Part shown: piece by piece, positions 1 to 64,000 of the stretch
How positions within the stretch are numbered: position 1 is the first letter of the stretch
Layout: the number at the start of each line of letters is the position of its first letter
Assembly (NCBI GenBank): GCA_037039685.1
Contig: JAWNGF010000006.1
Coordinates: forward strand, 1,612,001-1,676,000
Reading direction: 5' to 3'
DNA: 64,000 bases
Source of the DNA: Ceratobasidium sp. AG-K
Taxonomy: Eukaryota > Basidiomycota > Agaricomycetes > Cantharellales > Ceratobasidiaceae
Program-made: the position numbers and the translations under genes
The notes under the pieces: model-generated
Databases searched by the model: none
What the model was told of the DNA's origin: nothing
Seen by the model: only the letters and a program-made list of their open reading frames with translations

Positions 1-1
1 C

Positions 2-2995
2 ATCCGAGTTAAAGAAGGAGACGAATGGAAAACAGCATTCCGAACCAAGGAAGGCCTATTCGAATATATTGTCATGCCCTTCGGACTGAAAAACGCACCG
101 GCAACCTTCCAACGATATATGAATCATATTTTCCGTGACCTGATTGATATCTGTGTCATTGTCTACATCGACGACATATTAATTTTCTCCAAGAACCGAA
201 GCCAGCACGTGGAGGATGTTCGAAAGGTACTCAAAATTCTGTTGGACAACAACCTCTTTGCGAAACTCCCGAAATGCGAATTCTTCGTCAAGAAACTTGT
301 CTACACAGGAATAAATATCAGCGAGGAAGGAATATCAATGCAAGAGGAAAAGGTCAAAGCAATCAAAGAATGGAAGGAACCAAGGACAGTCAAACAGGTC
401 CAAGCCTTCCTAGGATTTGCAAACTTTTACAGGCGATTCGTACCAAACTTCAGCGGCCTAGCAAAACCCTTAACCATTCTAACAAGAAAGGACCAGAAAT
501 GGAAATGGGAAGTAGAACAACAAGAGGCCTTCGATAACCTGAAAAGGGAAATATGCAAGGAACCATTACTGCGACACCCAGATCCAACAAAACCTTACAT
601 ATTGGAAACCGACGCAAGCGGCGTTGCTATGGGATCAATACTCTCTCAAAGACAAGACGACGGTTACTTACATCCCATTGCTTTCCTTTCAAAATCCTTC
701 AACGCTGCACAAATGAACTACGATGTTCACGATAAGGAGTTAATGGCAATTGTGGAATCACTAAAACACTGGCGATTACATCTAGAAGGAACTAGAGAAC
801 CAATAACTATCTACACCGACCACCGTAACCTGCAATACTGGAAGAAGGCAACTACATTTAACCGACGTCACGCTCGATGGCATCAAATCCTGGCTTCCTA
901 CAACTTTGAGATAGTTTACCGTCCGGGGAACATGTCAACAAAGCCAGACCTACTATCCAGAAGAGCTGATCATAGCAAAATACCAACAGCAGAGCAAATC
1001 ATGATCAAAGAGGAACAGTTCAAAGGATTCGCTGGAGAAGTCAAGACAGACATCATTGCTGACATTAGGGAAGCACAAACCAAAGACGAGAGCATCAGGA
1101 AGATCATAGAATTGTGCAAAAGCAAGGAGACCCTGCCCAAATCTGTGCAACAAGGAATTAGGAACTACAACTTCGAGGAAGACCTCCTCTGGATGGATGG
1201 GAGAATCTACGTGCCGGAAGACAAGGACACTCGGCTAAAGATACTCAGATTACACCACGATTCACCAATAGCAGGACACCAGGGTCAAGCCCGAACGCTA
1301 GAGCTTATCTCAAGAAAATACTACTGGCCCGGACTTAAGGCAACAGTAAACAAATACGTTGATTCTTGTGAACAGTGCCAAAGGGCAAAAGGAACAAAAA
1401 CCCAAGTACCACTAAAAGCGCTCGAAATCCCAAACAGTCCATGGGAGGACATTGCATACGATTTCATAGTAAAACTTCCAAAATCACAGGGCAATGACAG
1501 CATTCTAGTAGTAGTGGATCGGTTCTCCCGCATGGCACACTTCATAGCCTGTAAGGAATCAACAACTGCAGATCAACTTGCCGATCTTTTCCTGAAGAAC
1601 ATTTGGAGATTACACGGCTTCCCACGAAGTACAGTTTCGGACAGAGGAACAACTTTCAACAGCAAGTTCCTGAAGGCCCTCTACAAAAAAATCGGAACGA
1701 CACCCACGTTCAGCACAGCATATCATCCACAAACAGACGGAATAACGGAACGGATAAACCAGTGGATAGAAGCATGGCTTCGTACATTTGTTAACTACAG
1801 GCAGGATAACTGGACCGAACTACTTCCTATTGCAGAATTCTGCTACAACAACCAACGACATGGGATCACGGGAAAAACTCCTTTCGAGATTGTGAACGGC
1901 AGGGAACCATTATGGAATGTTCTAAGAGAAGCTACTACAATTCCTGAAGCAAATAACAAAGCGAATAACTGGCAGGAAGTATGGGATGAAGCAAAAGCAG
2001 CTATGGAATGGCACAGAAGAAAGGACACAATGGAACACCAACCAAAATACAAAGAGAACGACCTTGTGTGGCTTTTCGGACAAAACATAAAGACAAACCG
2101 TCCCAACAAGAAACTTGACAACAAGAAACACGGTCCCTTCAAAATCAAGAAAATCATATCAAGCCACGCCTACGAATTGGAGCTTCCAAAAACCATGAGA
2201 ATACACCCTGTATTCCACAGCGATCTTCTTAGTCCGTACAAAAAAGACGAGAACTTCCACAGAAACCAACCCCGACCACCGCCGATCACAACAGAAGAAG
2301 GAGAGGAAGAATACAAAGTGGAGAAAATCGTGGACTGGAAGGAAACTAAAGACGGGTTGTTCTACAGGGTCAGATGGAAGGGTTATGATGAAAAAGAAGA
2401 TACGGAACAACGGGCAGAAGATTTCGGTCACCTCGGAGTAGTAATGAAGAAGTTTTTGAGGAATTTCCCAAACGCCCCAACACCATCAAACTACAAGACG
2501 AGAAGTATTAAAGGGAGGGCAGAACGGGACGACAACGCAACTTGCAGAACTTGCTCACTTTCCAACTCGCTCTACACACTCAACGCACTTAACCTTTTTT
2601 GCACAACATGCCCGCCGTCACCCGTGCCACGATCGCCAACAACCTTGTCCGCGTTCTCAATGGACCAGCCTTCCAGACGGCTCGCATCCTTGATTCGGGA
2701 GCAGCCCTCTACGTTTTCAAAAGGTCCCAGCAGAGTCCAGGGCGGCTCCAATTCCGTGCCTCCGACGACGTCCTACACTCCGACCTTGGAGAATTCGAAT
2801 GGGTTGGCAAAAAATGGCCAACACGCATGCAACTCCAACGAAAGGAAATCTACGTATGCCGAGGATGTGCGGCCTTCCAGGTGTCCAAAGTCGTCCTGCT
2901 ATCCATGCACAAGCTTGGGGTGGTCGAATGGGGACAAGAAGGAGCTTACAGCAGCGAATGGGTGCCAGGATACAAAGGTCGCCCACCTACTCTAA
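2..2995 (+). CDS. pol: Pol polyprotein of A-1, 5'-partial (RT, RNase H, integrase, chromodomain)
   Basis: The frame is open from base 2, so the true start is outside the window. Visible in order from the first in-window Met (base 74): RT palm with the YIDD catalytic box near residue 36, RT thumb/connection, RNase H starting at ETDASG, the integrase zinc motif (HH...CC, from HHDSPIAGHQ to CEQCQR), and the DDE core with the Asp of DFIVKLP, the Asp of SDRG and the Glu of TDGITE. A chromodomain follows (EEYKVEKIVDW to RWKGY). Its usual third aromatic (W of the ENTWEP type) is replaced by E/Q. About 130 further codons (2600-2995) overlap the third ORF in another frame and look Ser/Pro/Thr-rich. 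All catalytic residues that can be seen are present. Confidence 0.93.
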   Translation: MRVKEGDEWKTAFRTKEGLFEYIVMPFGLKNAPATFQRYMNHIFRDLIDICVIVYIDDILIFSKNRSQHVEDVRKVLKILLDNNLFAKLPKCEFFVKKLVYTGINISEEGISMQEEKVKAIKEWKEPRTVKQVQAFLGFANFYRRFVPNFSGLAKPLTILTRKDQKWKWEVEQQEAFDNLKREICKEPLLRHPDPTKPYILETDASGVAMGSILSQRQDDGYLHPIAFLSKSFNAAQMNYDVHDKELMAIVESLKHWRLHLEGTREPITIYTDHRNLQYWKKATTFNRRHARWHQILASYNFEIVYRPGNMSTKPDLLSRRADHSKIPTAEQIMIKEEQFKGFAGEVKTDIIADIREAQTKDESIRKIIELCKSKETLPKSVQQGIRNYNFEEDLLWMDGRIYVPEDKDTRLKILRLHHDSPIAGHQGQARTLELISRKYYWPGLKATVNKYVDSCEQCQRAKGTKTQVPLKALEIPNSPWEDIAYDFIVKLPKSQGNDSILVVVDRFSRMAHFIACKESTTADQLADLFLKNIWRLHGFPRSTVSDRGTTFNSKFLKALYKKIGTTPTFSTAYHPQTDGITERINQWIEAWLRTFVNYRQDNWTELLPIAEFCYNNQRHGITGKTPFEIVNGREPLWNVLREATTIPEANNKANNWQEVWDEAKAAMEWHRRKDTMEHQPKYKENDLVWLFGQNIKTNRPNKKLDNKKHGPFKIKKIISSHAYELELPKTMRIHPVFHSDLLSPYKKDENFHRNQPRPPPITTEEGEEEYKVEKIVDWKETKDGLFYRVRWKGYDEKEDTEQRAEDFGHLGVVMKKFLRNFPNAPTPSNYKTRSIKGRAERDDNATCRTCSLSNSLYTLNALNLFCTTCPPSPVPRSPTTLSAFSMDQPSRRLASLIREQPSTFSKGPSRVQGGSNSVPPTTSYTPTLENSNGLAKNGQHACNSNERKSTYAEDVRPSRCPKSSCYPCTSLGWSNGDKKELTAANGCQDTKVAHLL

Positions 2996-3372
2996 GGCCT
3001 CGATGGAACGATGCATGGGACAAGAACTTCGAGGCGGACTTGGCAGATTGGAGGATGGAGCGGGGACGATACCAGAGAGAGAAGTTCGAGTGGAAGCCAT
3101 TCTGGTGGCAGGAGAAGGATGCAGACTTGTCGGAATGGAAGGAGGCCAAGCCAGACGTACGACAATGGGACAAGGACCATGTGGAGGAGCAGGAGAGGGT
3201 CATGGACTGGTCCAAGGCGGACTGGACAGACGACAAAACCTGGGAGAGGTGGGAGGAGCACTGCGACAAACCAGGTAACACTGCGTTCAACCCCATTGAT
3301 CTCACGGAGGAAGAGGAGGACGAAGTTGACTCCCTGGTCAAAAAGGTCGACAAGGACTGCTGGGTGCAGTAG
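2608..3372 (+). CDS. Third ORF (ORF3) of A-1, conserved protein of unknown function
   Basis: This predicted 254-residue protein sits between pol and the polypurine tract, in the -1 frame relative to pol, and overlaps the pol 3' end by about 390 nt. I chose the second Met (MPAVTR...) because all four family A copies share it; a Met three codons upstream (2599) is not conserved. Features: a C-R-G-C motif at residues 84-87 inside YVCRGCAAF, a Trp-rich half (about residues 130-225, Trp roughly every 10 residues), and an acidic C-terminal tail ending in CWVQ. No signal peptide or membrane segment is visible, so it does not look like an envelope gene. Family B carries a divergent counterpart with the same C-x-G-C core. 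Function unknown. Confidence 0.8.
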   Translation: MPAVTRATIANNLVRVLNGPAFQTARILDSGAALYVFKRSQQSPGRLQFRASDDVLHSDLGEFEWVGKKWPTRMQLQRKEIYVCRGCAAFQVSKVVLLSMHKLGVVEWGQEGAYSSEWVPGYKGRPPTLRPRWNDAWDKNFEADLADWRMERGRYQREKFEWKPFWWQEKDADLSEWKEAKPDVRQWDKDHVEEQERVMDWSKADWTDDKTWERWEEHCDKPGNTAFNPIDLTEEEEDEVDSLVKKVDKDCWVQ

Positions 3373-3404
3373 ATCGCTCCTTTCGGGTTCCCCTCAAGGA
3401 CCTT

Positions 3405-3417
3405 AAGGGGGGAGTAA
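3405..3417 (+). other. Polypurine tract of A-1
   Basis: A G-rich run (AGGGGGGAGTAA type) abuts the 3' LTR directly and lies about 35 nt after the ORF3 stop. The same run occurs in mirror orientation next to the 3' LTRs of A-2 and A-4. It is the expected primer for plus-strand cDNA synthesis. Confidence 0.8.
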
Positions 3418-3867
3418 TGTCGTGAGCCATGCTCCCGCCATCGGACTCGTCTACGTCTTGTCCTTCCTCTTGTATTTGATCTTTGTTTTCTTTCTTGCCG
3501 CGTTGCCACCTTCTTGTGGTTATGTGTTACACTGTGTAACGTGGCTGTGCTTTGTACAAGTCATGTCTGTTCATACAGCATGACTCACATGGACACTCCT
3601 GACTGGTTAACTACTGTGACTCTTGTGGCTGCGCCTTGTATGACTCGGCCACTTCTTTGAATATATATAGAGGACCAACAAGCCTGGCAACCCCAGCTTG
3701 TTTTGTCTCGTCAAAACATCCCCTCTGAGTGACACTTAGAACCACCCCTACCCTCAAGAGCCTACAGACACTTAAGTGTGTTGCGGTTCAAGAAGTCACT
3801 CAGGTCTTAGTGCCGTCCACTCTCCATCGCGGCTTGTCTCATAGCCACCAAGAAGAAGCTTACGACA
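3418..3867 (+). repeat. 3' LTR of A-1 (family A, 450 bp)
   Basis: It begins TGTCGTGAGC and ends GCTTACGACA, so it has a short TGTCGT/ACGACA terminal inverted repeat. The U3 part has TGACTCA-type motifs and a TATA box near 3660-3669. The predicted transcript start AGCTTGTTTTGT follows at 3695. The U5 part ends with a GGCTTGTCTCATAGCCACC motif found in every family A LTR. Confidence 0.93.
3660..3706 (+). promoter_or_regulatory. LTR core promoter, family A: TATA box and predicted transcript start
   Basis: An ATATATATAG box is followed about 30 nt later by CCCCAGCTTGTTTTGT. The 12 nt from AGCTTG are exactly what the family A primer-binding site is complementary to. I infer that this is the 5' end of the element RNA (start of R). 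The same layout recurs in all family A LTRs here. Confidence 0.6.
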
Positions 3868-4088
3868 CACAGATAACCTGTTTTTTTCAATAGTCCAACT
3901 TGTGCAACTCCAGAGCTGAGCACAAGTGAAAGTGTAGACATGTCGGGCCGGTAGACACCTCAAGCGCGGCGAGTGTAAGAAGAGGCAGGCGTGGGTGGAT
4001 AAACCAGTGCAAGGAACCACGGGTGCGGGTATGACTGCGGTGCGCCAGGAAATGAGATATCGAGGTCGAGTGGGAACAGCAGGCCCAA
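3868..4088. other. Intergenic, no recognised feature
   Basis: These 221 bp lie between the A-1 3' LTR and a solo LTR. I see no coding sequence or repeat that I recognise. It is probably a piece of the older sequence into which both elements inserted. Confidence 0.4.
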
Positions 4089-4546
4089 TGTTGTAAGCTT
4101 CTTCTTGATGGCTATGAGACAAGCCGCAATGGAGAGTGGATGGCACTAAGACCTAAGTGACCTCTTGAACCGCAACACACTTAAGTGTCTGTAGGCTCTT
4201 GAGGGTAGGGGTGGTTCAAAGTGTCACTCAAAGGGGATGTTTGACAAGACAAAACAAGCTGGGGTTACCAGGCTTGTTGGTCCTCTATATATATTCAGAA
4301 AAAGGCCAAGTCATACAAGGCGCAGCCACATGAGTCATACATCACAGCCAGTCAGGGGTGTCCATGTGAGTCATGCTGTATGAACCGACATGACTCGTAC
4401 AAAGCACAGCTGCATTACACAATGTAACAGGATAACCACAAGAAGGTGGCAACGCGGCGGGAAAAGAGAAACAAAACATAACATACACAGCCACGAGACA
4501 GGAGGAGGCGAAGACGAGTCCGATGGAGAGAGCAAGGCTTGCGACA
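4089..4546 (-). repeat. Solo LTR, family A, minus orientation
   Basis: This 458-bp LTR reads TGTTGTAAGC... to ...GCGACA on the plus strand and has no internal region beside it. It is flanked by a perfect 5-bp duplication CCCAA (4084-4088 and 4547-4551). That marks an insertion later collapsed by LTR-LTR recombination. One terminal base is mutated (TGTC to TGTT). Confidence 0.93.
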
Positions 4547-4551
4547 CCCAA

Positions 4552-5164
4552 GCAAAGGCAATTTGGGCAGGCCAAGAACAGAAACTGCGGGTTGAGAGTG
4601 ACACAAATGTGACACAAGAATAGGGTGGGGATGAGACGAGGATGTGACAAGGACGTGACGGCAATGAGGGGGGAGGGGAGACAGGGAGGAGATAGGGAGA
4701 AGGGGACAAGACGGGGATGAGATGGGGACAAGACAATGGTACAAGAGGCGTGAGTTGGCAACGCATGGCTTGAGAAGGATGTACTGACCAGCTACAACAG
4801 CGCCAGCACCAGGCGTTACACAAGACTCAAGTCGTGATTTGGACTCGGGCACCAAGGAACTGGCCGAAACAACGCAGGGCCTTGAAACTTGGCGCTTGAA
4901 AGGGGCTGACCCCGAAAATCTGTTTGGGAATAGTCACAGTGGGTTTGTGTACATTGTTTTCTATTGCCACTCCGAGTACTTACTGAAATTGAACCTGGGG
5001 ACAACCAAAGCGGTGATGCCTATTGGCAGGGTCGAGGCAAGGTGCTCACGTAGCCAAGGGGGGGCATCTGTGGCATCCCTGCTTGAACAAATGTGTAGAT
5101 AGAAACCTTGAAAGAAGATTGTATGTCAGCGACGGTTGAGCACAGCAAACAAAACGGACAAACC
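4552..5164. other. Intergenic, G/A-rich stretch, no supported gene
   Basis: About 4620-4740 is strongly purine-rich (GGGG/GA repeats with gatgaga and ggggacaag words) and looks like degenerate low-complexity sequence. The remainder is unremarkable. Open frames on the minus strand here translate to Pro/Ser/Leu-rich junk from the purine tract. Confidence 0.45.
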
Positions 5165-8100
5165 TTAGTGTGTGACCAAACGATTCTCCCAGTGTCGCAG
5201 GACGTTGAAAACAAAGTAGGACGCGTAACGGTTAAGGTGGAAGATGCTACAGGTTTCCAGCAAGTCGGTGGACGACGAGATCTCGTGAGTTGGTAAGAGA
5301 GAGCTGAACCGGGGGGTAAGGTGACAAGCCATTTGAAGCCTCAAGAGTGGCATGACAGAGACATGTCGGGCAGAGGGACCGCTCATATCGTGGCTGGTGG
5401 AATAAAAGCCGTCCGCGGATCCAGGTTTGGCCAAGAACGCCTGGAAGTGCTTGACATAGACAAGCTTTTTGCTGTAGATATGCTGAAGGTGTCGCGGTAA
5501 TTTAAATATGACTTGCACGCAACCAGCACCATAGCCTGTATACATTGAGTGTCCTCAACAAACATTCTGTGGGGGGAGAAACAACAAGAACTTATGGTGG
5601 ATACCCTGTTTCTCATGGTTAGTGACAAATAGCGTGGTGTCGAAAGCACCGTGGTGTGTCAAATGGTTGTAATCGTCGCGTAGCTCGGGGGTTGCACAGA
5701 TAGTATCGACCTGGGGCCCATCTTTGGGAAGAAATGGCAGGCGTCCGTGTTCGAGTCGGCAGCAGTGCCAGACGGCAAAGGCCTGCATTTTATCGAGTGG
5801 GACATGTGTGCAATTGGGGTTGCGGCTACAGAGGAATGCCTTAGTGGCTTTGACGATGGTAGTCGCATGGTAATTTTTTGCCAGGGAAGCGCCAGTCCTG
5901 GTCATGTGACTCTTGTCCCTCGCAGTCGACGCCAACGGACGAGGGTGCCAAACCAAGTCCGAGTCCCATTCGCAGCGGACTTCAGGAGGACCCTCTGGAC
6001 TCTCGTCCGCCGGCTGCCCCATCACTTGACCTAGCGGCCCAGCTCACTCCTTCCCCCGTCTTGGCTGGCAAACAACCTCGAATTTGCCTCCATCCTCATT
6101 GGCCCCGGGATCTCCGGCCTGGTCGGGCAATCTGCTCAAACTGTCACCGCTCAGAAGGATGCCAATGTTGATTAGGTGAGTATGGAGTAAGACCCATGCC
6201 TCCCGCTGCTCAAGGTATTTCGTCATCTGCGGCATAGGGTTGACTTTGTTGGATGCGCGCCAGCCGTCCTTGACGTACTCAATGTGCAACCGCTTGGTTG
6301 CTTTGCTATTAAAGTTGTTGGGGGTTCCAAGGCTGCGAATCGAGTCGGCAAAGTGTCGTAGCATGTGAAGCTTAGGGGTACCGTCGAAACTCCCTTTGCC
6401 AATCACCTCTGGTTTGTTGAATACCTTCTTGAGTTTGTGGAATTTGGCTAAACACGTCTCTAGATCGGATATGTCTTCCTTGGTCATCTGCGACAGGTGC
6501 GCCAAATGCATAAAATCGACCAGATTCCGCGACGCGGCAACAGTGTCCAACTTGTCGCATCCTGAGGCAACCGCCATGAAAACTTGGGCAAGCGATTTGG
6601 CCTCTTTGCCGGACCACTGGGAGATTTTCAACTTCCCATAACTGCAGGGGCGAGGGCCTGGGGCGCGTGGGAGACCAGTCAACCAGCGATTGAACTGTTT
6701 AGGGGTCAACAGGTTTGTCATCCACTTCACTACGTGGTCAAGGAAAACACCCTTGTTGACCTGATGCAGCAGGTTGGGCATGATTGCGCCGGGAATGTTG
6801 GCAAACGGGAGTTTCTCCCAGAACAGGCAGACTGGGCAATAGCCCAGCTTTCGGAGCGCAGGTCCAGGTCGCCCTTGCGCTCCATCCAACACTTCAAAAA
6901 AGTCCAACTTGTCTTGTTTGCAATGAGACCGACTGCAGTCCCCACGGCCTTTTAACGGGCTATGGCATATAGGACACCCACTTTGCCGAATGCAGGAAAC
7001 GAGACATTGCTCCAGCCAATCGCCAACAAACACCGAGACGATGGGAAAAACAAGGCGGACGCCACTGTCAGCACACAGCATCTTGATTCCGCGCTCGCCA
7101 GCCTTCTGCAACGGCTTCAAGAGGCACTTCATACACTTGTGGTAGAATTGCCACCCCTCCTTTCCGTTCTCTGGAACCACAGGGATATAGCTGAGCAGAA
7201 TTTGTGCATGTTTGGATGGACGTCGGCGGAGCGATTTGCTGATGTTGCCGATGGTTAGGTAAACCGGCCATGCAACACGACTGCCGCTCATGAGCAACAT
7301 TTGGGTCATATCAGTTGACAGTATGACCGTTGCAACTGTAGCTCCACGCCCGCCGCCCAGCGCATTCTATAACCCCCAAACAAAGTAAGTATTCTTGTAC
7401 GTTCATTCATGTCGTTCAAAAGGCTTACCTGTAGTTGCCACCATTGGTTACCTGTCCAGACCTCTCCGTAGATCCAGCGTGCACGCAATCTTGAGGTGTA
7501 CTGGCGGACGGGTGCATACCGCATATGCTTGGCAAAGCAACGCGTTGACATCAGCTGGCGTATGACATTGACTGGGTTACGGGTCCAAAAGTTGATCCAT
7601 TTGCCCTTTGGATCCTTAATGACCAGTTTCGTCCAATTGGGACTGTGCGGTAGCTCATTGACATCCTCGAGGAAGTTGCAACAACTGCGCCAGGGCAGTG
7701 TGGTGTTCTAGGAACAGGTAAGCCTTGGCAAAAACTACCAATCAACTGACTCACATATTTACGCAGGTACTCCTCGTGTTTCCCGTTGCTGATGTGGATG
7801 TTCCCCAGCCATTTGCCATGCTTGAAGAGCTTAGCATCCTCCCACATGGGATTATAGGGACGCTTGGGGGGTTCAGGCACAACCTGCCATCGTAGGACGC
7901 CCCCAGCGGTCGGGTCAGGGTGTGGTTCTTTGTGAATCAACCTGTGCGGTGGGCGGCAGGGAGGGGTAGGAGTCACTTTTGGTGGGGGGCCCCGCCAGTA
8001 CACACCATCATCCGCCTTGTCTTTGCCATTGGTGGTATCGCCGCTCTTGTCGTCGTCGCTGTCCCATTCCAACTCCGTGGCCGCATTGTCTGGAACAAAA

Positions 8101-8483
8101 TCCAAGTTGTGGTCGTGGTCGCCAGCGTCGCCGTAACCAGGGGGCGGGACCAGCTGGTTGTTTTCATTGTGAGTCCAACCACTTGGGCCAGTGTGGTCAA
8201 AACCATCTTCCATTTCAACATCTTTGATGACGACCGGTTCTTCCTCAGGCGGTGGCTCTAGAACAACCTTGGGCAATCGCAATCGCAGTGGTTTTGTTGG
8301 TGCAGGATGGGATGTGGGGTTGCGGGCGTAATTCCAGTGAGCTGCAACCACGCGCGCATCATACTCGGCAAGATGATATTTACGACACTTAGGCACTTGA
8401 GAATAGTGATATACAAGACCTCGAGAACTGGGCAAAGTTTTCTTGCAACATCGGCAGCAAAGGTGCGATTTTGGGGGGATCAT
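5165..8483 (-). CDS. Plavaka-family transposase, 4-5 exons
   Basis: Predicted exons on the minus strand: 8483-7755, 7707-7429, 7366-6077, 6013-5605 and 5535-5165, joining in frame to about 1025 residues. The N-terminus has a C2H2-like finger (C-x2-C, then Y-H near GLVYHYS) and then an acidic, Pro-rich linker. The core carries features I associate with Plavaka transposases of basidiomycetes: a WTGNQWW-type motif, a GGRGATVATVILSTDMT segment leading to WPVYLTIGN, LLHQVNKGVFLDHVVKW, the K-H-x-L-R-H region, and the C-terminal VQVIFKLP...ACHLTPRF block. Introns 7708-7754 (47 nt), 7367-7428 (62 nt) and 5536-5604 (69 nt) have GT-AG ends and restore family motifs across the joins. A TGA at 6044-6046 interrupts the third block unless a 63-nt GT-AG intron (6014-6076) is removed, which keeps the frame. 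I could not identify terminal repeats. Confidence 0.8.
6014..6076 (-). other. Possible intron (63 nt) or site of a premature stop in the transposase
   Basis: The transposase frame meets TGA at 6044-6046. On the minus strand a GTTGTTTGCC...GGGGCAG segment of 63 nt surrounds the stop and could be spliced in phase. The donor GTTGTT is weak, so either reading is possible. If it is not spliced, the gene is a pseudogene truncated before its C-terminal block. Confidence 0.4.
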
Positions 8484-8984
8484 GGTATGATGTGTAGTGG
8501 GTGATGTTCACAGGAGGTGAGTTGGACTTGTGATTTTTTGACTGCTTACCCCTTGGACATCAGGGCGGTTGGAAGCCCTCCAATCCCAACTTCAATCCCA
8601 ACTTTGATTTCGAGATGTATGCGCCCAAAGTCTGAGAATCGGCTGAAACCACTGCATCCTGCCTACATATGCCAAGTAGGTAAGTGTCAGTTCCTGACAC
8701 TGTGAAGGCTATTTGCGTTAACCTTTGATTTTTGAAGCCAAAATGAATGGGCTTCAAGCTCCAAACGCAGCAACAAAGCACAGTCTTCTTGCTCCTAATG
8801 AGATGGCCCAGGGTTCGGCGCCCGCTTTCAGAGTTCCTCGTATATAGACTCTGCAAAATTACTCTTGAAGGCAGAGTGCCCCCTTTGTTTGTTCGCCTCC
8901 TCCCTCGCCAAAACCTCCATGACCTCAACCTTCTTCTACATGCGCTTGGAACACTCCATTCTCTCATTGCGTGCCGCATTCAAC
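8484..8984. promoter_or_regulatory. Divergent intergenic region between transposase and 12-exon gene
   Basis: About 500 bp separates two head-to-head gene models, so both promoters should lie here. I see no clear TATA box and no recognised repeat. A terminal repeat of the transposon may also lie here, but I could not find a convincing inverted partner near 5100. Confidence 0.35.
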
Positions 8985-11856
8985 ATGGCCGGAAGCGAGT
9001 CCGACAGCTCTATGGGCTGTCCACAGCGCCCGCCCAAGATCCCCACAAACGCGTTTGAGTATGGTATGTCTGGCAACTGCTTATCCAAACACATTACTAA
9101 CTTTGTTTGAAGTGAGCAAGCACCAGCCTTTGGTGATGGTGCGGCTGTCTCAGGCTAGCACCACCGCTGTTGTTTCTGAAGGTATGTTCTCTTTTACCAC
9201 CACTATTCCATTGTTGCATTGCTAAACCAATACACATAGCCCCACCTGCTGTCCCTCGCAAGAAGCCTGCCTCGCGCTCTCAAAGGGACTCTGACGCCAT
9301 GCCATCAACCGAGTCGGAGTCGGAGCCAGCACCAAAGCGACAAAAGAAGGGAAAGAATAAGGTTGACAACCCCGAGGAGATGCTTGGTAAGTTGGCCCAA
9401 ACTTAGCAAAGACCAATTGTTAACTTGTCATTTAGATATCCCGTATGACACACTGACCTCCGACACAGATTGCAAGCGCTGGCTCCTGACTATGCTCCGT
9501 GTTTGCGACTCCCGCAATTATTCGGATGAAGGTTTTGCAATCAACAATCTCAAATTTCTATGGTTAGGTTCCCCAAACTACCAGGTATGTTTCCCACACC
9601 GTTGTCAGCTACGTGTTACTAATCTCGCAATTCCCCACCAGCCACCACCCTCGCATGATGCCCCATTGTCTCTCAAGAGGACAGACAGCCTTACAGTTGT
9701 CCCAGGTGATCCTCTACCCTCATTTAAGAAGAACGCACACAAAGGTATGTTCATGGCAACATTGTTTACTTGATGCACCGAGCTAACAATCAATGTTTGT
9801 CAGGACCTAGTAGCTTAGCAGGTTCTCAGCCAGTTGGTGGGCGCCTGTCCCCATGGGTTGGTGGCATCAGCCCGGTGCCTGCACCTCCAAAGGCTACCTC
9901 GTCGCAGGCCCGTGTTACCATGCGTCTCCATATCCTCCCACCAACGGTTCAACCTGTTGGGATGTCTGCAGACGTCACTCATGATGCAGCACTGCACAAT
10001 CCCCCAAGTCCAGATGCCCGCTCAGCCAACTTAGGCCCACCCGCCCCTGACTCCCCAGCCTGTTCTTACGTTGGAGAAGTGCCAGGCAATTCACCTCCTC
10101 ATGAGGTGGCTGAGGACGCTCCCTTGTCACCTGCGCATGCGTCACCCAGCCCCAATGCGGGCCTCTCTTTTGCCTTGCCTCCACTTGAAGGCACCCCACC
10201 CGACTGGCTCTTGTCCACTTCACCTCTGCCACAACCGGTACCCAAACATCATGGCCTTCAACAACCAGCACCTGGCAAGCAGGAAGACGAGTCCGATGAC
10301 CTCCCTGAGCCAGAGGACATCATGATGTCGGACCGGCAACTTCCCAAGGAAAAGCCCAAACGGAAGAGTACACGAAGGGGGGCAAATCTGGCTCAAGGTG
10401 TTCCCGCTGCTGGGAATGCCGCCCAGGCGGATGCTAATGAGTTGCCTGAGTTTGAAGGTGCAATCCCATCTAATACATTATAGTTCAAATGCTAATTTTA
10501 TTTTACTAGATGCTGGAGTGAATGTCCCCGTCAAGGGGCTTCTCACCATGAGGCAGCGGTCACAACGGCGTTGGTTTGGCCGTGCCATTCCCCTTGTTGA
10601 TTGTCTCGCCAAGCGGCTCGTACTCCGTGCACTCACTGGGAATCCATTTGCCAATTGTACCCCTGTCATTGTTGACAATGACAAAGACGGTGTTCCAATT
10701 GCTGAAGGGGTGGAATTTGATCAGATTGTCATCAACAAATGGACGGCCATTAACCACAAGATGCGCCCGGGACAACTTCCCTTCAAATTGCATGAAGAAT
10801 ACCGGTTCAATGTAAGTTTTCTTACGTTTGTTGTTGTTAGTCATTAACTCACCTTTGATGTTAGGTGAAACAAGTTTATACTCAGATCCAAAATGCTATC
10901 AAGGCTGTCACCATTGGCTATGTCAAAACATACTACAAGCTTGGCCCTGATTGTTCGCCAAAGGATGTTTGGAAATGTGTTCAGAATTTACTCAACAATA
11001 ACTTCCACTCAAGTGTATGTACCACATCTGCGTCTGATCAAATCCGAGGCTGATATCACAATAGTCCTATGAACTTGGTCCAAACGAGTTCAAACAGAAG
11101 ATTCTTGCTGATACCATTGTTCAAGCTCACTTTGCCGTGCCTGGCAAATCTATTGGCTATCGGTTTGCTAAACACTTCAAGCCTATGCCACGACCAACTA
11201 TTGCACTTCACTGCACAATTGTACGTCTGAGACTGTTGCCCTTGGCCTTGCTGACACCCTCCAATAGATTTACTTCCTTATCACAACTTTCAGCACTGGA
11301 CATCAAAACCAGAGCGCAACTCTTGATGCTGAGATCCAGCAGCATTGGTTCAAGTACTACCTTGACCAGCTCAATGCAATGGCTCACCCAAAAGGGAACC
11401 CCGTCAGGATGTCAAACATTCAGAGGAGACTCTTCAAACAGGTTTAGTAAGTGATCATGACGTCCAAAGAGATAGTTTGATTGACCTGCTTGATAGCCAA
11501 GTTGAACCTGTCTGTAAAGGACTTCCATGGCCTCGTCGTCGTGATTATGATACTGATAGTGAAGAGGAGAAGTTCTCTGAGATTGAGTTTTCTGATGATG
11601 GTGAGTGCACACTACTGTTGTAAAGCTTGTTGCCTGAATGTTTTATCCCTTAGATGAGATGGACTGTTTTCCATCCCAATTGATGTTGATGGACCCTTTG
11701 CTTGTATATGTTGTTGATGTTATGACCCAAGCTTTATATTTACTGACTCACAATTTCTTGGACCTGTGCCCTCTCATTACCTCTTGTTCTTACAAGCTGA
11801 CTTTTATTCCTCTCTGGATGTATACACAATCCATTTTTGCTGTTTGTGCCCTGTGA
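8985..11856 (+). CDS. 12-exon hypothetical protein, resembles basidiomycete DUF6532-type proteins
   Basis: Exons inferred from GT-AG introns of 47-59 nt with consistent phase: 8985-9063, 9113-9181, 9240-9386, 9436-9584, 9642-9744, 9804-10457, 10510-10811, 10865-11014, 11065-11220, 11268-11446, 11497-11600 and 11654-11856, giving about 764 residues. The N-terminal half is low-complexity, Pro/Ser-rich and basic (KRQKKGKNK; KPKRKSTRR), possibly nuclear. The C-terminal half is globular: MRQRSQRRWFGRAIP, then an alpha-helical region including HFKPMPRPTIALHCTIIYF and FSTGHQ. That pattern matches my memory of DUF6532, a basidiomycete family of unknown function. An acidic segment follows (YDTDSEEEKFSEIEFSDD). 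The last exon is Leu/Phe-rich and least certain; the end could be earlier. No broken splice site was seen, so the gene may be expressed. Confidence 0.7.
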
Positions 11857-12078
11857 CTTGTTCTGTCTTTCATGCCCCAACCTTCCTCTCACCCATGTGT
11901 TGTGATTTGACACTGACTAATTGCAATATGATTTTGAAGTTGACCGTGCCCATTGCAAGCTTGATCTCTAGGGCTGGCAGAGGTTTGAGTTGCCTACCTG
12001 CCTGATATCCACTAAACTGTGCTAGTCCTTTGGGTATTGGCCAAAGATGATCAGGATTTGGGGATTTAACACTTTGAA
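11857..12078. other. 3' flank of the 12-exon gene, no supported feature
   Basis: AT-rich sequence. No gene or known repeat is recognised. It grades into the 30-nt repeat array to its right. Confidence 0.4.
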
Positions 12079-12298
12079 TTAGAAGTGATTTGGGGCTACA
12101 TGGGTTGCATTTTAATGGATTGGAGGTCATAGATTGGATTTCAAGTGATTTGAGATTGAATAGCTGGATTTTAAGTGATTTGGTAGTGAATGATTGAATT
12201 TTAGGTGATTTGTGAGTCAAGGGTAGCATTTCAAGTGATTTGTGAGTCAAGGATAGGATTTCAAGCAATTTCAAAACTATAGGGGAATTATAAGCAAT
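12079..12298. repeat. Degenerate tandem repeat, 30-nt period, about 7 units
   Basis: Units resemble TTTCAAGTGATTTG followed by about 16 variable bases and recur every 30 nt. In the minus-strand translation this shows as a 10-residue period (LTHKS-like). The best-preserved neighbours differ at a few positions. More decayed GTGATTTG words continue to about 12400 and reappear near 18670. A non-coding minisatellite is the simplest reading. Confidence 0.75.
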
Positions 12299-12427
12299 TG
12301 AAATCACTCTGAGTCAACATACTGTTGATTTCAAGTGCTATTAAATTTAGACCTGGCTTATTGTGATTTGGTGCTTTAAAGTGATTTGAAGCGGTTATAA
12401 TCCAAGGTCACTTTTGCTGATGATATT

Positions 12428-12640
12428 CCACTCTACCAAAAGTCGAATTTCTCGTTCAGCTTGTGAGGTCTTGTAATGACAAGGACTATTTTGTCAGGCT
12501 TGTAATAGGTTACAAGCACTCACGACATCTTACAAGCCCAGATGAGCCTTTTTCTTGTTTGCCTCCCGAGTGGTTCCGAGTAATCACAAGCAGTCTAGAG
12601 CCGCCCAAGATAGTCCCCGGCATCACAAGACTTCAGGAGC
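12428..12640. repeat. Dispersed repeat copy 1 (unknown class)
   Basis: This stretch aligns by eye with 19805-19987. Shared elements in order are ACTC-ACCAAAAG, TTGTCA-GCTTGT, TTACAAGC, AGCC-TTT and GAGATAG/AAGATAG. The second copy stops where the LTR at 19988 was inserted. No coding potential was recognised; it may be part of a larger old element. Confidence 0.5.
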
Positions 12641-13403
12641 CAGACGAGAATCTCAAGGTTTGGTAGAGCAAATTCTATTCTCACTTCTGGGATTGCTTCG
12701 TCCCTCAGGCTTTAAAAAAAAGTGGCTCCAAATGAGGTCTGCCATGAATAGGGTGCAGTTGTTAAGTGATATGTTACTAACCAGTGTTACAAACATTACA
12801 TTACAAATGTGTTAATGACAATGGTAGAAACTGACCTGGAGAAATGGCATGTTAATAACAATTATTGCATAACTTGGCTCAATGCACCACAAATTGTCCT
12901 GTTGAGTCAAGTTCAGCCCACCCTACATCACTAGCAATTATGGTGGGACTGCTTCCAGGTACTCTCCAACTGGATTTGACCCTTTGGTTTGGAAATAAAG
13001 GGAATCTGTGTTGTAAGCACAGACACACTGCACCAAGTGCCCATCAAGCCAAAATACATGTTAGATATGGCAGGTGGTAGATGGGAAGCAATTGATCAGC
13101 AGAATTAGTTGTGCAGCCTGTGCCCAGGTTGTCCAGCACTGCTCTTTCTTGGGCAAAGGACATATATCTGGAGATTTGAGCACCCTCAAGTGCCAAATCA
13201 AGGCTGTGCATAGAGCATACAGCATGTAGAGCTTGCTTGCTCAGGTTTGTAGCAGTCTTGGCCTATAAAGGACACAAGAAAAGTGCATAAATACCCCCAA
13301 CAATCCACTCTCAAGGTAGTACTTGGGATTTTGCACTTCCCTTACATGCAGTCTGATCACTCTTACCAACACAAAATTGACCACTTGCATGCAGCTTTAC
13401 ATC
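12641..13403. other. Intergenic, no supported gene
   Basis: I see no domain, RNA gene or LTR fragment here. Short open frames lack similarity to anything I know. Confidence 0.4.
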
Positions 13404-13408
13404 CTCTG

Positions 13409-13905
13409 TGTCGTGACCCGTCCCTCCCTCTGTCTCTGCTTGTGGACTTGTGGCTTGTGTTGGCACCTTAAGCACCCCTTCTCTTTGGTTGAGCCCTCTC
13501 CCTTGTTTAGTGAGGTGTATGGATGATGTGTCACCATGAGTCATATGACTCATGCTGTTTTATATTGGCTGGCCTGCACAGCCCCCTTTATGACTTGGAC
13601 TTTGACTCAGACGTGTGACTCATGTATCTACTATGACTCACTTGCTTTCTGAGTATATATACTGGCTAGCAAGCATGGTCATCCCCAGCTTGCTTTGCCT
13701 CATCAACTCTCCCTGCAGTGTGATCAGAGGCACTTGGCTACTTAGCCTTTAGTGCAGCCACTTGGACTTAGGAGCTAGTGACTTGTACTGACAAGACTAG
13801 CATTTGTCCACCTTAGTGATAGAGCCTTAGAAGACTTATCACATATTGTTCCACATCTCAAAGGCCATTAGCAGTTGTCAACCATGGGCATTAGCAGGTT
13901 GCAAC
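13409..13905 (+). repeat. Solo LTR, family B (497 bp)
   Basis: It runs from TGTCGTGACC to GGTTGCAACA and is flanked by the perfect 5-bp duplication CTCTG (13404-13408 and 13906-13910). The U3 holds at least five TGASTCA sites, including a palindromic pair, a CCAAT-type box and a GAGTATATATACTGG TATA region. AGCTTGCTTTGC, the predicted RNA start, lies about 30 nt after the TATA box. No internal sequence remains. Confidence 0.93.
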
Positions 13906-13910
13906 ACTCT

Positions 13911-14741
13911 GCTGACTTCTCTGCCTTTGGGCTCAAGTATCTATGATTTCAGATACTGGACTCCTAATCCCAACAAGCTTGATTGCCTTGATGCACCATG
14001 TAGTGTGCTCAATGCTGATCTAGAAAATATTTTTGGGCTCTGAGCAATCATGCCCCTGATGTTTTGAGAGCAAGGGACTGGGATCAAATCAATTGTAGAT
14101 CTGTCTGCTTGCTACCTTACTGCCAACCTTTGGGAGAAAGCTTTACTATCAGAATGGGTAGAAGATCTGCCAAACACAGCAGAGGAGATGTCACAGTTTG
14201 CTACAGAAAAGGTGTGCAGTGTTGCAGGTATTTCCCAGCTATTACTTACATATCTGGTATGCATATATGTTACAAAACAGGTTATTGAGCTTGAGGTGTT
14301 CAAAAGCACAGACAACAGACATGACAAGTGGGGCAAAACAGAAACCCACACTGAAGAGGTGGATATTGTAGCTTCCATGGATGATGAGATTGGCAGCAGC
14401 AATGGGGAGGAGGTGCACAAGGCAGTGATCCTTGATGCAAAGGGGTTTGATGTGACAACTGTCTACAGTGTTGACCTTAGAAACTTGGTTTTGCTTGATC
14501 TCCTGGCAGATCAAGCAGTTGAGGGAGTGTAAGGGGTGGAGTCAGAGAATTTGGGACTGGAATCATCATGAAAAAGGCCTTCTGAGGGACAGTTGCCAGC
14601 CAAGAAGGATGTTAGTGCAGTTAACTTGGATGGGTTCTAGTTCATGCAGTGTTTTACACCATACAAATTATTGTCTCACATGGTGGGAATAACACATGTC
14701 AATAACACCCTGTGATTACAATAACCCTTTTTAACTAAAAA
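13911..14741. other. Unassigned region upstream of an ORF3 relic
   Basis: Open frames of up to 114 codons occur (for example 14188-14532, plus), but I recognise no domain in them. Notably, no integrase or chromodomain remnant is visible here, although the next feature is an ORF3 relic that normally follows pol. Confidence 0.4.
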
Positions 14742-16010
14742 ATGCCTGCTGCCTGTTTCTCCAAGGCCAACATCTGCACCACCTGCCAGGCCAATGCCTC
14801 CACCATGGCTTTTGGCTGTGCCCTCTGTCTTGCCAGCCCTGGCATATTTGCAGTCCAAAACTGCAAGACAGTGCCCTGGACCTTCCAGGAGGCCAAAGAA
14901 CTTGCTGAGGTCCTTGACCCTGGCTGTGGACTGGGGTATATCCCCATCAAAACATGAGGACCCCTCAAGTGGGTCAAAGGCTGGAAGTTGATGCAGCACC
15001 CCATAGTTGGGGTGCTCCTTGGGTTGGCAACCCAGAAACCAAGCCCCTCAACCAAGCCACAATCATGTGGAACAAACTGTACACATGCTGGGGCTGCATT
15101 GCCTACACAGTACACAACATGGTCCTCAAACATGCCAACACCTGGAATATCAACACTGGCTACAAGTGGTGTGTGGATGGATTGTGGAAGCAGGTGGACA
15201 ACCCCTGCCTTCACCACAAGGCCAACCAATGGGTGGATGGAGTTGCCTGGATGTGGGCAGAGCTGGACACAGAATCCAGCTGGGATGTCAACATCCCAAA
15301 GCCTGAGCCAGGTATGCCAAACCCCCATATGTCAGACAACTACTCATGGCCTCCATCAACTACAGAAGCCAACAACAAGTGGCCTGCTATTGAGCAGGCC
15401 AAAAGTTGTTGAACAACCTGGGGACCCTCCCCTGCCCCAATCACTGCCCAGCCCCCTTTTGGGGAGCTCCTGCCAGCTGACCCTCCTATGTGGCAGTCCT
15501 CCAGGACCCCTGCTACTCCTACAGTCCCAGTCTCCTCCCCAACAGACAATGACTTGCCCCCCCCCCCCCTCCTAAGATCCCCATGGATCCCTTCCTTTTG
15601 GAATGCCAACTACAAGAGGCAATGGAACAAGCACTAGGACACATTGAACAGCTCCTTAGAGAGGTGGAACAGGACCTTGAAGACACACCCCCTGCCCCAA
15701 CCTGAGACCAAATGCCATGTGATGCCCAGGTCCTTGAGGCTTACAAGGCTGTCCAACAAGGGACTATGTCCCCCAAGGACTTGAAAATTGGTGCAATGTG
15801 CACCAAGAAGAATGGGTCAACCAGGAACAGACCCACCTCATTGAAGGAGAGTGTCAATGCACCCAGGTGCTCCACCACTTGCTCCAACATGAGCAAGAGT
15901 TCAAGCAGGCCAAGTGGGATGCCCATAATGAGTGGCTCAAAGAAGACATAAGGGCACCAGCAGAACAGCAAGGATGGATTGTGATCAAGGAATGGATCAC
16001 ACAAAAGTAG
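14742..16010 (+). pseudogene. Decayed third ORF of an old family B-like element (lineage D)
   Basis: Fragments in different frames match the family B third ORF from end to end. The start reads MPAACFSKA and later VPWTFQEAKELAEVLDPG. The core reads YTCWGCIAYTVHNMVLK with the conserved C-x-G-C. A conserved MPCDAQVLEAY block follows, and the end reads GWIVIKEWITQK against GWLELKEWVARR in B-IV. Frameshifts break it into at least three pieces. Divergence is far greater than between the B copies, so this is an older lineage. A degenerate family B-like LTR follows directly at 16042. Confidence 0.75.
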
Positions 16011-16041
16011 TTGTGTACAGTCCCCTACCCCCAATGTAAAG

Positions 16042-17013
16042 TGTCCTGACCCATCCACAACACCCATGGACTCTGCTTGCTGCCTTGGACTCCTTGCACC
16101 TTAAGCACCCAATGTACTTATACGTGGCCCTCTCACTCGTTTTGTGATGTCATAAGCTTCTTCTAGGTGGCTATGAGACAAGCCGTGATGGAGAGTGAAC
16201 AGCACTAAGACCTAAGTGACCTCTTGAACCGCAACACACTTAAGTGTCTGTAGGCTCTTGAGGGTAGGGGTGGTTCAAAGTGTCACTCAAAGGGGATGTT
16301 TGACAAGACAAAACAAGCTGGGGTTACCAGGCTTGTTGGTCCTCTATATATATTCACAATGAGGCCAAGTCACACAAGGCACAGCCACATGAGTCATACA
16401 GAACAGCCAGTCAGGAGTGTCCATATGAGTCATGCTGTATGAACAGACATGACTTGTACCAAGCACAGCCGCATTACACAATGTAACAGGGAAAACCACA
16501 AGAAGGTGGCAACATGGCGGGAAAAGAGAAACAAAGCATAAATAACACAGTCACGAGTTAGGAGGAGGCTTAGACAAGTCCGATGGAGAGAGCAAGGCTT
16601 GTGACATGTGAGGTGCATGGATGATGTGTCACCGTGGCCCATAAGGCTGTGCTGTCTTGTGGATCCTTCCTTTGGAAAGATTGACCTTCTAGAACTTCTA
16701 TCTAGAAGGTCTTTGTGATTTGCTGACTGGGCATGGTGCCTGATTGGCCACAATATGTATTGTACCACTTTGAGGCATTTGTGCCTCTGACTATATCTAC
16801 TGGCTTGCAAGCATGGACTTACTCTAGCTTGCTTTGCCTTGTCATCTCTCCCCTCAAGTGCAACTAGGTCACTAGGCCTTTAGGCCATTGTGGTATTGTT
16901 GCTAAGGTTGCACTAGCAACTTAGCATACTGAATGGGGCCTCTAAGGCAGCTCAAGGTCTATAAGGCACCAACTGACATGGTCATTGGTCAACCAGCATA
17001 GAGGGTTGCAACA
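16042..17013 (+). repeat. Degenerate 3' LTR of lineage D, interrupted by a solo A LTR
   Basis: It starts TGTCCTGACC and ends GAGGGTTGCAACA, about 508 bp after removing the inserted A LTR and one copy of its duplication. It shares with family B the CACCTTAAGCACCC block, the GAGGTGCATGGATGATGTGTCACC block, the GGCTTGCAAGCATGG region and an AGCTTGCTTTGC start motif. It is too diverged to assign to family B itself. Confidence 0.7.
16148..16606 (-). repeat. Solo LTR, family A, inside the lineage D LTR
   Basis: A 459-bp family A LTR in minus orientation (TGTCATAAGC to TTGTGACA) with a perfect duplication TGTGA (16143-16147 and 16607-16611). The host LTR resumes at once with GGTGCATGGATGATG, so the insertion site is exact. 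Confidence 0.92.
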
Positions 17014-17271
17014 TCCATATTCCAGCTTGCAAGCATGGACTTACTCTAGCTTGCTATGCCTTGTCATCTCTCCCCTCAAGTACAACTAAGTCAATAACCC
17101 TTTAGGCCATGGTCTGATCACTAGGTGGGCCCAAGGCCATTATCATATTGTTGCCAAGGTTGCACTAGCAGCTTAGCATACTTTACAGAGCCACTAAGGC
17201 ATCTTGAGGCCTATTAGGCACAAACAGTCAAGGATTTCAGTCAACTGGCATAGAGGGTTGCAACACCAAAC
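17014..17271 (+). repeat. Partial tandem duplication of the lineage D LTR 3' half
   Basis: From GCTTGCAAGCATGGACTTAC to GAGGGTTGCAACA this repeats the R-U5 half of the LTR just to its left, with many differences and a short internal expansion (GATCACTAGGTGGGCCC). It has no U3. It could be an unequal-exchange product or the remains of a second insertion. Confidence 0.6.
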
Positions 17272-17423
17272 CTTATTTGGCCAAGAAATCAGTGAGAAAT
17301 AGGCAAAATACTTTCCCAGACACATGTTTTTTTGATGCCAGACTCCCTAATAAGGAAATTTTGACTGATGGTGTTTAATAGGAACCATTGTTGATTAACA
17401 CTATGCCCCCATCAATCCCTTAT

Positions 17424-17921
17424 TGTCACAACCCAACACTATGATGGTTGCCAACTGTAACTGTATGTGCGCAAGTTAAGACTCAGAGAGACTTGGCACC
17501 TGAAGAGTTGTGAGCTGTAGACTGTGAACAGCACCAAGGCCTGAGGATCCAAGGTAACCCTGAGGGAAACCCAGTGAGGGGATGTTTGTTGGGGAAAATG
17601 ACAAGGCAAAACAAGATGGGGATACCATGCTTGTTGCCACCTCATTATATATTCAGAAAAGGCATGAGTCACACTCATGCCAAGAAACAAGTCATACCCA
17701 ACTAACCAATCAGAAAGCTCTATGAGTCATGTCCTATAAAGGAACATGACTCACCAAGAAAGGAAGCCGTAAGACAAGAGGAAAGGGAAGCAGCCTAAGG
17801 CTGCACACAAACAAAGGAAACAAGCAACAAAGGAAGCGCACACAAGGGAGAAACCAAGAAAGGAGACACAAGACAAACAAACAGGAGTCCAAGTCTGTTG
17901 GAGGGGTCTTGGGTCACAACA
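17424..17921 (-). repeat. Solo LTR, family E, minus orientation (498 bp)
   Basis: It reads TGTCACAACCC to GGGTCACAACA on the plus strand and is flanked by a perfect duplication CTTAT (17419-17423 and 17922-17926). It shares with families A and B the TGACTCA motifs, a TATATATTC box and a start-site motif (here ATCTTGTTTTGCC), but the rest of the sequence is distinct. Confidence 0.88.
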
Positions 17922-17926
17922 CTTAT

Positions 17927-19067
17927 AGGACATATGGTCCTGGGATACATTGGGGGGATTTTACAGGCCTCTAGAGCCTGTGGAGCTCAGGAGGGTGGGG
18001 ATGTGGTCTCTGCTCTCTGAATGTCTCTGGAACATCTGGGAGCCAGGAGGGCTGTGCAGCAGGGTCTGCTGCTGATTGACCTCCTGTTTGTTTAGTGTAC
18101 TTTTTTATCTAACCATACATTAGATTCCTACCTTACACCAATCATACTAAATGCCATAGAATACCCCTGTGAATCAACCAGGAAGCTCACAGGTTATTGG
18201 GCAGGCTGGTGGATGGGGCAACAATGTGTGGTGGTCCACTAGTGCACTGGTCCCCTTCTTGACAGCTAGCAGGTATCTCAGGGCCTCAGTTTGCAAGGCA
18301 CCAACAGTGCATGCACACAAGTCAAAGGTCCCAAGACATTGTCACATGGGGGAGGCAGTCTCTTTAAATATTGATATTGAGTTGAGCTATGGATTTGATA
18401 CAAAACAGGCAAGAAAGCCATATATGAGTACCCCAACACACCTGTACCCTCAGTGCATCTCCTGGTTACAGGTACTACACTGCTTTAGGATTTTGACAGC
18501 TCACTCAGCTGTCATTTGCTCCCAGATGCTCCAGGGATGTCCAGGGGATGGAGACTTTGTCCCTGTGCTCTTGGGCTCCACAAGGCTCTAAAGGCCTGTA
18601 AATTCCCCTGATTTATGTGGATCTTACTGGGGTGATCTCAGGACATTTTGAGCTCCTGAGATGATATGAGGTGATTTGGAGCAGGCCAACCTGATATGAA
18701 GCGCTTTGGAGACCCATTGAAACCAGACTCAGCCTCAAGTGTTTCAGGCATTTGAAGTGCTCCAAAACACTCCCTCCCCAGCCCCTTTTGCTGATGCAAA
18801 CCCAGTATATGACAGCTGCTACCTTCATGGTGGCCAATAGTGCAAAGCTCAATGTGAGACACCCATGGAGTCAAGACTACCCATCACCATTCACACACCA
18901 CTAATAACTACCACATATTTCAGTTAGGGAACAAATCAACAGGAGGGTTGCCTGCAACAACAGATGAGTGAGAAGTGAGGCACCAAAGCATCAAAATTAA
19001 TGGTCTGTGAACCTGACAAATCCCAGATGGGGTCCAACTGAACACAAAATTTGAGTTGAAGGCTTGG
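17927..19067. other. Intergenic, no supported gene
   Basis: A 140-codon frame (18169-18591, plus) has no recognisable domain and unremarkable composition, so I do not call it. Around 18655-18720 there are GTGATTTGG words like those in the 12079-12298 array. Confidence 0.4.
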
Positions 19068-19561
19068 TGTTGTGACCCAAGGCCCATCCATAGACTTGGT
19101 CTTGTGGCTGCTGTCTTATGTTCCCTTTGTTTTTGCTTCTCTTTGTCCTGCCTTCCCTTGTTCTGGTTTCCTTTGTTCTTGCACAGCATTAAGCTGCTTC
19201 ATTTCTCTTTTGTCTTATGACTTCCTTTCCTGGCAAGTCATGTTCCTTTATAGGACATGACTCATAGAGCTTTCTGATTGGTTAGTTTGTATGACATGTT
19301 TCTTGGCTTGAGTATGACTCATGTCTTTTCTGAATATATATTGAGGCAACAACAAGCATGGGACCCCCATCTTGTTTTGCCTCGTCATTTCCCCAACAAA
19401 TAGTCTCTCACTGGGTTTCCCTCAGGGTTACCTTGGATCCTCAGGTCTTAGTGCCATTCACAGTTTACAGTTCACAGTTCTTTGGGTGCCAAGTCTCTCT
19501 AAGTCTTGACTTGAGCACATACAGTTACAGTCGGCAACCATCACAGTGTTGGGTTGCAACA
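19068..19561 (+). repeat. LTR, family E, plus orientation (494 bp)
   Basis: It is the inverted counterpart of 17424-17921: TGTTGTGACCC to GGGTTGCAACA, with ATATATATTGAGG followed by ATCTTGTTTTGCCTCG. The flanks (CTTGG and CTTTA) do not form a clean 5-bp duplication, so it may be old or rearranged. No family E internal region is in the window. Confidence 0.8.
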
Positions 19562-19804
19562 CTTTATAATTTAGATGTCAACTGACTGATTGCCCCAGTA
19601 CCTCTGTCAACTCACCATTGACCAGCCAAGACTCTGAGTGAAACCCAGATTTTTGCCTGTAGTAGCTGGGTGGACTGCAAGTCCTGCAATTTGAAATTTT
19701 GAGTTGCTCTTGTATGCAGTGCAGTGTAGAATTATACATTACAATATCAGCCTGAGCCTACTGAACTTAGTGATCATGTACTCTTTTTCCCTTTATGGTC
19801 CGTA

Positions 19805-19987
19805 CTCAACCAAAAGCAAGAAATCTCATTTGGCTCATGAGTTCTTGTGATTGCACAAACTATCTTGTCAAGCTTGTGATGGTTTGTGAGTGCTCATGAG
19901 ATGTTACAAGCAGAAACAAGCCTTTTGCTCATTTGTCTCCTGAGTGCTTATGAGCAATCCCAAGTGCTCCAGAGACTGCTGAGATAG
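19805..19987. repeat. Dispersed repeat copy 2, truncated by the B-I LTR
   Basis: It aligns with 12428-12640 (see that entry) and ends at GAGATAG, directly before the B-I 5' LTR. The missing remainder would be expected at the far side of B-I, beyond the window. Confidence 0.5.
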
Positions 19988-20485
19988 TGTCATGACCTGT
20001 CCCTCCCTCTGTCTACATTTGCAGACTCGTGGCTTGTATTGGCGCCTTAAGCGCCCTTTCTCTTTGATGTGCCCTCTCCCTTGTTTAGTAAGGTGTATAG
20101 ATGTTGTGTCACCATGAGTCATATGACTCATGCTGTTTTATTTTGGCTGGCCTGCACAGCCCCCTTTATGACTCAGACTTTGACTCAGACATGTGACTCA
20201 TGTATTTACTTTGACTCACCTGCTTTCTGAGTATATATACTGGCTTGCAAGCATGGTCATCCCCAGCTTGCTTTACCTCATCAACTCTCCCTGCAGTGTG
20301 ATCAGAGGCACTTGGCTACTTAGCCTTTAGCGCAGCCACTTGGACTTAGGAGCTAGTGACTTGTACTGACAAGACTAGCATTTGTCCACCTTAGTGATAG
20401 AGTCTTAGAAGACTTATCACATATTGTTCCCACATCTTGAAGGCCATTAGCAGTCATCAACCATAGGCATTAGCAGATTGCAACA
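19988..20485 (+). repeat. 5' LTR of B-I (family B, 498 bp)
   Basis: It runs from TGTCATGACC (mutated from TGTCGTGACC) to GATTGCAACA. The TATA region is near 20230-20240 and the predicted RNA start is at 20264-20275. The start motif here reads AGCTTGCTTTAC, one change from the primer-site complement. Confidence 0.9.
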
Positions 20486-20487
20486 TT

Positions 20488-20499
20488 GCAAAGCAAGCT
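20488..20499 (+). other. Self-primer-binding site of B-I
   Basis: Two bases (TT) after the LTR, GCAAAGCAAGCT is complementary to AGCTTGCTTTGC, the predicted 5' end of family B RNA. In this copy's own LTR 11 of 12 positions match because the LTR motif has one G-to-A change. Confidence 0.65.
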
Positions 20500-20541
20500 C
20501 TTAGTACACTGAGCCACAAGAAAACAAGGTCACATGACAAC

Positions 20542-20791
20542 ATGGACAATCAATCCTCAAGTGCAGTGTCTCAAAGGAGCAAGGCTCCAACCAGCACAAT
20601 AGCTGAAGTCCAATCAAACCCCTCAAGAGGAGCAAGAGAACAGGCAGGTGACTGGACTCTGCCACTTAGAAGCGCCAGCTGTGTATCAAGACCCCCTTCC
20701 ACCAGTGTCCCAGGAGGAATTGGCAATATTATTGAAACATTGGGAACTCAAGAAGAACCCGGAAATTGAAACAAAGAAAGGTCCACTTCAC
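20542..20791 (+). pseudogene. gag: Gag of B-I, N-terminal fragment
   Basis: It starts MDNQSSS, homologous to the B-IV Gag start MDNRSSS; the Arg codon CGA reads CAA here (CpG to CpA). It is Ser/Pro-rich and likely disordered. An in-frame TGA occurs near 20770 and the fragment ends at the B-II insertion. The continuation is at 59557-60722. Confidence 0.85.
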
Positions 20792-20909
20792 TGTTGTTAC
20801 CTGTCTCTCCCTCCGTCTCTCTTTGCAGTTTTGTGGCTCGTACTGGCGCCTTAAGCACCCCTTCTCTTTGTTGAGCCCTCTCCCTTGTTTAGTGAGGTGT
20901 ATGGATGAC
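20792..20909 (+). repeat. 5' LTR of B-II, left part
   Basis: It starts TGTTGTTACC (degenerate TGTCGTGACC) and breaks off at ATGGATGAC. The continuation TTGCCACCATGAGTC is at 51248. The uninterrupted form of this junction is seen in the B-II 3' LTR near 59165, which proves the break. Confidence 0.9.
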
Positions 20910-21399
20910 TGTCGCAACCTGCTAAGTAGTAGAGTTGACAACTGCTAATCGCCTTGTTGACTGTGAGTGATAAGTCTAAGTAGACTAAATTGCTAAGGGA
21001 AATTGCTAGCTTCTAAGTAGAAGTCCTAGCTCCAAATCCAAGTGGCTGCTGTAGTGGCTAAGTAGCCAAGTGCCTCTGATCACACACTGCAGGGAGAGTT
21101 GACAAGGCAAAGCAAGCTGGGGGTGACCATGCTTGCAAGCCAGTATATATAGGCAAGAGGCGAGTGAGTCATATAAGTACATGAGTCACAACCCCAAGTC
21201 AGAGTCCAAGTCATAAAGGGGGCTGCTCAGGCCAGCCAATAGAAAACAGCATGAGTCATATGACTCATGGTGACACATCATCCATACACCTCACTAAGCG
21301 AGGGAGAGGGCACATCTATACAGAAGAGGCGCTTAAGGCGCCGATACAAGCCACAAGTCCGCAGAAAGAGAGATAGAGGGCGGGACAGGTCACGACATT
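20910..21399 (-). repeat. 3' LTR of B-III (490 bp)
   Basis: On the plus strand it reads TGTCGCAACC to GGTCACGACA. The predicted RNA start motif is intact (complement at 21107-21118). It abuts a GGGGGGCAA polypurine tract at about 21400-21410. Confidence 0.92.
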
Positions 21400-21437
21400 G
21401 CCCCCCCACATAGGGCCAGGTAGTGGAGCGCCTGAGC

Positions 21438-22438
21438 CTATCTGCGGGCAACCCATTCCTTCAGTTCCAGCCAGCCGACCCGCTCCGCAAGGTTGCGCAT
21501 GTCTGATTCAAGGACCTCATTCATGTGGTCCCACTTCTCCTGGTAGAGCCGGTCCAGCTCTTCCTGGTGTCGTTGCTGGAGGCGCTCGAGCTCTTGCTGC
21601 TCCCGGAGTGCCCACTGTTCTTGTCAGTGGTTGAGCCACTTGTTGAGTTGGTCAACCGTCCAGGATCCGCACTGGACAAGGCAGTAGGCCTCCAAGATGT
21701 TTGCGTCGCAAGGCATGCGGTCGGTGGGCGGGTGGGGCTCAAGGTTGGCAATTGCCTGCCCGACATTGGCGATGAGGGCCTCGACATTCTCCCAGGCCCT
21801 GTCCCAGGTCGCGTTCCACTCCCGCTCCACTCGCTCTGCCACTTTGTCGGTGATAGGGGGAGGGGGAGGGACATTGATCATCCCCTCCTTGATCTTGCCT
21901 GGTTCCAGGTGGTCGTTGGTGGTGGGCTGGGGCTCGGTTTCTTGAGCTGTCCAGTCGACAATGTTGAAAGGGGGTTCGGGGTAGGTGTTGTCAGCAACTG
22001 GTTGTTCAGGCTTCTTTTGCCACTCACAAGGGGTGGGCCATCCACTGGTGAAGTCATAGGAGCAATTGCTCCACCAGATTCCGTTGGAATCAATGTGTCC
22101 CCCATTGGCCAGGGCGAGGTGGGGGTTGCTTTTGCGTTTGAACCACTTGTCTCCTTCCCACTTGTGGCCAGTGTCCCAGTTCCATGCATTGACGCTCTGG
22201 GTGACCACATCGCGGACAGTGAGTCCGATGCACCCTCGGCAATGGTAGTACTTGCTCCGACCAATGTCGGTCGGATCTGAGGGCCGGGAGTTGGGGTGGC
22301 TGACCCAGAGGAGGGAACCGAGTTGGGGGTGGATGAGGGACTTGCCTTCTTCGTCCCACTTGAGGTTGCCTCGCTTGGCGAGGGGGATGTAGCCGAGGTG
22401 AACCCCAGGCTCAAGATTGTTGGCCAGTTTCCTAGCCT
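21438..22438 (-). pseudogene. ORF3 of B-III, C-terminal part
   Basis: It continues the ORF3 begun at 29868 after removal of A-2 and its CTTTG duplication. The core YYHCRGCIGLTV (C-x-G-C) and the MPCDANILEAY block are present. An in-frame TGA at 21624-21626 replaces CGA of the B-IV copy (CpG to TpG). The remaining 62 codons to the original stop are still readable, including the coiled-coil-like Glu/Gln/Arg-rich end and GWLELKEWVARR. In the other frame the Ser/Thr-rich pol tail also stays readable (21521-22443, one stop). Confidence 0.85.
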
Positions 22439-22443
22439 CTTTG

Positions 22444-22922
22444 TGTCGTAAGCTTCTTCTTGGTGGCTATGAAACAAGCCGCAATGGAGAGTGGACGGCA
22501 CTAAGACCTAAGCGACCTCTTGAACTGCAACACACTTAAGTGTCTGTAGGCTCTTAAGGGTAGGGGTGGTTCAAAGTGTCACTCAAAGGGGATGTTTGAC
22601 AAGACAAAACAAGCTGGGGTTGCCAGGCTTGTTAGTCCTCTATATATATTCACAAAGAGGCCGAGTCATACAAGGCGCAGCCACATGAGTCACACAAGAG
22701 AGCCAGTCAGGAGTGTCCATGTGAGTCATGCTGTATGAACAGACATGACTCGTTCAAAGCACAGCCGCGTTACACAGTGTAACAGAAATAACCACAAGAA
22801 GGTGGCAATGCGGCGGGAAAACAAGGGGAAAGACAAAAGAAGAGCAAACACAAATACAAACACAAGAGACGAGAGAGGATGAGGCGCAGACGAGTCCAAT
22901 GGCGAGAGCATGGCTCGCAACA
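22444..22922 (-). repeat. 3' LTR of A-2 (479 bp)
   Basis: On the plus strand it reads TGTCGTAAGC to GCTCGCAACA; one terminal base is changed (CGACA to CAACA). It is followed by TTACTCCCCCC, the complement of the polypurine tract. Confidence 0.95.
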
Positions 22923-22968
22923 TTACTCCCCCCTTAAGGTCCTTGAGGGGGAACCCAAAAGGGCCGAT

Positions 22969-23730
22969 CTACTGCACCCAGCAGTCCTTGTCAACCTTTT
23001 TGACCAGGGAGTCGAGCTCGTCCTCCTTATCCTCCGTGAGGTCAATGGGGTTGAACACAGTGTTACCTGGTTCATCGCAATGCTCCTCCCACTTCTCCCA
23101 GGTCTTCTCGTCCGTCCAGTCCGCCTTGGACCAGTCCATGACCCTCTCCTGCTCCTCCACATGGTCCTCGTCCCATTGTCGTACGTCCGGCTCGACCTCC
23201 TTCCATTGCGACAAGTCCGCATCCTTCTCCTGCCACCAGAATGGCTTCCATTCGAACTTTTCCCTCTGGTAGCGTCCCCGCTCCATCCTCCAATCCGCCA
23301 AGTCTGCTTTGAAGTTCTTGTCCCATGCGTCGTTCCATCGAGGCCTCAGAGTGGGAGGGTGACCTTTGTATCCTGGGACCCATTCGCTGCTGTAGGCCCC
23401 TTCTTGTCCCCATTCGACCACCCCGAGCTTGTGCATGGATAGTAACACAACTTCGGACACCTGGAAGGCTGCGCATCCTCGGCATACGTAGATGTCTTTT
23501 CGCTGGAGCTGCATGCGTGTTGGCCATTTTTTGCCGACCCATTCGAACTCTCCCAGGTCGGAGTGCAAGATGTCGTCGGAGGCACGGAATTGGAGTCGGC
23601 CTGGGCTCTGCTGGGACCTTTTGAAGATGTAGAGGGTGGCTCCCGAGTCCAGGATGCGAGCCGTCTGGAAGGCAGGCCTGTCGAGAACGTGGACAAGGTT
23701 GTTGGCAATGGTGGCACGGGTGACAGCAGG
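22969..23730 (-). CDS. ORF3 of A-2
   Basis: It starts at the conserved MPAVTR Met and is about 253 residues. It is very close to the A-1 and A-4 products: VCRGC core, Trp-rich second half and CWVQ end. The frame is -1 relative to pol, and it overlaps the pol 3' end by about 385 nt. No lesion was seen. Role unknown; see the A-1 entry for the domain description. Confidence 0.8.
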   Translation of the reverse strand, partial: PAVTRATIANNLVHVLDRPAFQTARILDSGATLYIFKRSQQSPGRLQFRASDDILHSDLGEFEWVGKKWPTRMQLQRKDIYVCRGCAAFQVSEVVLLSMHKLGVVEWGQEGAYSSEWVPGYKGHPPTLRPRWNDAWDKNFKADLADWRMERGRYQREKFEWKPFWWQEKDADLSQWKEVEPDVRQWDEDHVEEQERVMDWSKADWTDEKTWEKWEEHCDEPGNTVFNPIDLTEDKEDELDSLVKKVDKDCWVQ

Positions 23731-26700
23731 CATAGTGTGCAAAAAAGGTTTAGAGCGTTAAGTGTGTAGAGCGAGTTGGAATATGAGCAAGTTCTGCAAG
23801 TTGTGTTGTTGTCCCGTTCGGCCCTCCCTTTAATACTTCTTGTCTTGTAGTTTGACAGTGTTGGGGCGTTTGGGAAATCCTTCAAGAACTTCCTTATTAT
23901 TACTCCGAGGTGACCGAAATCTTCTGCCCGTTGTTCTGTGTCTTCTTTTTCATCATAACCCTTCCATCTAACCCTGTAGAACAACCCGTCCTTTGTTTCC
24001 TTCCAGTCCACGATTTTTTCCACTTCGTATTCTTCCTCTCCTTCTTCCGTTGTGATCGGCGGTGGTCGGGGTTGGTTTCTGTGAAAGTTCTCATCCTTTT
24101 TGTATGGACTAAGAAGATTGCTGTGGAACACAGGGTGTATTCTCATGGTTTTTGGAAGCTCCAATTTGTAGGCGTGGCTTGACATGACTTTCTTGATCTT
24201 GAAAGGACCGCGTTTCTTGTTGTCAAGTTTCTTGTTGGGACGGTTTGTCTTTATGTTTTGTCCGTAAAGCCAGACAAGGTCGTCTTCTTTGTATTTTGGT
24301 TCGTGTTCCACTGTGTCCTTTCTCCTGTGCCATTCCATTGCCGCTTTTGCTTCGTCCCATACTTCCTGCCAGTTGTTTGCTTTCTTATCAGCTTCAGGAA
24401 TTGTGGTAACTTCTGCTGAAACATTTCATAGTGGTTCTCTGCCGTTGATAATCTCGAATGGGGTTTTTCCTGTGATCCCGTGTCGCTGGTTGTTGTAGCA
24501 GAATTCTGCGATAGGAAGTAGTTTGGCCCAGTTGTCTTGCCTGTAGTTAACAAATGTGCAAAGCCATGCTTCTATCCACTGGTTTATCCGTTCCGTTATT
24601 CCATCTGTTTGTGGATGATATGCCGTGCTGAACGTTGGTTTTGTTCCGATTTTTTGGTAGAGGGCCTTCAGGAACTTGCTGTTGAAGGTTGTTCCTCTGT
24701 CCGAAACTGTACTTCGTGGGAAGCCGTGTAACCTCCAAACGTTCTTCAGGAAAAGATCGGCAAGTTGATCTGCAGTTGTTGATTCTTTGCAGGCTATGAA
24801 GTGTGCCATGCGAGAGAATCGATCCACCACCACTAAAATGCTGTCGTTCCCTTGTGATTTTGGAAGTTTTACGATGAAATCGTATGCAATATCCTCCCAT
24901 GGACTGTTCGGGATCTCGAGTGCTTTCAGTGGTACTTGGCTTTTTGCTCCTTTTGCTCTTTGGCACTGCTCACAAGAGTCAACGTATTTGTTTACTGTTG
25001 CTTTAAGTCCAGGCCAGTAGTATTTTCTTGAGATTAGCTCCAGTGTTCGGGCTTGACCCTGGTGCCCTGCCATTGGTGAATCGTGGTGTAATCTGAGGAT
25101 TTTTAGCCTAGTGTCCTTGTCTTCTGGCACGTAGATTCTCCCATCTATCCAGAGCAGGTTTTCCTCGAAGTTGTAGTTCCTGATTCCCTGTTGCACTGAT
25201 TTGGGTAGGGTCTCCTTCTCTTTGCACAATTCTATGATTTTCCTGATGCTTTCATCTTCGGTTTGTGCTTCCCTAATGTCGGCAATGATGTCTGACTTGA
25301 CTTCCCCGGCGAATCCTTTGAACTGTTCCTCCTTGATCATAATTTGCTCTGCTGTTGGTATTTTGCTATGATCCGCTCTTCTGGACAGTAGGTCTGGCTT
25401 TGTTGACATATTCCCCGGACGGTAAACTATTTCAAAGTTGTAGGAAGCCAGGATTTGATGCCATCGAGCGTGACGTCGGTTAAATGTAGTTGCCTTTTTC
25501 CAGTATTGCAGGTTACGGTGATCGGTGTAGATTGTTATCGGTTCTCTTGTTCCTTCTAGATGCAATCGCCAGTGTTTTAGTGATTCCACAATTGCCATCA
25601 ATTCCTTGTCGTGGACATCGTAGTTCATTTGTGCAGCGTTAAAGGATTTTGATAGGAAAGCGATCGGGTGTAAGTAACTGTCGTCTTGTCTTTGAGAAAG
25701 TATCGATCCCATAGCGACGCCGCTTGCATCGGTTTCCAATATGTAAGGTTTTGCTGGATCTGGATGTCGTAGTAGTGGTTCCTTGCATATTTCCTTCTTC
25801 AGGTTATCGAAAGCCTCCTGTTGTTCTGCTTCCCATTTCCATTTCTGATCCTTCCTTGTTAGAACGGTTAACGGTTTCGCCAGGCCGCTGAAGTTTGGTA
25901 CGAATCGCCTGTAAAAATTTGCAAATCCTAGGAAGGCTTGGACCTGTTTGACTGTCCTTGGCTCCTTCCATTCCTTGATTGCCTTGACCTTTTCCTCTTG
26001 CATTGATATCCCCTCCTCACTGATATTTATTCCTGTGTAGACAAGTTTCTTGACAAAGAATTCGCATTTTGGCAGTTTTGCAAAGAGGTTGTTGTCTAAC
26101 AGGATTTTGAGTACCTTTCAAACGTCTTCCACATGCTGGTTTCGGTCTTTGGAGAAAATTAGTATGTCATCGATGTAAACAATGACACAGACGTCAATCA
26201 AGTTGTGGAATATGTGATTCATATATCGTTGGAATGTCGCCGGCGCGTTCTTCAATCCAAAGGGCATGACAACATATTCGAAGAGGCCTTCCTTGGTTCG
26301 GAATGCCGTTTTCCATTCGTCTCCTTCTTTGACTCGGATGTTGTTGAACCCCATATGCAAGTCTATTTTAGAAAAGATTTTTGCGTCCTTGATCTTGTCG
26401 AGGAGATCTTCCATTAGTGGCATAGGGAAGCGGTTGTCCTTTGTTATTTTGTTCATTGGGCCGAAATGTTGAACCAACCTGAGTTCTGGAGGTTTTTCCG
26501 GGTTCTTTGGGTCTAGTCCCTTTTTGACAAAGAAGGTTGCTGCGGCTACTGGTGATTTGCTCGGTCGGATTTTGCCTGCCGCTAGTTCCTCATCTAGGTA
26601 CTTTCTGAGGGCTATGGATTCTGCTGGTGAGAGTGGAATTGGCCTAGCCGGTTTAGGGAGTTCAGCTCCTTCCACCAGATCGATGCAACAGTCGTATGGA

Positions 26701-27212
26701 CGATGGTCCGGTATCCGTTTAAATTTTTCCTCGCTGAAGACTTCTGCATAATCTTTGAATTCTTCGGGTATGTCTTCGATTTCTGCAGCTTTTCCAATGA
26801 TGTTGTCTGGTCGCCAGGAAATTTCTTTTGATAGCCAATCGATTATTGGATTGGCTTCCTCTAGCCATTCTAACCCCAGAATCAAGTGTGTATCTCCAGT
26901 AGGCATGGCGAAAAAGTTTTGCTTGAAGTTTTTCCCATGTAACTCAAATTCCAGATTTGCTTTGAATCGGATTTGATGTGACAGTTCCTTTCCTTGAATT
27001 CCAATTATTTTTCTAGGTGTAGCCAGTTCAATTAGAGCCACATTGTTTCTTCGTGCCCAAGTGATGTCGATGAAGTTCCTTGATGCTCCTGAGTCGATGA
27101 GGGTAGCGATGGGTTCCGTGATTCCAGTAATATTTGTGTAGACAATTGTTGATTCGCTGGTAGCTCTAAGGTACATTGTTTCCATTACTGGTTCGTTGGT
27201 CTCTCCACACAC
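23346..27212 (-). pseudogene. pol: Pol of A-2, two nonsense codons
   Basis: The frame starts at the GTG of VCGET in the -1 frame after gag; no ATG is available there, so I infer frameshift expression. Protease has IDSGAS, RT has the motif A Asp and YIDD, integrase has HHCC and DDE, and a chromodomain follows. Breaks: TGA at 26118-26120, where A-1 has CGA (Arg, CpG to TpG), and TGA at 24426-24428, where A-1 has TGG (Trp). Between them and on each side the frame is unchanged. The RT motif normally VQDLRGVN reads VQHFGPMN, which may itself be damaging. Confidence 0.9.
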
Positions 27213-27239
27213 AGTTAGAGGGAGACCTCGCCTTTTCCC
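27199..27239 (-). promoter_or_regulatory. Predicted -1 ribosomal frameshift signal, A-2 gag/pol
   Basis: Read on the minus strand: heptamer G GGA AAA (complement at 27233-27239) in the gag frame, 5-nt spacer GGCGA, then GGTCTCCC pairing with GG-A-GAGACC across a 13-nt loop. The gag TAA (27215-27217) falls in the loop. Pol is in the -1 frame and lacks an ATG. The same arrangement occurs in A-3. Confidence 0.7.
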
Positions 27240-29212
27240 GACTCGGGTTCCTCTTCAATTTTTTCTTCCCTTCCTTTGAGGTTAGGTTCCTCCTTTTTCC
27301 ATTCCTTCTCCGGGCACTTGGCAAGCATGTGTTTGTCTGATCCGCATTTCAGGCAGTGTTTCGAGGAAATCCTAGCCTTGTAAACCTCGTCTGGAAGTCT
27401 CTTTGTAGAGCTGGAGGATGCTGATATTGTCTTCTTCCCCGTTGTGTTCTTGATTGCCTGTAGTTTCTGATCAATGGAGATTGCGATTGATATCCATCGG
27501 TCAAGGGATAGTTCTTGTTCTGTCCCATCTTCGTTGATCAGGGTAAGTTCGAAACGAGCCAGTTCGGTTTTGACTTCAGGCTTCAACCCTTCCTTGAATT
27601 GGTTGATCAGAGCCTCCTGACCCCAGTTTACATCTACCAGAAGATATCGGAATTCCGAAGCATAGTTTGCTACTGAGTTGTTCTGTTTGCATTTTCGGAT
27701 GTCCGATTCGGCTTTGGCTTTTTTGTTGGGGTCACTGAACTGTTCCATGAAGTGTGCCTTGAAACTTTCCCATGAAGCAAGGTTTTGGTTATTTTCCCTT
27801 TGGTTAAGCAATCGTAAGAGTACTTGTGCCCAGTGAGTGGCGGCTTTGTTCTCGGATTTGAAGTTTGCTAGAGCTTTGCGGATCCTTTCTTCGTTGGAAG
27901 TGTATTGATTGCCCAAGCGTACAAAGTAGCTCTCCATTTGTGTGATGAACATTTCAGCACCTTCTCCTTTCTTTCCGTCAAAGGCTTCTGGACGAGTCAC
28001 TTTGGGACGACGTGAACTGTTACCAATGTTTGGGTTCTCGGTCAGTCGTTGGATTCTTAATTCTAATTCGTCAATCCTGGTAGATTCCGCGTCTGGATGT
28101 GGTGGAGGATTTGATTGCCTAGAGGGGATCCTGTGCAGGGATGCTTCGTCCATTTCTTCTTGCATATTGTTGATAGCTTCCTGAACTTCCGTGATTTTGG
28201 CAGTGAAGGAGGTTCCTTCCTGTCGTAAGGTTTCTAGTCCTTGTGTTACTGCCTTGTTCCATTCGAGTTGCCCTTGTCTGGTAGTGTTGAGTTCTTTGCG
28301 TACATTGTTCACTAGTCCTTGAGTGTTGGTAACCTCATTTCGAAGGCGGGTTACGTCTTGACCGACTAGAAAGGAATTATGTTTGCCATTCCTTGCCGCG
28401 TTCAGAATGTCCGTCAAGGTGCCTTGTAGGGTGTTGATGGAGTCGTTAAAGATTTGCTGGTTGTTTGCTAGGACCTGTGTCGCTTGTTCTAGGCTGCTAA
28501 GCCTTCGATCTATAGTGACTCTCATTCCATCTATAACCCTAAGGGTGGCATTGTGTCTTCCTTCTAGAAGGTCATCCAGGTCGTCTAGATTACTGATTAC
28601 AGTCCTGCTGCTAGAGCTGGAACTTGAACTTGAGCTTCCTGGATCACCGGCGCTTTGTTGTACTGGGGCCGATTGCTCGGAGTAACCCTGTGGGATATAT
28701 GGTGGTGCTGGAATCGCTGGTGTGACTGGCTGAGAAGCCATTGGAATTGGTCCTGCGTTGGTGATGGTTCCTCCAATATGAGGGACTGTAGGGACATTAG
28801 GAACGTGTGGTGTGGGAGGAGGTCTAATGGGAACAAGCGACACGCCCCCATGAGCTTTGGGTTGGGGAGAAAAGAACTGTCTCCTAGTCCCTAGTGGCCA
28901 CAAGGGATGTGATGGGCCTGGACTTCCCGTTGGAATGCAAATTACAGCTGGAGTGGGGTCATTTGTGAGATCTCCTGGTTCTCTATTCATGATAGTGGGT
29001 TCTTCCTCTTGTACAGTTGTCATGTCGGCAATGCCGAAAGATCCTGGCATTGATGTTTGACTTTGGGGACGTGATCGGGCAGGACCTCCCGCTTGAGTTT
29101 GTGCAATATCTTGCTCGTTTAGTGATCCTGTGGGCCTTGCTGCCCGACTGGGTCCTCTTCTTGTTGATATAGTGGATGAGGGATGTGACCCTCCATCTTC
29201 TTGAATAGACAT
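27215..29212 (-). CDS. gag: Gag of A-2
   Basis: 665 residues, starting MSIQEDGG 29 nt after the LTR. The N-terminal third is Pro/Ser/Thr-rich with a poly-Ser run. The middle (about 200-360) is helical and probably coiled-coil. About 410-570 is a retrotransposon capsid domain (AEMFITQMESYF, then AATHWAQ and FMEQFSDPNKK). One CCHC knuckle (C-LK-C-GSDK-H-MLAK-C) lies near residue 620. The protein should form the virus-like particle and bind element RNA. Intact. Confidence 0.92.
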   Translation of the reverse strand: MSIQEDGGSHPSSTISTRRGPSRAARPTGSLNEQDIAQTQAGGPARSRPQSQTSMPGSFGIADMTTVQEEEPTIMNREPGDLTNDPTPAVICIPTGSPGPSHPLWPLGTRRQFFSPQPKAHGGVSLVPIRPPPTPHVPNVPTVPHIGGTITNAGPIPMASQPVTPAIPAPPYIPQGYSEQSAPVQQSAGDPGSSSSSSSSSSRTVISNLDDLDDLLEGRHNATLRVIDGMRVTIDRRLSSLEQATQVLANNQQIFNDSINTLQGTLTDILNAARNGKHNSFLVGQDVTRLRNEVTNTQGLVNNVRKELNTTRQGQLEWNKAVTQGLETLRQEGTSFTAKITEVQEAINNMQEEMDEASLHRIPSRQSNPPPHPDAESTRIDELELRIQRLTENPNIGNSSRRPKVTRPEAFDGKKGEGAEMFITQMESYFVRLGNQYTSNEERIRKALANFKSENKAATHWAQVLLRLLNQRENNQNLASWESFKAHFMEQFSDPNKKAKAESDIRKCKQNNSVANYASEFRYLLVDVNWGQEALINQFKEGLKPEVKTELARFELTLINEDGTEQELSLDRWISIAISIDQKLQAIKNTTGKKTISASSSSTKRLPDEVYKARISSKHCLKCGSDKHMLAKCPEKEWKKEEPNLKGREEKIEEEPESGKGEVSL

Positions 29213-29241
29213 GTTTGTATGTTGTTAAGCTTGTTTTGTAA

Positions 29242-29720
29242 TGTCGTAAGCTTCTTCTTGGTGGCTATGAAACAAGCCGCGATGGAGAGTGGACGGCACT
29301 AAGACCTAAGCGACCTCTTGAACTGCAACACACTTAAGTGTCTGTAGGCTCTTAAGGGTAGGGGTGGTTCAAAGTGTCACTCAAAGGGGATGTTTGACGA
29401 GACAAAACAAGCTGGGGTTGCCAGGCTTGTTAGTCCTCTATATATATTCACAAAGAGGCCGAGTCATACAAGGCGCAGCCACATGAGTCACACAAGAGAG
29501 CCAGTCAGGAGTGTCCATGTGAGTCATGCTGTATGAACAGACATGACTCGTACAAAGCACAGCCGCGTTACATAGTGTAACAGAAATAACCACAAGAAGG
29601 TGGCAATGCGGCGGGAAAACCAGGGGAAAGACAAAAGAAGAGCAAACACAAATACAAACACAAGAGACGAGAGAGGATGAGGCGCAGACGAGTCCGATGG
29701 CGAGAGCATGGCTCGCGACA
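29242..29720 (-). repeat. 5' LTR of A-2 (479 bp)
   Basis: On the plus strand it reads TGTCGTAAGC to GCTCGCGACA. The primer site lies just left of it: complement AGCTTGTTTTGT, then AA, then the LTR. It matches the predicted RNA start in the LTR over 12 nt. Confidence 0.95.
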
Positions 29721-29868
29721 CTTTGAGGGACCAGGGCGCTGTGGCCCTGCAGTTGACGGCAAATTTGCCAGGTCTGCTAGCCATGATGGCCTTGCCATAG
29801 GCGGCGCTGAGCCTGTAGGAGGCGAGGCGGGCGGCGGCAGCAGCATTGTTGGAGCGAATGGGGGCCAT
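29721..29868 (-). pseudogene. ORF3 of B-III, N-terminal part
   Basis: It starts MAPIRSNNAAAAARLAS and is cut by A-2 after about 49 codons, within the segment homologous to APWSLNEAKALAEALEPG of B-IV. The remainder is at 21438-22438. Confidence 0.85.
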
Positions 29869-32800
29869 TGCGACAGTGAAGAAAAGTTTTTGGGTTGAGT
29901 GTAGGGGGTGTTGGCTAAGAGCGGTCTGGGAATAGCAGGCTGAGTAGCTGGGATGAGGACTTCAGCTGCCTTTCCCCTCGTCCTTTTGTACTCTAGTGGA
30001 GTGAAATTCGAGGGAAGAGCGCCGGTGGGAAAGTCCTTTTGGAACCTTCTCATCACTGGAGTCATATTGGCAAATTTTTCCACTCGTTCTTCCGTGTCTT
30101 CTAGAGGTCCATATCCTTTCCATCTGATGCAATATTTCAGCCCATCAGGGTCTTGATGCCAATCAATGATCCTTTCTACTTCATATTCCTCCTCCCCTTC
30201 TTCCGTAATGATCAGCAGAGGTCGGGGTTGGTTCCGATGGAAATCTACATCTTCCTTGTAGTGGGTCAGCAGATTTCCATGGAAGACGTCATGTATTTTC
30301 ATGGATTTGGGGAGATCTAGCTGGTAGGCGTGTGAAGAAATTTGTTTTTTGACAACAAAGGGGCCAGTTTTCTTGTTGTCAAGCTTCTTGCTTGGGCGCC
30401 TGGTTTTGATGTTGGTAGTCAGGAGCCACACGTTCTCCCCTTCCTTGTATTGCTTTTTTGGAAGTTCTTCCCTTGTTTGGTGGTATTCCATCATTGCTTT
30501 TGCTTCTTCCCACACAGCCTCCATATTGTTTGTCCATTTGTTGCCTTCTGGTGAGTGAGTCATGTAGTCCTCTATGGTCCATTTTGGAGTCATTCCGTAG
30601 ACGATCTCAAAGGGTGACTTGTTCGTGACGCGATTTTTGTGATTGTTGTGGCAGAATTCTGCAATAGGTAGCCATTCGGCCCAGTCATCTTGTCGATGGT
30701 TGCAAAATATTCTCAGCCATCCTTCTAGCCACTGGTTTGTTTTCTCCGCAAGGCCATTGGTCTCTGGGTGGAAGGCGGTGCTGAAGGTTGGTAGGATATT
30801 GAGTCTCTTGTACACCGCCTCTAGGAAGTGGGATTTGAAAGTTGTTCCTCTATTGGAAACAGTGGTTTTTGGGAAGCCGTGGAGGCGCCATACTTCCTTG
30901 ATGAAGATGTCGGCAAGTTGTTCCGAGTTGGTGGCCTCGTTGCAAGCAATGAAATGTGCCATTCTTGAGAAGCAATCAACAACAACAAGGACACTGTCAA
31001 ACCCTTTGGACCTTGGGAGTTTCACAATGAAATCGTGAGCAATGTTTTCCCAGGGTTTTTCCGGGATGGGTAAGGGTTTGAGCGGCAAGTGTCCTTTGCT
31101 TCCCTTCCCTCTTTGGCAGATTTCACAGCTTTCAACAAAGCGGTTGACTTGAGCTTTCATCCCAGGCCAATAATACCTTCTGGACAAAAGTTCTAGGGTT
31201 CTAGCTTGTCCCTGATGACCTGCTATGGGCGTGTCATGGTGTAGTTGAAGTAGCTTCAGTTTGATATCTTTTTTGTCTGGGACGACGATTCTTCCTTGAT
31301 ACAATAGAAGGTTCTCTTCCCATTCGTAATCCTTGAATTGCTTTTTCACTGATGGCGGAAGAGAATCCTTGTTCCTTGTGCTGGTAATCAAGGTTTGTAG
31401 GCTTTCATCTTCTTCCTGAGCTTCCTTGATGTCAGTCATGAGGTCTGATCCCATCAAGGCAGCAAAACCCTTGAACCGTTTGGCGGATATCATTGTCTGT
31501 TCCGCCGATGCTATGTCCCCATGGTCGCTTCTTCTTGAGAGGATGTCTGGTTTTTGCAACATCTTCCCGGGACAATAATGGATCTCGAAGTTGTAACTTG
31601 CTAACATCAGAAGCCATCTGTGATGTCTTCGGTTGAAGTTGACCAAGTCCTTCCAGTAGGTCAGGTTTTTGTGATCCGTGTAGATGATCACCAGTTCCTT
31701 TGTTCCTTCAAGGTGGATGCGCCAGTGTCTCAGCGCCTCAATGATGGCAAAGAGTTCTTTGTTGTGTGTGTCGTAGTTCAATTCTGCGTCCTTGAAACTT
31801 TTGGAAAGGAAGCCAATTGGGTGCAAGTATCCGTTGTCCTGTCGTTGACTAAGGATTGCTCCTAAAGCGACTCCTGAGGCATCTATCTCTAGGAAGTATT
31901 GCTTTGATTCGTCAGGGTGTGCTAGTACTGGTTCTTCCGAAATCATTTTCTTCAGGTTTTCAAAGGCTTCTTGATGTATTTCCTTCCATTCCCATTTCTG
32001 GTCCTTTCGAGTGAGCTGAGTCAAAGGTTTGACAATGGAGGAGAAAGAGACCACGAATCTCATATAGAAGTTGCAGAAGCCAACAAAAGCTTGTAGCTGC
32101 TTGACAGTTTTTGGGACAGGCCATTCCTGGATAGTCTTGATCTTGTCTTTGTTCATGGAGATACCATTTCCGTCCACAACAAAGCCTACCCAATTGGCCT
32201 TTTTGCCGTAAAAGGTGCATTTTTTGAGGTTCCCATAAAGATTGTTCTTTTGTAGCCTTCTGAGGACTTCTCTGATGTCCAAAGTGTGTTGGTTTCTTCC
32301 TCTAGAGATAATCAAGATATTGTCGATGTAGACTACTATCTTTTTTCCAATCAGGTCTCTGAGGATATTGTCCATCATTCTTTGGAACGTTGAAGGTGCA
32401 TTTTTCAGTCCAAAGGCCATCACAGTATATTTGAAGAGGCCTTTGGAAGTGCTGAATGCCGTTTTCCATTCGTCTCCTTCCCTGATTCTCACATTCCAGA
32501 AGCCATTTTTCAGGTCCAGAGAGGTGATGAAAAGTTCTTTGTTTGATTTGTCGCTAGTCTTCTTGAAGATTTCCAGGAGTTGATCCATCAGAGGTATGGG
32601 GTAGCGGTCTGAGATAGTTTCTGCATTTGCCCCTCTGTAGTCAACAACTGGTCTCAGGTCTGGTATGGTTTGTCCTGGTTTCAGTGCCTTCGTGACAAAG
32701 AAGAGGCTAGCAGCGACAGGGGAATCACTGGGTCTGATTCTTCCTGACTTGAGTTCCGACTTCACATACTCCTTTGTGGCCTCCCTTTCTCTTGGTGAGA

Positions 32801-33386
32801 GGGGATAAGCTTTCTTTGGTTTTGGGAGTTTGTTGTTGTCATAGAAGTCAATTTTGCAGTCCCATTCCCTGTGTTCCGGCAGCTTGTCGTATTGTTCTTC
32901 GTCAAAGACATCGGTAAAATCCTTGAGTTCTTCTGGAAGTTCTTGTAACATCCCTGCCTTTGCTTGGATGTCAAGCTCCTTTCTCCATTTGATAGAGAAT
33001 GGGGCCCAGGAAATATCAGGGTTTGTTTCCTTCAACCATGTCATGCCAAGGATCATAGGTTGAGTTCCTGTTGGCATGACATAGAATCTTTGTTCAAAAG
33101 TTCTTCCTCCTATATCGAATTTCAATTTGCAACAGTGTTGGATGAGGTTCTTTTGGGTTTTTCCGTCAATCATTTCCACGTTTCTTGGAGTTTGTAAAGA
33201 GATCAAAGGAATATTGTTTTTCTTAGCAAAGTTCAGGTCAATGAAATTTCTGCTGGAGCCGGAGTCGATGAGAGTTGTGATGTTTTCCGTGATTCCCTCT
33301 GCTTGTGCATATACCATGGGTGATTCATTTGTGGCTTTGCAGTAGTATACATTTCGCAGAGAGGGTATTGGGGCATCTTCACACAC
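29721..33386 (-). pseudogene. pol: Pol of B-III, interrupted and catalytically damaged
   Basis: From the GTG of VCEDAP the frame is open to the A-2 insertion, about 1220 codons. Protease IDSGSS is intact. The RT box reads YIDN instead of YIDD (GAC GAT to GAC AAT, a CpG-to-CpA change). In integrase, HHCC is present but SDRG reads SNRG and TDG reads TNG, so the second catalytic Asp is lost. A chromodomain follows. The pol tail continues past A-2 in the Ser/Thr-rich frame over ORF3. This copy cannot be autonomous. Confidence 0.9.
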
Positions 33387-33413
33387 GGTGGAGAGACGCC
33401 CATCTAGTTTTCC
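33371..33413 (-). promoter_or_regulatory. Frameshift signal of B-III gag/pol (relic)
   Basis: Minus strand: GGAAAAC (complement at 33407-33413), then TAGAT, then GGGCGTC pairing with GATGCCC (complement at 33371-33377). One base pair has become G-U compared with B-IV. It supports the family B signal described at B-IV. Confidence 0.5.
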
Positions 33414-35005
33414 AACTCCGAATTGGTGGACTTGGTTTCTTCCATTTCTCCTTCCTTCACTGCACTGGCTTTTCCTTTCACCGGTACCTTCCCTTTGTCT
33501 TTGTAGGTCCATTCCTTTTTGCCATCAGCAATTGCATGTCCCGCTTCTCCACATTTGATGCAGAGGTTGTTTTCCTTGCGGCGTGTTTTCTCAGCCTTCG
33601 GGACGAGGTCTCCTTTCACTTGTTTTGTGGTTTTGGATCCTTCAGCCTTGTCTTCCTTCTTTCCTTTGTTTTGGGGATTGGTGAGTTTTTGGATTTCTTT
33701 GGCTTGGAGGGCAATGTCAATCCATCCTTCTCAGTTCCTTTGTGCAGCGGTTCTCCTATCCCTGAGTTCTTTGCGGACAAGTTCTGCTTTGATGAGTCTG
33801 CTCAACCCTTGCCTGAAACATGCAATCAGAGCGGCATCGTTCCAATCTAGCTCTTGTGCAAGAAGTCGGAATTCAGAGACATATTTGCCTACGGACTTGT
33901 TCTGGTAGAGCCGTTGAATCCCTTGTTCTGCTTGGATTTTCTTGCTAGGGTTGCTCCACTGCTTCTCATAGGCGTTTTGGAAAGCTTCCCATGATTCCAG
34001 CCAAGGATGGTTTTTGTTGTCGTTGTACCGATTGAGGGCGGGTTGTGCCCAGTTTCCTGCTGCTCCTTCTGCCATATTCATGAGGGTTGCCACAATTTGC
34101 CGTTCCTCAGTGTCGTATTGATTTGGGTTCAGGCGGAAAAATGCTTTCATCCGCGCAAGGAATGTTTCGGCGGCTGTTCCCCTCGTTCCTTCAAATGCTT
34201 TGGGCATCTTGAAGCGTGGGCCTGATCCATTCCCGTTTCCACCCTGTCCTGTTTGAATAATGAAGGTTCTTCCTTCATCCCTGATTTGATAGCCTGATTG
34301 TCCTTGCACCTCAAATGAGGGAGATTGCCTTCCTTGGGGTGAGATGTTCCTCCTATGCAGGGGAGGTTCCCTAGGGTTTGGGATTTCCATAGAGGTTCGT
34401 CTAGACTCCTCGCGTTGGTGATCCAACTCTACTTGGGTGTCTGCTCCGATTTGTTCAAGGAGATCAAACGTTTCTTGTCCCCCTGTCCGGATTTCCCTGA
34501 GTCGGTTGGTTTGATCTTGGAATCCTTCAGCAACTTCTTCATCGATCTGTCCTAGAGTAACCGTAATGTTCCTCATTCCTTCAGCCATTCTTCCAATAGT
34601 TTCTTCTATCCTGTTGATCCAATCAACTTGGTTTTGCAGGTTCTGAGTGATCAGCTGATTTTGAGCCACCAATTGTTGGTTGATGTACTCGAAGTTTTCC
34701 ACTGATTGTTCGAATATTTGCTCGACCCTTTGTTGTGCGCGATCAACATTTCGGAGACATTGGTCGAAGGTGTTGACTCCGTCTTTGGTTCTGGAAGCAA
34801 TGCGCTCAATCCACTGCATCATGTTGTTGTTTTCTTGCTGTTGAAGATCCCATCTTCTCACAGTCCTTCAATGCAAAGTGCCTGTACCGCGTTTTCTTGT
34901 TGATACTGGACTTGTAGTGTATTGAATATTCTTTCCAATGTTTGTACTGCTCTTCCATCAGTGTTTTCAATGATGATTTCCCTTCTCAATCGTTCGTCTT
35001 CAGAG
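33404..35005 (-). pseudogene. gag: Gag of B-III, C-terminal two thirds
   Basis: It contains the coiled-coil-like region (HIASRT-type repeats), the capsid domain (AAETFLARMKAFFRLNP...) and a knuckle reading C-IK-C-GEAG-H-AIAD-G, so the last zinc ligand Cys is Gly. A frameshift near 34861 and an in-frame TGA at 33731-33733 break it. It is cut at its left coding end by A-3; the N-terminal part is at 50085-50693. Confidence 0.85.
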
Positions 35006-35460
35006 TGTCGTGAGCTAGCTCACTCCATCGGACTCGCCTGTTGTCTCGCCCGCCTGTTCCCTTCTCTTGTGTTGTGTTCTGTTTCCGTTTGCCGCGTTGC
35101 CACCTTCTTGTGGTTACTCTGTTACATTGTGTAACGCGGCTGTGCTTTGTACGAGTCATGTCTGTTCATACAGCATGACTCACATGGACACTCCTGACTG
35201 GTAGACTGTATGACTCATGTGGCTGCGCCTTGTATGACTCGGCCACTTCTCGAATATATATTGAGGACCAACAAGCCTGGTAACCCCAGCTTGTTTTGTC
35301 TCGTCAAAACATCCCTTCTGAGTGACACTTAGAACCACCCCTACCCTCAAGAGCCTACAGACGCTTAAGTGTGTTGCGGTTCAAGAGGTCACTTAGGTCT
35401 TAGTGCCGTCCACTCTCCATCGCGGCTTGTCTCATAGCCACCAAGAAGAAGCTTACGACA
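35006..35460 (+). repeat. 5' LTR of A-3 (455 bp)
   Basis: It runs from TGTCGTGAGC to CTTACGACA. U3 has TGACTCA sites near 35175 and 35215 and related half-sites. The TATA box is at about 35253-35262 and the predicted RNA start at 35288. Confidence 0.96.
35288..35299 (+). promoter_or_regulatory. Predicted RNA 5' end (start of R) in A-3
   Basis: AGCTTGTTTTGT lies about 30 nt after the TATA box and is exactly complementary to the primer site at 35463-35474. The position is inferred from that pairing and from spacing. Confidence 0.6.
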
Positions 35461-35462
35461 TT

Positions 35463-35474
35463 ACAAAACAAGCT
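35463..35474 (+). other. Self-primer-binding site of A-3
   Basis: ACAAAACAAGCT begins two bases (TT) after the LTR and is the exact 12-nt complement of AGCTTGTTTTGT in the LTR. I recognise no tRNA 3' end (no TGG start). The arrangement is that of the self-primed Tf1 group. Confidence 0.75.
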
Positions 35475-35482
35475 TAACAAAC

Positions 35483-37483
35483 ATGTCTATTCAAGAAGAT
35501 GGAGGGTCACGTCCTTCATCCACTATATCAACAAGAAGAGGACCCAGTCGGGCAGCAAGGCCCACGGGATCACTAAACGAACAAGATATCGCACAAACTC
35601 AAGCGGGAGGACCTGCCCGATCACGCCCCCAAAGTCAAGCATCAATGCCGGGAGCTTTCGGTATTTCTGACATGACAACGGTACAGGAGGAAGAACCCAC
35701 TATCACAAATAGAGAACCAGGAGATCTCACAAATGATCCCACTCCAGCTGTAATTCGTATTCCAACCGCAACTCCAGGACCATCACGTCCCCTGTGGTCG
35801 TTAGGGACTAGAAGACAGTTCTTTTCTCCCCAACCCAAAGCTCATGGGGGCATATCACTTGTTCCCATTAGACCTCCTCCTACACCACACGTTCCAAATG
35901 TCCCTACAGTTCCTCAAATTGAAGGAACCATCACCGACGCAGGACCAATCCCAGTGGCTTCCCAGCCAGTCACACCAGCGATTCCAGCACCCCCATATAT
36001 CCCACAGGGTTACTCCGGGCAATCAGCCCCGGTACAACAAGGCGCCGGTGATCCAGGAAGCTCTAGTTCAAGTTCCAGTTCTAGCGGCAGGACTGTAATC
36101 AGCAATTTAGATGACCTAGACAACCTCCTAGAAGGAAGACACAACGCTACCCTTAGGGTTATAGACGGAATGAGAGTCATTATAGATCGAAGGCTTAGTG
36201 GCCTAGAACAAGCCACACAGGTTCTAGCAAACAACCAGCAGATATTTAACAACTCCATCAACACTCTACAAGGAACATTGACAGACATTTTAAACTCGGC
36301 AAGAAATGGCGAACATAATTCCTTTCTAGTTGGTCAAGATGTAACCCGCCTTCGAAATGAAGTTACCAACACCCAAGGACTAGTGAATAACGTACGCAAA
36401 GAACTCAACACCACCAGGCAAGCCCAACTTGAATGGAATGAGGCAGTAACACAAGGACTAGAAACCTTACGACAGGAGGGAGCCTCCTTCACTACCAAAA
36501 TCACGGAGGTCCAGGAAACCATCAACAATATGCGAGAAGAAATGGACGAGGCATCCCTGCACGGGATCCCCTCTAGGCGATCAAACTCTCCTCCACATCC
36601 AGACGCGGAATCTACCAGGATCGACAAATTAGAATTAAGAATCCAACGGCTGGCCGAAAACCCAAACACCGGTAGTGGACCACGTCGCCCCAAGGTGACT
36701 CGTCCAGAAGCCTTCGACGGAAAGAAAGGCGAAGGTGCCGAAATGTTCATCACACAAATGGAAAGCTACTTTATGCGCCTGGGCGACCAATACACTTCCA
36801 ACGAAGAAAGGATCCGCGAAGCTCTAGCAAACTTCAAATCTGAGAACAAAGCTGCCACTCACTGGGCACAAGTACTCCTACGTTTGCTTAACCAAAGGGA
36901 AAATAACCAAAACCTTGCCTCATGGGAAAGTTTCAAGGCACATTTCATGGAACAATTCAGCGACCCCAACAAGAAAGCTAAAGCCGAATCAGATATCCGA
37001 AAATGCAAACAGAACAACTCTGTAGCAAACTACGCTTCAGAATTCCGATATCTCCTGGTAGACGTGAATTGGGGTCAAGAAGCTCTAATCAACCAATTCA
37101 AGGAAGGGTTGAAGTCGGAAGTCAAGACCGAACTAGCTCGCTTCGAACTGACCCTGATCAATGAAGATGGGACAGAACGGGAACTTTCCCTCGACCGGTG
37201 GATCTCAATCGCAATCTCTATTGACCAGAAATTGCAACAAATCAAGACCTCGACAGGGAAGAAGGCAGCCCAGCCAACCACTAGCGGACAATCCTCTACA
37301 AAGCGGCTGCCTGATGAAGTATACAAAGCAAGGATAGCAACCAACCGCTGCCTGAAGTGCGGACAAGAAGGACACCGATCATTCAAATGCCTGTCCAAGG
37401 AATGGATAACGACGGAACCTAGCGTTAAAGGAAGGGAGGCAACAATCGTAGAAGACTCGGGAAAAGAAGGGGTCTCCCTCTAA
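35483..37483 (+). CDS. gag: Gag of A-3
   Basis: 666 residues, MSIQEDGG start. Same layout as A-2 Gag: disordered Pro/Ser N-terminus with poly-Ser, helical middle, capsid domain about residues 410-570, and CCHC knuckle C-LK-C-GQEG-H-RSFK-C near residue 620. The protein aligns with A-2 along its length and differs mainly near the knuckle and C-terminus. No lesion seen. Confidence 0.93.
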   Translation: MSIQEDGGSRPSSTISTRRGPSRAARPTGSLNEQDIAQTQAGGPARSRPQSQASMPGAFGISDMTTVQEEEPTITNREPGDLTNDPTPAVIRIPTATPGPSRPLWSLGTRRQFFSPQPKAHGGISLVPIRPPPTPHVPNVPTVPQIEGTITDAGPIPVASQPVTPAIPAPPYIPQGYSGQSAPVQQGAGDPGSSSSSSSSSGRTVISNLDDLDNLLEGRHNATLRVIDGMRVIIDRRLSGLEQATQVLANNQQIFNNSINTLQGTLTDILNSARNGEHNSFLVGQDVTRLRNEVTNTQGLVNNVRKELNTTRQAQLEWNEAVTQGLETLRQEGASFTTKITEVQETINNMREEMDEASLHGIPSRRSNSPPHPDAESTRIDKLELRIQRLAENPNTGSGPRRPKVTRPEAFDGKKGEGAEMFITQMESYFMRLGDQYTSNEERIREALANFKSENKAATHWAQVLLRLLNQRENNQNLASWESFKAHFMEQFSDPNKKAKAESDIRKCKQNNSVANYASEFRYLLVDVNWGQEALINQFKEGLKSEVKTELARFELTLINEDGTERELSLDRWISIAISIDQKLQQIKTSTGKKAAQPTTSGQSSTKRLPDEVYKARIATNRCLKCGQEGHRSFKCLSKEWITTEPSVKGREATIVEDSGKEGVSL

Positions 37484-37500
37484 CTGTGTGTGGAGAGACC
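37459..37500 (+). promoter_or_regulatory. Predicted -1 ribosomal frameshift signal, A-3 gag/pol
   Basis: G GGA AAA at 37459-37465 in the gag frame, 5-nt spacer GAAGG, then GGTCTCCC (37471-37478) pairing with GG-A-GAGACC (37492-37500) over a 13-nt loop. The gag TAA is at 37481-37483. The -1 frame is open from the heptamer into pol. The heptamer type X-XXY-YYZ and the 5-nt spacing match classical -1 signals. Confidence 0.75.
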
Positions 37501-39498
37501 AAGAAACCGGCAACGGAAACAATGTACTTTAGAGCGACAAATGAATCTACCATTGTTTACGCAAACGTTGCTGGAATCACAGAACCTATCCCAACCCTCA
37601 TCAATTCTGGAGCTTCAAAGAACTTCCTGGACATTTTGTGGGCCTGGTCCAACAACATTCCACTCATGGAACTCTCCACTCCTAGAAGAGTAATTGGTAT
37701 CCAAGGGAAAGAACTCTCTCACCAAATACGTTTCAAAGCAAAACTGGAACTAGAAGTAGAGGGGAGAACCTTCAAACAAGTCTTCTTTGCTATGCCCACT
37801 GGAGAAACTAAACTTATCCTAGGATTGGAATGGTTACAAGAATCGAACCCTGTCATTGATTGGAAAACAAAGCACATATCGTGGCGGACAGAAGCCATTC
37901 AAGCAAGGACGGCCTCAATAGACGACCTGCCCGAAGAATTCAAGGAATTTGCTGACGTTTTCAGCGAAGAAAAATTCAAGAGAATCCCAGATCATCGCCC
38001 ATACGACTGCGCCATCGACTTCAAGGAGGGAGCTGAACTTCCGAAACCAGCCAGACCTATCCCACTCTCTCCAGCAGAGTCAATCGCACTGAGAGAATAC
38101 TTGGATGAAGAAATCGCAACGGGGAAAATCCGACCAAGCAAATCACCCATTGCATCACCCTGCTTCTTTGTCAAAAAACCGATCGATCCCAAAAATCCAG
38201 GGGCAATACGCCAACTACGTCTTGTTCAAGATCTCAGAGGAGTAAACGCCATCACGAAGGACAACAGATTCCCAATGCCCCTAATGGAAGACCTCTTGGA
38301 TAAAATCAAGGACGCAAAAATTTTCTCCAAGATCAATTTGCGCATGGGTTTCAACAATATCAGAATCAGGGAAGGAGACGAATGGAAGACAGCTTTCAGA
38401 ACAAAAGAAGGACTGTTCGAATACGTCGTCATGCCTTTTGGACTAAAAAACGCGCCCGCCATATTCCAAAGATATATGAACCACATCTTCCATGATCTCA
38501 TCGACGTATGTGTCATAGTATATATCGACGACATCCTAGTCTTCTCTAAGGACAGAAGTCAACATACCGTGGATGTTAGGAAAGTGCTAAGAATCTTACT
38601 GGAGGAAAATCTATTTGCAAAGCTTCCAAAATGCGAATTCTTTGTCACCAAATTGACATATACTGGACTTGGAATCAGCGATTCAGGCATCTCAATGGAG
38701 GAAGAAAAGGTCAGGGCAATAAGGGAATGGAAGGAACCAAGAACGGTCAAACAAGTTCAGGCGTTCCTAGGATTTGCAAATTTCTACAGAAGATTCGTAC
38801 CGAATTTCAGCCGTATAGCAAAACCCCTGACAACCTTAACAAGAAAGGAGAACAAATGGGAATGGGGAAACGATCAGCAGGAAGCTTTCGAAGCCCTAAA
38901 AACGGAAATCAGCAAGGAACCCACTCTATGCCATCCGAACCCTGACAAACCCTTCTTTTTGGAAACAGACACAAGTGGAGTAGCAATGGGAGCAATCCTG
39001 TCGCAAAGGCAAGATGATGGCTACCTACACCCTATTGCTTTTCTTTCAAAGTCGTTCAACAAAGCTCAGCTCAACTACGACGTCCACGATAAGGAACTGA
39101 TGGCAATTATAGAATCCTTAACACATTGGAGACTATACCTAGAAGGAACAAAAGACCCTATCACCATCTACACCGACCATAGGAACCTACAGTTCTGGAA
39201 GGAAGCAAGAACTTTCAACCGTCGACACGCAAGATGGCATCAATTGCTTGCTTCCTATAACTTTGATATCATATACCGCCCTGGAATCCTGTCATCTAAA
39301 CCGGACCTTTTGTCTAGACGATCCGACCATGAAGATACTCCCACGCCGGAACAAATAATGATATCGGCCGAAAGATTTAAAGGATTTATGGGACAAGTGG
39401 ACACGAACATCATAGAAACTATCAAGGAAGCTCAGGAAACAGATGAAGGACTAGCACGAATCAAGGAGATCTGCAAATCGAGAGAAACTTTACCAAAG
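37486..39498 (+). pseudogene. pol: Pol of A-3, N-terminal part (protease, RT, RNase H)
   Basis: The frame begins in -1 register after gag with a GTG (VCGET); expression is probably by frameshifting. Protease reads INSGAS where A-2 has IDSGAS, so the catalytic Asp is Asn. RT motif A reads KINLRMGF where A-2 has KIDLHMGF, again Asp to Asn. YIDD is intact. RNase H reads ETDTSGVAMG. Otherwise the frame is uninterrupted up to the B-IV insertion within the linker before integrase. It continues at 47358. Confidence 0.93.
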
Positions 39499-39998
39499 TG
39501 TCGCAACCTGCTAATGCCTATGGTTGACGACCGCTAATGGCCTTTGAGATGTGGAGCAATATGTGATAAGTCTTCTAAGACTCTATCACTAAGGTGGACA
39601 AACGCTAGTCTTGTCAGTACAAGTCACTAGCTCCTAAGTCCAAGTGGCTGCGCTAAAGGCTAAGTAGCCAAGTGCCTCTGATCACACTGCAGGGAGAGTT
39701 GACGAGGCGAAGCAAGCTGGGGATGACCATGCTTGCAAGCCAGTATATATACTCAAAAAACAAGTGAGTCATAGTACACGCATGAGTCACTTGTCTGAGT
39801 CAAAGTCCGAGTCATAAGGGGGGCTGCGCAGGCCAGCCAATAGAAAAACAGCATGAGTCATACAGCTCATGGTAACACGTCATCCATACACCTCACTAAG
39901 CGAGGGAGAGGGCACATCTATACAGAAGAGGCGCTTAAGGCGCCGATGCAAGCCACGAGTCCGCAGAAAAGAGAGAGAGGGAGGGACAGGTCACGACA
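39499..39998 (-). repeat. 3' LTR of B-IV (500 bp)
   Basis: On the plus strand it reads TGTCGCAACC to GGTCACGACA. Four exact TGAGTCA sites and a CCAAT-type box lie upstream of the TATA box. The start motif complement GCGAAGCAAGCT is at 39707-39718. Confidence 0.96.
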
Positions 39999-40038
39999 TT
40001 GCCCCCCTACATAGGGCCAGGTAGTGGAGCGCCTGGGC

Positions 40039-41091
40039 CTATCTGCGGGCGACCCATTCCTTCAATTCCAGCCAGCCAACACGTTCTGCCAGGTTTCGCA
40101 TGTCCGTTTCGAGGACCTCGTTCATGCGATCCCATTTTTCTTGGTAGAGCTTGTCAAGCTCCTCCTGGTGCCGTTGTTGGAGGCGCTCGAGTTCTTGCTG
40201 CTCGCGGAGTGCCCATTGCTCCTGTCGATGGTCGAGCCATTTGTTGAGCTGGTCAACCGACCAGGATCCGCACTGGACGAGGCGGTAGGCCTCCAGGACG
40301 TTGGCGTCGCAAGGCATGCGATCCGCTGGTGGATGGGGCTCGAGCTTGGCAATTGCCTGGCCGACATCGGCGATGAGGGCCTCGACATTCTCCCGCGCCC
40401 TGTCCCAGGTCGCGTTCCACTCCCGTTCGACTCGTTCGGCGTCTTCGTTGGAGATGGCAGGAGGGGGGGGAAAATCGACTGTTTCCTCCTTGATTTTGCC
40501 TGGCTCCAATGGTCCGTCGGTTTCGTCGGCGCAGGGGGCGGGCCAACCGCTGGTGAAATCGTAGGAGCAATCGCTCCACCAGATCCCGTCGTCGTCGACG
40601 TGTCCCCCATTGGCCAGGGCAATGCGGGGATCAGTTTCGCGTTTGAACCACTTGTCACCTTCCCATTTGAAGCCAGTGTCCCGGTTCCAGGCGTCCACGC
40701 TTTTGAGGACAACGTCATGGACGGTGAGTCCAATACAACCACGGCAGTGGTAGTATTTGTTGCGGCCGATGTTGGTGGGGTCGGAAGGCCGAGATTCAGG
40801 GTGGCTGACCCAGAGGAGGGAGCCAAGGCGGGGTATGATGAGGGACTTGCGTTGTCCGTCCCATTTGATGGTTGCCCGCTCTCGCAGGGGTATGTACCCC
40901 AACTGGACGCCGGGCTCAAGGGCCTCCGCAAGTGCCTTGGCCTCGTTGAGGGACCAGGGGGCAGTGTCCCGGTTGTTGACGGCAAACTCCCCTGGTCCGG
41001 CAAGCTTGATGGCCTTCTTGTAGGCCCTAACCTGCTTGTAAGCGGGTACCCGGGAGAAGGCGGGGACGGCAGCGGTGCGAGCGGCAGGCAT
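40039..41091 (-). CDS. ORF3 of B-IV, 350 residues, unknown function
   Basis: Start chosen at MPAARTA, equivalent to MPATRTA in B-II; the frame is open a further 84 codons upstream. Features: a basic Ala-rich N-terminus, an APWSLNEAKALAEALEPG segment, a central YYHCRGCIGLTV with C-x-G-C, then WNRDTGFKWEGDKWF, and an acidic Pro-rich linker. A C-terminal helix rich in Glu/Gln/Arg (about residues 270-350, coiled-coil-like) ends GWLELKEWVARR. It lies in the -1 frame of pol and overlaps it by 970 nt, almost its full length. The core aligns with the family A ORF3 (YVCRGCAAFQVSEVVLLS), so the two are probably homologous. No transmembrane segment is visible. Confidence 0.8.
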   Translation of the reverse strand: MPAARTAAVPAFSRVPAYKQVRAYKKAIKLAGPGEFAVNNRDTAPWSLNEAKALAEALEPGVQLGYIPLRERATIKWDGQRKSLIIPRLGSLLWVSHPESRPSDPTNIGRNKYYHCRGCIGLTVHDVVLKSVDAWNRDTGFKWEGDKWFKRETDPRIALANGGHVDDDGIWWSDCSYDFTSGWPAPCADETDGPLEPGKIKEETVDFPPPPAISNEDAERVEREWNATWDRARENVEALIADVGQAIAKLEPHPPADRMPCDANVLEAYRLVQCGSWSVDQLNKWLDHRQEQWALREQQELERLQQRHQEELDKLYQEKWDRMNEVLETDMRNLAERVGWLELKEWVARR

Positions 41092-44000
41092 TGTTGGTTG
41101 TATAAAGAGGTGGTTTTTGTGGTGGGAGAGGTGCTTTGCAGTGAACAAGTAGATGTAGGCAGTAGAGCTGGAGTGATAATTTCTGCGGCTTTCCCTCTTG
41201 TCCTTTTGTACTCTGAGGGGGTGAAATTTGGAGGGAGTGGACCGTTGGGAAAGTCCTTCTGGAACTTTCTCATGACATGAGTCAGTTCGGCAAAGTTCTC
41301 TGCCGGTTCTTCTGTGTCTTCCAGGGGGCTGTAGCCCTTCCATCTGATGCGATATTTCAGCCCATCAGGATCTTGGTGCCAATCTACAATCTTCTCTACT
41401 TCATATTCTTCCTCGCCTTCTTCAGTAATGATCGGCGGAGGTCGGGGTTGGTTTCGTTGGAAGTCTAGGTCTTCAGTATAGGAGGTCAACATATTTCCAT
41501 GCAAGACGTTGTGGATGCGCATGGATTTTGGAAGATCAAGTTGGTAGGCATGTGAAGAGATTTGTTTCTTCACAACAAAGGGGCCCGTTTTCTTGTCATC
41601 AAGCTTCTTGCTTGGGCGTCTTGTGGAAATGTTGGTAGTCAGGAGCCAGACGTTGTCCCCTTCCTTGTATTGTGCCTTTGGGGTTTCTTCCTTTGACTGA
41701 TGGTATTCCATCAGAGCTTTTGTTTCTTCCCACACAGCCTCCATATCCTTTGTCCATTTGTCTCCCTCTGGGGAGCGAGTCACATAGTCCTCAATAGACC
41801 ATTTGGGAGTCATACCATAGATGACCTCAAAGGGGGATTTGTTTGTGACTCGGTTCTTGTGATTGTTGTGGCAAAATTCCGCGATCGGTAGCCATTTTGC
41901 CCAGTCATCTTGTTTGTAATTTCCAAAGATGCGTATCCATCCTTCAAGCCACTGGTTCGTTCTTTCTACCAGGCCATCAGTTTCAGGGTGGAAGGCGGTA
42001 GAGAAAGTTCCTTGGATTCCTAGCCGCTTGTAGACAGCTTCCAAGAAGTGTGATTTGAAGGTGGTCCCTCTATCTGACACAGTGGTTTTGGGGAACCCAT
42101 GAAGGCGCCATATCTCTTTCACAAAGATATCGGCTAGCTCTTCTGAGTTTGTCGATTCCTTGCAGGGGATGAAGTGTGCCATTCTGGAAAAGCGGTCCAT
42201 CACAACAAGGACACTATCGAATCCTTGTGATTTTGGTAGCTTCACTATGAAATCATATGCGATATTTTCCCAAGGTTTCTCTGGAATGGGCAAGGGTTTG
42301 AGTGGTAAGTGTCCTTTGCTTCCCTTCCCCCTTTGGCACGCTTTGCAACTGTCAACGTACTTGTTGACTTGGGCCTTCATACCTGGCCAGTAGTAGTTTC
42401 TAGAAATGAGTTCTAGAGTTCTGGCTTGTCCTTGGTGACCCGCAATGGGCAAATCATGGTAGAGTTTGAGAAGTTTCAGTTTGATGTCTTTTTCGTCAGG
42501 AACAACGATTCTCCCTTGGTACCAGAGGAGATCTTCATTCATTTCATAGTCCTTGAACTGCTTTCTCACAGAGGGTGGTAGGCCTTCCTTTCCTTTGGTG
42601 CTTTTGATCAGTGTTTCCAGGCTTTCATCCTCTTCCAGGGCTTCTTTGATCTCCGCGATGATGTTGTTGCTCATCAGGGCTGAAAATCCCTTGAAGTTTT
42701 CGGTGGAGATCATCACTTGTTCAGCGGAGGCAATATCGTTGTGATCGCTTCTTCTTGAGAGGATGTCCGGTTTTTCCGACATCTTGCCAGGTCTATAGTG
42801 GATCTCAAAATTGTAGCTTGCCAGCATGAGAAGCCATCTGTTGTGTCGTCTGTTGAAGGTGCTGGCCTTCTGCCAGTAAGTAAGGTTCTTGTGGTCGGTG
42901 TAGATCACTATTGGTTCCCTTGTTCCTTCAAGGTGGATGCGCCAGTGTCGTAGTGCTTCTATGATAGCAAGGAGTTCCTTGTCATGTGTGTCGTAGTTCA
43001 GTTCTGCTTCCTTGAAGCTTCTTGAGAGAAACCCTACTGGGTGTAGGTATCCGTCCTTTTGTCGTTGGCTGAGTATAGCTCCCATTGCAACCCCTGAGGC
43101 ATCTGTTTCGAGGAAGTATTGTTTTGATTCGTCAGGATGTGCCAGTACTGGCTCTTTTGAAATGACATCTTTCAGGGAATCAAAGGCTTCTTGGTGTTCG
43201 GAATTCCATTCCCACTTCCTGTCCTTTCTTGTCAATTGGGTCAGGGGTTTGACAATCGAAGAGAAGGCCACTACAAATCTTCTATAGAAGTTGCAGAAAC
43301 CAATGAATGCCTGTAGTTGTTTCACGGTTTTCGGGATGGGCCATTCTTGGATAGTTCTGATCTTGTCCTTGTTCATGGAAATGCCGTTTTCATCGACAAC
43401 GAACCCAACCCAGTCGGCCCTCTTTCCATAGAAGGTACACTTCTTCAAATTTCCAAAAAGGTTGTTCTTCCTCAATCTTTGCAGGACCTCCTTGATATCG
43501 ATGGTGTGCTGATCTCTTCCTCGGGAAATAATAAGGATGTCATCAATGTAGATCACAATCTTCACTCCAATCATGTCCCTGAAGATGTGGTCCATCATTC
43601 TCTGGAAAGTAGATGGTGCATTCTTGAGGCCAAAGGCCATCACAGTGTACTCGAAAAGTCCTTCTGAGGTGATAAATGCCGTTTTCCATTCGTCTCCTTC
43701 TCTGATCCTGACGTTCCAGAAGCCGTTCTTCAGGTCAAGCGAAGTGATGAAAAGTTCTTCCTTTGAACTTCCTCCAGTCTTCTTGAAGATCTCTAGGAGT
43801 TGTTCAAGAAGTGGAATTGGATATCGGTCTGGGATGGTTTCCTCGTTTGCTCCTCTGTAGTCAACAACAGGACGTAGGTCAGGGATGGTCTGTCCTTCCT
43901 TCAGGGCTTTCTTGACGAAGAACAGGCTTGCAGCAAGAGGAGATTTGCTGGGTCTGATACGTCCTGAGCGGAGTTCATTCTCGATATATTCCTTTGTTGC

Positions 44001-44606
44001 TTCTCTTTCCCTTGGTGAGAGAGGGTAGGCCTTTTTTGGTTTTGGAAGCCGACTGTTGTCATAGAAATCGATTCTACAATCCCATTCTCTGTGTTCTGGG
44101 AGCTTGTCGTACTTTTCTTCGTCAAAAACATCCTTGAATTCTTCAAGTTCCTTTGGTAGTTCCTGGAGGAGCCCTGCCTTGGCGATCAAAGGGTCCTCTG
44201 TTTTCCATTTGATAGCAAAGGGGGACCATAATATTTCAGGGTTGGTCTCCTTCAGCCATGGCATTCCTAAGATCATGGGTTGTGTGCCAGTATTCATGAC
44301 GTAGAACTTTTGGCAAAAAGTTCTTCCCTCTAGATCAAACTTCAGTTTGCACCTGAATTGGATCTGATCCCTTTGTGTTTTTCCATCAATAGTTTCAATG
44401 CTTCTGGGAGTTTGTAATTTGGTCAAAGGGATGTTGTTTTCCTTGGCAAACCTCAGGTCGATGAAGTTTCTGGAAGAACCGGAGTCGATGAGAGTTGAGA
44501 TTTTTTCCGTGATTCCCTCTGCAGTTGTGTATACCATGGGTGTTTCATTTGTGGCCTTGCAATAGTATACATTTCTCAGAGGGGATATCGGGGCATCCTC
44601 ACACAC
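40122..44606 (-). CDS. pol: Pol polyprotein of B-IV
   Basis: The first usable codon is a GTG (VCEDAP) in the -1 frame after gag; no ATG, so frameshift expression is likely. Approximate residue positions: protease DSG 41-43; RT motif A Asp 291 and YIDD 353-356; RNase H from TDASG 501; integrase zinc motif H717, H724, C754, C757; DDE core D785, D845, E881; chromodomain about 1067-1106. From about 1150 to 1494 a Ser/Thr/Pro-rich tail overlaps ORF3. It may be a real domain or a by-product of ORF3 constraint. All catalytic residues are present and no stop interrupts it. Confidence 0.93.
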   Translation of the reverse strand: MCEDAPISPLRNVYYCKATNETPMVYTTAEGITEKISTLIDSGSSRNFIDLRFAKENNIPLTKLQTPRSIETIDGKTQRDQIQFRCKLKFDLEGRTFCQKFYVMNTGTQPMILGMPWLKETNPEILWSPFAIKWKTEDPLIAKAGLLQELPKELEEFKDVFDEEKYDKLPEHREWDCRIDFYDNSRLPKPKKAYPLSPREREATKEYIENELRSGRIRPSKSPLAASLFFVKKALKEGQTIPDLRPVVDYRGANEETIPDRYPIPLLEQLLEIFKKTGGSSKEELFITSLDLKNGFWNVRIREGDEWKTAFITSEGLFEYTVMAFGLKNAPSTFQRMMDHIFRDMIGVKIVIYIDDILIISRGRDQHTIDIKEVLQRLRKNNLFGNLKKCTFYGKRADWVGFVVDENGISMNKDKIRTIQEWPIPKTVKQLQAFIGFCNFYRRFVVAFSSIVKPLTQLTRKDRKWEWNSEHQEAFDSLKDVISKEPVLAHPDESKQYFLETDASGVAMGAILSQRQKDGYLHPVGFLSRSFKEAELNYDTHDKELLAIIEALRHWRIHLEGTREPIVIYTDHKNLTYWQKASTFNRRHNRWLLMLASYNFEIHYRPGKMSEKPDILSRRSDHNDIASAEQVMISTENFKGFSALMSNNIIAEIKEALEEDESLETLIKSTKGKEGLPPSVRKQFKDYEMNEDLLWYQGRIVVPDEKDIKLKLLKLYHDLPIAGHQGQARTLELISRNYYWPGMKAQVNKYVDSCKACQRGKGSKGHLPLKPLPIPEKPWENIAYDFIVKLPKSQGFDSVLVVMDRFSRMAHFIPCKESTNSEELADIFVKEIWRLHGFPKTTVSDRGTTFKSHFLEAVYKRLGIQGTFSTAFHPETDGLVERTNQWLEGWIRIFGNYKQDDWAKWLPIAEFCHNNHKNRVTNKSPFEVIYGMTPKWSIEDYVTRSPEGDKWTKDMEAVWEETKALMEYHQSKEETPKAQYKEGDNVWLLTTNISTRRPSKKLDDKKTGPFVVKKQISSHAYQLDLPKSMRIHNVLHGNMLTSYTEDLDFQRNQPRPPPIITEEGEEEYEVEKIVDWHQDPDGLKYRIRWKGYSPLEDTEEPAENFAELTHVMRKFQKDFPNGPLPPNFTPSEYKRTRGKAAEIITPALLPTSTCSLQSTSPTTKTTSLYNQQCLPLAPLPSPPSPGYPLTSRLGPTRRPSSLPDQGSLPSTTGTLPPGPSTRPRHLRRPLSPASSWGTYPCESGQPSNGTDNASPSSYPALAPSSGSATLNLGLPTPPTSAATNTTTAVVVLDSPSMTLSSKAWTPGTGTLASNGKVTSGSNAKLIPALPWPMGDTSTTTGSGGAIAPTISPAVGPPPAPTKPTDHWSQAKSRRKQSIFPPLLPSPTKTPNESNGSGTRPGTGRGRMSRPSSPMSARQLPSSSPIHQRIACLATPTSWRPTASSSADPGRLTSSTNGSTIDRSNGHSASSKNSSASNNGTRRSLTSSTKKNGIA

Positions 44607-44633
44607 GGTGGAGAGATGCCCATCTAGTTTTCC
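44591..44633 (-). promoter_or_regulatory. Predicted -1 frameshift signal, B-IV gag/pol
   Basis: Minus strand: G GAA AAC (complement at 44627-44633) immediately before the gag TAG, spacer TAGAT (5 nt), then GGGCATC (44615-44621) pairing with GATGCCC (44591-44597). The heptamer is not a perfect XXX-YYY type (GGA instead of GGG), but MMTV pro-pol uses a GGA-type first triplet. The stem differs from family A while position and spacing are the same. Confidence 0.6.
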
Positions 44634-46795
44634 GACTCGGAATCCGTGGATCCGTTGTCATTCACTTCCTCAACTTTGAGTTCAGCGGCTCTTCCTTTCA
44701 CAGGTTTCTTCCCCTTGTCCTTGTAGGTCCATTCCTTTGTGCAGTCAGCAAGGTTGTGACCTGCATCCCCACATTTGATGCAGAGGTTGTTTTCTCTTCG
44801 GCGTTTCTTTTCTTCCTTTGGGACAAGATCCCCCTTGATTTTCTGGGTCTTGGAACCTTCTACTTGAACTGGTTGTTCGCTTTTCTTCCTTGTGCTAACC
44901 GGATTGGTCAGTTTGTTGATTTCCTCTGCTTGCAGGGCGATATTGATCCATCCCTCAAGATCTCGTTGTTGGGCTCCTGCTCTATCTCTGAGTTCCTCAC
45001 GAACGAGCTCTGCTTTGATGAAGCGGCTCAGGCCTTGTCTGAATCGTGCCGCTAGGGCCGCATCGTTCCAGTCGAGTTCCTGGGAAAGAAGTCGGAAGTC
45101 TGATACATATTCAGATACGCTCTTGTTTTGGTAGAGTCGTTGGATCCCTTGTTCAGCTTGAACCTTTTTGCTGGGATCGCTCCATTGCCTGTTGTAGGCT
45201 TCTTGAAAAGCTTCCCATGAATCTAGCCAGGGGTGGTCTAGATTGTCGTTGTACCTATTGAGAACCGGCTGTGCCCAGTTTCCAGCAGGACCTTCTGCCA
45301 TGTTCATCAATACTGCTATAATGCGTCGTTCATCCGTGTCGTACTGGGTAGGGTTCAATCGGAAGTAAGCTTTCATTCTTGCAAGAAAGGTTTCGGCTGC
45401 TGTTCCCCTGGATCCTTCAAAAGCTTTTGGCATTTTGATGCGTGGTCCTGAGTTTCCTCCGTTGCCTCCTTGGTTCGTTTGGAAGATAAAGGTTCTTCCT
45501 TCATCCCTGATTTGATATCCTGATTGTCCTTGCACCTCAAATGAGGGTGATCGTCGTCCTTGTGGTGGAAGATGAGGAGGTGGTTCTCTTCGTTGTGGGA
45601 TCTCGATGGAAGTTCGTCGTGATTCTTCTCTTCGGTGTTCGGATTCTGCTTGGGCGTCAGCCCCAATTTGCTCGAGAAGGTCAAATGTTTCCCTAGTTCG
45701 TAGGCGAACTTCTTGCATCCTAGTGGTTTGATCCTGAAATCCATCAGTAACTTCCTCATTGATTCTTCCAAGGGTGCTGGTCATGTTTCTCATTCCTTCT
45801 GCCATTCTTCCCAAGGTTTCTTCAATGCGTGTAATACGCTGGGTTTGTCCTTGCAGGGTTTGGTTCATCCGAAGATCGAAATTGTTCAACCTGTTGTTGA
45901 TTTGTTCGGAATTTTCAACCGATTGTTCGAAGATTTCAAGGATCCGGTGTTGAACGCGATCCACATTCCTAAGCCTTTCATAGAAGGTGTTGACTCCGTC
46001 TTCTGTTCTAGACGCAATGCGCTCAATTCGCTGCATCATGTTTGTCGTGTCCTGGTTTTGTAGATCACATCGTCGTTCCATCCCTTCGATTCTAAGGGCT
46101 TGGACTGCGTTCTCCTGTTGATATTGAATTTGAAGGGTGTTGAAGATCCTTTCCAGAGCTTGGATTGGATTTCCCTCCATGTTTTCCATCAGTCGTTCTT
46201 GCCTCAGTCCCTCATCTTGTGAAATAGACTCAACACTTCCTTGTGATTGGAAGGTTGATGGCACGCTCAGGGCGCTGTGAGACCTGGGAACTTCCACAAG
46301 TTGTGGCATGGATGCAGGGGTAGCTATTGGGGGTGGAAATTGCATTTTGAAGTTGGGGAATGCTAAAGGACGTCTTGTCCCTGTTGTTCCGGTGTTTGAT
46401 GGACCCGGGGTTGCATTTCTAAGCGGTCCTGGTATCCTAATCATACGCACAGCCCTAGGGCTAATCACACTCTCCCCATGGAGAGTGACGATTGGAGCTG
46501 CTGGTGGTGGCGTATTGATTGGATTTTCGACTATTCGAACTGTTGGTGAAGTGGATCCTTGCTTGTTTGAAATCCTGGTTTCTTCTTGAGTTCCTGATGT
46601 TTCGATAATGTTGCCGATTCCTCCTGGGACGCTGGTGGAAGGGGGTCTTGACGCGCGGCTACCACTTCTAAGTGGTGCTGTCCAATCACCTGCCCGTTCC
46701 CTTGCTCCTCTTGAGGGGTTTGATCGGATTTCGACTATTGTCGCTATTGGAGCCTCGCTCCTTTGAGACGCTGCACTTGAGGATCGATTGTCCAT
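44624..46795 (-). CDS. gag: Gag of B-IV
   Basis: 723 residues, MDNRSSS start, 57 nt after the LTR. The N-terminal third is Pro/Ser/Thr-rich. About residues 200-380 form long helices with heptad character (MERRCDLQNQDTTNMMQRIE and later repeats). The capsid domain is about 440-600 (AAETFLARMKAYF, WDSWEAFQEAY). The CCHC knuckle C-IK-C-GDAG-H-NLAD-C is near residue 675. It forms the particle and packages RNA. Intact. Confidence 0.93.
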   Translation of the reverse strand: MDNRSSSAASQRSEAPIATIVEIRSNPSRGARERAGDWTAPLRSGSRASRPPSTSVPGGIGNIIETSGTQEETRISNKQGSTSPTVRIVENPINTPPPAAPIVTLHGESVISPRAVRMIRIPGPLRNATPGPSNTGTTGTRRPLAFPNFKMQFPPPIATPASMPQLVEVPRSHSALSVPSTFQSQGSVESISQDEGLRQERLMENMEGNPIQALERIFNTLQIQYQQENAVQALRIEGMERRCDLQNQDTTNMMQRIERIASRTEDGVNTFYERLRNVDRVQHRILEIFEQSVENSEQINNRLNNFDLRMNQTLQGQTQRITRIEETLGRMAEGMRNMTSTLGRINEEVTDGFQDQTTRMQEVRLRTRETFDLLEQIGADAQAESEHRREESRRTSIEIPQRREPPPHLPPQGRRSPSFEVQGQSGYQIRDEGRTFIFQTNQGGNGGNSGPRIKMPKAFEGSRGTAAETFLARMKAYFRLNPTQYDTDERRIIAVLMNMAEGPAGNWAQPVLNRYNDNLDHPWLDSWEAFQEAYNRQWSDPSKKVQAEQGIQRLYQNKSVSEYVSDFRLLSQELDWNDAALAARFRQGLSRFIKAELVREELRDRAGAQQRDLEGWINIALQAEEINKLTNPVSTRKKSEQPVQVEGSKTQKIKGDLVPKEEKKRRRENNLCIKCGDAGHNLADCTKEWTYKDKGKKPVKGRAAELKVEEVNDNGSTDSESEN

Positions 46796-46838
46796 GTCGT
46801 CACGTGACCTTGTTTTTCTCGTGGCTCAGCGTACTAAG

Positions 46839-46850
46839 AGCTTGCTTCGC
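46839..46850 (-). other. Self-primer-binding site of B-IV
   Basis: On the element strand, GCGAAGCAAGCT starts two bases after the 5' LTR. It is the exact complement of AGCTTGCTTCGC in this copy's LTRs. Other B copies have GCAAAGCAAGCT; those with a preserved LTR start motif (B-II, and the 3' LTR of B-III) read AGCTTGCTTTGC, so site and target change together. Confidence 0.75.
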
Positions 46851-46852
46851 AA

Positions 46853-47352
46853 TGTCGCAACCTGCTAATGCCTATGGTTGACGACCGCTAATGGCCTTTG
46901 AGATGTGGAGCAATATGTGATAAGTCTTCTAAGACTCTATCACTAAGGTGGACAAACGCTAGTCTTGTCAGTACAAGTCACTAGCTCCTAAGTCCAAGTG
47001 GCTGCGCTAAAGGCTAAGTAGCCAAGTGCCTCTGATCACACTGCAGGGAGAGTTGACGAGGCGAAGCAAGCTGGGGATGACCATGCTTGCAAGCCAGTAT
47101 ATATACTCAAAAAACAAGTGAGTCATAGTACACGCATGAGTCACTTGTCTGAGTCAAAGTCCGAGTCATAAGGGGGGCTGCACAGGCCAGCCAATAGAAA
47201 AACAGCATGAGTCATACAGCTCATGGTAACACGTCATCCATACACCTCACTAAGCGAGGGAGAGGGCACATCTATACAGAAGAGGCGCTTAAGGCGCCGA
47301 TGCAAGCCACGAGTCCGCAGAAAAGAGAGAGAGGGAGGGACAGGTCACGACA
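46853..47352 (-). repeat. 5' LTR of B-IV (500 bp)
   Basis: It matches the 3' LTR except for one base seen by eye (GCTGCACAGG against GCTGCGCAGG). The start motif complement is at 47061-47072. As the 5' LTR it should provide the promoter, firing toward lower coordinates. Confidence 0.96.
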
Positions 47353-47357
47353 CAAAG

Positions 47358-49259
47358 ACCCTACAACACAGCGCGAAAGATTATGATTTCAAGGAGGGGC
47401 TATTATGGTTCAAGGGAAGGATTTACGTGCCAGAAGATAGGGAGTCCAGACTGGCCATCATGCGAATTCATCACGACTCAAAAATCGCAGGACATCAAGG
47501 ACAGGCTAGAACACTGGAACTAATATCAAGAAGATACTTCTGGCCAGGGATGAAACAAAGCATAAACAGATACGTGGAATCATGTGAGACCTGCCAACGG
47601 ACAAAGGGATCGAAATCTATAGTCCCGATCAAGCCTCTGGAAATTCCAAAAGGACCGTGGGAAGATATAGCATTTGACTTCGTAGTGAAGTTACCAAAAT
47701 CCAAGGGATCAGATAGCATCTTAGTAGTGGTGGACCGATTCTCAAGAATGGCGCACTTCATACCCTGCAAAGAATCTCACACGGCAAGCGACCTCGCAAG
47801 TCTTTTTATCACAAATGTTTGGAAACTGCACGGTTTTCCAAAGAGCACTATCTCAGACCGAGGAACTACTTTCAATTCCAGACTTATGAAAGCCATTTAT
47901 GAGAAAATTGGAACTAGCCCAGGTTTCAGTACTGCCTACCACCCCCAAACAGATGGAATAACGGAGAGAATCAATCAATGGATGGAAGGTTGGCTACGAT
48001 TGTTCGTCAACTACCGGCAGGACGATTGGGCGGACTTGTTACCAATTGCAGAATTTAGCTATAATCTACAGAAGCACCGCGTAACGGGTAGTTCCCCCTT
48101 CGAAATCGTATACGGAAGGGAACCACTGTGGAACATCTCAACAGAAGAATCAGCGGTTCCAGAAGCAAACAACATCACAGGAAAATGGCGTGAAATCCGG
48201 GACAAAGCAATTGCATCAATGGAAACCCAAAGACTCCCAGAAGAAGATCCGAAGAACGAGTACCAAGAAGGAGATCTAGTTTGGCTGCTGGGAAAGAACA
48301 TCCAGACAAAGAGACCATCAAAGAAACTGGATAACAAAAAGCACGGGCCATTTGTCGTAAAGCGACAGATAGGGTCACACGCTTATGAGCTTGATTTGCC
48401 GGCAACAATGAGGGTGCACCCTGTTTTCCACATCAATCTGTTGAGCCCTTACAAAGGAGACACTGAATTCAGCCGTAACCAACCCCGACCACCGCCAATC
48501 ATAACAGAAGAAGGAGAGGAAGAATATGAAGTAGAGAAGATTTTGGATTGGAAAGAGACAAAGGACGGTCTTTTTTACAGGGTCAGATGGAAGGGGTATG
48601 GAAGTGAAGAAGACACGGAACAAAGGGCGGAAGATTTTGGTCACCTTTCAAAGATTATCAAGGACCTTCTACGCCGACACCCCGAAGCTCCCACGCCATC
48701 TAACTACGCTCCAGGAAAGATAAAAGGCAGAAGGGGCGAAACCAGTAGCGTCACTTGCAATACTTGCATCTACTCCAAGCTTCACCCATCGCTCAACTCC
48801 CTAAATCTTTTCTGCTCCCTACAATGCCTGCCGTCACCCGCTCCACCATCACCAACAACCTCACCCGCGTCCTCAAAGGACCTGCCTTCGCCACGGCAAG
48901 GATCCTCGACTCCGGAGCTGCCCTCTATGTCTTCAAGAGGTCGCAACAAGGCTCTGGAAGGATGCACTTCAGGGCCTCGGACAATATCCTCCACTCAGAC
49001 CTGGGCGAATTCCAGTGGGTCGGGAAAAAATGGCCGACACGCATGCAGCTCCTACGAAAGGACATATTCGTCTGTCGAGGGTGCGCCGCTTTCCAGGTCT
49101 CGGAGGTCGTCCTCCTCTCCACCCACATGCTCGGAGTGGTCGAATGGGGACAAGAAGGAGCGTACTCGAGCGAGTGGGTACCAGGGTATGACGGAAGGCA
49201 GCCAACGCTCCGACCTAGATGGAACGATGCCTGGGACGCCAACTACGAGAGGGACTTGA
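47358..49259 (+). pseudogene. pol: Pol of A-3, C-terminal part (integrase, chromodomain)
   Basis: It resumes in frame after the duplicated CAAAG (LPK before, TLQHSAKDYDF after). Integrase HHCC (HHDSKIAGHQ to CETCQR), the DDE residues (DFVVKLP, SDRG, TDGITE) and the chromodomain (EYEVEKILDWKETKD) are all present. The last 145 codons overlap ORF3. This half shows no lesion. Confidence 0.92.
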
Positions 49260-49588
49260 GCGACTGGAAGCTGGAAAGGGGAAGGTACCAGAGGGAGAAG
49301 TTCGAGTGGGCGCCTAACTGGTGGAAGTGGGAAGAAGCGGACGTTTCAGCATGGAAGGAAACGGAGCCAGACGTGCGACAATGGGACGAGGAGTTTGTGG
49401 AAGCCCAGGAAAGGGTTTTGGACTGGTCCAAGGCGGACTGGACGAGGGAAGAAACTTGGGAGGAATGGGAGAAGTTCTCGGACAAACCGGGAAATACCGT
49501 CTTCAATCCCATCAACCTGACCTTGGAGGAGGAGGAGGGGTTGGAGGAGTATATGCTGAAGAAGGAAAAGGACTGTGCGGTGCAGTAG
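48824..49588 (+). CDS. ORF3 of A-3
   Basis: 254 residues from MPAVTRS. It differs from A-1/A-2/A-4 at many positions but keeps YVFKRSQQ, the F-VCRGCAAFQVSEVVLLS core, GQEGAYSSEWVPGY, the Trp-rich half and an acidic end (here DCAVQ). It is in the -1 frame of pol with a 436-nt overlap. Conservation at this divergence argues for selection on the protein. Confidence 0.8.
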   Translation: MPAVTRSTITNNLTRVLKGPAFATARILDSGAALYVFKRSQQGSGRMHFRASDNILHSDLGEFQWVGKKWPTRMQLLRKDIFVCRGCAAFQVSEVVLLSTHMLGVVEWGQEGAYSSEWVPGYDGRQPTLRPRWNDAWDANYERDLSDWKLERGRYQREKFEWAPNWWKWEEADVSAWKETEPDVRQWDEEFVEAQERVLDWSKADWTREETWEEWEKFSDKPGNTVFNPINLTLEEEEGLEEYMLKKEKDCAVQ

Positions 49589-49629
49589 GTCCGTTCAGGT
49601 CCCCCAAACGGACTCTTAGGGGGGAGTAA

Positions 49630-50084
49630 TGTCGTGAGCTAGCTCACTCCATCGGACTCGCCTGTTGTCTCGCCCGCCTGTTCCCTTCTCTTGTGTTGTG
49701 TTCTGTTTCCGTTTGCCGCGTTGCCACCTTCTTGTGGTTACTCTGTTACATTGTGTAACGCGGCTGTGCTTTGTACGAGTCATGTCTGTTCATACAGCAT
49801 GACTCACATGGACACTCCTGACTGGTAGACTGTATGACTCATGTGGCTGCGCCTTGTATGACTCGGCCACTTCTCGAATATATATTGAGGACCAACAAGC
49901 CTGGTAACCCCAGCTTGTTTTGTCTCGTCAAAACATCCCTTCTGAGTGACACTTAGAACCACCCCTACCCTCAAGAGCCTACAGACGCTTAAGTGTGTTG
50001 CGGTTCAAGAGGTCACTTAGGTCTTAGTGCCGTCCACTCTCCATCGCGGCTTGTCTCATAGCCACCAAGAAGAAGCTTACGACA
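49630..50084 (+). repeat. 3' LTR of A-3 (455 bp)
   Basis: By eye it is identical to the 5' LTR. It is preceded by the polypurine tract CTTAGGGGGGAGTAA. Identical LTRs indicate a recent insertion, yet later than this B-IV also inserted. Confidence 0.96.
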
Positions 50085-50693
50085 CAGAGATAGTTTCTAC
50101 ACTCCTTTGTGACTCAAAGGTTGAGGGGACACTTGCTACACTTTGGCTTCTGGAAACTACCAACATCACTGGGACTATGCCAGGAGTGGAAGGTGCCGGA
50201 GTTGTTTGTGGGAAAATATTGTCCAAATTTGGCATTTCGAGGGGTTGTCTTGGGCCAGGGGGTGGTGGTGGAGGTATCCGACCTGTCGACGGCATTGATG
50301 GTCCTGGGGTTGCGTTTCTTTGACCAAATTGCGCAATTCCCATTGGTCAGATGATCCTCATTGCACGTGGGCTGACTATTGTTCCTGGTTCCCTTTGTTC
50401 AATTCTTGGTGGAGGGCTATTGTTTGTGATTTCAATCACCCTGATGGTTGGGGATGTCGATCGTTTGTTGTAACTGGTAGGTTCTTCCCGTGATGTCTCG
50501 ACTATGTTGCCGATTCCTCCTGGGACGCTGGTTGATGGTGGCCTTGAGGCTCGGCTGTTGCTTCTGAGCGGTGCCGTCCAATCTCCAGCTCATTCCCTGG
50601 ATGCCCTCAAAGGGTTTGTTCATAATTCAACTATTCGTGGCGCGGGTCAGTAGCCTGCCTGTTTGACGCTGTGCTTGAGGACCTTGAGTTCAT
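50085..50693 (-). pseudogene. gag: Gag of B-III, N-terminal part
   Basis: It starts MNSRSSSTA where B-IV has MDNRSSSAA. The conserved SVPGGIGNIVET and Pro-rich segments are visible. There are premature stops and frame changes within the first 200 codons. It is cut by A-3; the remainder is at 33404-35005. Confidence 0.8.
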
Positions 50694-50754
50694 GTTGTGA
50701 AGTCACGTGGTCTTGTTTTCTCGTGGCTCAGCGGAGACAGAGCTTGCTTTGCAA

Positions 50755-51242
50755 TGTCGCAACCTGCTAAGTAGTAGAGTTGACGACTGCTAATCGCCTT
50801 GTTGACCGTGAGCAATAGGTCTAAGTAGACTAAATTGCTAAGGGAAATTGCTAGCTTCTAAGTAGAAGTCCTAGCTCCAAATCCAAGTGGCTGCTGTAGT
50901 GGCTAAGTAGCCAAGTGCCTCTGATCACACACTGCAGGGAGAGTTGACAAGGCGAAGCCAGCTGGGGGTGACCATGCTTGCAAGCCAGTATATATAGGCA
51001 AGAGGCGAGTGAGTCATATAAGTACATGAGTCACAAGCCCGAGTCAGAGTCCAAGTCATAAAGGGGGCTGCTCAGGCCAGCCAATAGAAAACAGCATGAG
51101 TCATATGACTCATGGTGACACGTCATCCATACACCTCACTAAGCGAGGGAGAGGGCACATCTATACAGAAGAGGCGCTTAAGGCGCCAATACAAGCCACG
51201 AGTCCGCAGAAAGAGAGATAGAGGGCGGGACAGGTCATGACA
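50755..51242 (-). repeat. 5' LTR of B-III (488 bp)
   Basis: On the plus strand it reads TGTCGCAACC to GGTCATGACA (CGACA to TGACA change). The internal start motif has two changes (AGCTGGCTTCGC) relative to the primer site AGCTTGCTTTGC at 50741-50752. The 3' LTR retains the matching form. Confidence 0.9.
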
Positions 51243-51247
51243 ATGAC

Positions 51248-51626
51248 TTGCCACCATGAGTCATATGACTCATGCTGTTTTCTATTGGCTGGTCTGCACA
51301 GCCCCCTTTATGACTTGGACTCTGACTCAGGCATGTGACTCATGTATCTACTATGACTCACTTGCTTTCTGAGTATATATACTGGCTTGCAAGCATGGTC
51401 ATCCCCAGCTTGCTTTGCCTCATCAACTCTCCCTGCAGTGTGATCAGAGGCACTTGGCTACTTTGCCTTTAGCGCAGCCACTTGGACTTAGGAGCTAGTG
51501 ACTTGTACTGACAAGACTAGCGTTTGTCCACCTTAGTGATAGAGTCTTAGAAGACTTATCACATATAGTTCCACATCTCAAAGGCCATTAGCAGTCATCA
51601 ACCATAGGCATTAGCACGTTGCAACA
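51248..51626 (+). repeat. 5' LTR of B-II, right part
   Basis: It continues the LTR broken at 20909. It includes the TGAGTCATATGACTCA palindrome, the TATA box, the AGCTTGCTTTGC start motif (51407-51418) and the GTTGCAACA terminus. The primer site GCAAAGCAAGCT follows at 51629-51640, a 12/12 complement. Confidence 0.9.
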
Positions 51627-51682
51627 TTGCAAAGCAAGCTCTTAGTACGCTGAGCCACAAGAAAACAAAGTCACGTGACAAC

Positions 51683-53836
51683 ATGGACAATTGATCCTCC
51701 AGTGCAGCATCCTAAAGGAGCGAGGCTCCAACAGCGCCAATAGTCAAAATCCAATCAAACCCCGCAAGAGGAGCAAGAGAACGGGCAGGTGACTGGACGG
51801 TGCCACTTAGAAGTGCCAGCTGCGCATCAAGACCCCCTTCCACCAGCGTTCCGGGAGGAATCAGCAACATTATTGAAACTTCAGGAACTCAGGAAGAAAC
51901 AAGGAGTTCAAACAAACAAGGGTCCACCTCACCAACAATTCGAGTAGTTGACAATCCAATCAACATGCCACCACCAGCAGCTCCGGTCGTCACTCTCCAT
52001 GGGGAAAGTGTGATTAGCCCCAGGGCTGTGCATGTGATTAGGATACCAGCACCACTTAGAAACTCAACCCCAGGACCATCAAACACCGGAACCACATGGA
52101 CCAGATGTCCATTAGCATTTCCTGACTTTGGATTACAATTTCCACCACCGGTGGCAACCCCTACATCCATGCCACCACTTGTAGAAGTTCCCAGGACTCA
52201 CAGCGCCCTGAGCGTGCCATCAGCCATCCAATCACAAGGAAGCGTCAAGTCAATTTCACAGGATGAAGGACTGAGACAAGAACGACTGATGGAAAATATG
52301 GAGGGAAATCCAATCCAAGCCCTGGAAAGAATCTTCAACACCCTTCAGGTCCAATATCAATAGGAGAACGCAGTCCAGGCCCTTAGAATTGAAGGGATGG
52401 AACAACGATGGGATTTACAAACCCAAGACACAACAAACATGATGCAGCAAATTGAGCACATTGCTTCTAGAACAGAAGATGGAGTCAACACTTTTTACGA
52501 AAGGCTTAGGAATGTGGACCACATTCAACAGCGAATCATTGAAGTGTTTGAACGATTGGTTGAAAATTCCGAACAAATCAACAATAGTTTGAACAATTTT
52601 GACCTCCTGATGAACCAAACCTTGCAAGGAGAAACCCAGCGTATTACATGCATTGAAGAAACCCTAGGAAGGATGGCTGAAGGAATGAGGAACATGACCA
52701 TCACCCTCGGAAGGATTGATGAGGAAGTTACCGATGGTTTCCAAGATAAAACCACTAGGATGCAACAAGTCCGCCTATGAACTAGGGAAACGTTTGATCT
52801 TCTTGAGCAAATTGGTGCTGATGCCCAAGCAGAATCCAAACACCAAAGGGCGGAATCACAACAAACCTCTGTTGATATTCCACAACAAAAACAGCCACCT
52901 CCTCATCTACCACAGGGACGACAATCACCCTCATTTGAGGTACAAGGACAATCCAGATATCAAATCAGGGATGAAGGAAGAACCTTTATGTTCCAAACAA
53001 ATCAAGGAGGAAATGGAGGAAACTCAGGACCACGCATCAAAATGCCAAAAGCCTTCAAAGGATCTAGGGGAACTGCAGCCAAAACCTTCCTTGCAAGAAT
53101 GAAGGCCTATTTTTGTTTGAACCCCACCCAGTATGACACGGATGAACGGTGCATTATTGCAGTTTTGATGAACATGGCAGAAGGACCTGCTAGAAATTGG
53201 GCACAGCCAGTTCTGAACAGATACAATGACAATCTAGACCATCCATGGCTAGACTCATGGGAAGCTTTCCAAGAAGCTTACAACAGACAATGGAGCGACC
53301 CCAGCAAGAAAGTTCAAGCTGAACAAGCGATTCAACAACTTTACCAAAACAAAAGCGTATCTGAATACGTCTCTGACTTCCGACTCCTTTCCAAAGAACT
53401 TGACTGGAACGACGCAGCCTTAGCGGCACGATTCAGACAAGGCCTGAATTGCTTCATCAAAGCAGAACTTAGGGACAGAGTGGGAGCAGAACAGCAAGGT
53501 CTTGAAGGGTGGATCAATATTGCCCTGCAAGCAGAAGAAATCAACAAACTGACCAATCCAGTTAGCACAAGGAAAAGGAACAAACAACCAGCCCAAGCGG
53601 AAGGTTCCAGAACCCAGAAAATCAAAGGGGATCTAGTCCCAAAAGAAGAAAAGAAATGCCGAAGGGAGAACAACCTTTGCATCAAATGTGGGGAAGCAGG
53701 TCACAATCTTGCTGATTGCACAAAGGAGTGGACCTACAAGGACAAAGGAAAGAAGCCTGTGAAAGGGAAAGCTGCTGAACTCAAAGATGAGAAAGTGAAT
53801 GAGAACGGATCCACCAATTCCGAGTCGGAAAACTAG
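51683..53836 (+). pseudogene. gag: Gag of B-II
   Basis: A full-length relic. Stops: TGA at codon 4 (CGA in B-IV), TAG at 52361-52363 (CAG in B-IV) and TGA at 52778-52780 (CGA in B-IV). Between them the coiled-coil region, capsid domain and an intact CCHC knuckle (C-IK-C-GEAG-H-NLAD-C) are readable. Two of the three nonsense changes are CpG to TpG. Confidence 0.9.
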
Positions 53837-53869
53837 ATGGGCATCTCTCCACCATGTGTGAAGATGCCC
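53827..53869 (+). promoter_or_regulatory. Frameshift signal of B-II gag/pol (relic)
   Basis: GGAAAAC (53827-53833), TAGAT spacer, GGGCATC (53839-53845) pairing with GATGCCC (53863-53869). Same as B-IV. In this copy the first pol codon is ATG rather than GTG. Confidence 0.55.
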
Positions 53870-56800
53870 CAATATCCTCTCTGCAAAATGTATACTATTG
53901 CAAAGCCACAAATGAAACACCTATGGTATACGCAACCGCAGAGGGAATCATGGAAAAATCTCAACTCTTATCAACTCCAGCTCATCTAGAAACTTCATTG
54001 ACCTGAACTTTGCCAAGGAAAACAATATCCCTTTGAACAAATTACAAAGCCCCAGAAGCATTGAAACCATTGATGGAAAAACACAAAAAGATGAGATCTG
54101 GTTCAGGTGCAAACTGAAATTCAATCTTGAAGGAAGAACTTTCTACCAAAAATTCTATGTCATGAAAACCGGCACACAACCCATGATTTTAGGCATGCCA
54201 TGGCTGAAGGAAACCAACCCTGAGATATCCTGGTCCCCCTTCACTATCAAATGGAAAACAGAAGTTCCCCTTATTGCCAAAGCAGGACTTCTTCAGGAAC
54301 TTCCAGGAGAACTTGAAGAATTCAAGGACGTCTTTGACGAAGAAAAGTATGACAAACTGCCTGAACACAGAGAATGGGATTGTAGAATCGACTTCTATGA
54401 CAACAATTGGCTTCCAAAACCAAAAATGGCCTACCCCCTATCACCAAGGGAAAGAGAAGCAACAAGGGAATACATTGAGAACAAACTCCGGTCAGGACAT
54501 ATCAGACCCAGCAAATCCCCCCTAGCTGCTAGCCTCTTCTTTGTCAAGAAAGCCCTGAAGGAAGGACAAACCATCCCTGACCTATGTCCTGTTGTTGACT
54601 ACAGAGGTGCAAACAAAGAAACCATCCTGGACCGCTACCCCATTCCACTTCTCAAACAACTACTTGAGATCTTGAAGAAGACTGGAGAAAATTCAAAAGA
54701 AGAACTTTTCATCACTTTGCTTGATCTGAAGAATGGCTTTTGGAATGTCAGAATCAGAGAAGGAGACGAATGGAAGTCAGCTTTTATCACCTCAGAAGGG
54801 CTGTTCAAAAACACTGTGATGGCCTTTGGCCTCAAGAATGCACTGTCTACTTTCCAAAGAATGATGGACCACATCTTCAGGGACATGATTGGAGTGAAAA
54901 TCGTGATTTACATTGATGATATCCTTATTATTTCTCGAGGAAGAGATCAACACACCAGAGATATCAAGGAAGTCTTGCAACGCTTGAGGAAGAACAACCT
55001 CTTTGGAAATCTGAAGAAATGTACCTTCTATGGAAAAAGAGCTGACTGGGTTGGTTTTGTTGTTGACAAGGACGGAATTTCCATGAACAGAGACAAGATC
55101 AAAACTATCCAAGAATGGCCCACTCCCAAAACCGTGAAACAACTGCAGGCCTTCATAGGTTTCTGCAACTTCTATAGGAGATTTGTGGTGGCCTGCTCCT
55201 CGATTGTCAAACCCTTGACTCAATTGACAAGAAAGGACAGGAAATGGGAATGGAACTCAGAACACCAGGAAGCATTTGACTCCCTGAAAGATGTCATATC
55301 AAAGGAACCAGTACTTGCACATCCTGACAAGTCAAAGCAGTACTTCCTGGAAACAGACGCCTCAGGAGTTGCCATGGGGGCTATTCTCAGCCAGCAACAA
55401 AAAGATGGATACTTACACCCAATAGGGTTTCTCTCAAAAAGCTTCAAGGAAGCAGAGTTGAATTACGACACACATGACAAAGAGCTCCTTGCCATCATAG
55501 AAGCTTTACAACACTGGCGCATTCACCTTGAAGGAACAAAGGAACCAATAATGATCTACACAGACCACAAAAACCTTACTTACTGGCAGAAGGCCAGCAC
55601 CTTCAACCGACAACACAACAGATGGCTCCTCATGCTGGCAAGCTACAATTTCGAGATCCACTATAGACCTGGCAAAATGTCGGAAAAACCAGACATCCTC
55701 TCCAGGAGAAGCAATCACAGCAATATTGCCTCTGCGGAACAAGCAATGATCTCCGCCAAAAACTTCAAAGGATTCTCTGCCCTGATGAGCAACAACATTA
55801 TTGCGGAGATCAAAGAAGCTCTGGAGGAGGATGAAAACCTGGAGACCTTGATCAAGAGTACCAAGGGAAAAGAAGACCTACCTCCCTCTGTGAAAAAACA
55901 ATTCAAGGACTACAAAATGAGTGAAGATCTCCTTTGGTACCAAGGCAGAATTGTTGTTCCAGACAAAAAAGACATCAAACTGAAGCTTCTCAAACTCTAT
56001 CACGACTCGCCCATTGCGGGTCACCAAGGACAAGCTAGAACTTTAGAACTCATTTCTAGAAACTACTACTGGCCAGGAATGAAAGCACAAGTCAACAGGT
56101 ATGTTGACAGTTGCAAAGCATGCCAGAGGGGGAAGGGAAGCAAAGGACACCTACCACTCAAACCCTTGCCCATTCCAGAGAAACCTTGGGAAAATATTGC
56201 ATATGATTTCATAGTGAGATTACCAAGATCACAAGGGTTTGACAGTGTCCTTGTTGTGATGGATCGCTTTTCCAGAATGGCACACTTCATCCCCTGCAAG
56301 GAGTCCACGAACTCAGAAGAACTTGCTGATATTTTTGTGAAGGAAGTATGGCGCCTTCATGGTTTTCCCAAAACCACTGTCTCAGATAGAGGATCCACCT
56401 TCAAATCACACTTCTTAGAAGCGGTCTACAAGCAACTAGGAATGCAGGGGACATTCTCCATGGCCTTCCACCCTGAAACGGATGGCTTGGTGGAAAGAAC
56501 AAACCAATGGCTTGAGGGATGGATACGCATCTTTGGAAATCACAAGCAGGACGATTGGGCAAAATGGTTACCCATTGCGGAATTCTGCCACAACAACCAC
56601 AAGAATTGAGTCACAAACAAATCCCCCTTTGAAGTCATCTATGGCATGACCCCCAAATGGTCTATTGAGGACTATGTGACTCGATCCCCAGAAGGAGACA
56701 AGTGGACAAAGAACATAGAGGCTGTATGGGAAGAAACAAAGGCCCTGATGGAATATCATCAATCAAAGGAAGAAACCCCAAAAGTACAGTACAAGGAAGG

Positions 56801-58000
56801 AGACAATGTCTGGCTCTTGACTACCAACATCACCACAAGATGCCCAAGCAAGAAGCTTGATGACAAAAAGACAGGTCCCTTTATTGTGAAAAAACAAATC
56901 TCTTCACATGCCTACCAACTTGATCTTCCAAAGTCCATGCGCATCCACAATGTCTTCCATGGAAATATGTCGACCCCCTATACTGAAGATCTAGACTTCC
57001 AGCGCAATCAGCCCTGACCCCCACCTATCCTGACTGAAGAAGGCGAGGAGGAATATGAAGTAGAGAAGATTATAGATTGGCATCAGGACCCTGATGGGCT
57101 GAAATACCACATCAGATGGAAGGGCTATAGCCCTCTGGAAGACACAGAAGAACTGGTGGAGAATTTTGCCAAACTGACTCATGTCATGAGAAGATTCCAG
57201 AAGGACTTTCCCACCGGCCCACTTCCTCCAAATTTCACTTCCTCAGAGTACAAAAAGGCAAAGGGGAAAGCAGCAGAAATCATCACTCAAGCTTTCCAGC
57301 CAACTACTACCAGCACTTTGCAGAAAAGCTTTCTCACTACAAAACACACTTCCTTACCCCACCTACAATGCCTGCCACTCGCACTGCCGCCACCGCCGCT
57401 TTCTCCCGGGTCCCTGACTACAGGAAGGCTAGGGCCTACGGAAAGGCCCTCAAGCTTGCCGGACCAGGCAAGTTTGCTGTCAACAACCGGGACACCGCTC
57501 CCTGGTCCCTCAACAAGGCCAAGGCTCTTGCTGAGGCCCTTGAGCCCGGCGTCCAGTTGGGGTATATCTCCCTACAAGAGCAAGCAACAATCAAGTGGGA
57601 CAAACAGCACAGGTCCCTCATTACCCCTTGCCTTGGCTCCCTCCTCGGGGTCAGCCACCCCAACTCCAGGCCTTCCAATCCCACTGACATTGGCTGCAGC
57701 AAGTACTACCACTGCCAGGGTTGTATTGGGCTCACCGTCCACAACATTGTCCTCAAGAGTGCAGATGCCTGGAACCGGGACACCGGTTTCAAATGGGAAG
57801 GAGACAAGTGGTTCAAGCAGGAAAATGACCCTTGCCTGGCCCTCAACAACGGCGGACATTGCGATGAGGAGGGGAAGTGGTGGCGCCCATGTGCCACAGA
57901 CTTTGAGTCAGGATGGCCAACGGAGTGTGAGTTTGAACAAATACCTGGCCCTACAAAAACTTACCCAAGAGACAATCCCCCCTTCAACGCTATTGATTGG
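53854..58000 (+). pseudogene. pol: Pol of B-II
   Basis: A one-base deletion near 53955 shifts the frame in protease, and the catalytic Asp codon reads AAC (Asn). RT (YIDD), RNase H, HHCC and DDE are readable in the long open part 54033-56609. TGA at 56607-56609 and again at 57015-57017 replace CGA codons. The chromodomain follows, then the Ser/Thr tail overlapping ORF3 up to the solo LTR. Confidence 0.9.
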
Positions 58001-59013
58001 TGTCGTGAGCCAGCTCACTCCATCAAGCTCGCCTGTTGTCTTGCCTGCCTGTTCCCTTCTTCTCTGTTGTGTTTCCGTTTCCGTTCGCCGCGTTGCCACC
58101 TTCTTGTGGTTATTCTGTTACATTGTGTAACGCGGCTGTGCTTTGTATGAGTCATGTCAGTTCATACTGCATGACTCACATGGACACTCCTGACTGGTGG
58201 ACTGCGTTGACTCATGTGGCTGCGCCTTGTATGACTCGGCCACTTTCTGAATATATATAGAGGACCAACAAGCCTGGTAACCCCAGCTTGTTTTGTCTCG
58301 TCAAAACATCCCCTCTGAGTGACACTTAGAACCACCCCTACCCTCTTGAGCCTACAGACGCTTAAGTGTGTTGCGGTTCAAGAGGTCACTTAGGTCTTAG
58401 TGCCGTCCACTCTCCATCGCGGCTTGTCTCATAGCCACCAAGAAGAAGCTTACGACAATTGGTCAAAAGGCACTGATGGAAGCGGATACATCAACCTGGC
58501 AGGACAGCCAATGGGAGACAATGGGGAGGAAGCTGTTGAAGTTCCTCCTGCACCACCAAACTCCGAAGGTGGCTACAACCCCCCGCCCCTCCCCACATCA
58601 CTGACAAGGAGGCCAAGCAAGTCGAGTGAGAATGGGAGGCAACATGGGACAAGGCCGGAGCAAACATTGAGGCCCTTATCGGCGACGTTGGCAATGCCAT
58701 TGCCAACATGGAGCCACACCCCCCGGCCGATTGAATGCCTTGCGACACCAACATCCTCGAGGCTTACCTCCTTGTCCAGTGCGGTTCTTGGAGCATTGAG
58801 CAGCTCAACAAATGACTTGACCACAGGCAAGAATGGTGGTCCCAACGGGAAACAGCAGAACTTGAGCGCCTGCAACAACTCCACCTAGAGGAGCTCGACC
58901 GCCTCTACCAGGAAAAATGGGACCAAGTGAACAAGGTCCTTGAAGTGGACATGCGTGCTCTGGCGGAACGTGTTGGGTGGTTGGAGCTTAAGGAATGGGT
59001 TGCCCGCAAATAA
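57368..59013 (+). pseudogene. ORF3 of B-II, split by a solo LTR
   Basis: It starts MPATRTAATAAFSRVP. The core YYHCQGCIGLTV keeps C-x-G-C. It is open to the solo LTR at 58001 and resumes at 58463. The second part has in-frame TGA codons near 58627, 58732 and 58813, two of them at former CGA/CGG codons. The end GWLELKEWVARK is still recognisable. It supports the B-IV ORF3 model by conserved length and motif order. Confidence 0.85.
58001..58457 (+). repeat. Solo LTR, family A, inside B-II ORF3
   Basis: 457 bp, TGTCGTGAGC to CTTACGACA, flanked by ATTGG (57996-58000 and 58458-58462). No internal sequence. Confidence 0.95.
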
Positions 59014-59054
59014 GGCGAGTGCGCTCCACTACACTTGCCTTTGTGGGAGGGCAA

Positions 59055-59551
59055 TGTCGTGACCTGTCTCTCCCTCTGTCTCTCTTTGCGGTCTTGTGGC
59101 TCATACTGGCGCCTTAAGCGCCCTTTCTCTTTGTTGAGCCCTCTCCCTCGTTTAGTGAGGTGTATGGATGACTTGCCACCATGAGTCATATGACTCATGC
59201 TGTTTTCTATTGGCTGGTCTGCACAGCCCCCTTTATGACTTGGACTCTGACTCAGGCATGTGACTCATGTATCTACTATGACTCACTCGCTTTCTGAGTA
59301 TATATACTGGCTTGCAAGCATGGTCATCCCCAGCTTGCTTTGCCTTGTCAACTCTCCCTGCAGTGTGATCAGAGGCACTTGGCTACTTAGCCTTTAGCGC
59401 AGCCACTTGGACTTAGGAGCTAGTGACTTGTACTGACAAGACTAGCGTTTGTCCACCTTAGTGATAAAGTCTTAGAAGACTTATCACATATAGTTCCACA
59501 TCTCAAAGGCCATTAGCGGTCAACAACCATAGGCATTAGCAGGTTGCAACA
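59055..59551 (+). repeat. 3' LTR of B-II (497 bp)
   Basis: It runs from TGTCGTGACC to GGTTGCAACA, preceded by a degenerate polypurine tract (GTGGGAGGGCAA). It gives the uninterrupted sequence across the site where B-III split the 5' LTR. Confidence 0.93.
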
Positions 59552-59556
59552 TTCAC

Positions 59557-60722
59557 CAACAATTTGACTGGTTGAAAATCCCATCAACACACCACCACCA
59601 GCAGCACCAGTTGTCACCTTCCAGGAGGAAAGTGTGATTAGCCCAAGAGCTGTGCAGGTGATCAGGATACCAGCACCACTTAGAAACGCAACTCCAGGAC
59701 CATCAAACGCAGGGCAAATGCCACTGCCAGAACAGGGAAACACCAGAACAATAGGGACTAGATGCCCTTTAGCATTCCCTGATTTCAAAGCATGATTTCC
59801 ACCTCCCATGGCTACCCCCAGTTTCACTCCCGCATTCATGCCGCCATTAGTAGAAGTTCCTAGAACTCACAGTGCTCTGAGCATGCTGTCAACCTTCCAA
59901 TCACAAGGAAGCATTGAGACAATTTTGCAGGATGAAAGACTGAGGCAAGAACTACTGATAGAAAATATGGAGGAAAACCCAGTTCAGACCCTGGAAAGGA
60001 TCTTCAACACCACCCTGGTCCAGTACCAACAGGAGAACACAGTCCAAGCCCTTAGAATCAAAGGATTGGAAAGGCGATGGGATCTACAAACCCAAGAAAC
60101 AACAAACATGATGCAGCAAATTGAGCACATTGCTTCAAGAACAGAGGATGGAGTCAAGACTTTCTATGAAAGACTTAGGAATGTAAATCGCATTCAACAT
60201 CAAGTCCTTGAAGTCTTCAAACAATCAGTTGAAAATCCCAAACAAATCAACCACAGGTTGAACAACTTTGACCTCCTGATGAGCCAAACCTTACAAGGAC
60301 AAGCCCAGCACATTACATGTATTGAAGAAACCCTAGGAAGAATGGCAGAAGGAATGAGAAACATGACCATCACTCTTGGAAGAATTGATGAGGAAGTTAC
60401 CCATGGGTTCCAGGATCAAACCACCAGGATACAAGAAGTCCACCTATGGACAGGGGAAACTTTTGACCTTCTTGAACAAATTGGTGCCAACGCCCAAGCA
60501 GAATCCAAACACCAGAAGGAAGAGTCACAACAAACCTCCATTGATGTTCCACAACAAAGAAAGCCACTGCCTCACCTTCCACCACAGGGACAACAATCAC
60601 CCTCATTTGAGATACAAGGGCAATCTGGGTACCAAATCAGGGATGAAGGAAGAACCTTTATTATCCAAACAAATCAGGGAGGCAATGGAGGAAACTCAGG
60701 ACCATGCATCAAAATGCCAAAG
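59557..60722 (+). pseudogene. gag: Gag of B-I, continuation
   Basis: It resumes from 20791 with PTI, then TGA where B-IV has CGA (CpG to TpG). Downstream the coiled-coil part and the segment up to GPCIKMPK are readable; the capsid domain is missing because A-4 inserted. The inserted LTR adds unrelated codons at the end of the open frame. Confidence 0.85.
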
Positions 60723-61178
60723 TGTCGTAAGCTTCTTCTTGATGGCTATGAGACCAGCCGCGATGGAGAGTGGACGGCACTAAGACCTAAGTGACCTCTT
60801 GAACCGCAACACACTTAAGTGTCTGTAGGCTCTTGAGGGTAGGGGTGGTTCAAAGTGTCACTCGAAGGGGATGTTTGACAAGACAAAACAAGCTGGGGTT
60901 ACCAGGCTTGTTGGTCCTCTATATATATTCAAGCAGTGGCCGAGTCATACAAAGCGTAGCCACATGAGTCAAAGCAGTTAACCAGTCAGGAGTGTCCATG
61001 TGAGTCATGCTGTATGAACAGACATGACTCGTACAAAGCACAGCCGCGTTACACAGTGTAACACATAACCACAAGAAGGTGGCAACGCGGCAGGGAAAAG
61101 ACAAACAAAGAACAAACACAAGAGACGAGAGAGGAAGAGACGCAGACAAGTCCGATGGCGAGAGCATGGCTCACGACA
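60723..61178 (-). repeat. 3' LTR of A-4 (456 bp)
   Basis: On the plus strand it reads TGTCGTAAGC to GCTCACGACA, followed by TTACTCCCCCTTTAAGG, the complement of the polypurine tract. Confidence 0.94.
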
Positions 61179-61223
61179 TTACTCCCCCTTTAAGGTCCTT
61201 GAGGGGAACCCAAAAGGACCGAT

Positions 61224-61988
61224 CTACTGCACCCAGCAGTCCTTGTCAACCTTTTCTACCAGGGAGTCAACCTCGTCCTCCTCTCCCTCCGTGAGATCGA
61301 TGGGGTTGAACACAGTGTTACCTGGTTCGTCGCAGTGCTCCTCCCACCTTTCCCAGGTTTTCTCGTCCGTCCAATCCGCCTTGGACCAGTCCAGGACCCT
61401 CTCCTGTTCCTCAACGTGGTCCTTATCCCATTGTCGTATGTCCGGTTCGACTTCCTTCCATTCCGACAAGTCCGCCTCCTTCTCCTGCCACCAGAACGGC
61501 CTCCATTCGAATTTCTCCCTTTGGTAGCGTCCCCTTTCCATCCTCCAATCCGCCAAGTCTGCCTCGAAGTTTTTGTCCCACGCATCAGTCCATCGAGGCC
61601 TTAGAGTGGGAGGACGGCCTTCGTATCCTGGAACCCATTCGCTGCTGTAGGCCCCTTCTTGTCCCCATTCGACCACCCCGAGCTTGTGCATGGATAGCAG
61701 CACGGCTTCGGACACTTGGAGAGCTGCGCATCCTCGGCATACGTAGATGTCTTTTCGCTGGAGCTGCATGCGTGTTGGCCATTTTTTGCCAACCCATTCG
61801 AACTCTCCCAGGTCGGAGTGCAGGATGTCGTCAGAGGCGCGGAATTGGAGCCGCCCTGGGCTCTGCTGGGACCTTTTGAAGACGTAAAGGGCTGCCCCCG
61901 AGTCAAGGATGCGGGCTGTATGGAAGGCTGGCCCGTCGAGAACGCGGACAAGGTTGTTGGTGATGGTTGCACGGGTAACGGCGGGCAT
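61224..61988 (-). CDS. ORF3 of A-4
   Basis: 254 residues from MPAVTR, with VCRGCAALQVSEAVLLS, the Trp-rich half and the CWVQ end. In the -1 frame of pol, overlapping it by about 390 nt. No lesion. Confidence 0.8.
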   Translation of the reverse strand: MPAVTRATITNNLVRVLDGPAFHTARILDSGAALYVFKRSQQSPGRLQFRASDDILHSDLGEFEWVGKKWPTRMQLQRKDIYVCRGCAALQVSEAVLLSMHKLGVVEWGQEGAYSSEWVPGYEGRPPTLRPRWTDAWDKNFEADLADWRMERGRYQREKFEWRPFWWQEKEADLSEWKEVEPDIRQWDKDHVEEQERVLDWSKADWTDEKTWERWEEHCDEPGNTVFNPIDLTEGEEDEVDSLVEKVDKDCWVQ

Positions 61989-64000
61989 AGTGTGCAGAAG
62001 AGGTTTAAGGCGTGGAGTGAGTAGAGAGAGTTTGAATATGAGCAAGTATTGCAAGTTGTGTTGTTGTCCCGTTCCGCCCTCCCTTTAATACTTCTCGTTT
62101 TGTAATTTGACGGTGTTGGGGCGTTTGGGAAATCCTTCAAGAACCTCCTCATTATTACTCCGAGGTGACCGAAATCTTCTGCCCGTTGTTCTGTGTCTTC
62201 TTTTTCATCATAACCCTTCCATCTAACCCTGTAGAATAACCCGTCCTTTGTTTCCTTCCAGTCCACGATTTTCTCCACTTTGTATTCCTCCTCCCCTTCT
62301 TCTGTTGTGATCGGCGGTGGTCGGGGTTGGTTTCTGTGGAAGTTATTGTCCTTTTTGTATGGGCTAAGGAGATCGCTGTGGAACACAGGGTGTATTCTCA
62401 TGGTTTTTGGAAGCTCCAGTTCGTAGGCGTGGCTTGATATGATTTTCTTGATCTTGAAAGGACCGTATTTCTTGTTGTCAAGTTTCTTGTTGGGACGGTT
62501 CGTTTTTATGTTTTGTCCATAAAGCCAGACGAGGTCGCCCTCTTTGTATTTTGGTTGGTGTTCCACTGGGTCCTTTCTTCTGTGCCATTCCATTGCTGCT
62601 TTTGCTTCGTCCCATACTTCCTGCCAGTTGTTCGCTTTTTCATTTGCTTCGGGAATCGTGGTTACTTCTCTCAAAACATTCCACAGTGGTTCTTTGCCGT
62701 TGACAATTTCGAATGGGGTTTTTCCTGTGATCCCATGCCATTGGTTGTTGTAGCAGAATTCCGCGATAGGAAGTAGTTCGGCCCAGTTGTCCTGTCTGTA
62801 GTTAACAAATGTCCGAAGCCATGCTTCTATCCATTGGTTTATTCGTTCCGTTATTCCGTCTGTTTGTGGGTGATATGCCGTGCTGAACGTTGGTGTTGTT
62901 CCGATTTTTTGGTAGAGGGCCTTCAGGAACTTGCTGTTGAAAGTTGTCCCTCTGTCTGAGACTGTGCTTCGTGGGAAGCCGTGTAATCTCCAAACGTTCT
63001 TCAGGAAAAGATCAGCAAGTTGATCCGCGGTTGTTGATTCTTTGCAGGCTATGAAGTGTGCCATCCGAGAGAACCGATTGACCACCACTAGAATGCTATC
63101 ATTGCCTTGTGATTTTGGGAGTTTCACAATGAAGTCGTATGCTATGTCCTCCCATGGACCGTTCGGGATTTCAAGTGCTTTCAGTGGTATTTGGCTTTTT
63201 GTTCCCTTCGCCCTTTGGCACTGCTCACAAGAGTCAACGTATTTGTTTACTGTTGCTTTAAGTCCAGGCCAGTAGTATTTTCTTGAGATTAGTTCCAGTG
63301 TTCGGGCTTGACCTTGGTGCCCTGCCATTGTTGAATCGTGGTGTAATCTGAGGATTTTTAGCCTAGTATCCTTGTCCTCTGGTACGTAGATTTTCCCATC
63401 TATCCAGAGAAGGTCTTCCTCGAAGCTGTAGTTCCTAATTCCTTGTTGCACTGATTTGGGTAGGGTCTCCTTTTCTTTGCACAATTCTATGATCTTCCTG
63501 ATGCTTTCGTCTTCAATTTGTGCTTCCCTAATGTCCGCAATGATGTCTGACTTGACTTCTCCGGCGAATCCTTTGAACTGTTCTTCCTTGATCATAATTT
63601 GCTCTGCTGTTGGTATTTCGCTGTGATCCGCTCTTCTGGACAGTAGGTCTGGCTTTGTTGACATGTTCCCTGGACGATAAACTATTTCAAAGTTGTAGGA
63701 AGCCAGAATTTGATGCCATCGAGCGTGACGTCGGTTAAATGTAGTCGCTTTCTTCCAATATTGCAGGTTACGGTGATCGGTGTAGATTGTTATTGGTTCC
63801 CTTGTTCCCTCTAGATGTAATCGCCAGTGTTTTAGTGATTCCACAATTGCCATCAATTCCTTGTCGTGAACATCGTAGTTCATTTGTGCAGCGTTAAAGG
63901 ATTTTGATAGGAAAGCAATGGGATGTAAGTAACCGTCGTCTTGTCTTTGAGAGAGTATCAATCCCATAGCAACGCCACTTGCATCGGTTTCCAATATGTA
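61601..64000 (-). CDS. pol: Pol of A-4, 5'-partial at the window edge
   Basis: The frame runs off the right edge at the RNase H start (ETDASGVAMG). Integrase has HHCC (HHDSTMAGHQ to CEQCQR) and DDE (DFIVKLP, SDRG, TDGITE), followed by a chromodomain and the ORF3-overlapping tail. One change, VVVNRFSRM for VVVDRFSRM, is at a conserved but non-DDE position. Protease and RT are outside the window. Confidence 0.93.
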   Translation of the reverse strand, partial: YILETDASGVAMGLILSQRQDDGYLHPIAFLSKSFNAAQMNYDVHDKELMAIVESLKHWRLHLEGTREPITIYTDHRNLQYWKKATTFNRRHARWHQILASYNFEIVYRPGNMSTKPDLLSRRADHSEIPTAEQIMIKEEQFKGFAGEVKSDIIADIREAQIEDESIRKIIELCKEKETLPKSVQQGIRNYSFEEDLLWIDGKIYVPEDKDTRLKILRLHHDSTMAGHQGQARTLELISRKYYWPGLKATVNKYVDSCEQCQRAKGTKSQIPLKALEIPNGPWEDIAYDFIVKLPKSQGNDSILVVVNRFSRMAHFIACKESTTADQLADLFLKNVWRLHGFPRSTVSDRGTTFNSKFLKALYQKIGTTPTFSTAYHPQTDGITERINQWIEAWLRTFVNYRQDNWAELLPIAEFCYNNQWHGITGKTPFEIVNGKEPLWNVLREVTTIPEANEKANNWQEVWDEAKAAMEWHRRKDPVEHQPKYKEGDLVWLYGQNIKTNRPNKKLDNKKYGPFKIKKIISSHAYELELPKTMRIHPVFHSDLLSPYKKDNNFHRNQPRPPPITTEEGEEEYKVEKIVDWKETKDGLFYRVRWKGYDEKEDTEQRAEDFGHLGVIMRRFLKDFPNAPTPSNYKTRSIKGRAERDNNTTCNTCSYSNSLYSLHALNLFCTLCPPLPVQPSPTTLSAFSTGQPSIQPASLTRGQPFTSSKGPSRAQGGSNSAPLTTSCTPTWESSNGLAKNGQHACSSSEKTSTYAEDAQLSKCPKPCCYPCTSSGWSNGDKKGPTAANGFQDTKAVLPL

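What the first reader, a model, noticed from the sequence alone, without database searches (positions are those of the whole stretch)
40039..41091. A conserved, unrecognised third ORF with a C-x-G-C core in two retrotransposon families and an old relic
Seven elements in the window carry a protein-coding ORF between the pol domains and the polypurine tract: A-1 2608-3372, A-2 22969-23730, A-3 48824-49588, A-4 61224-61988, B-III (split), B-IV 40039-41091 and B-II 57368-59013. A decayed copy lies at 14742-16010. Family A and B products are very different, yet share Y-x-C-x-G-C-x4-V-x3-VL in the middle. That suggests one ancestral gene kept through the split of the families. There is no signal peptide or membrane helix, so it is not an obvious envelope. 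The Trp-rich (A) and coiled-coil (B) second halves suggest a binding or assembly role. Established: most chromoviruses encode only gag and pol. I do not recognise this protein.
Basis: partly seen in the sequence, partly recalled or inferred. Interest (0 to 1): 0.88.

Follow-up and report, generated by a model that had tools for sequence, protein, structure and literature searches.

The report
Conserved third gene in fungal retrotransposons
Three related families of LTR retrotransposons in one (likely fungal) genome carry a third gene that overlaps the end of the polymerase gene and matches no known protein family in the libraries searched; selection preserves its protein in the two families tested, in one about as strictly as the integrase, and it likely makes a helper protein for the element's RNA or particles.

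Summary
The ORF is real and coding. Four A copies (254 codons) and B-IV (350 codons) are intact in the window; B-II is broken, B-III is split by a nested A element, and the relic belongs to a third family, C. Across the genome, dN/dS in the ORF3 frame is 0.10 in A (20 intact copies) and 0.18 in B (13); the integrase-chromodomain region of 12 A copies gives 0.09, and shifted frames exceed 1.2. A, B and C share a core of about 80 residues around C-x-G-C (profile score 51 against at most 26 in 200 shuffles). No significant Pfam, NCBIfam, PHROGs or PDB match; 5.8 billion proteins gave four hits, all A- or B-type. No membrane segment. New here: ORF3 starts inside pol, in the -1 frame, behind a conserved ATG and a G-poor leader; in B the pol frame stays open to 83 nt before the ORF3 stop in 16 of 18 copies. 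The role is inferred: an accessory protein, made from its own mRNA, acting on the element's RNA or particles, as CERV does for Cer1. A 2010 survey already drew an unnamed 'add. ORF' in some fungal elements, hence a new variant of a known kind.

The parts
40039..41091 (-). B-IV ORF3, 350 codons, intact; core with C-R-G-C, linker, predicted C-terminal helices
40122..41091 (-). stretch where the B-IV pol frame (ORF3 +1) and ORF3 are both open; the pol stop lies 83 nt before the ORF3 stop
41092..41161 (-). 70-nt G-poor leader before the ORF3 start (mean of ten B1 copies 7% G, against 24% further upstream; nearest upstream ATG at least 176 nt away in those ten)
41256..41405 (-). chromodomain of B-IV pol (PF00385, pol residues 1068-1117)
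40122..44606 (-). B-IV pol ORF: protease, RT, RNase H, integrase, chromodomain, then a long tail in the frame overlapping ORF3
44624..46795 (-). B-IV gag (PF03732, PF19259)
39499..39798 (-). 300 nt of the 3' LTR of B-IV (100% identical to the 5' LTR)
46853..47152 (-). 300 nt of the 5' LTR of B-IV
2608..3372 (+). A-1 ORF3, 254 codons, intact; the pol frame overlaps it to 2995
22969..23733 (-). A-2 ORF3, 254 codons, intact
48824..49588 (+). A-3 ORF3, 254 codons, intact (76% identical to A-1)
61224..61988 (-). A-4 ORF3, 254 codons, intact
57368..57988 (+). B-II ORF3, open 5' part; the rest to 59013 is interrupted and carries stops
21627..22208 (-). 3' piece of the B-III ORF3, cut off by the nested A-2 element
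14954..15409 (+). open core of a decayed family-C ORF3

Best explanation
ORF3 is a third protein-coding gene of chromodomain LTR retrotransposons, shared by three related families in this likely fungal genome and held by purifying selection in the two families tested, and it likely encodes an accessory protein that would be translated from its own subgenomic mRNA and is predicted to bind and gather the element's RNA or particles. Shown: the coding frame and the selection in A and B, homology of the A, B and C cores, linkage to gag-pol, a conserved ATG (MPA in 28 of 30 A loci; MPA in 10 and MAP in 17 of 27 B loci that include the start; MPA in C), a G-poor leader, and a -1 frame overlap with pol. 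Inferred: the separate mRNA (spliced or from an internal promoter), since the ATG lies kilobases into the genomic RNA and inside an open pol frame. Inferred: the cysteine core binds the ligand (RNA is the first guess) and the C-terminal helices of B and C oligomerise, by analogy with CERV of Cer1, which gathers on genomic RNA and is needed for its nuclear export. Inferred: in B the pol frame is kept open across ORF3 so that the pol stop lies near the RNA's 3' end, which would spare genomic RNA nonsense-mediated decay.
For: dN/dS: A ORF3 median 0.099, IQR 0.083-0.124, 20 intact copies, 190 pairs, shifted frames 1.54 and 2.05; B ORF3 0.182 in 13 intact copies, on gapless codons 0.162 against 1.27 and 1.76 in shifted frames; A integrase-chromodomain yardstick 0.088 in 12 of 20 intact A copies, those with an open pol flank. 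Homology of families. Co-inheritance with pol: Mantel r 0.82 in 26 A copies (0 of 999 permutations reach it) and 0.35 in 20 B copies (4 of 999). Linkage: 28 of 40 B gag leaders have an ORF3 5.4-6.5 kb downstream; all 58 ORF3 loci examined have pol sequence upstream. Start; G is 6-8% in the 70 nt before it in all four groups, against 23-26% further upstream. No membrane segment by hydropathy. Between families ORF3 diverges like gag (27% identity), not like pol (62%). Pol frame open: 16 of 18 intact B copies have the first pol-frame stop exactly 83 nt before the ORF3 stop, and 1 of 265 synonymous variants creates a pol-frame stop against 16.2 expected (P 2e-4 and 3e-3 in the two blocks), while the third frame shows no deficit (30 of 265 against 35.8). 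Analogy to CERV: PMC10309623, abstract and section 15.
Against: No homologue with a known function was found. The A model is useless (pLDDT 33); in the B model residues 60-138, which hold the cysteines, are mostly below 50, so RNA binding and any fold are guesses. Only one C-x-x-C pair is shared, too few for a classical zinc finger. No splice acceptor or branch site is conserved across families, and none near the ATG in A; none of 58 loci lacks pol upstream and no gag leader lies within 4.6 kb of an ORF3, so no spliced retrocopy was seen. The C-terminal halves of A and B are not alignable, so one shared function is not certain. dN/dS was not measured for C. Pol-frame openness is not significant in A (2 of 105 against 2.9), and the same test gave one unexpected depletion in a control frame (B pol frame +2, 3 of 140 against 12.1, P 0.0015). 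The simpler permutation test also showed depletion in the part of A beyond the pol stop (11 against 51), so it is not specific. The pol tail's amino acids are not conserved.
Confidence: 0.4

Rival explanations
1. ORF3 is expressed as a C-terminal extension of Pol, through -1 ribosomal frameshifting or splicing from the chromodomain into ORF3, so the functional product would be a Pol-ORF3 fusion.
For: ORF3 is in the -1 frame of pol and both frames are open over a long overlap. A gene model recorded as Globodera pallida (P0002) joins a chromodomain directly to a B-type ORF3. In B the pol frame seems kept free of stops.
Against: ATG with MPA/MAP and a G-poor leader recur in all groups, which a fusion would not need. 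No donor of the simple pattern used is conserved within 260 nt upstream. P0002 is a gene prediction on a record of another organism.
Confidence: 0.2
2. ORF3 is a particle or assembly factor (a Gag partner) with no role in RNA export; its helices would build or load the capsid.
For: Predicted long helices in the B C-terminus; between-family divergence like that of gag.
Against: Nothing links it to Gag directly; the A C-terminus is Trp-rich and acidic and not alignable to B.
Confidence: 0.25
3. ORF3 is an integration-targeting or chromatin partner that works with the chromodomain next to it.
For: It follows the end of pol in the loci examined. The A C-terminus keeps P-I-(D/N)-L-T before acidic residues in 13 of 13 aligned sequences, which resembles a SUMO-interacting motif (recalled, not tested).
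Against: No domain match; that motif is not seen in the B and C sequences aligned.
Confidence: 0.12
4. ORF3 is an envelope-like gene, a relic of an infectious form.
For: Position between pol and the 3' LTR.
Against: No membrane segment: highest 19-residue hydropathy 1.32, 0.78 and 0.79 in A, B and C.
Confidence: 0.02
5. ORF3 is a chance open frame in the 3' part of a repeated element.
For: None beyond its overlap with the open pol frame.
Against: dN/dS 0.10 and 0.18 in its own frame and above 1.2 in the others.
Confidence: 0.01

Closest known systems
Additional ORF ('add. ORF') of fungal Gypsy elements, 2010 survey (PMC2864245; passages and Figure 3 legend seen)
   Same: An extra ORF of unknown function in full-length fungal Gypsy elements; it may be the same gene.
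   Different: No sequence, element name or family relation could be read; no selection, overlap or homology analysis appeared in the passages seen.
CERV of Cer1, a C. elegans LTR retrotransposon (PMC10309623; abstract and section 15 seen)
   Same: A non-gag, non-pol gene of an LTR retrotransposon with no similarity to known retroviral proteins, with essential invariant cysteines and self-assembly.
   Different: CERV is a large protein with three structured domains and a shown role in genomic RNA export, made from a spliced mRNA; no sequence comparison was made here, and no role or splicing is shown for ORF3.
ORF3s of bdelloid rotifer LTR retrotransposons (PMC5408684; passages seen)
   Same: A varied third ORF beside gag and pol, often not envelope, said to be expressed from spliced messages.
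   Different: Several of those are recognisable enzymes or membrane proteins; this one matches nothing, and it is shared by the three families found here.
brtn, the additional gene of Boty-like elements of Botrytis (PMC8365987; passages and a reference title seen)
   Same: An additional ORF in a fungal Gypsy element.
   Different: brtn is antisense according to the cited title; ORF3 is sense.

Membership tests
Chromovirus (Ty3/gypsy with chromodomain) | gag, then protease-RT-RNase H-integrase-chromodomain in this order | tested here: met
   B-IV pol: RVP_2, RVT_1, RT_RNaseH, Integrase_H2C2, rve, Chromo; gag: Retrotrans_gag
Chromovirus (Ty3/gypsy with chromodomain) | flanking LTRs | tested here: met
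   A-2 and B-IV pairs of 300 nt, 99% and 100% identical
Retroviral envelope | signal peptide and membrane-spanning segment | tested here: not met
   Kyte-Doolittle maxima 1.32, 0.78, 0.79 over 19 residues; no dedicated predictor was available
CERV-like RNA export protein | sequence homology to CERV | not tested
   no CERV sequence was compared
CERV-like RNA export protein | expression from a spliced mRNA | tested here: inconclusive
   no acceptor conserved across families; conserved YAG near the ATG only within groups (e.g. -76 in B1, -46 in B2, -84 in C) and none nearer than -190 in A
CERV-like RNA export protein | binds or gathers genomic RNA, needed for export | not testable with these tools
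   needs experiment
Captured host or viral domain of known family | match to a curated family or solved structure | tested here: not met
   Pfam (weak hits below cut-offs only, apart from the chromodomain part of P0002); NCBIfam 83; PHROGs 84; PDB sequences 5, 58 (best E 0.17); Foldseek 62 (core of low confidence, so weak)
'add. ORF' of PMC2864245 | sequence identity with that ORF | not testable with these tools
   figure and supplement not readable here; legend only

The most novel reading that the evidence does not exclude
A fungal retrotransposon lineage carries its own RNA-export or RNA-gathering regulator, a Rev or CERV of fungi, written in the -1 frame inside the 3' end of pol, with both frames under selection: ORF3 for its protein and pol for staying open so that the genomic RNA escapes decay.
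Probability: 0.15. Interest if true: 0.8.

Novelty: new variant of a known kind. Interest (0 to 1): 0.56.

Why it matters
Fungal Gypsy elements are mostly described with one or two ORFs, gag and pol (PMC2864245, passage). Here three related families keep a third one, in the A family about as strictly as the integrase, yet it is in no family library searched and has only four entries in a collection of 5.8 billion proteins, perhaps because it overlaps pol. If the inferred role holds, an accessory gene is basic to a fungal element lineage, and it becomes testable how such elements handle an RNA that must be exported, translated in overlapping frames and packaged.

Tried and rejected
Structure: two AlphaFold jobs (and 35/49) on alignments of 12 and 11 sequences. 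B reached mean pLDDT 55 (confident only at about 151-170 and in the C-terminal helices), A 33. Foldseek against PDB with the B model gave no match better than E 0.74, most of the listed hits being helical; nothing was drawn from it.

Distant relatives: three protein searches gave only P0001-P0004; two scans of viral contigs found none (each used one or two short peptide patterns). The protein searches consider only candidates of 0.55-1.75 times the query length, so ORF3 inside long Pol gene models would have been missed. No search for a host-gene ancestor was conclusive, because element copies fill the own-genome lists.

Splicing: a conserved acceptor, branch site or donor was sought in the 260 nt before the ATG, and copies lacking gag-pol were sought by leader-ORF3 spacing and in 58 loci; none was found, so splicing stays inferred. 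In one search I compared 40 gag leaders with 62 typed ORF3 places (one of them twice) chosen from the longer list; one of the 28 spacings at 5.4-6.5 kb (C5) was measured to a C-terminal piece. The other 12 of 40 (5 at 6.5-20 kb, 1 at 4.6 kb, 6 beyond 20 kb or none) are an upper bound for leaders without a near ORF3. The matching A leader list was not compared.

Amino-acid constraint on the pol tail was looked for and rejected: dN/dS in that frame is above 1, identity is 0.62 against 0.80 for ORF3 from the same bases in B, and its Ser/Thr/Pro/Gly richness (median 0.56) is close to what ORF3 constraint alone gives (0.54).

Rows dropped: three of 30 A loci missed my motif filter, and copies with stops or another length were left out (20 of 28 kept, A-3 of the window included); two of 30 B loci were not recognised and 13 of 28 were kept as intact; searches used 18 B copies, because the ORF was re-read from its ATG; the control used 17 A and 17 B copies with open pol. 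One search was spoiled by unturned minus-strand loci and was replaced.

Full report
Setting. The window is 64 kb of a 53.6 Mb genome in 17 contigs. It holds many Ty3/gypsy elements and a Plavaka transposase (PF18759); a basidiomycete fungus is likely (inference; the Plavaka link to mushrooms is recalled). B-IV is complete: identical 300-nt LTR stretches, gag, pol with protease, RT, RNase H, integrase and chromodomain, then ORF3, ending about 240 nt before the 3' LTR.

A-1 to A-4 and B-IV carry intact ORF3s of 254 and 350 codons. B-II is broken after about 207 codons, B-III is split by the nested element A-2, and the relic at 14954-15409 belongs to a third family, C, with 56-70% identical relatives elsewhere. 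Five of the eight stretches fetched are C; two of these five have an ORF of more than 360 codons starting MPA, the others are broken.

It codes for protein. Among 20 intact A copies the median dN/dS in the ORF3 frame is 0.099, in shifted frames 1.54 and 2.05. Among 13 intact B copies it is 0.182 (0.162 on gapless codons, against 1.27 and 1.76 shifted). The integrase-chromodomain stretch of 12 A copies gives 0.088, so in A ORF3 is held about as strictly as integrase; B has no such yardstick here, and C was not measured. In the own-genome list 106 of 149 A copies have no in-frame stop; 39 of the 43 with stops include TGA (counted by eye).

The families share one ancestor gene. BLASTP A-3 against B-IV gives E=3e-4 over 83 colinear residues, A against C 1.5e-6 and B against C 1e-50. 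Profiles of 17 B/C and 13 A sequences align with probability 90.8% and score 51.3, against a maximum of 25.7 in 200 column shuffles. The shared part is about 80 residues ending in ...Y-x-C-R-G-C...V-V-L-x-S; B and C also share parts of the C-terminal half, which A does not align to. Between A and B, pol is 62% identical, gag 27%, and the ORF3 core 25-34%, so ORF3 diverges like gag. Within families ORF3 distances follow pol distances (Mantel r 0.82 in A, 0.35 in B), which argues for descent with the element, less firmly in B.

It is an orphan. No significant match in Pfam (weak hits below the cut-offs, and the chromodomain part of P0002), NCBIfam, PHROGs or PDB sequences (58, best E 0.17). Of 5.8 billion proteins only four match: three from JGI records on contigs of 906-983 bases, and P0002, labelled Globodera pallida, which joins a chromodomain to a B-type ORF3 in one gene model. 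Two viral contig scans gave none.

Layout and expression. ORF3 begins inside pol in the -1 frame. In the A, B1 and B2 copies the pol frame has no stop in the 250 nt before the ORF3 ATG, and it runs on into ORF3: in the 30 A loci a stop stands at +385 in all (26 have no earlier one; A-3 of the window, not among the 30, stops at +433), and in B the first stop lies exactly 83 nt before the ORF3 stop in 16 of 18 intact copies. In B, 1 of 265 synonymous ORF3 variants creates a pol-frame stop, against 16.2 expected (two blocks, P 2e-4 and 3e-3), while the third frame shows 30 against 35.8; pol's own +1 frame shows no deficit (A 20 of 255 against 6.9; B 4 of 140 against 3.2). Against this, A shows no significant deficit (2 of 105 against 2.9) and one control frame was unexpectedly depleted (B pol +2, 3 of 140 against 12.1) (all). 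I take the B result as fairly good evidence that pol is kept open, not as proof. The pol tail's amino acids themselves are not conserved.

The ATG recurs with MPA in 28 of 30 A loci and with MPA (10) or MAP (17) in the 27 B loci that include the start. The 70 nt before it hold 6-8% G against 23-26% further up, in all four groups, and the median distance to the nearest upstream ATG is 127-182 nt by group, the smallest being 25 in one A copy. That looks like the leader of a separate mRNA. No splice signal is conserved across the families, and no copy with gag-pol spliced out was seen. The separate mRNA is therefore inferred, and splicing and an internal promoter are both open.

Function. No membrane segment by hydropathy. 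The B model is confident only in a short stretch (about 151-170) and in the C-terminal helices, not at the cysteines; the A model is not usable. The best-supported reading is an accessory protein working on the element's own RNA or particles. The nearest worked-out analogue is CERV of Cer1, with no known retroviral relatives, essential invariant cysteines and self-assembly, required for genomic RNA export (PMC10309623, abstract and section 15). This is analogy, not homology. A Gag partner, a Pol fusion and a chromatin or integration partner remain open. The idea that an open pol frame spares the RNA nonsense-mediated decay is mine and untested.

Novelty. [quoted passage not shown] In ten paper searches, judged by titles, abstract starts and the passages opened, nothing describing this protein family, its selection or its overlap with pol was seen; the library holds open-licence papers only. 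Term searches inside a fungal LTR survey (PMC3248453) and a Laccaria transposon paper (PMC3411680) turned up no such ORF. Hence: new variant of a known kind.

Noticed in passing
window 6044-7309 (-): A Plavaka transposase (PF18759, E 8e-53), with another open frame at 7551-8483 beside it.
   Followed up: partly
window 22444-29541 inside 21624-34861: Element A-2 has inserted into the ORF3 of B-III, splitting it; a nested insertion.
   Followed up: partly
own genome, A copies: 39 of 43 A copies with in-frame stops include TGA; this would fit C-to-T decay at CGA codons (not tested).
   Followed up: no
P0002: A protein recorded as Globodera pallida joins a chromodomain to a B-type ORF3 at 75% identity; fungal contamination of that assembly is a likely cause.
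   Followed up: no
window 40122-41091 and 2608-2995: The pol frame stays open over ORF3 with stop positions shared by copies; in B stops seem avoided.
   Followed up: yes
window 49508-49522 (A-3 ORF3 C-terminus): The 13 aligned A sequences keep P-I-(D/N)-L-T before acidic residues, resembling a SUMO-interacting motif (recalled, untested).
   Followed up: no
window 58000-58390: The DNA inserted in the B-II ORF3 shares, by eye in the translations, a stretch with the open frame at 4371-4823 (-), so it may be a piece of another repeat.
   Followed up: no
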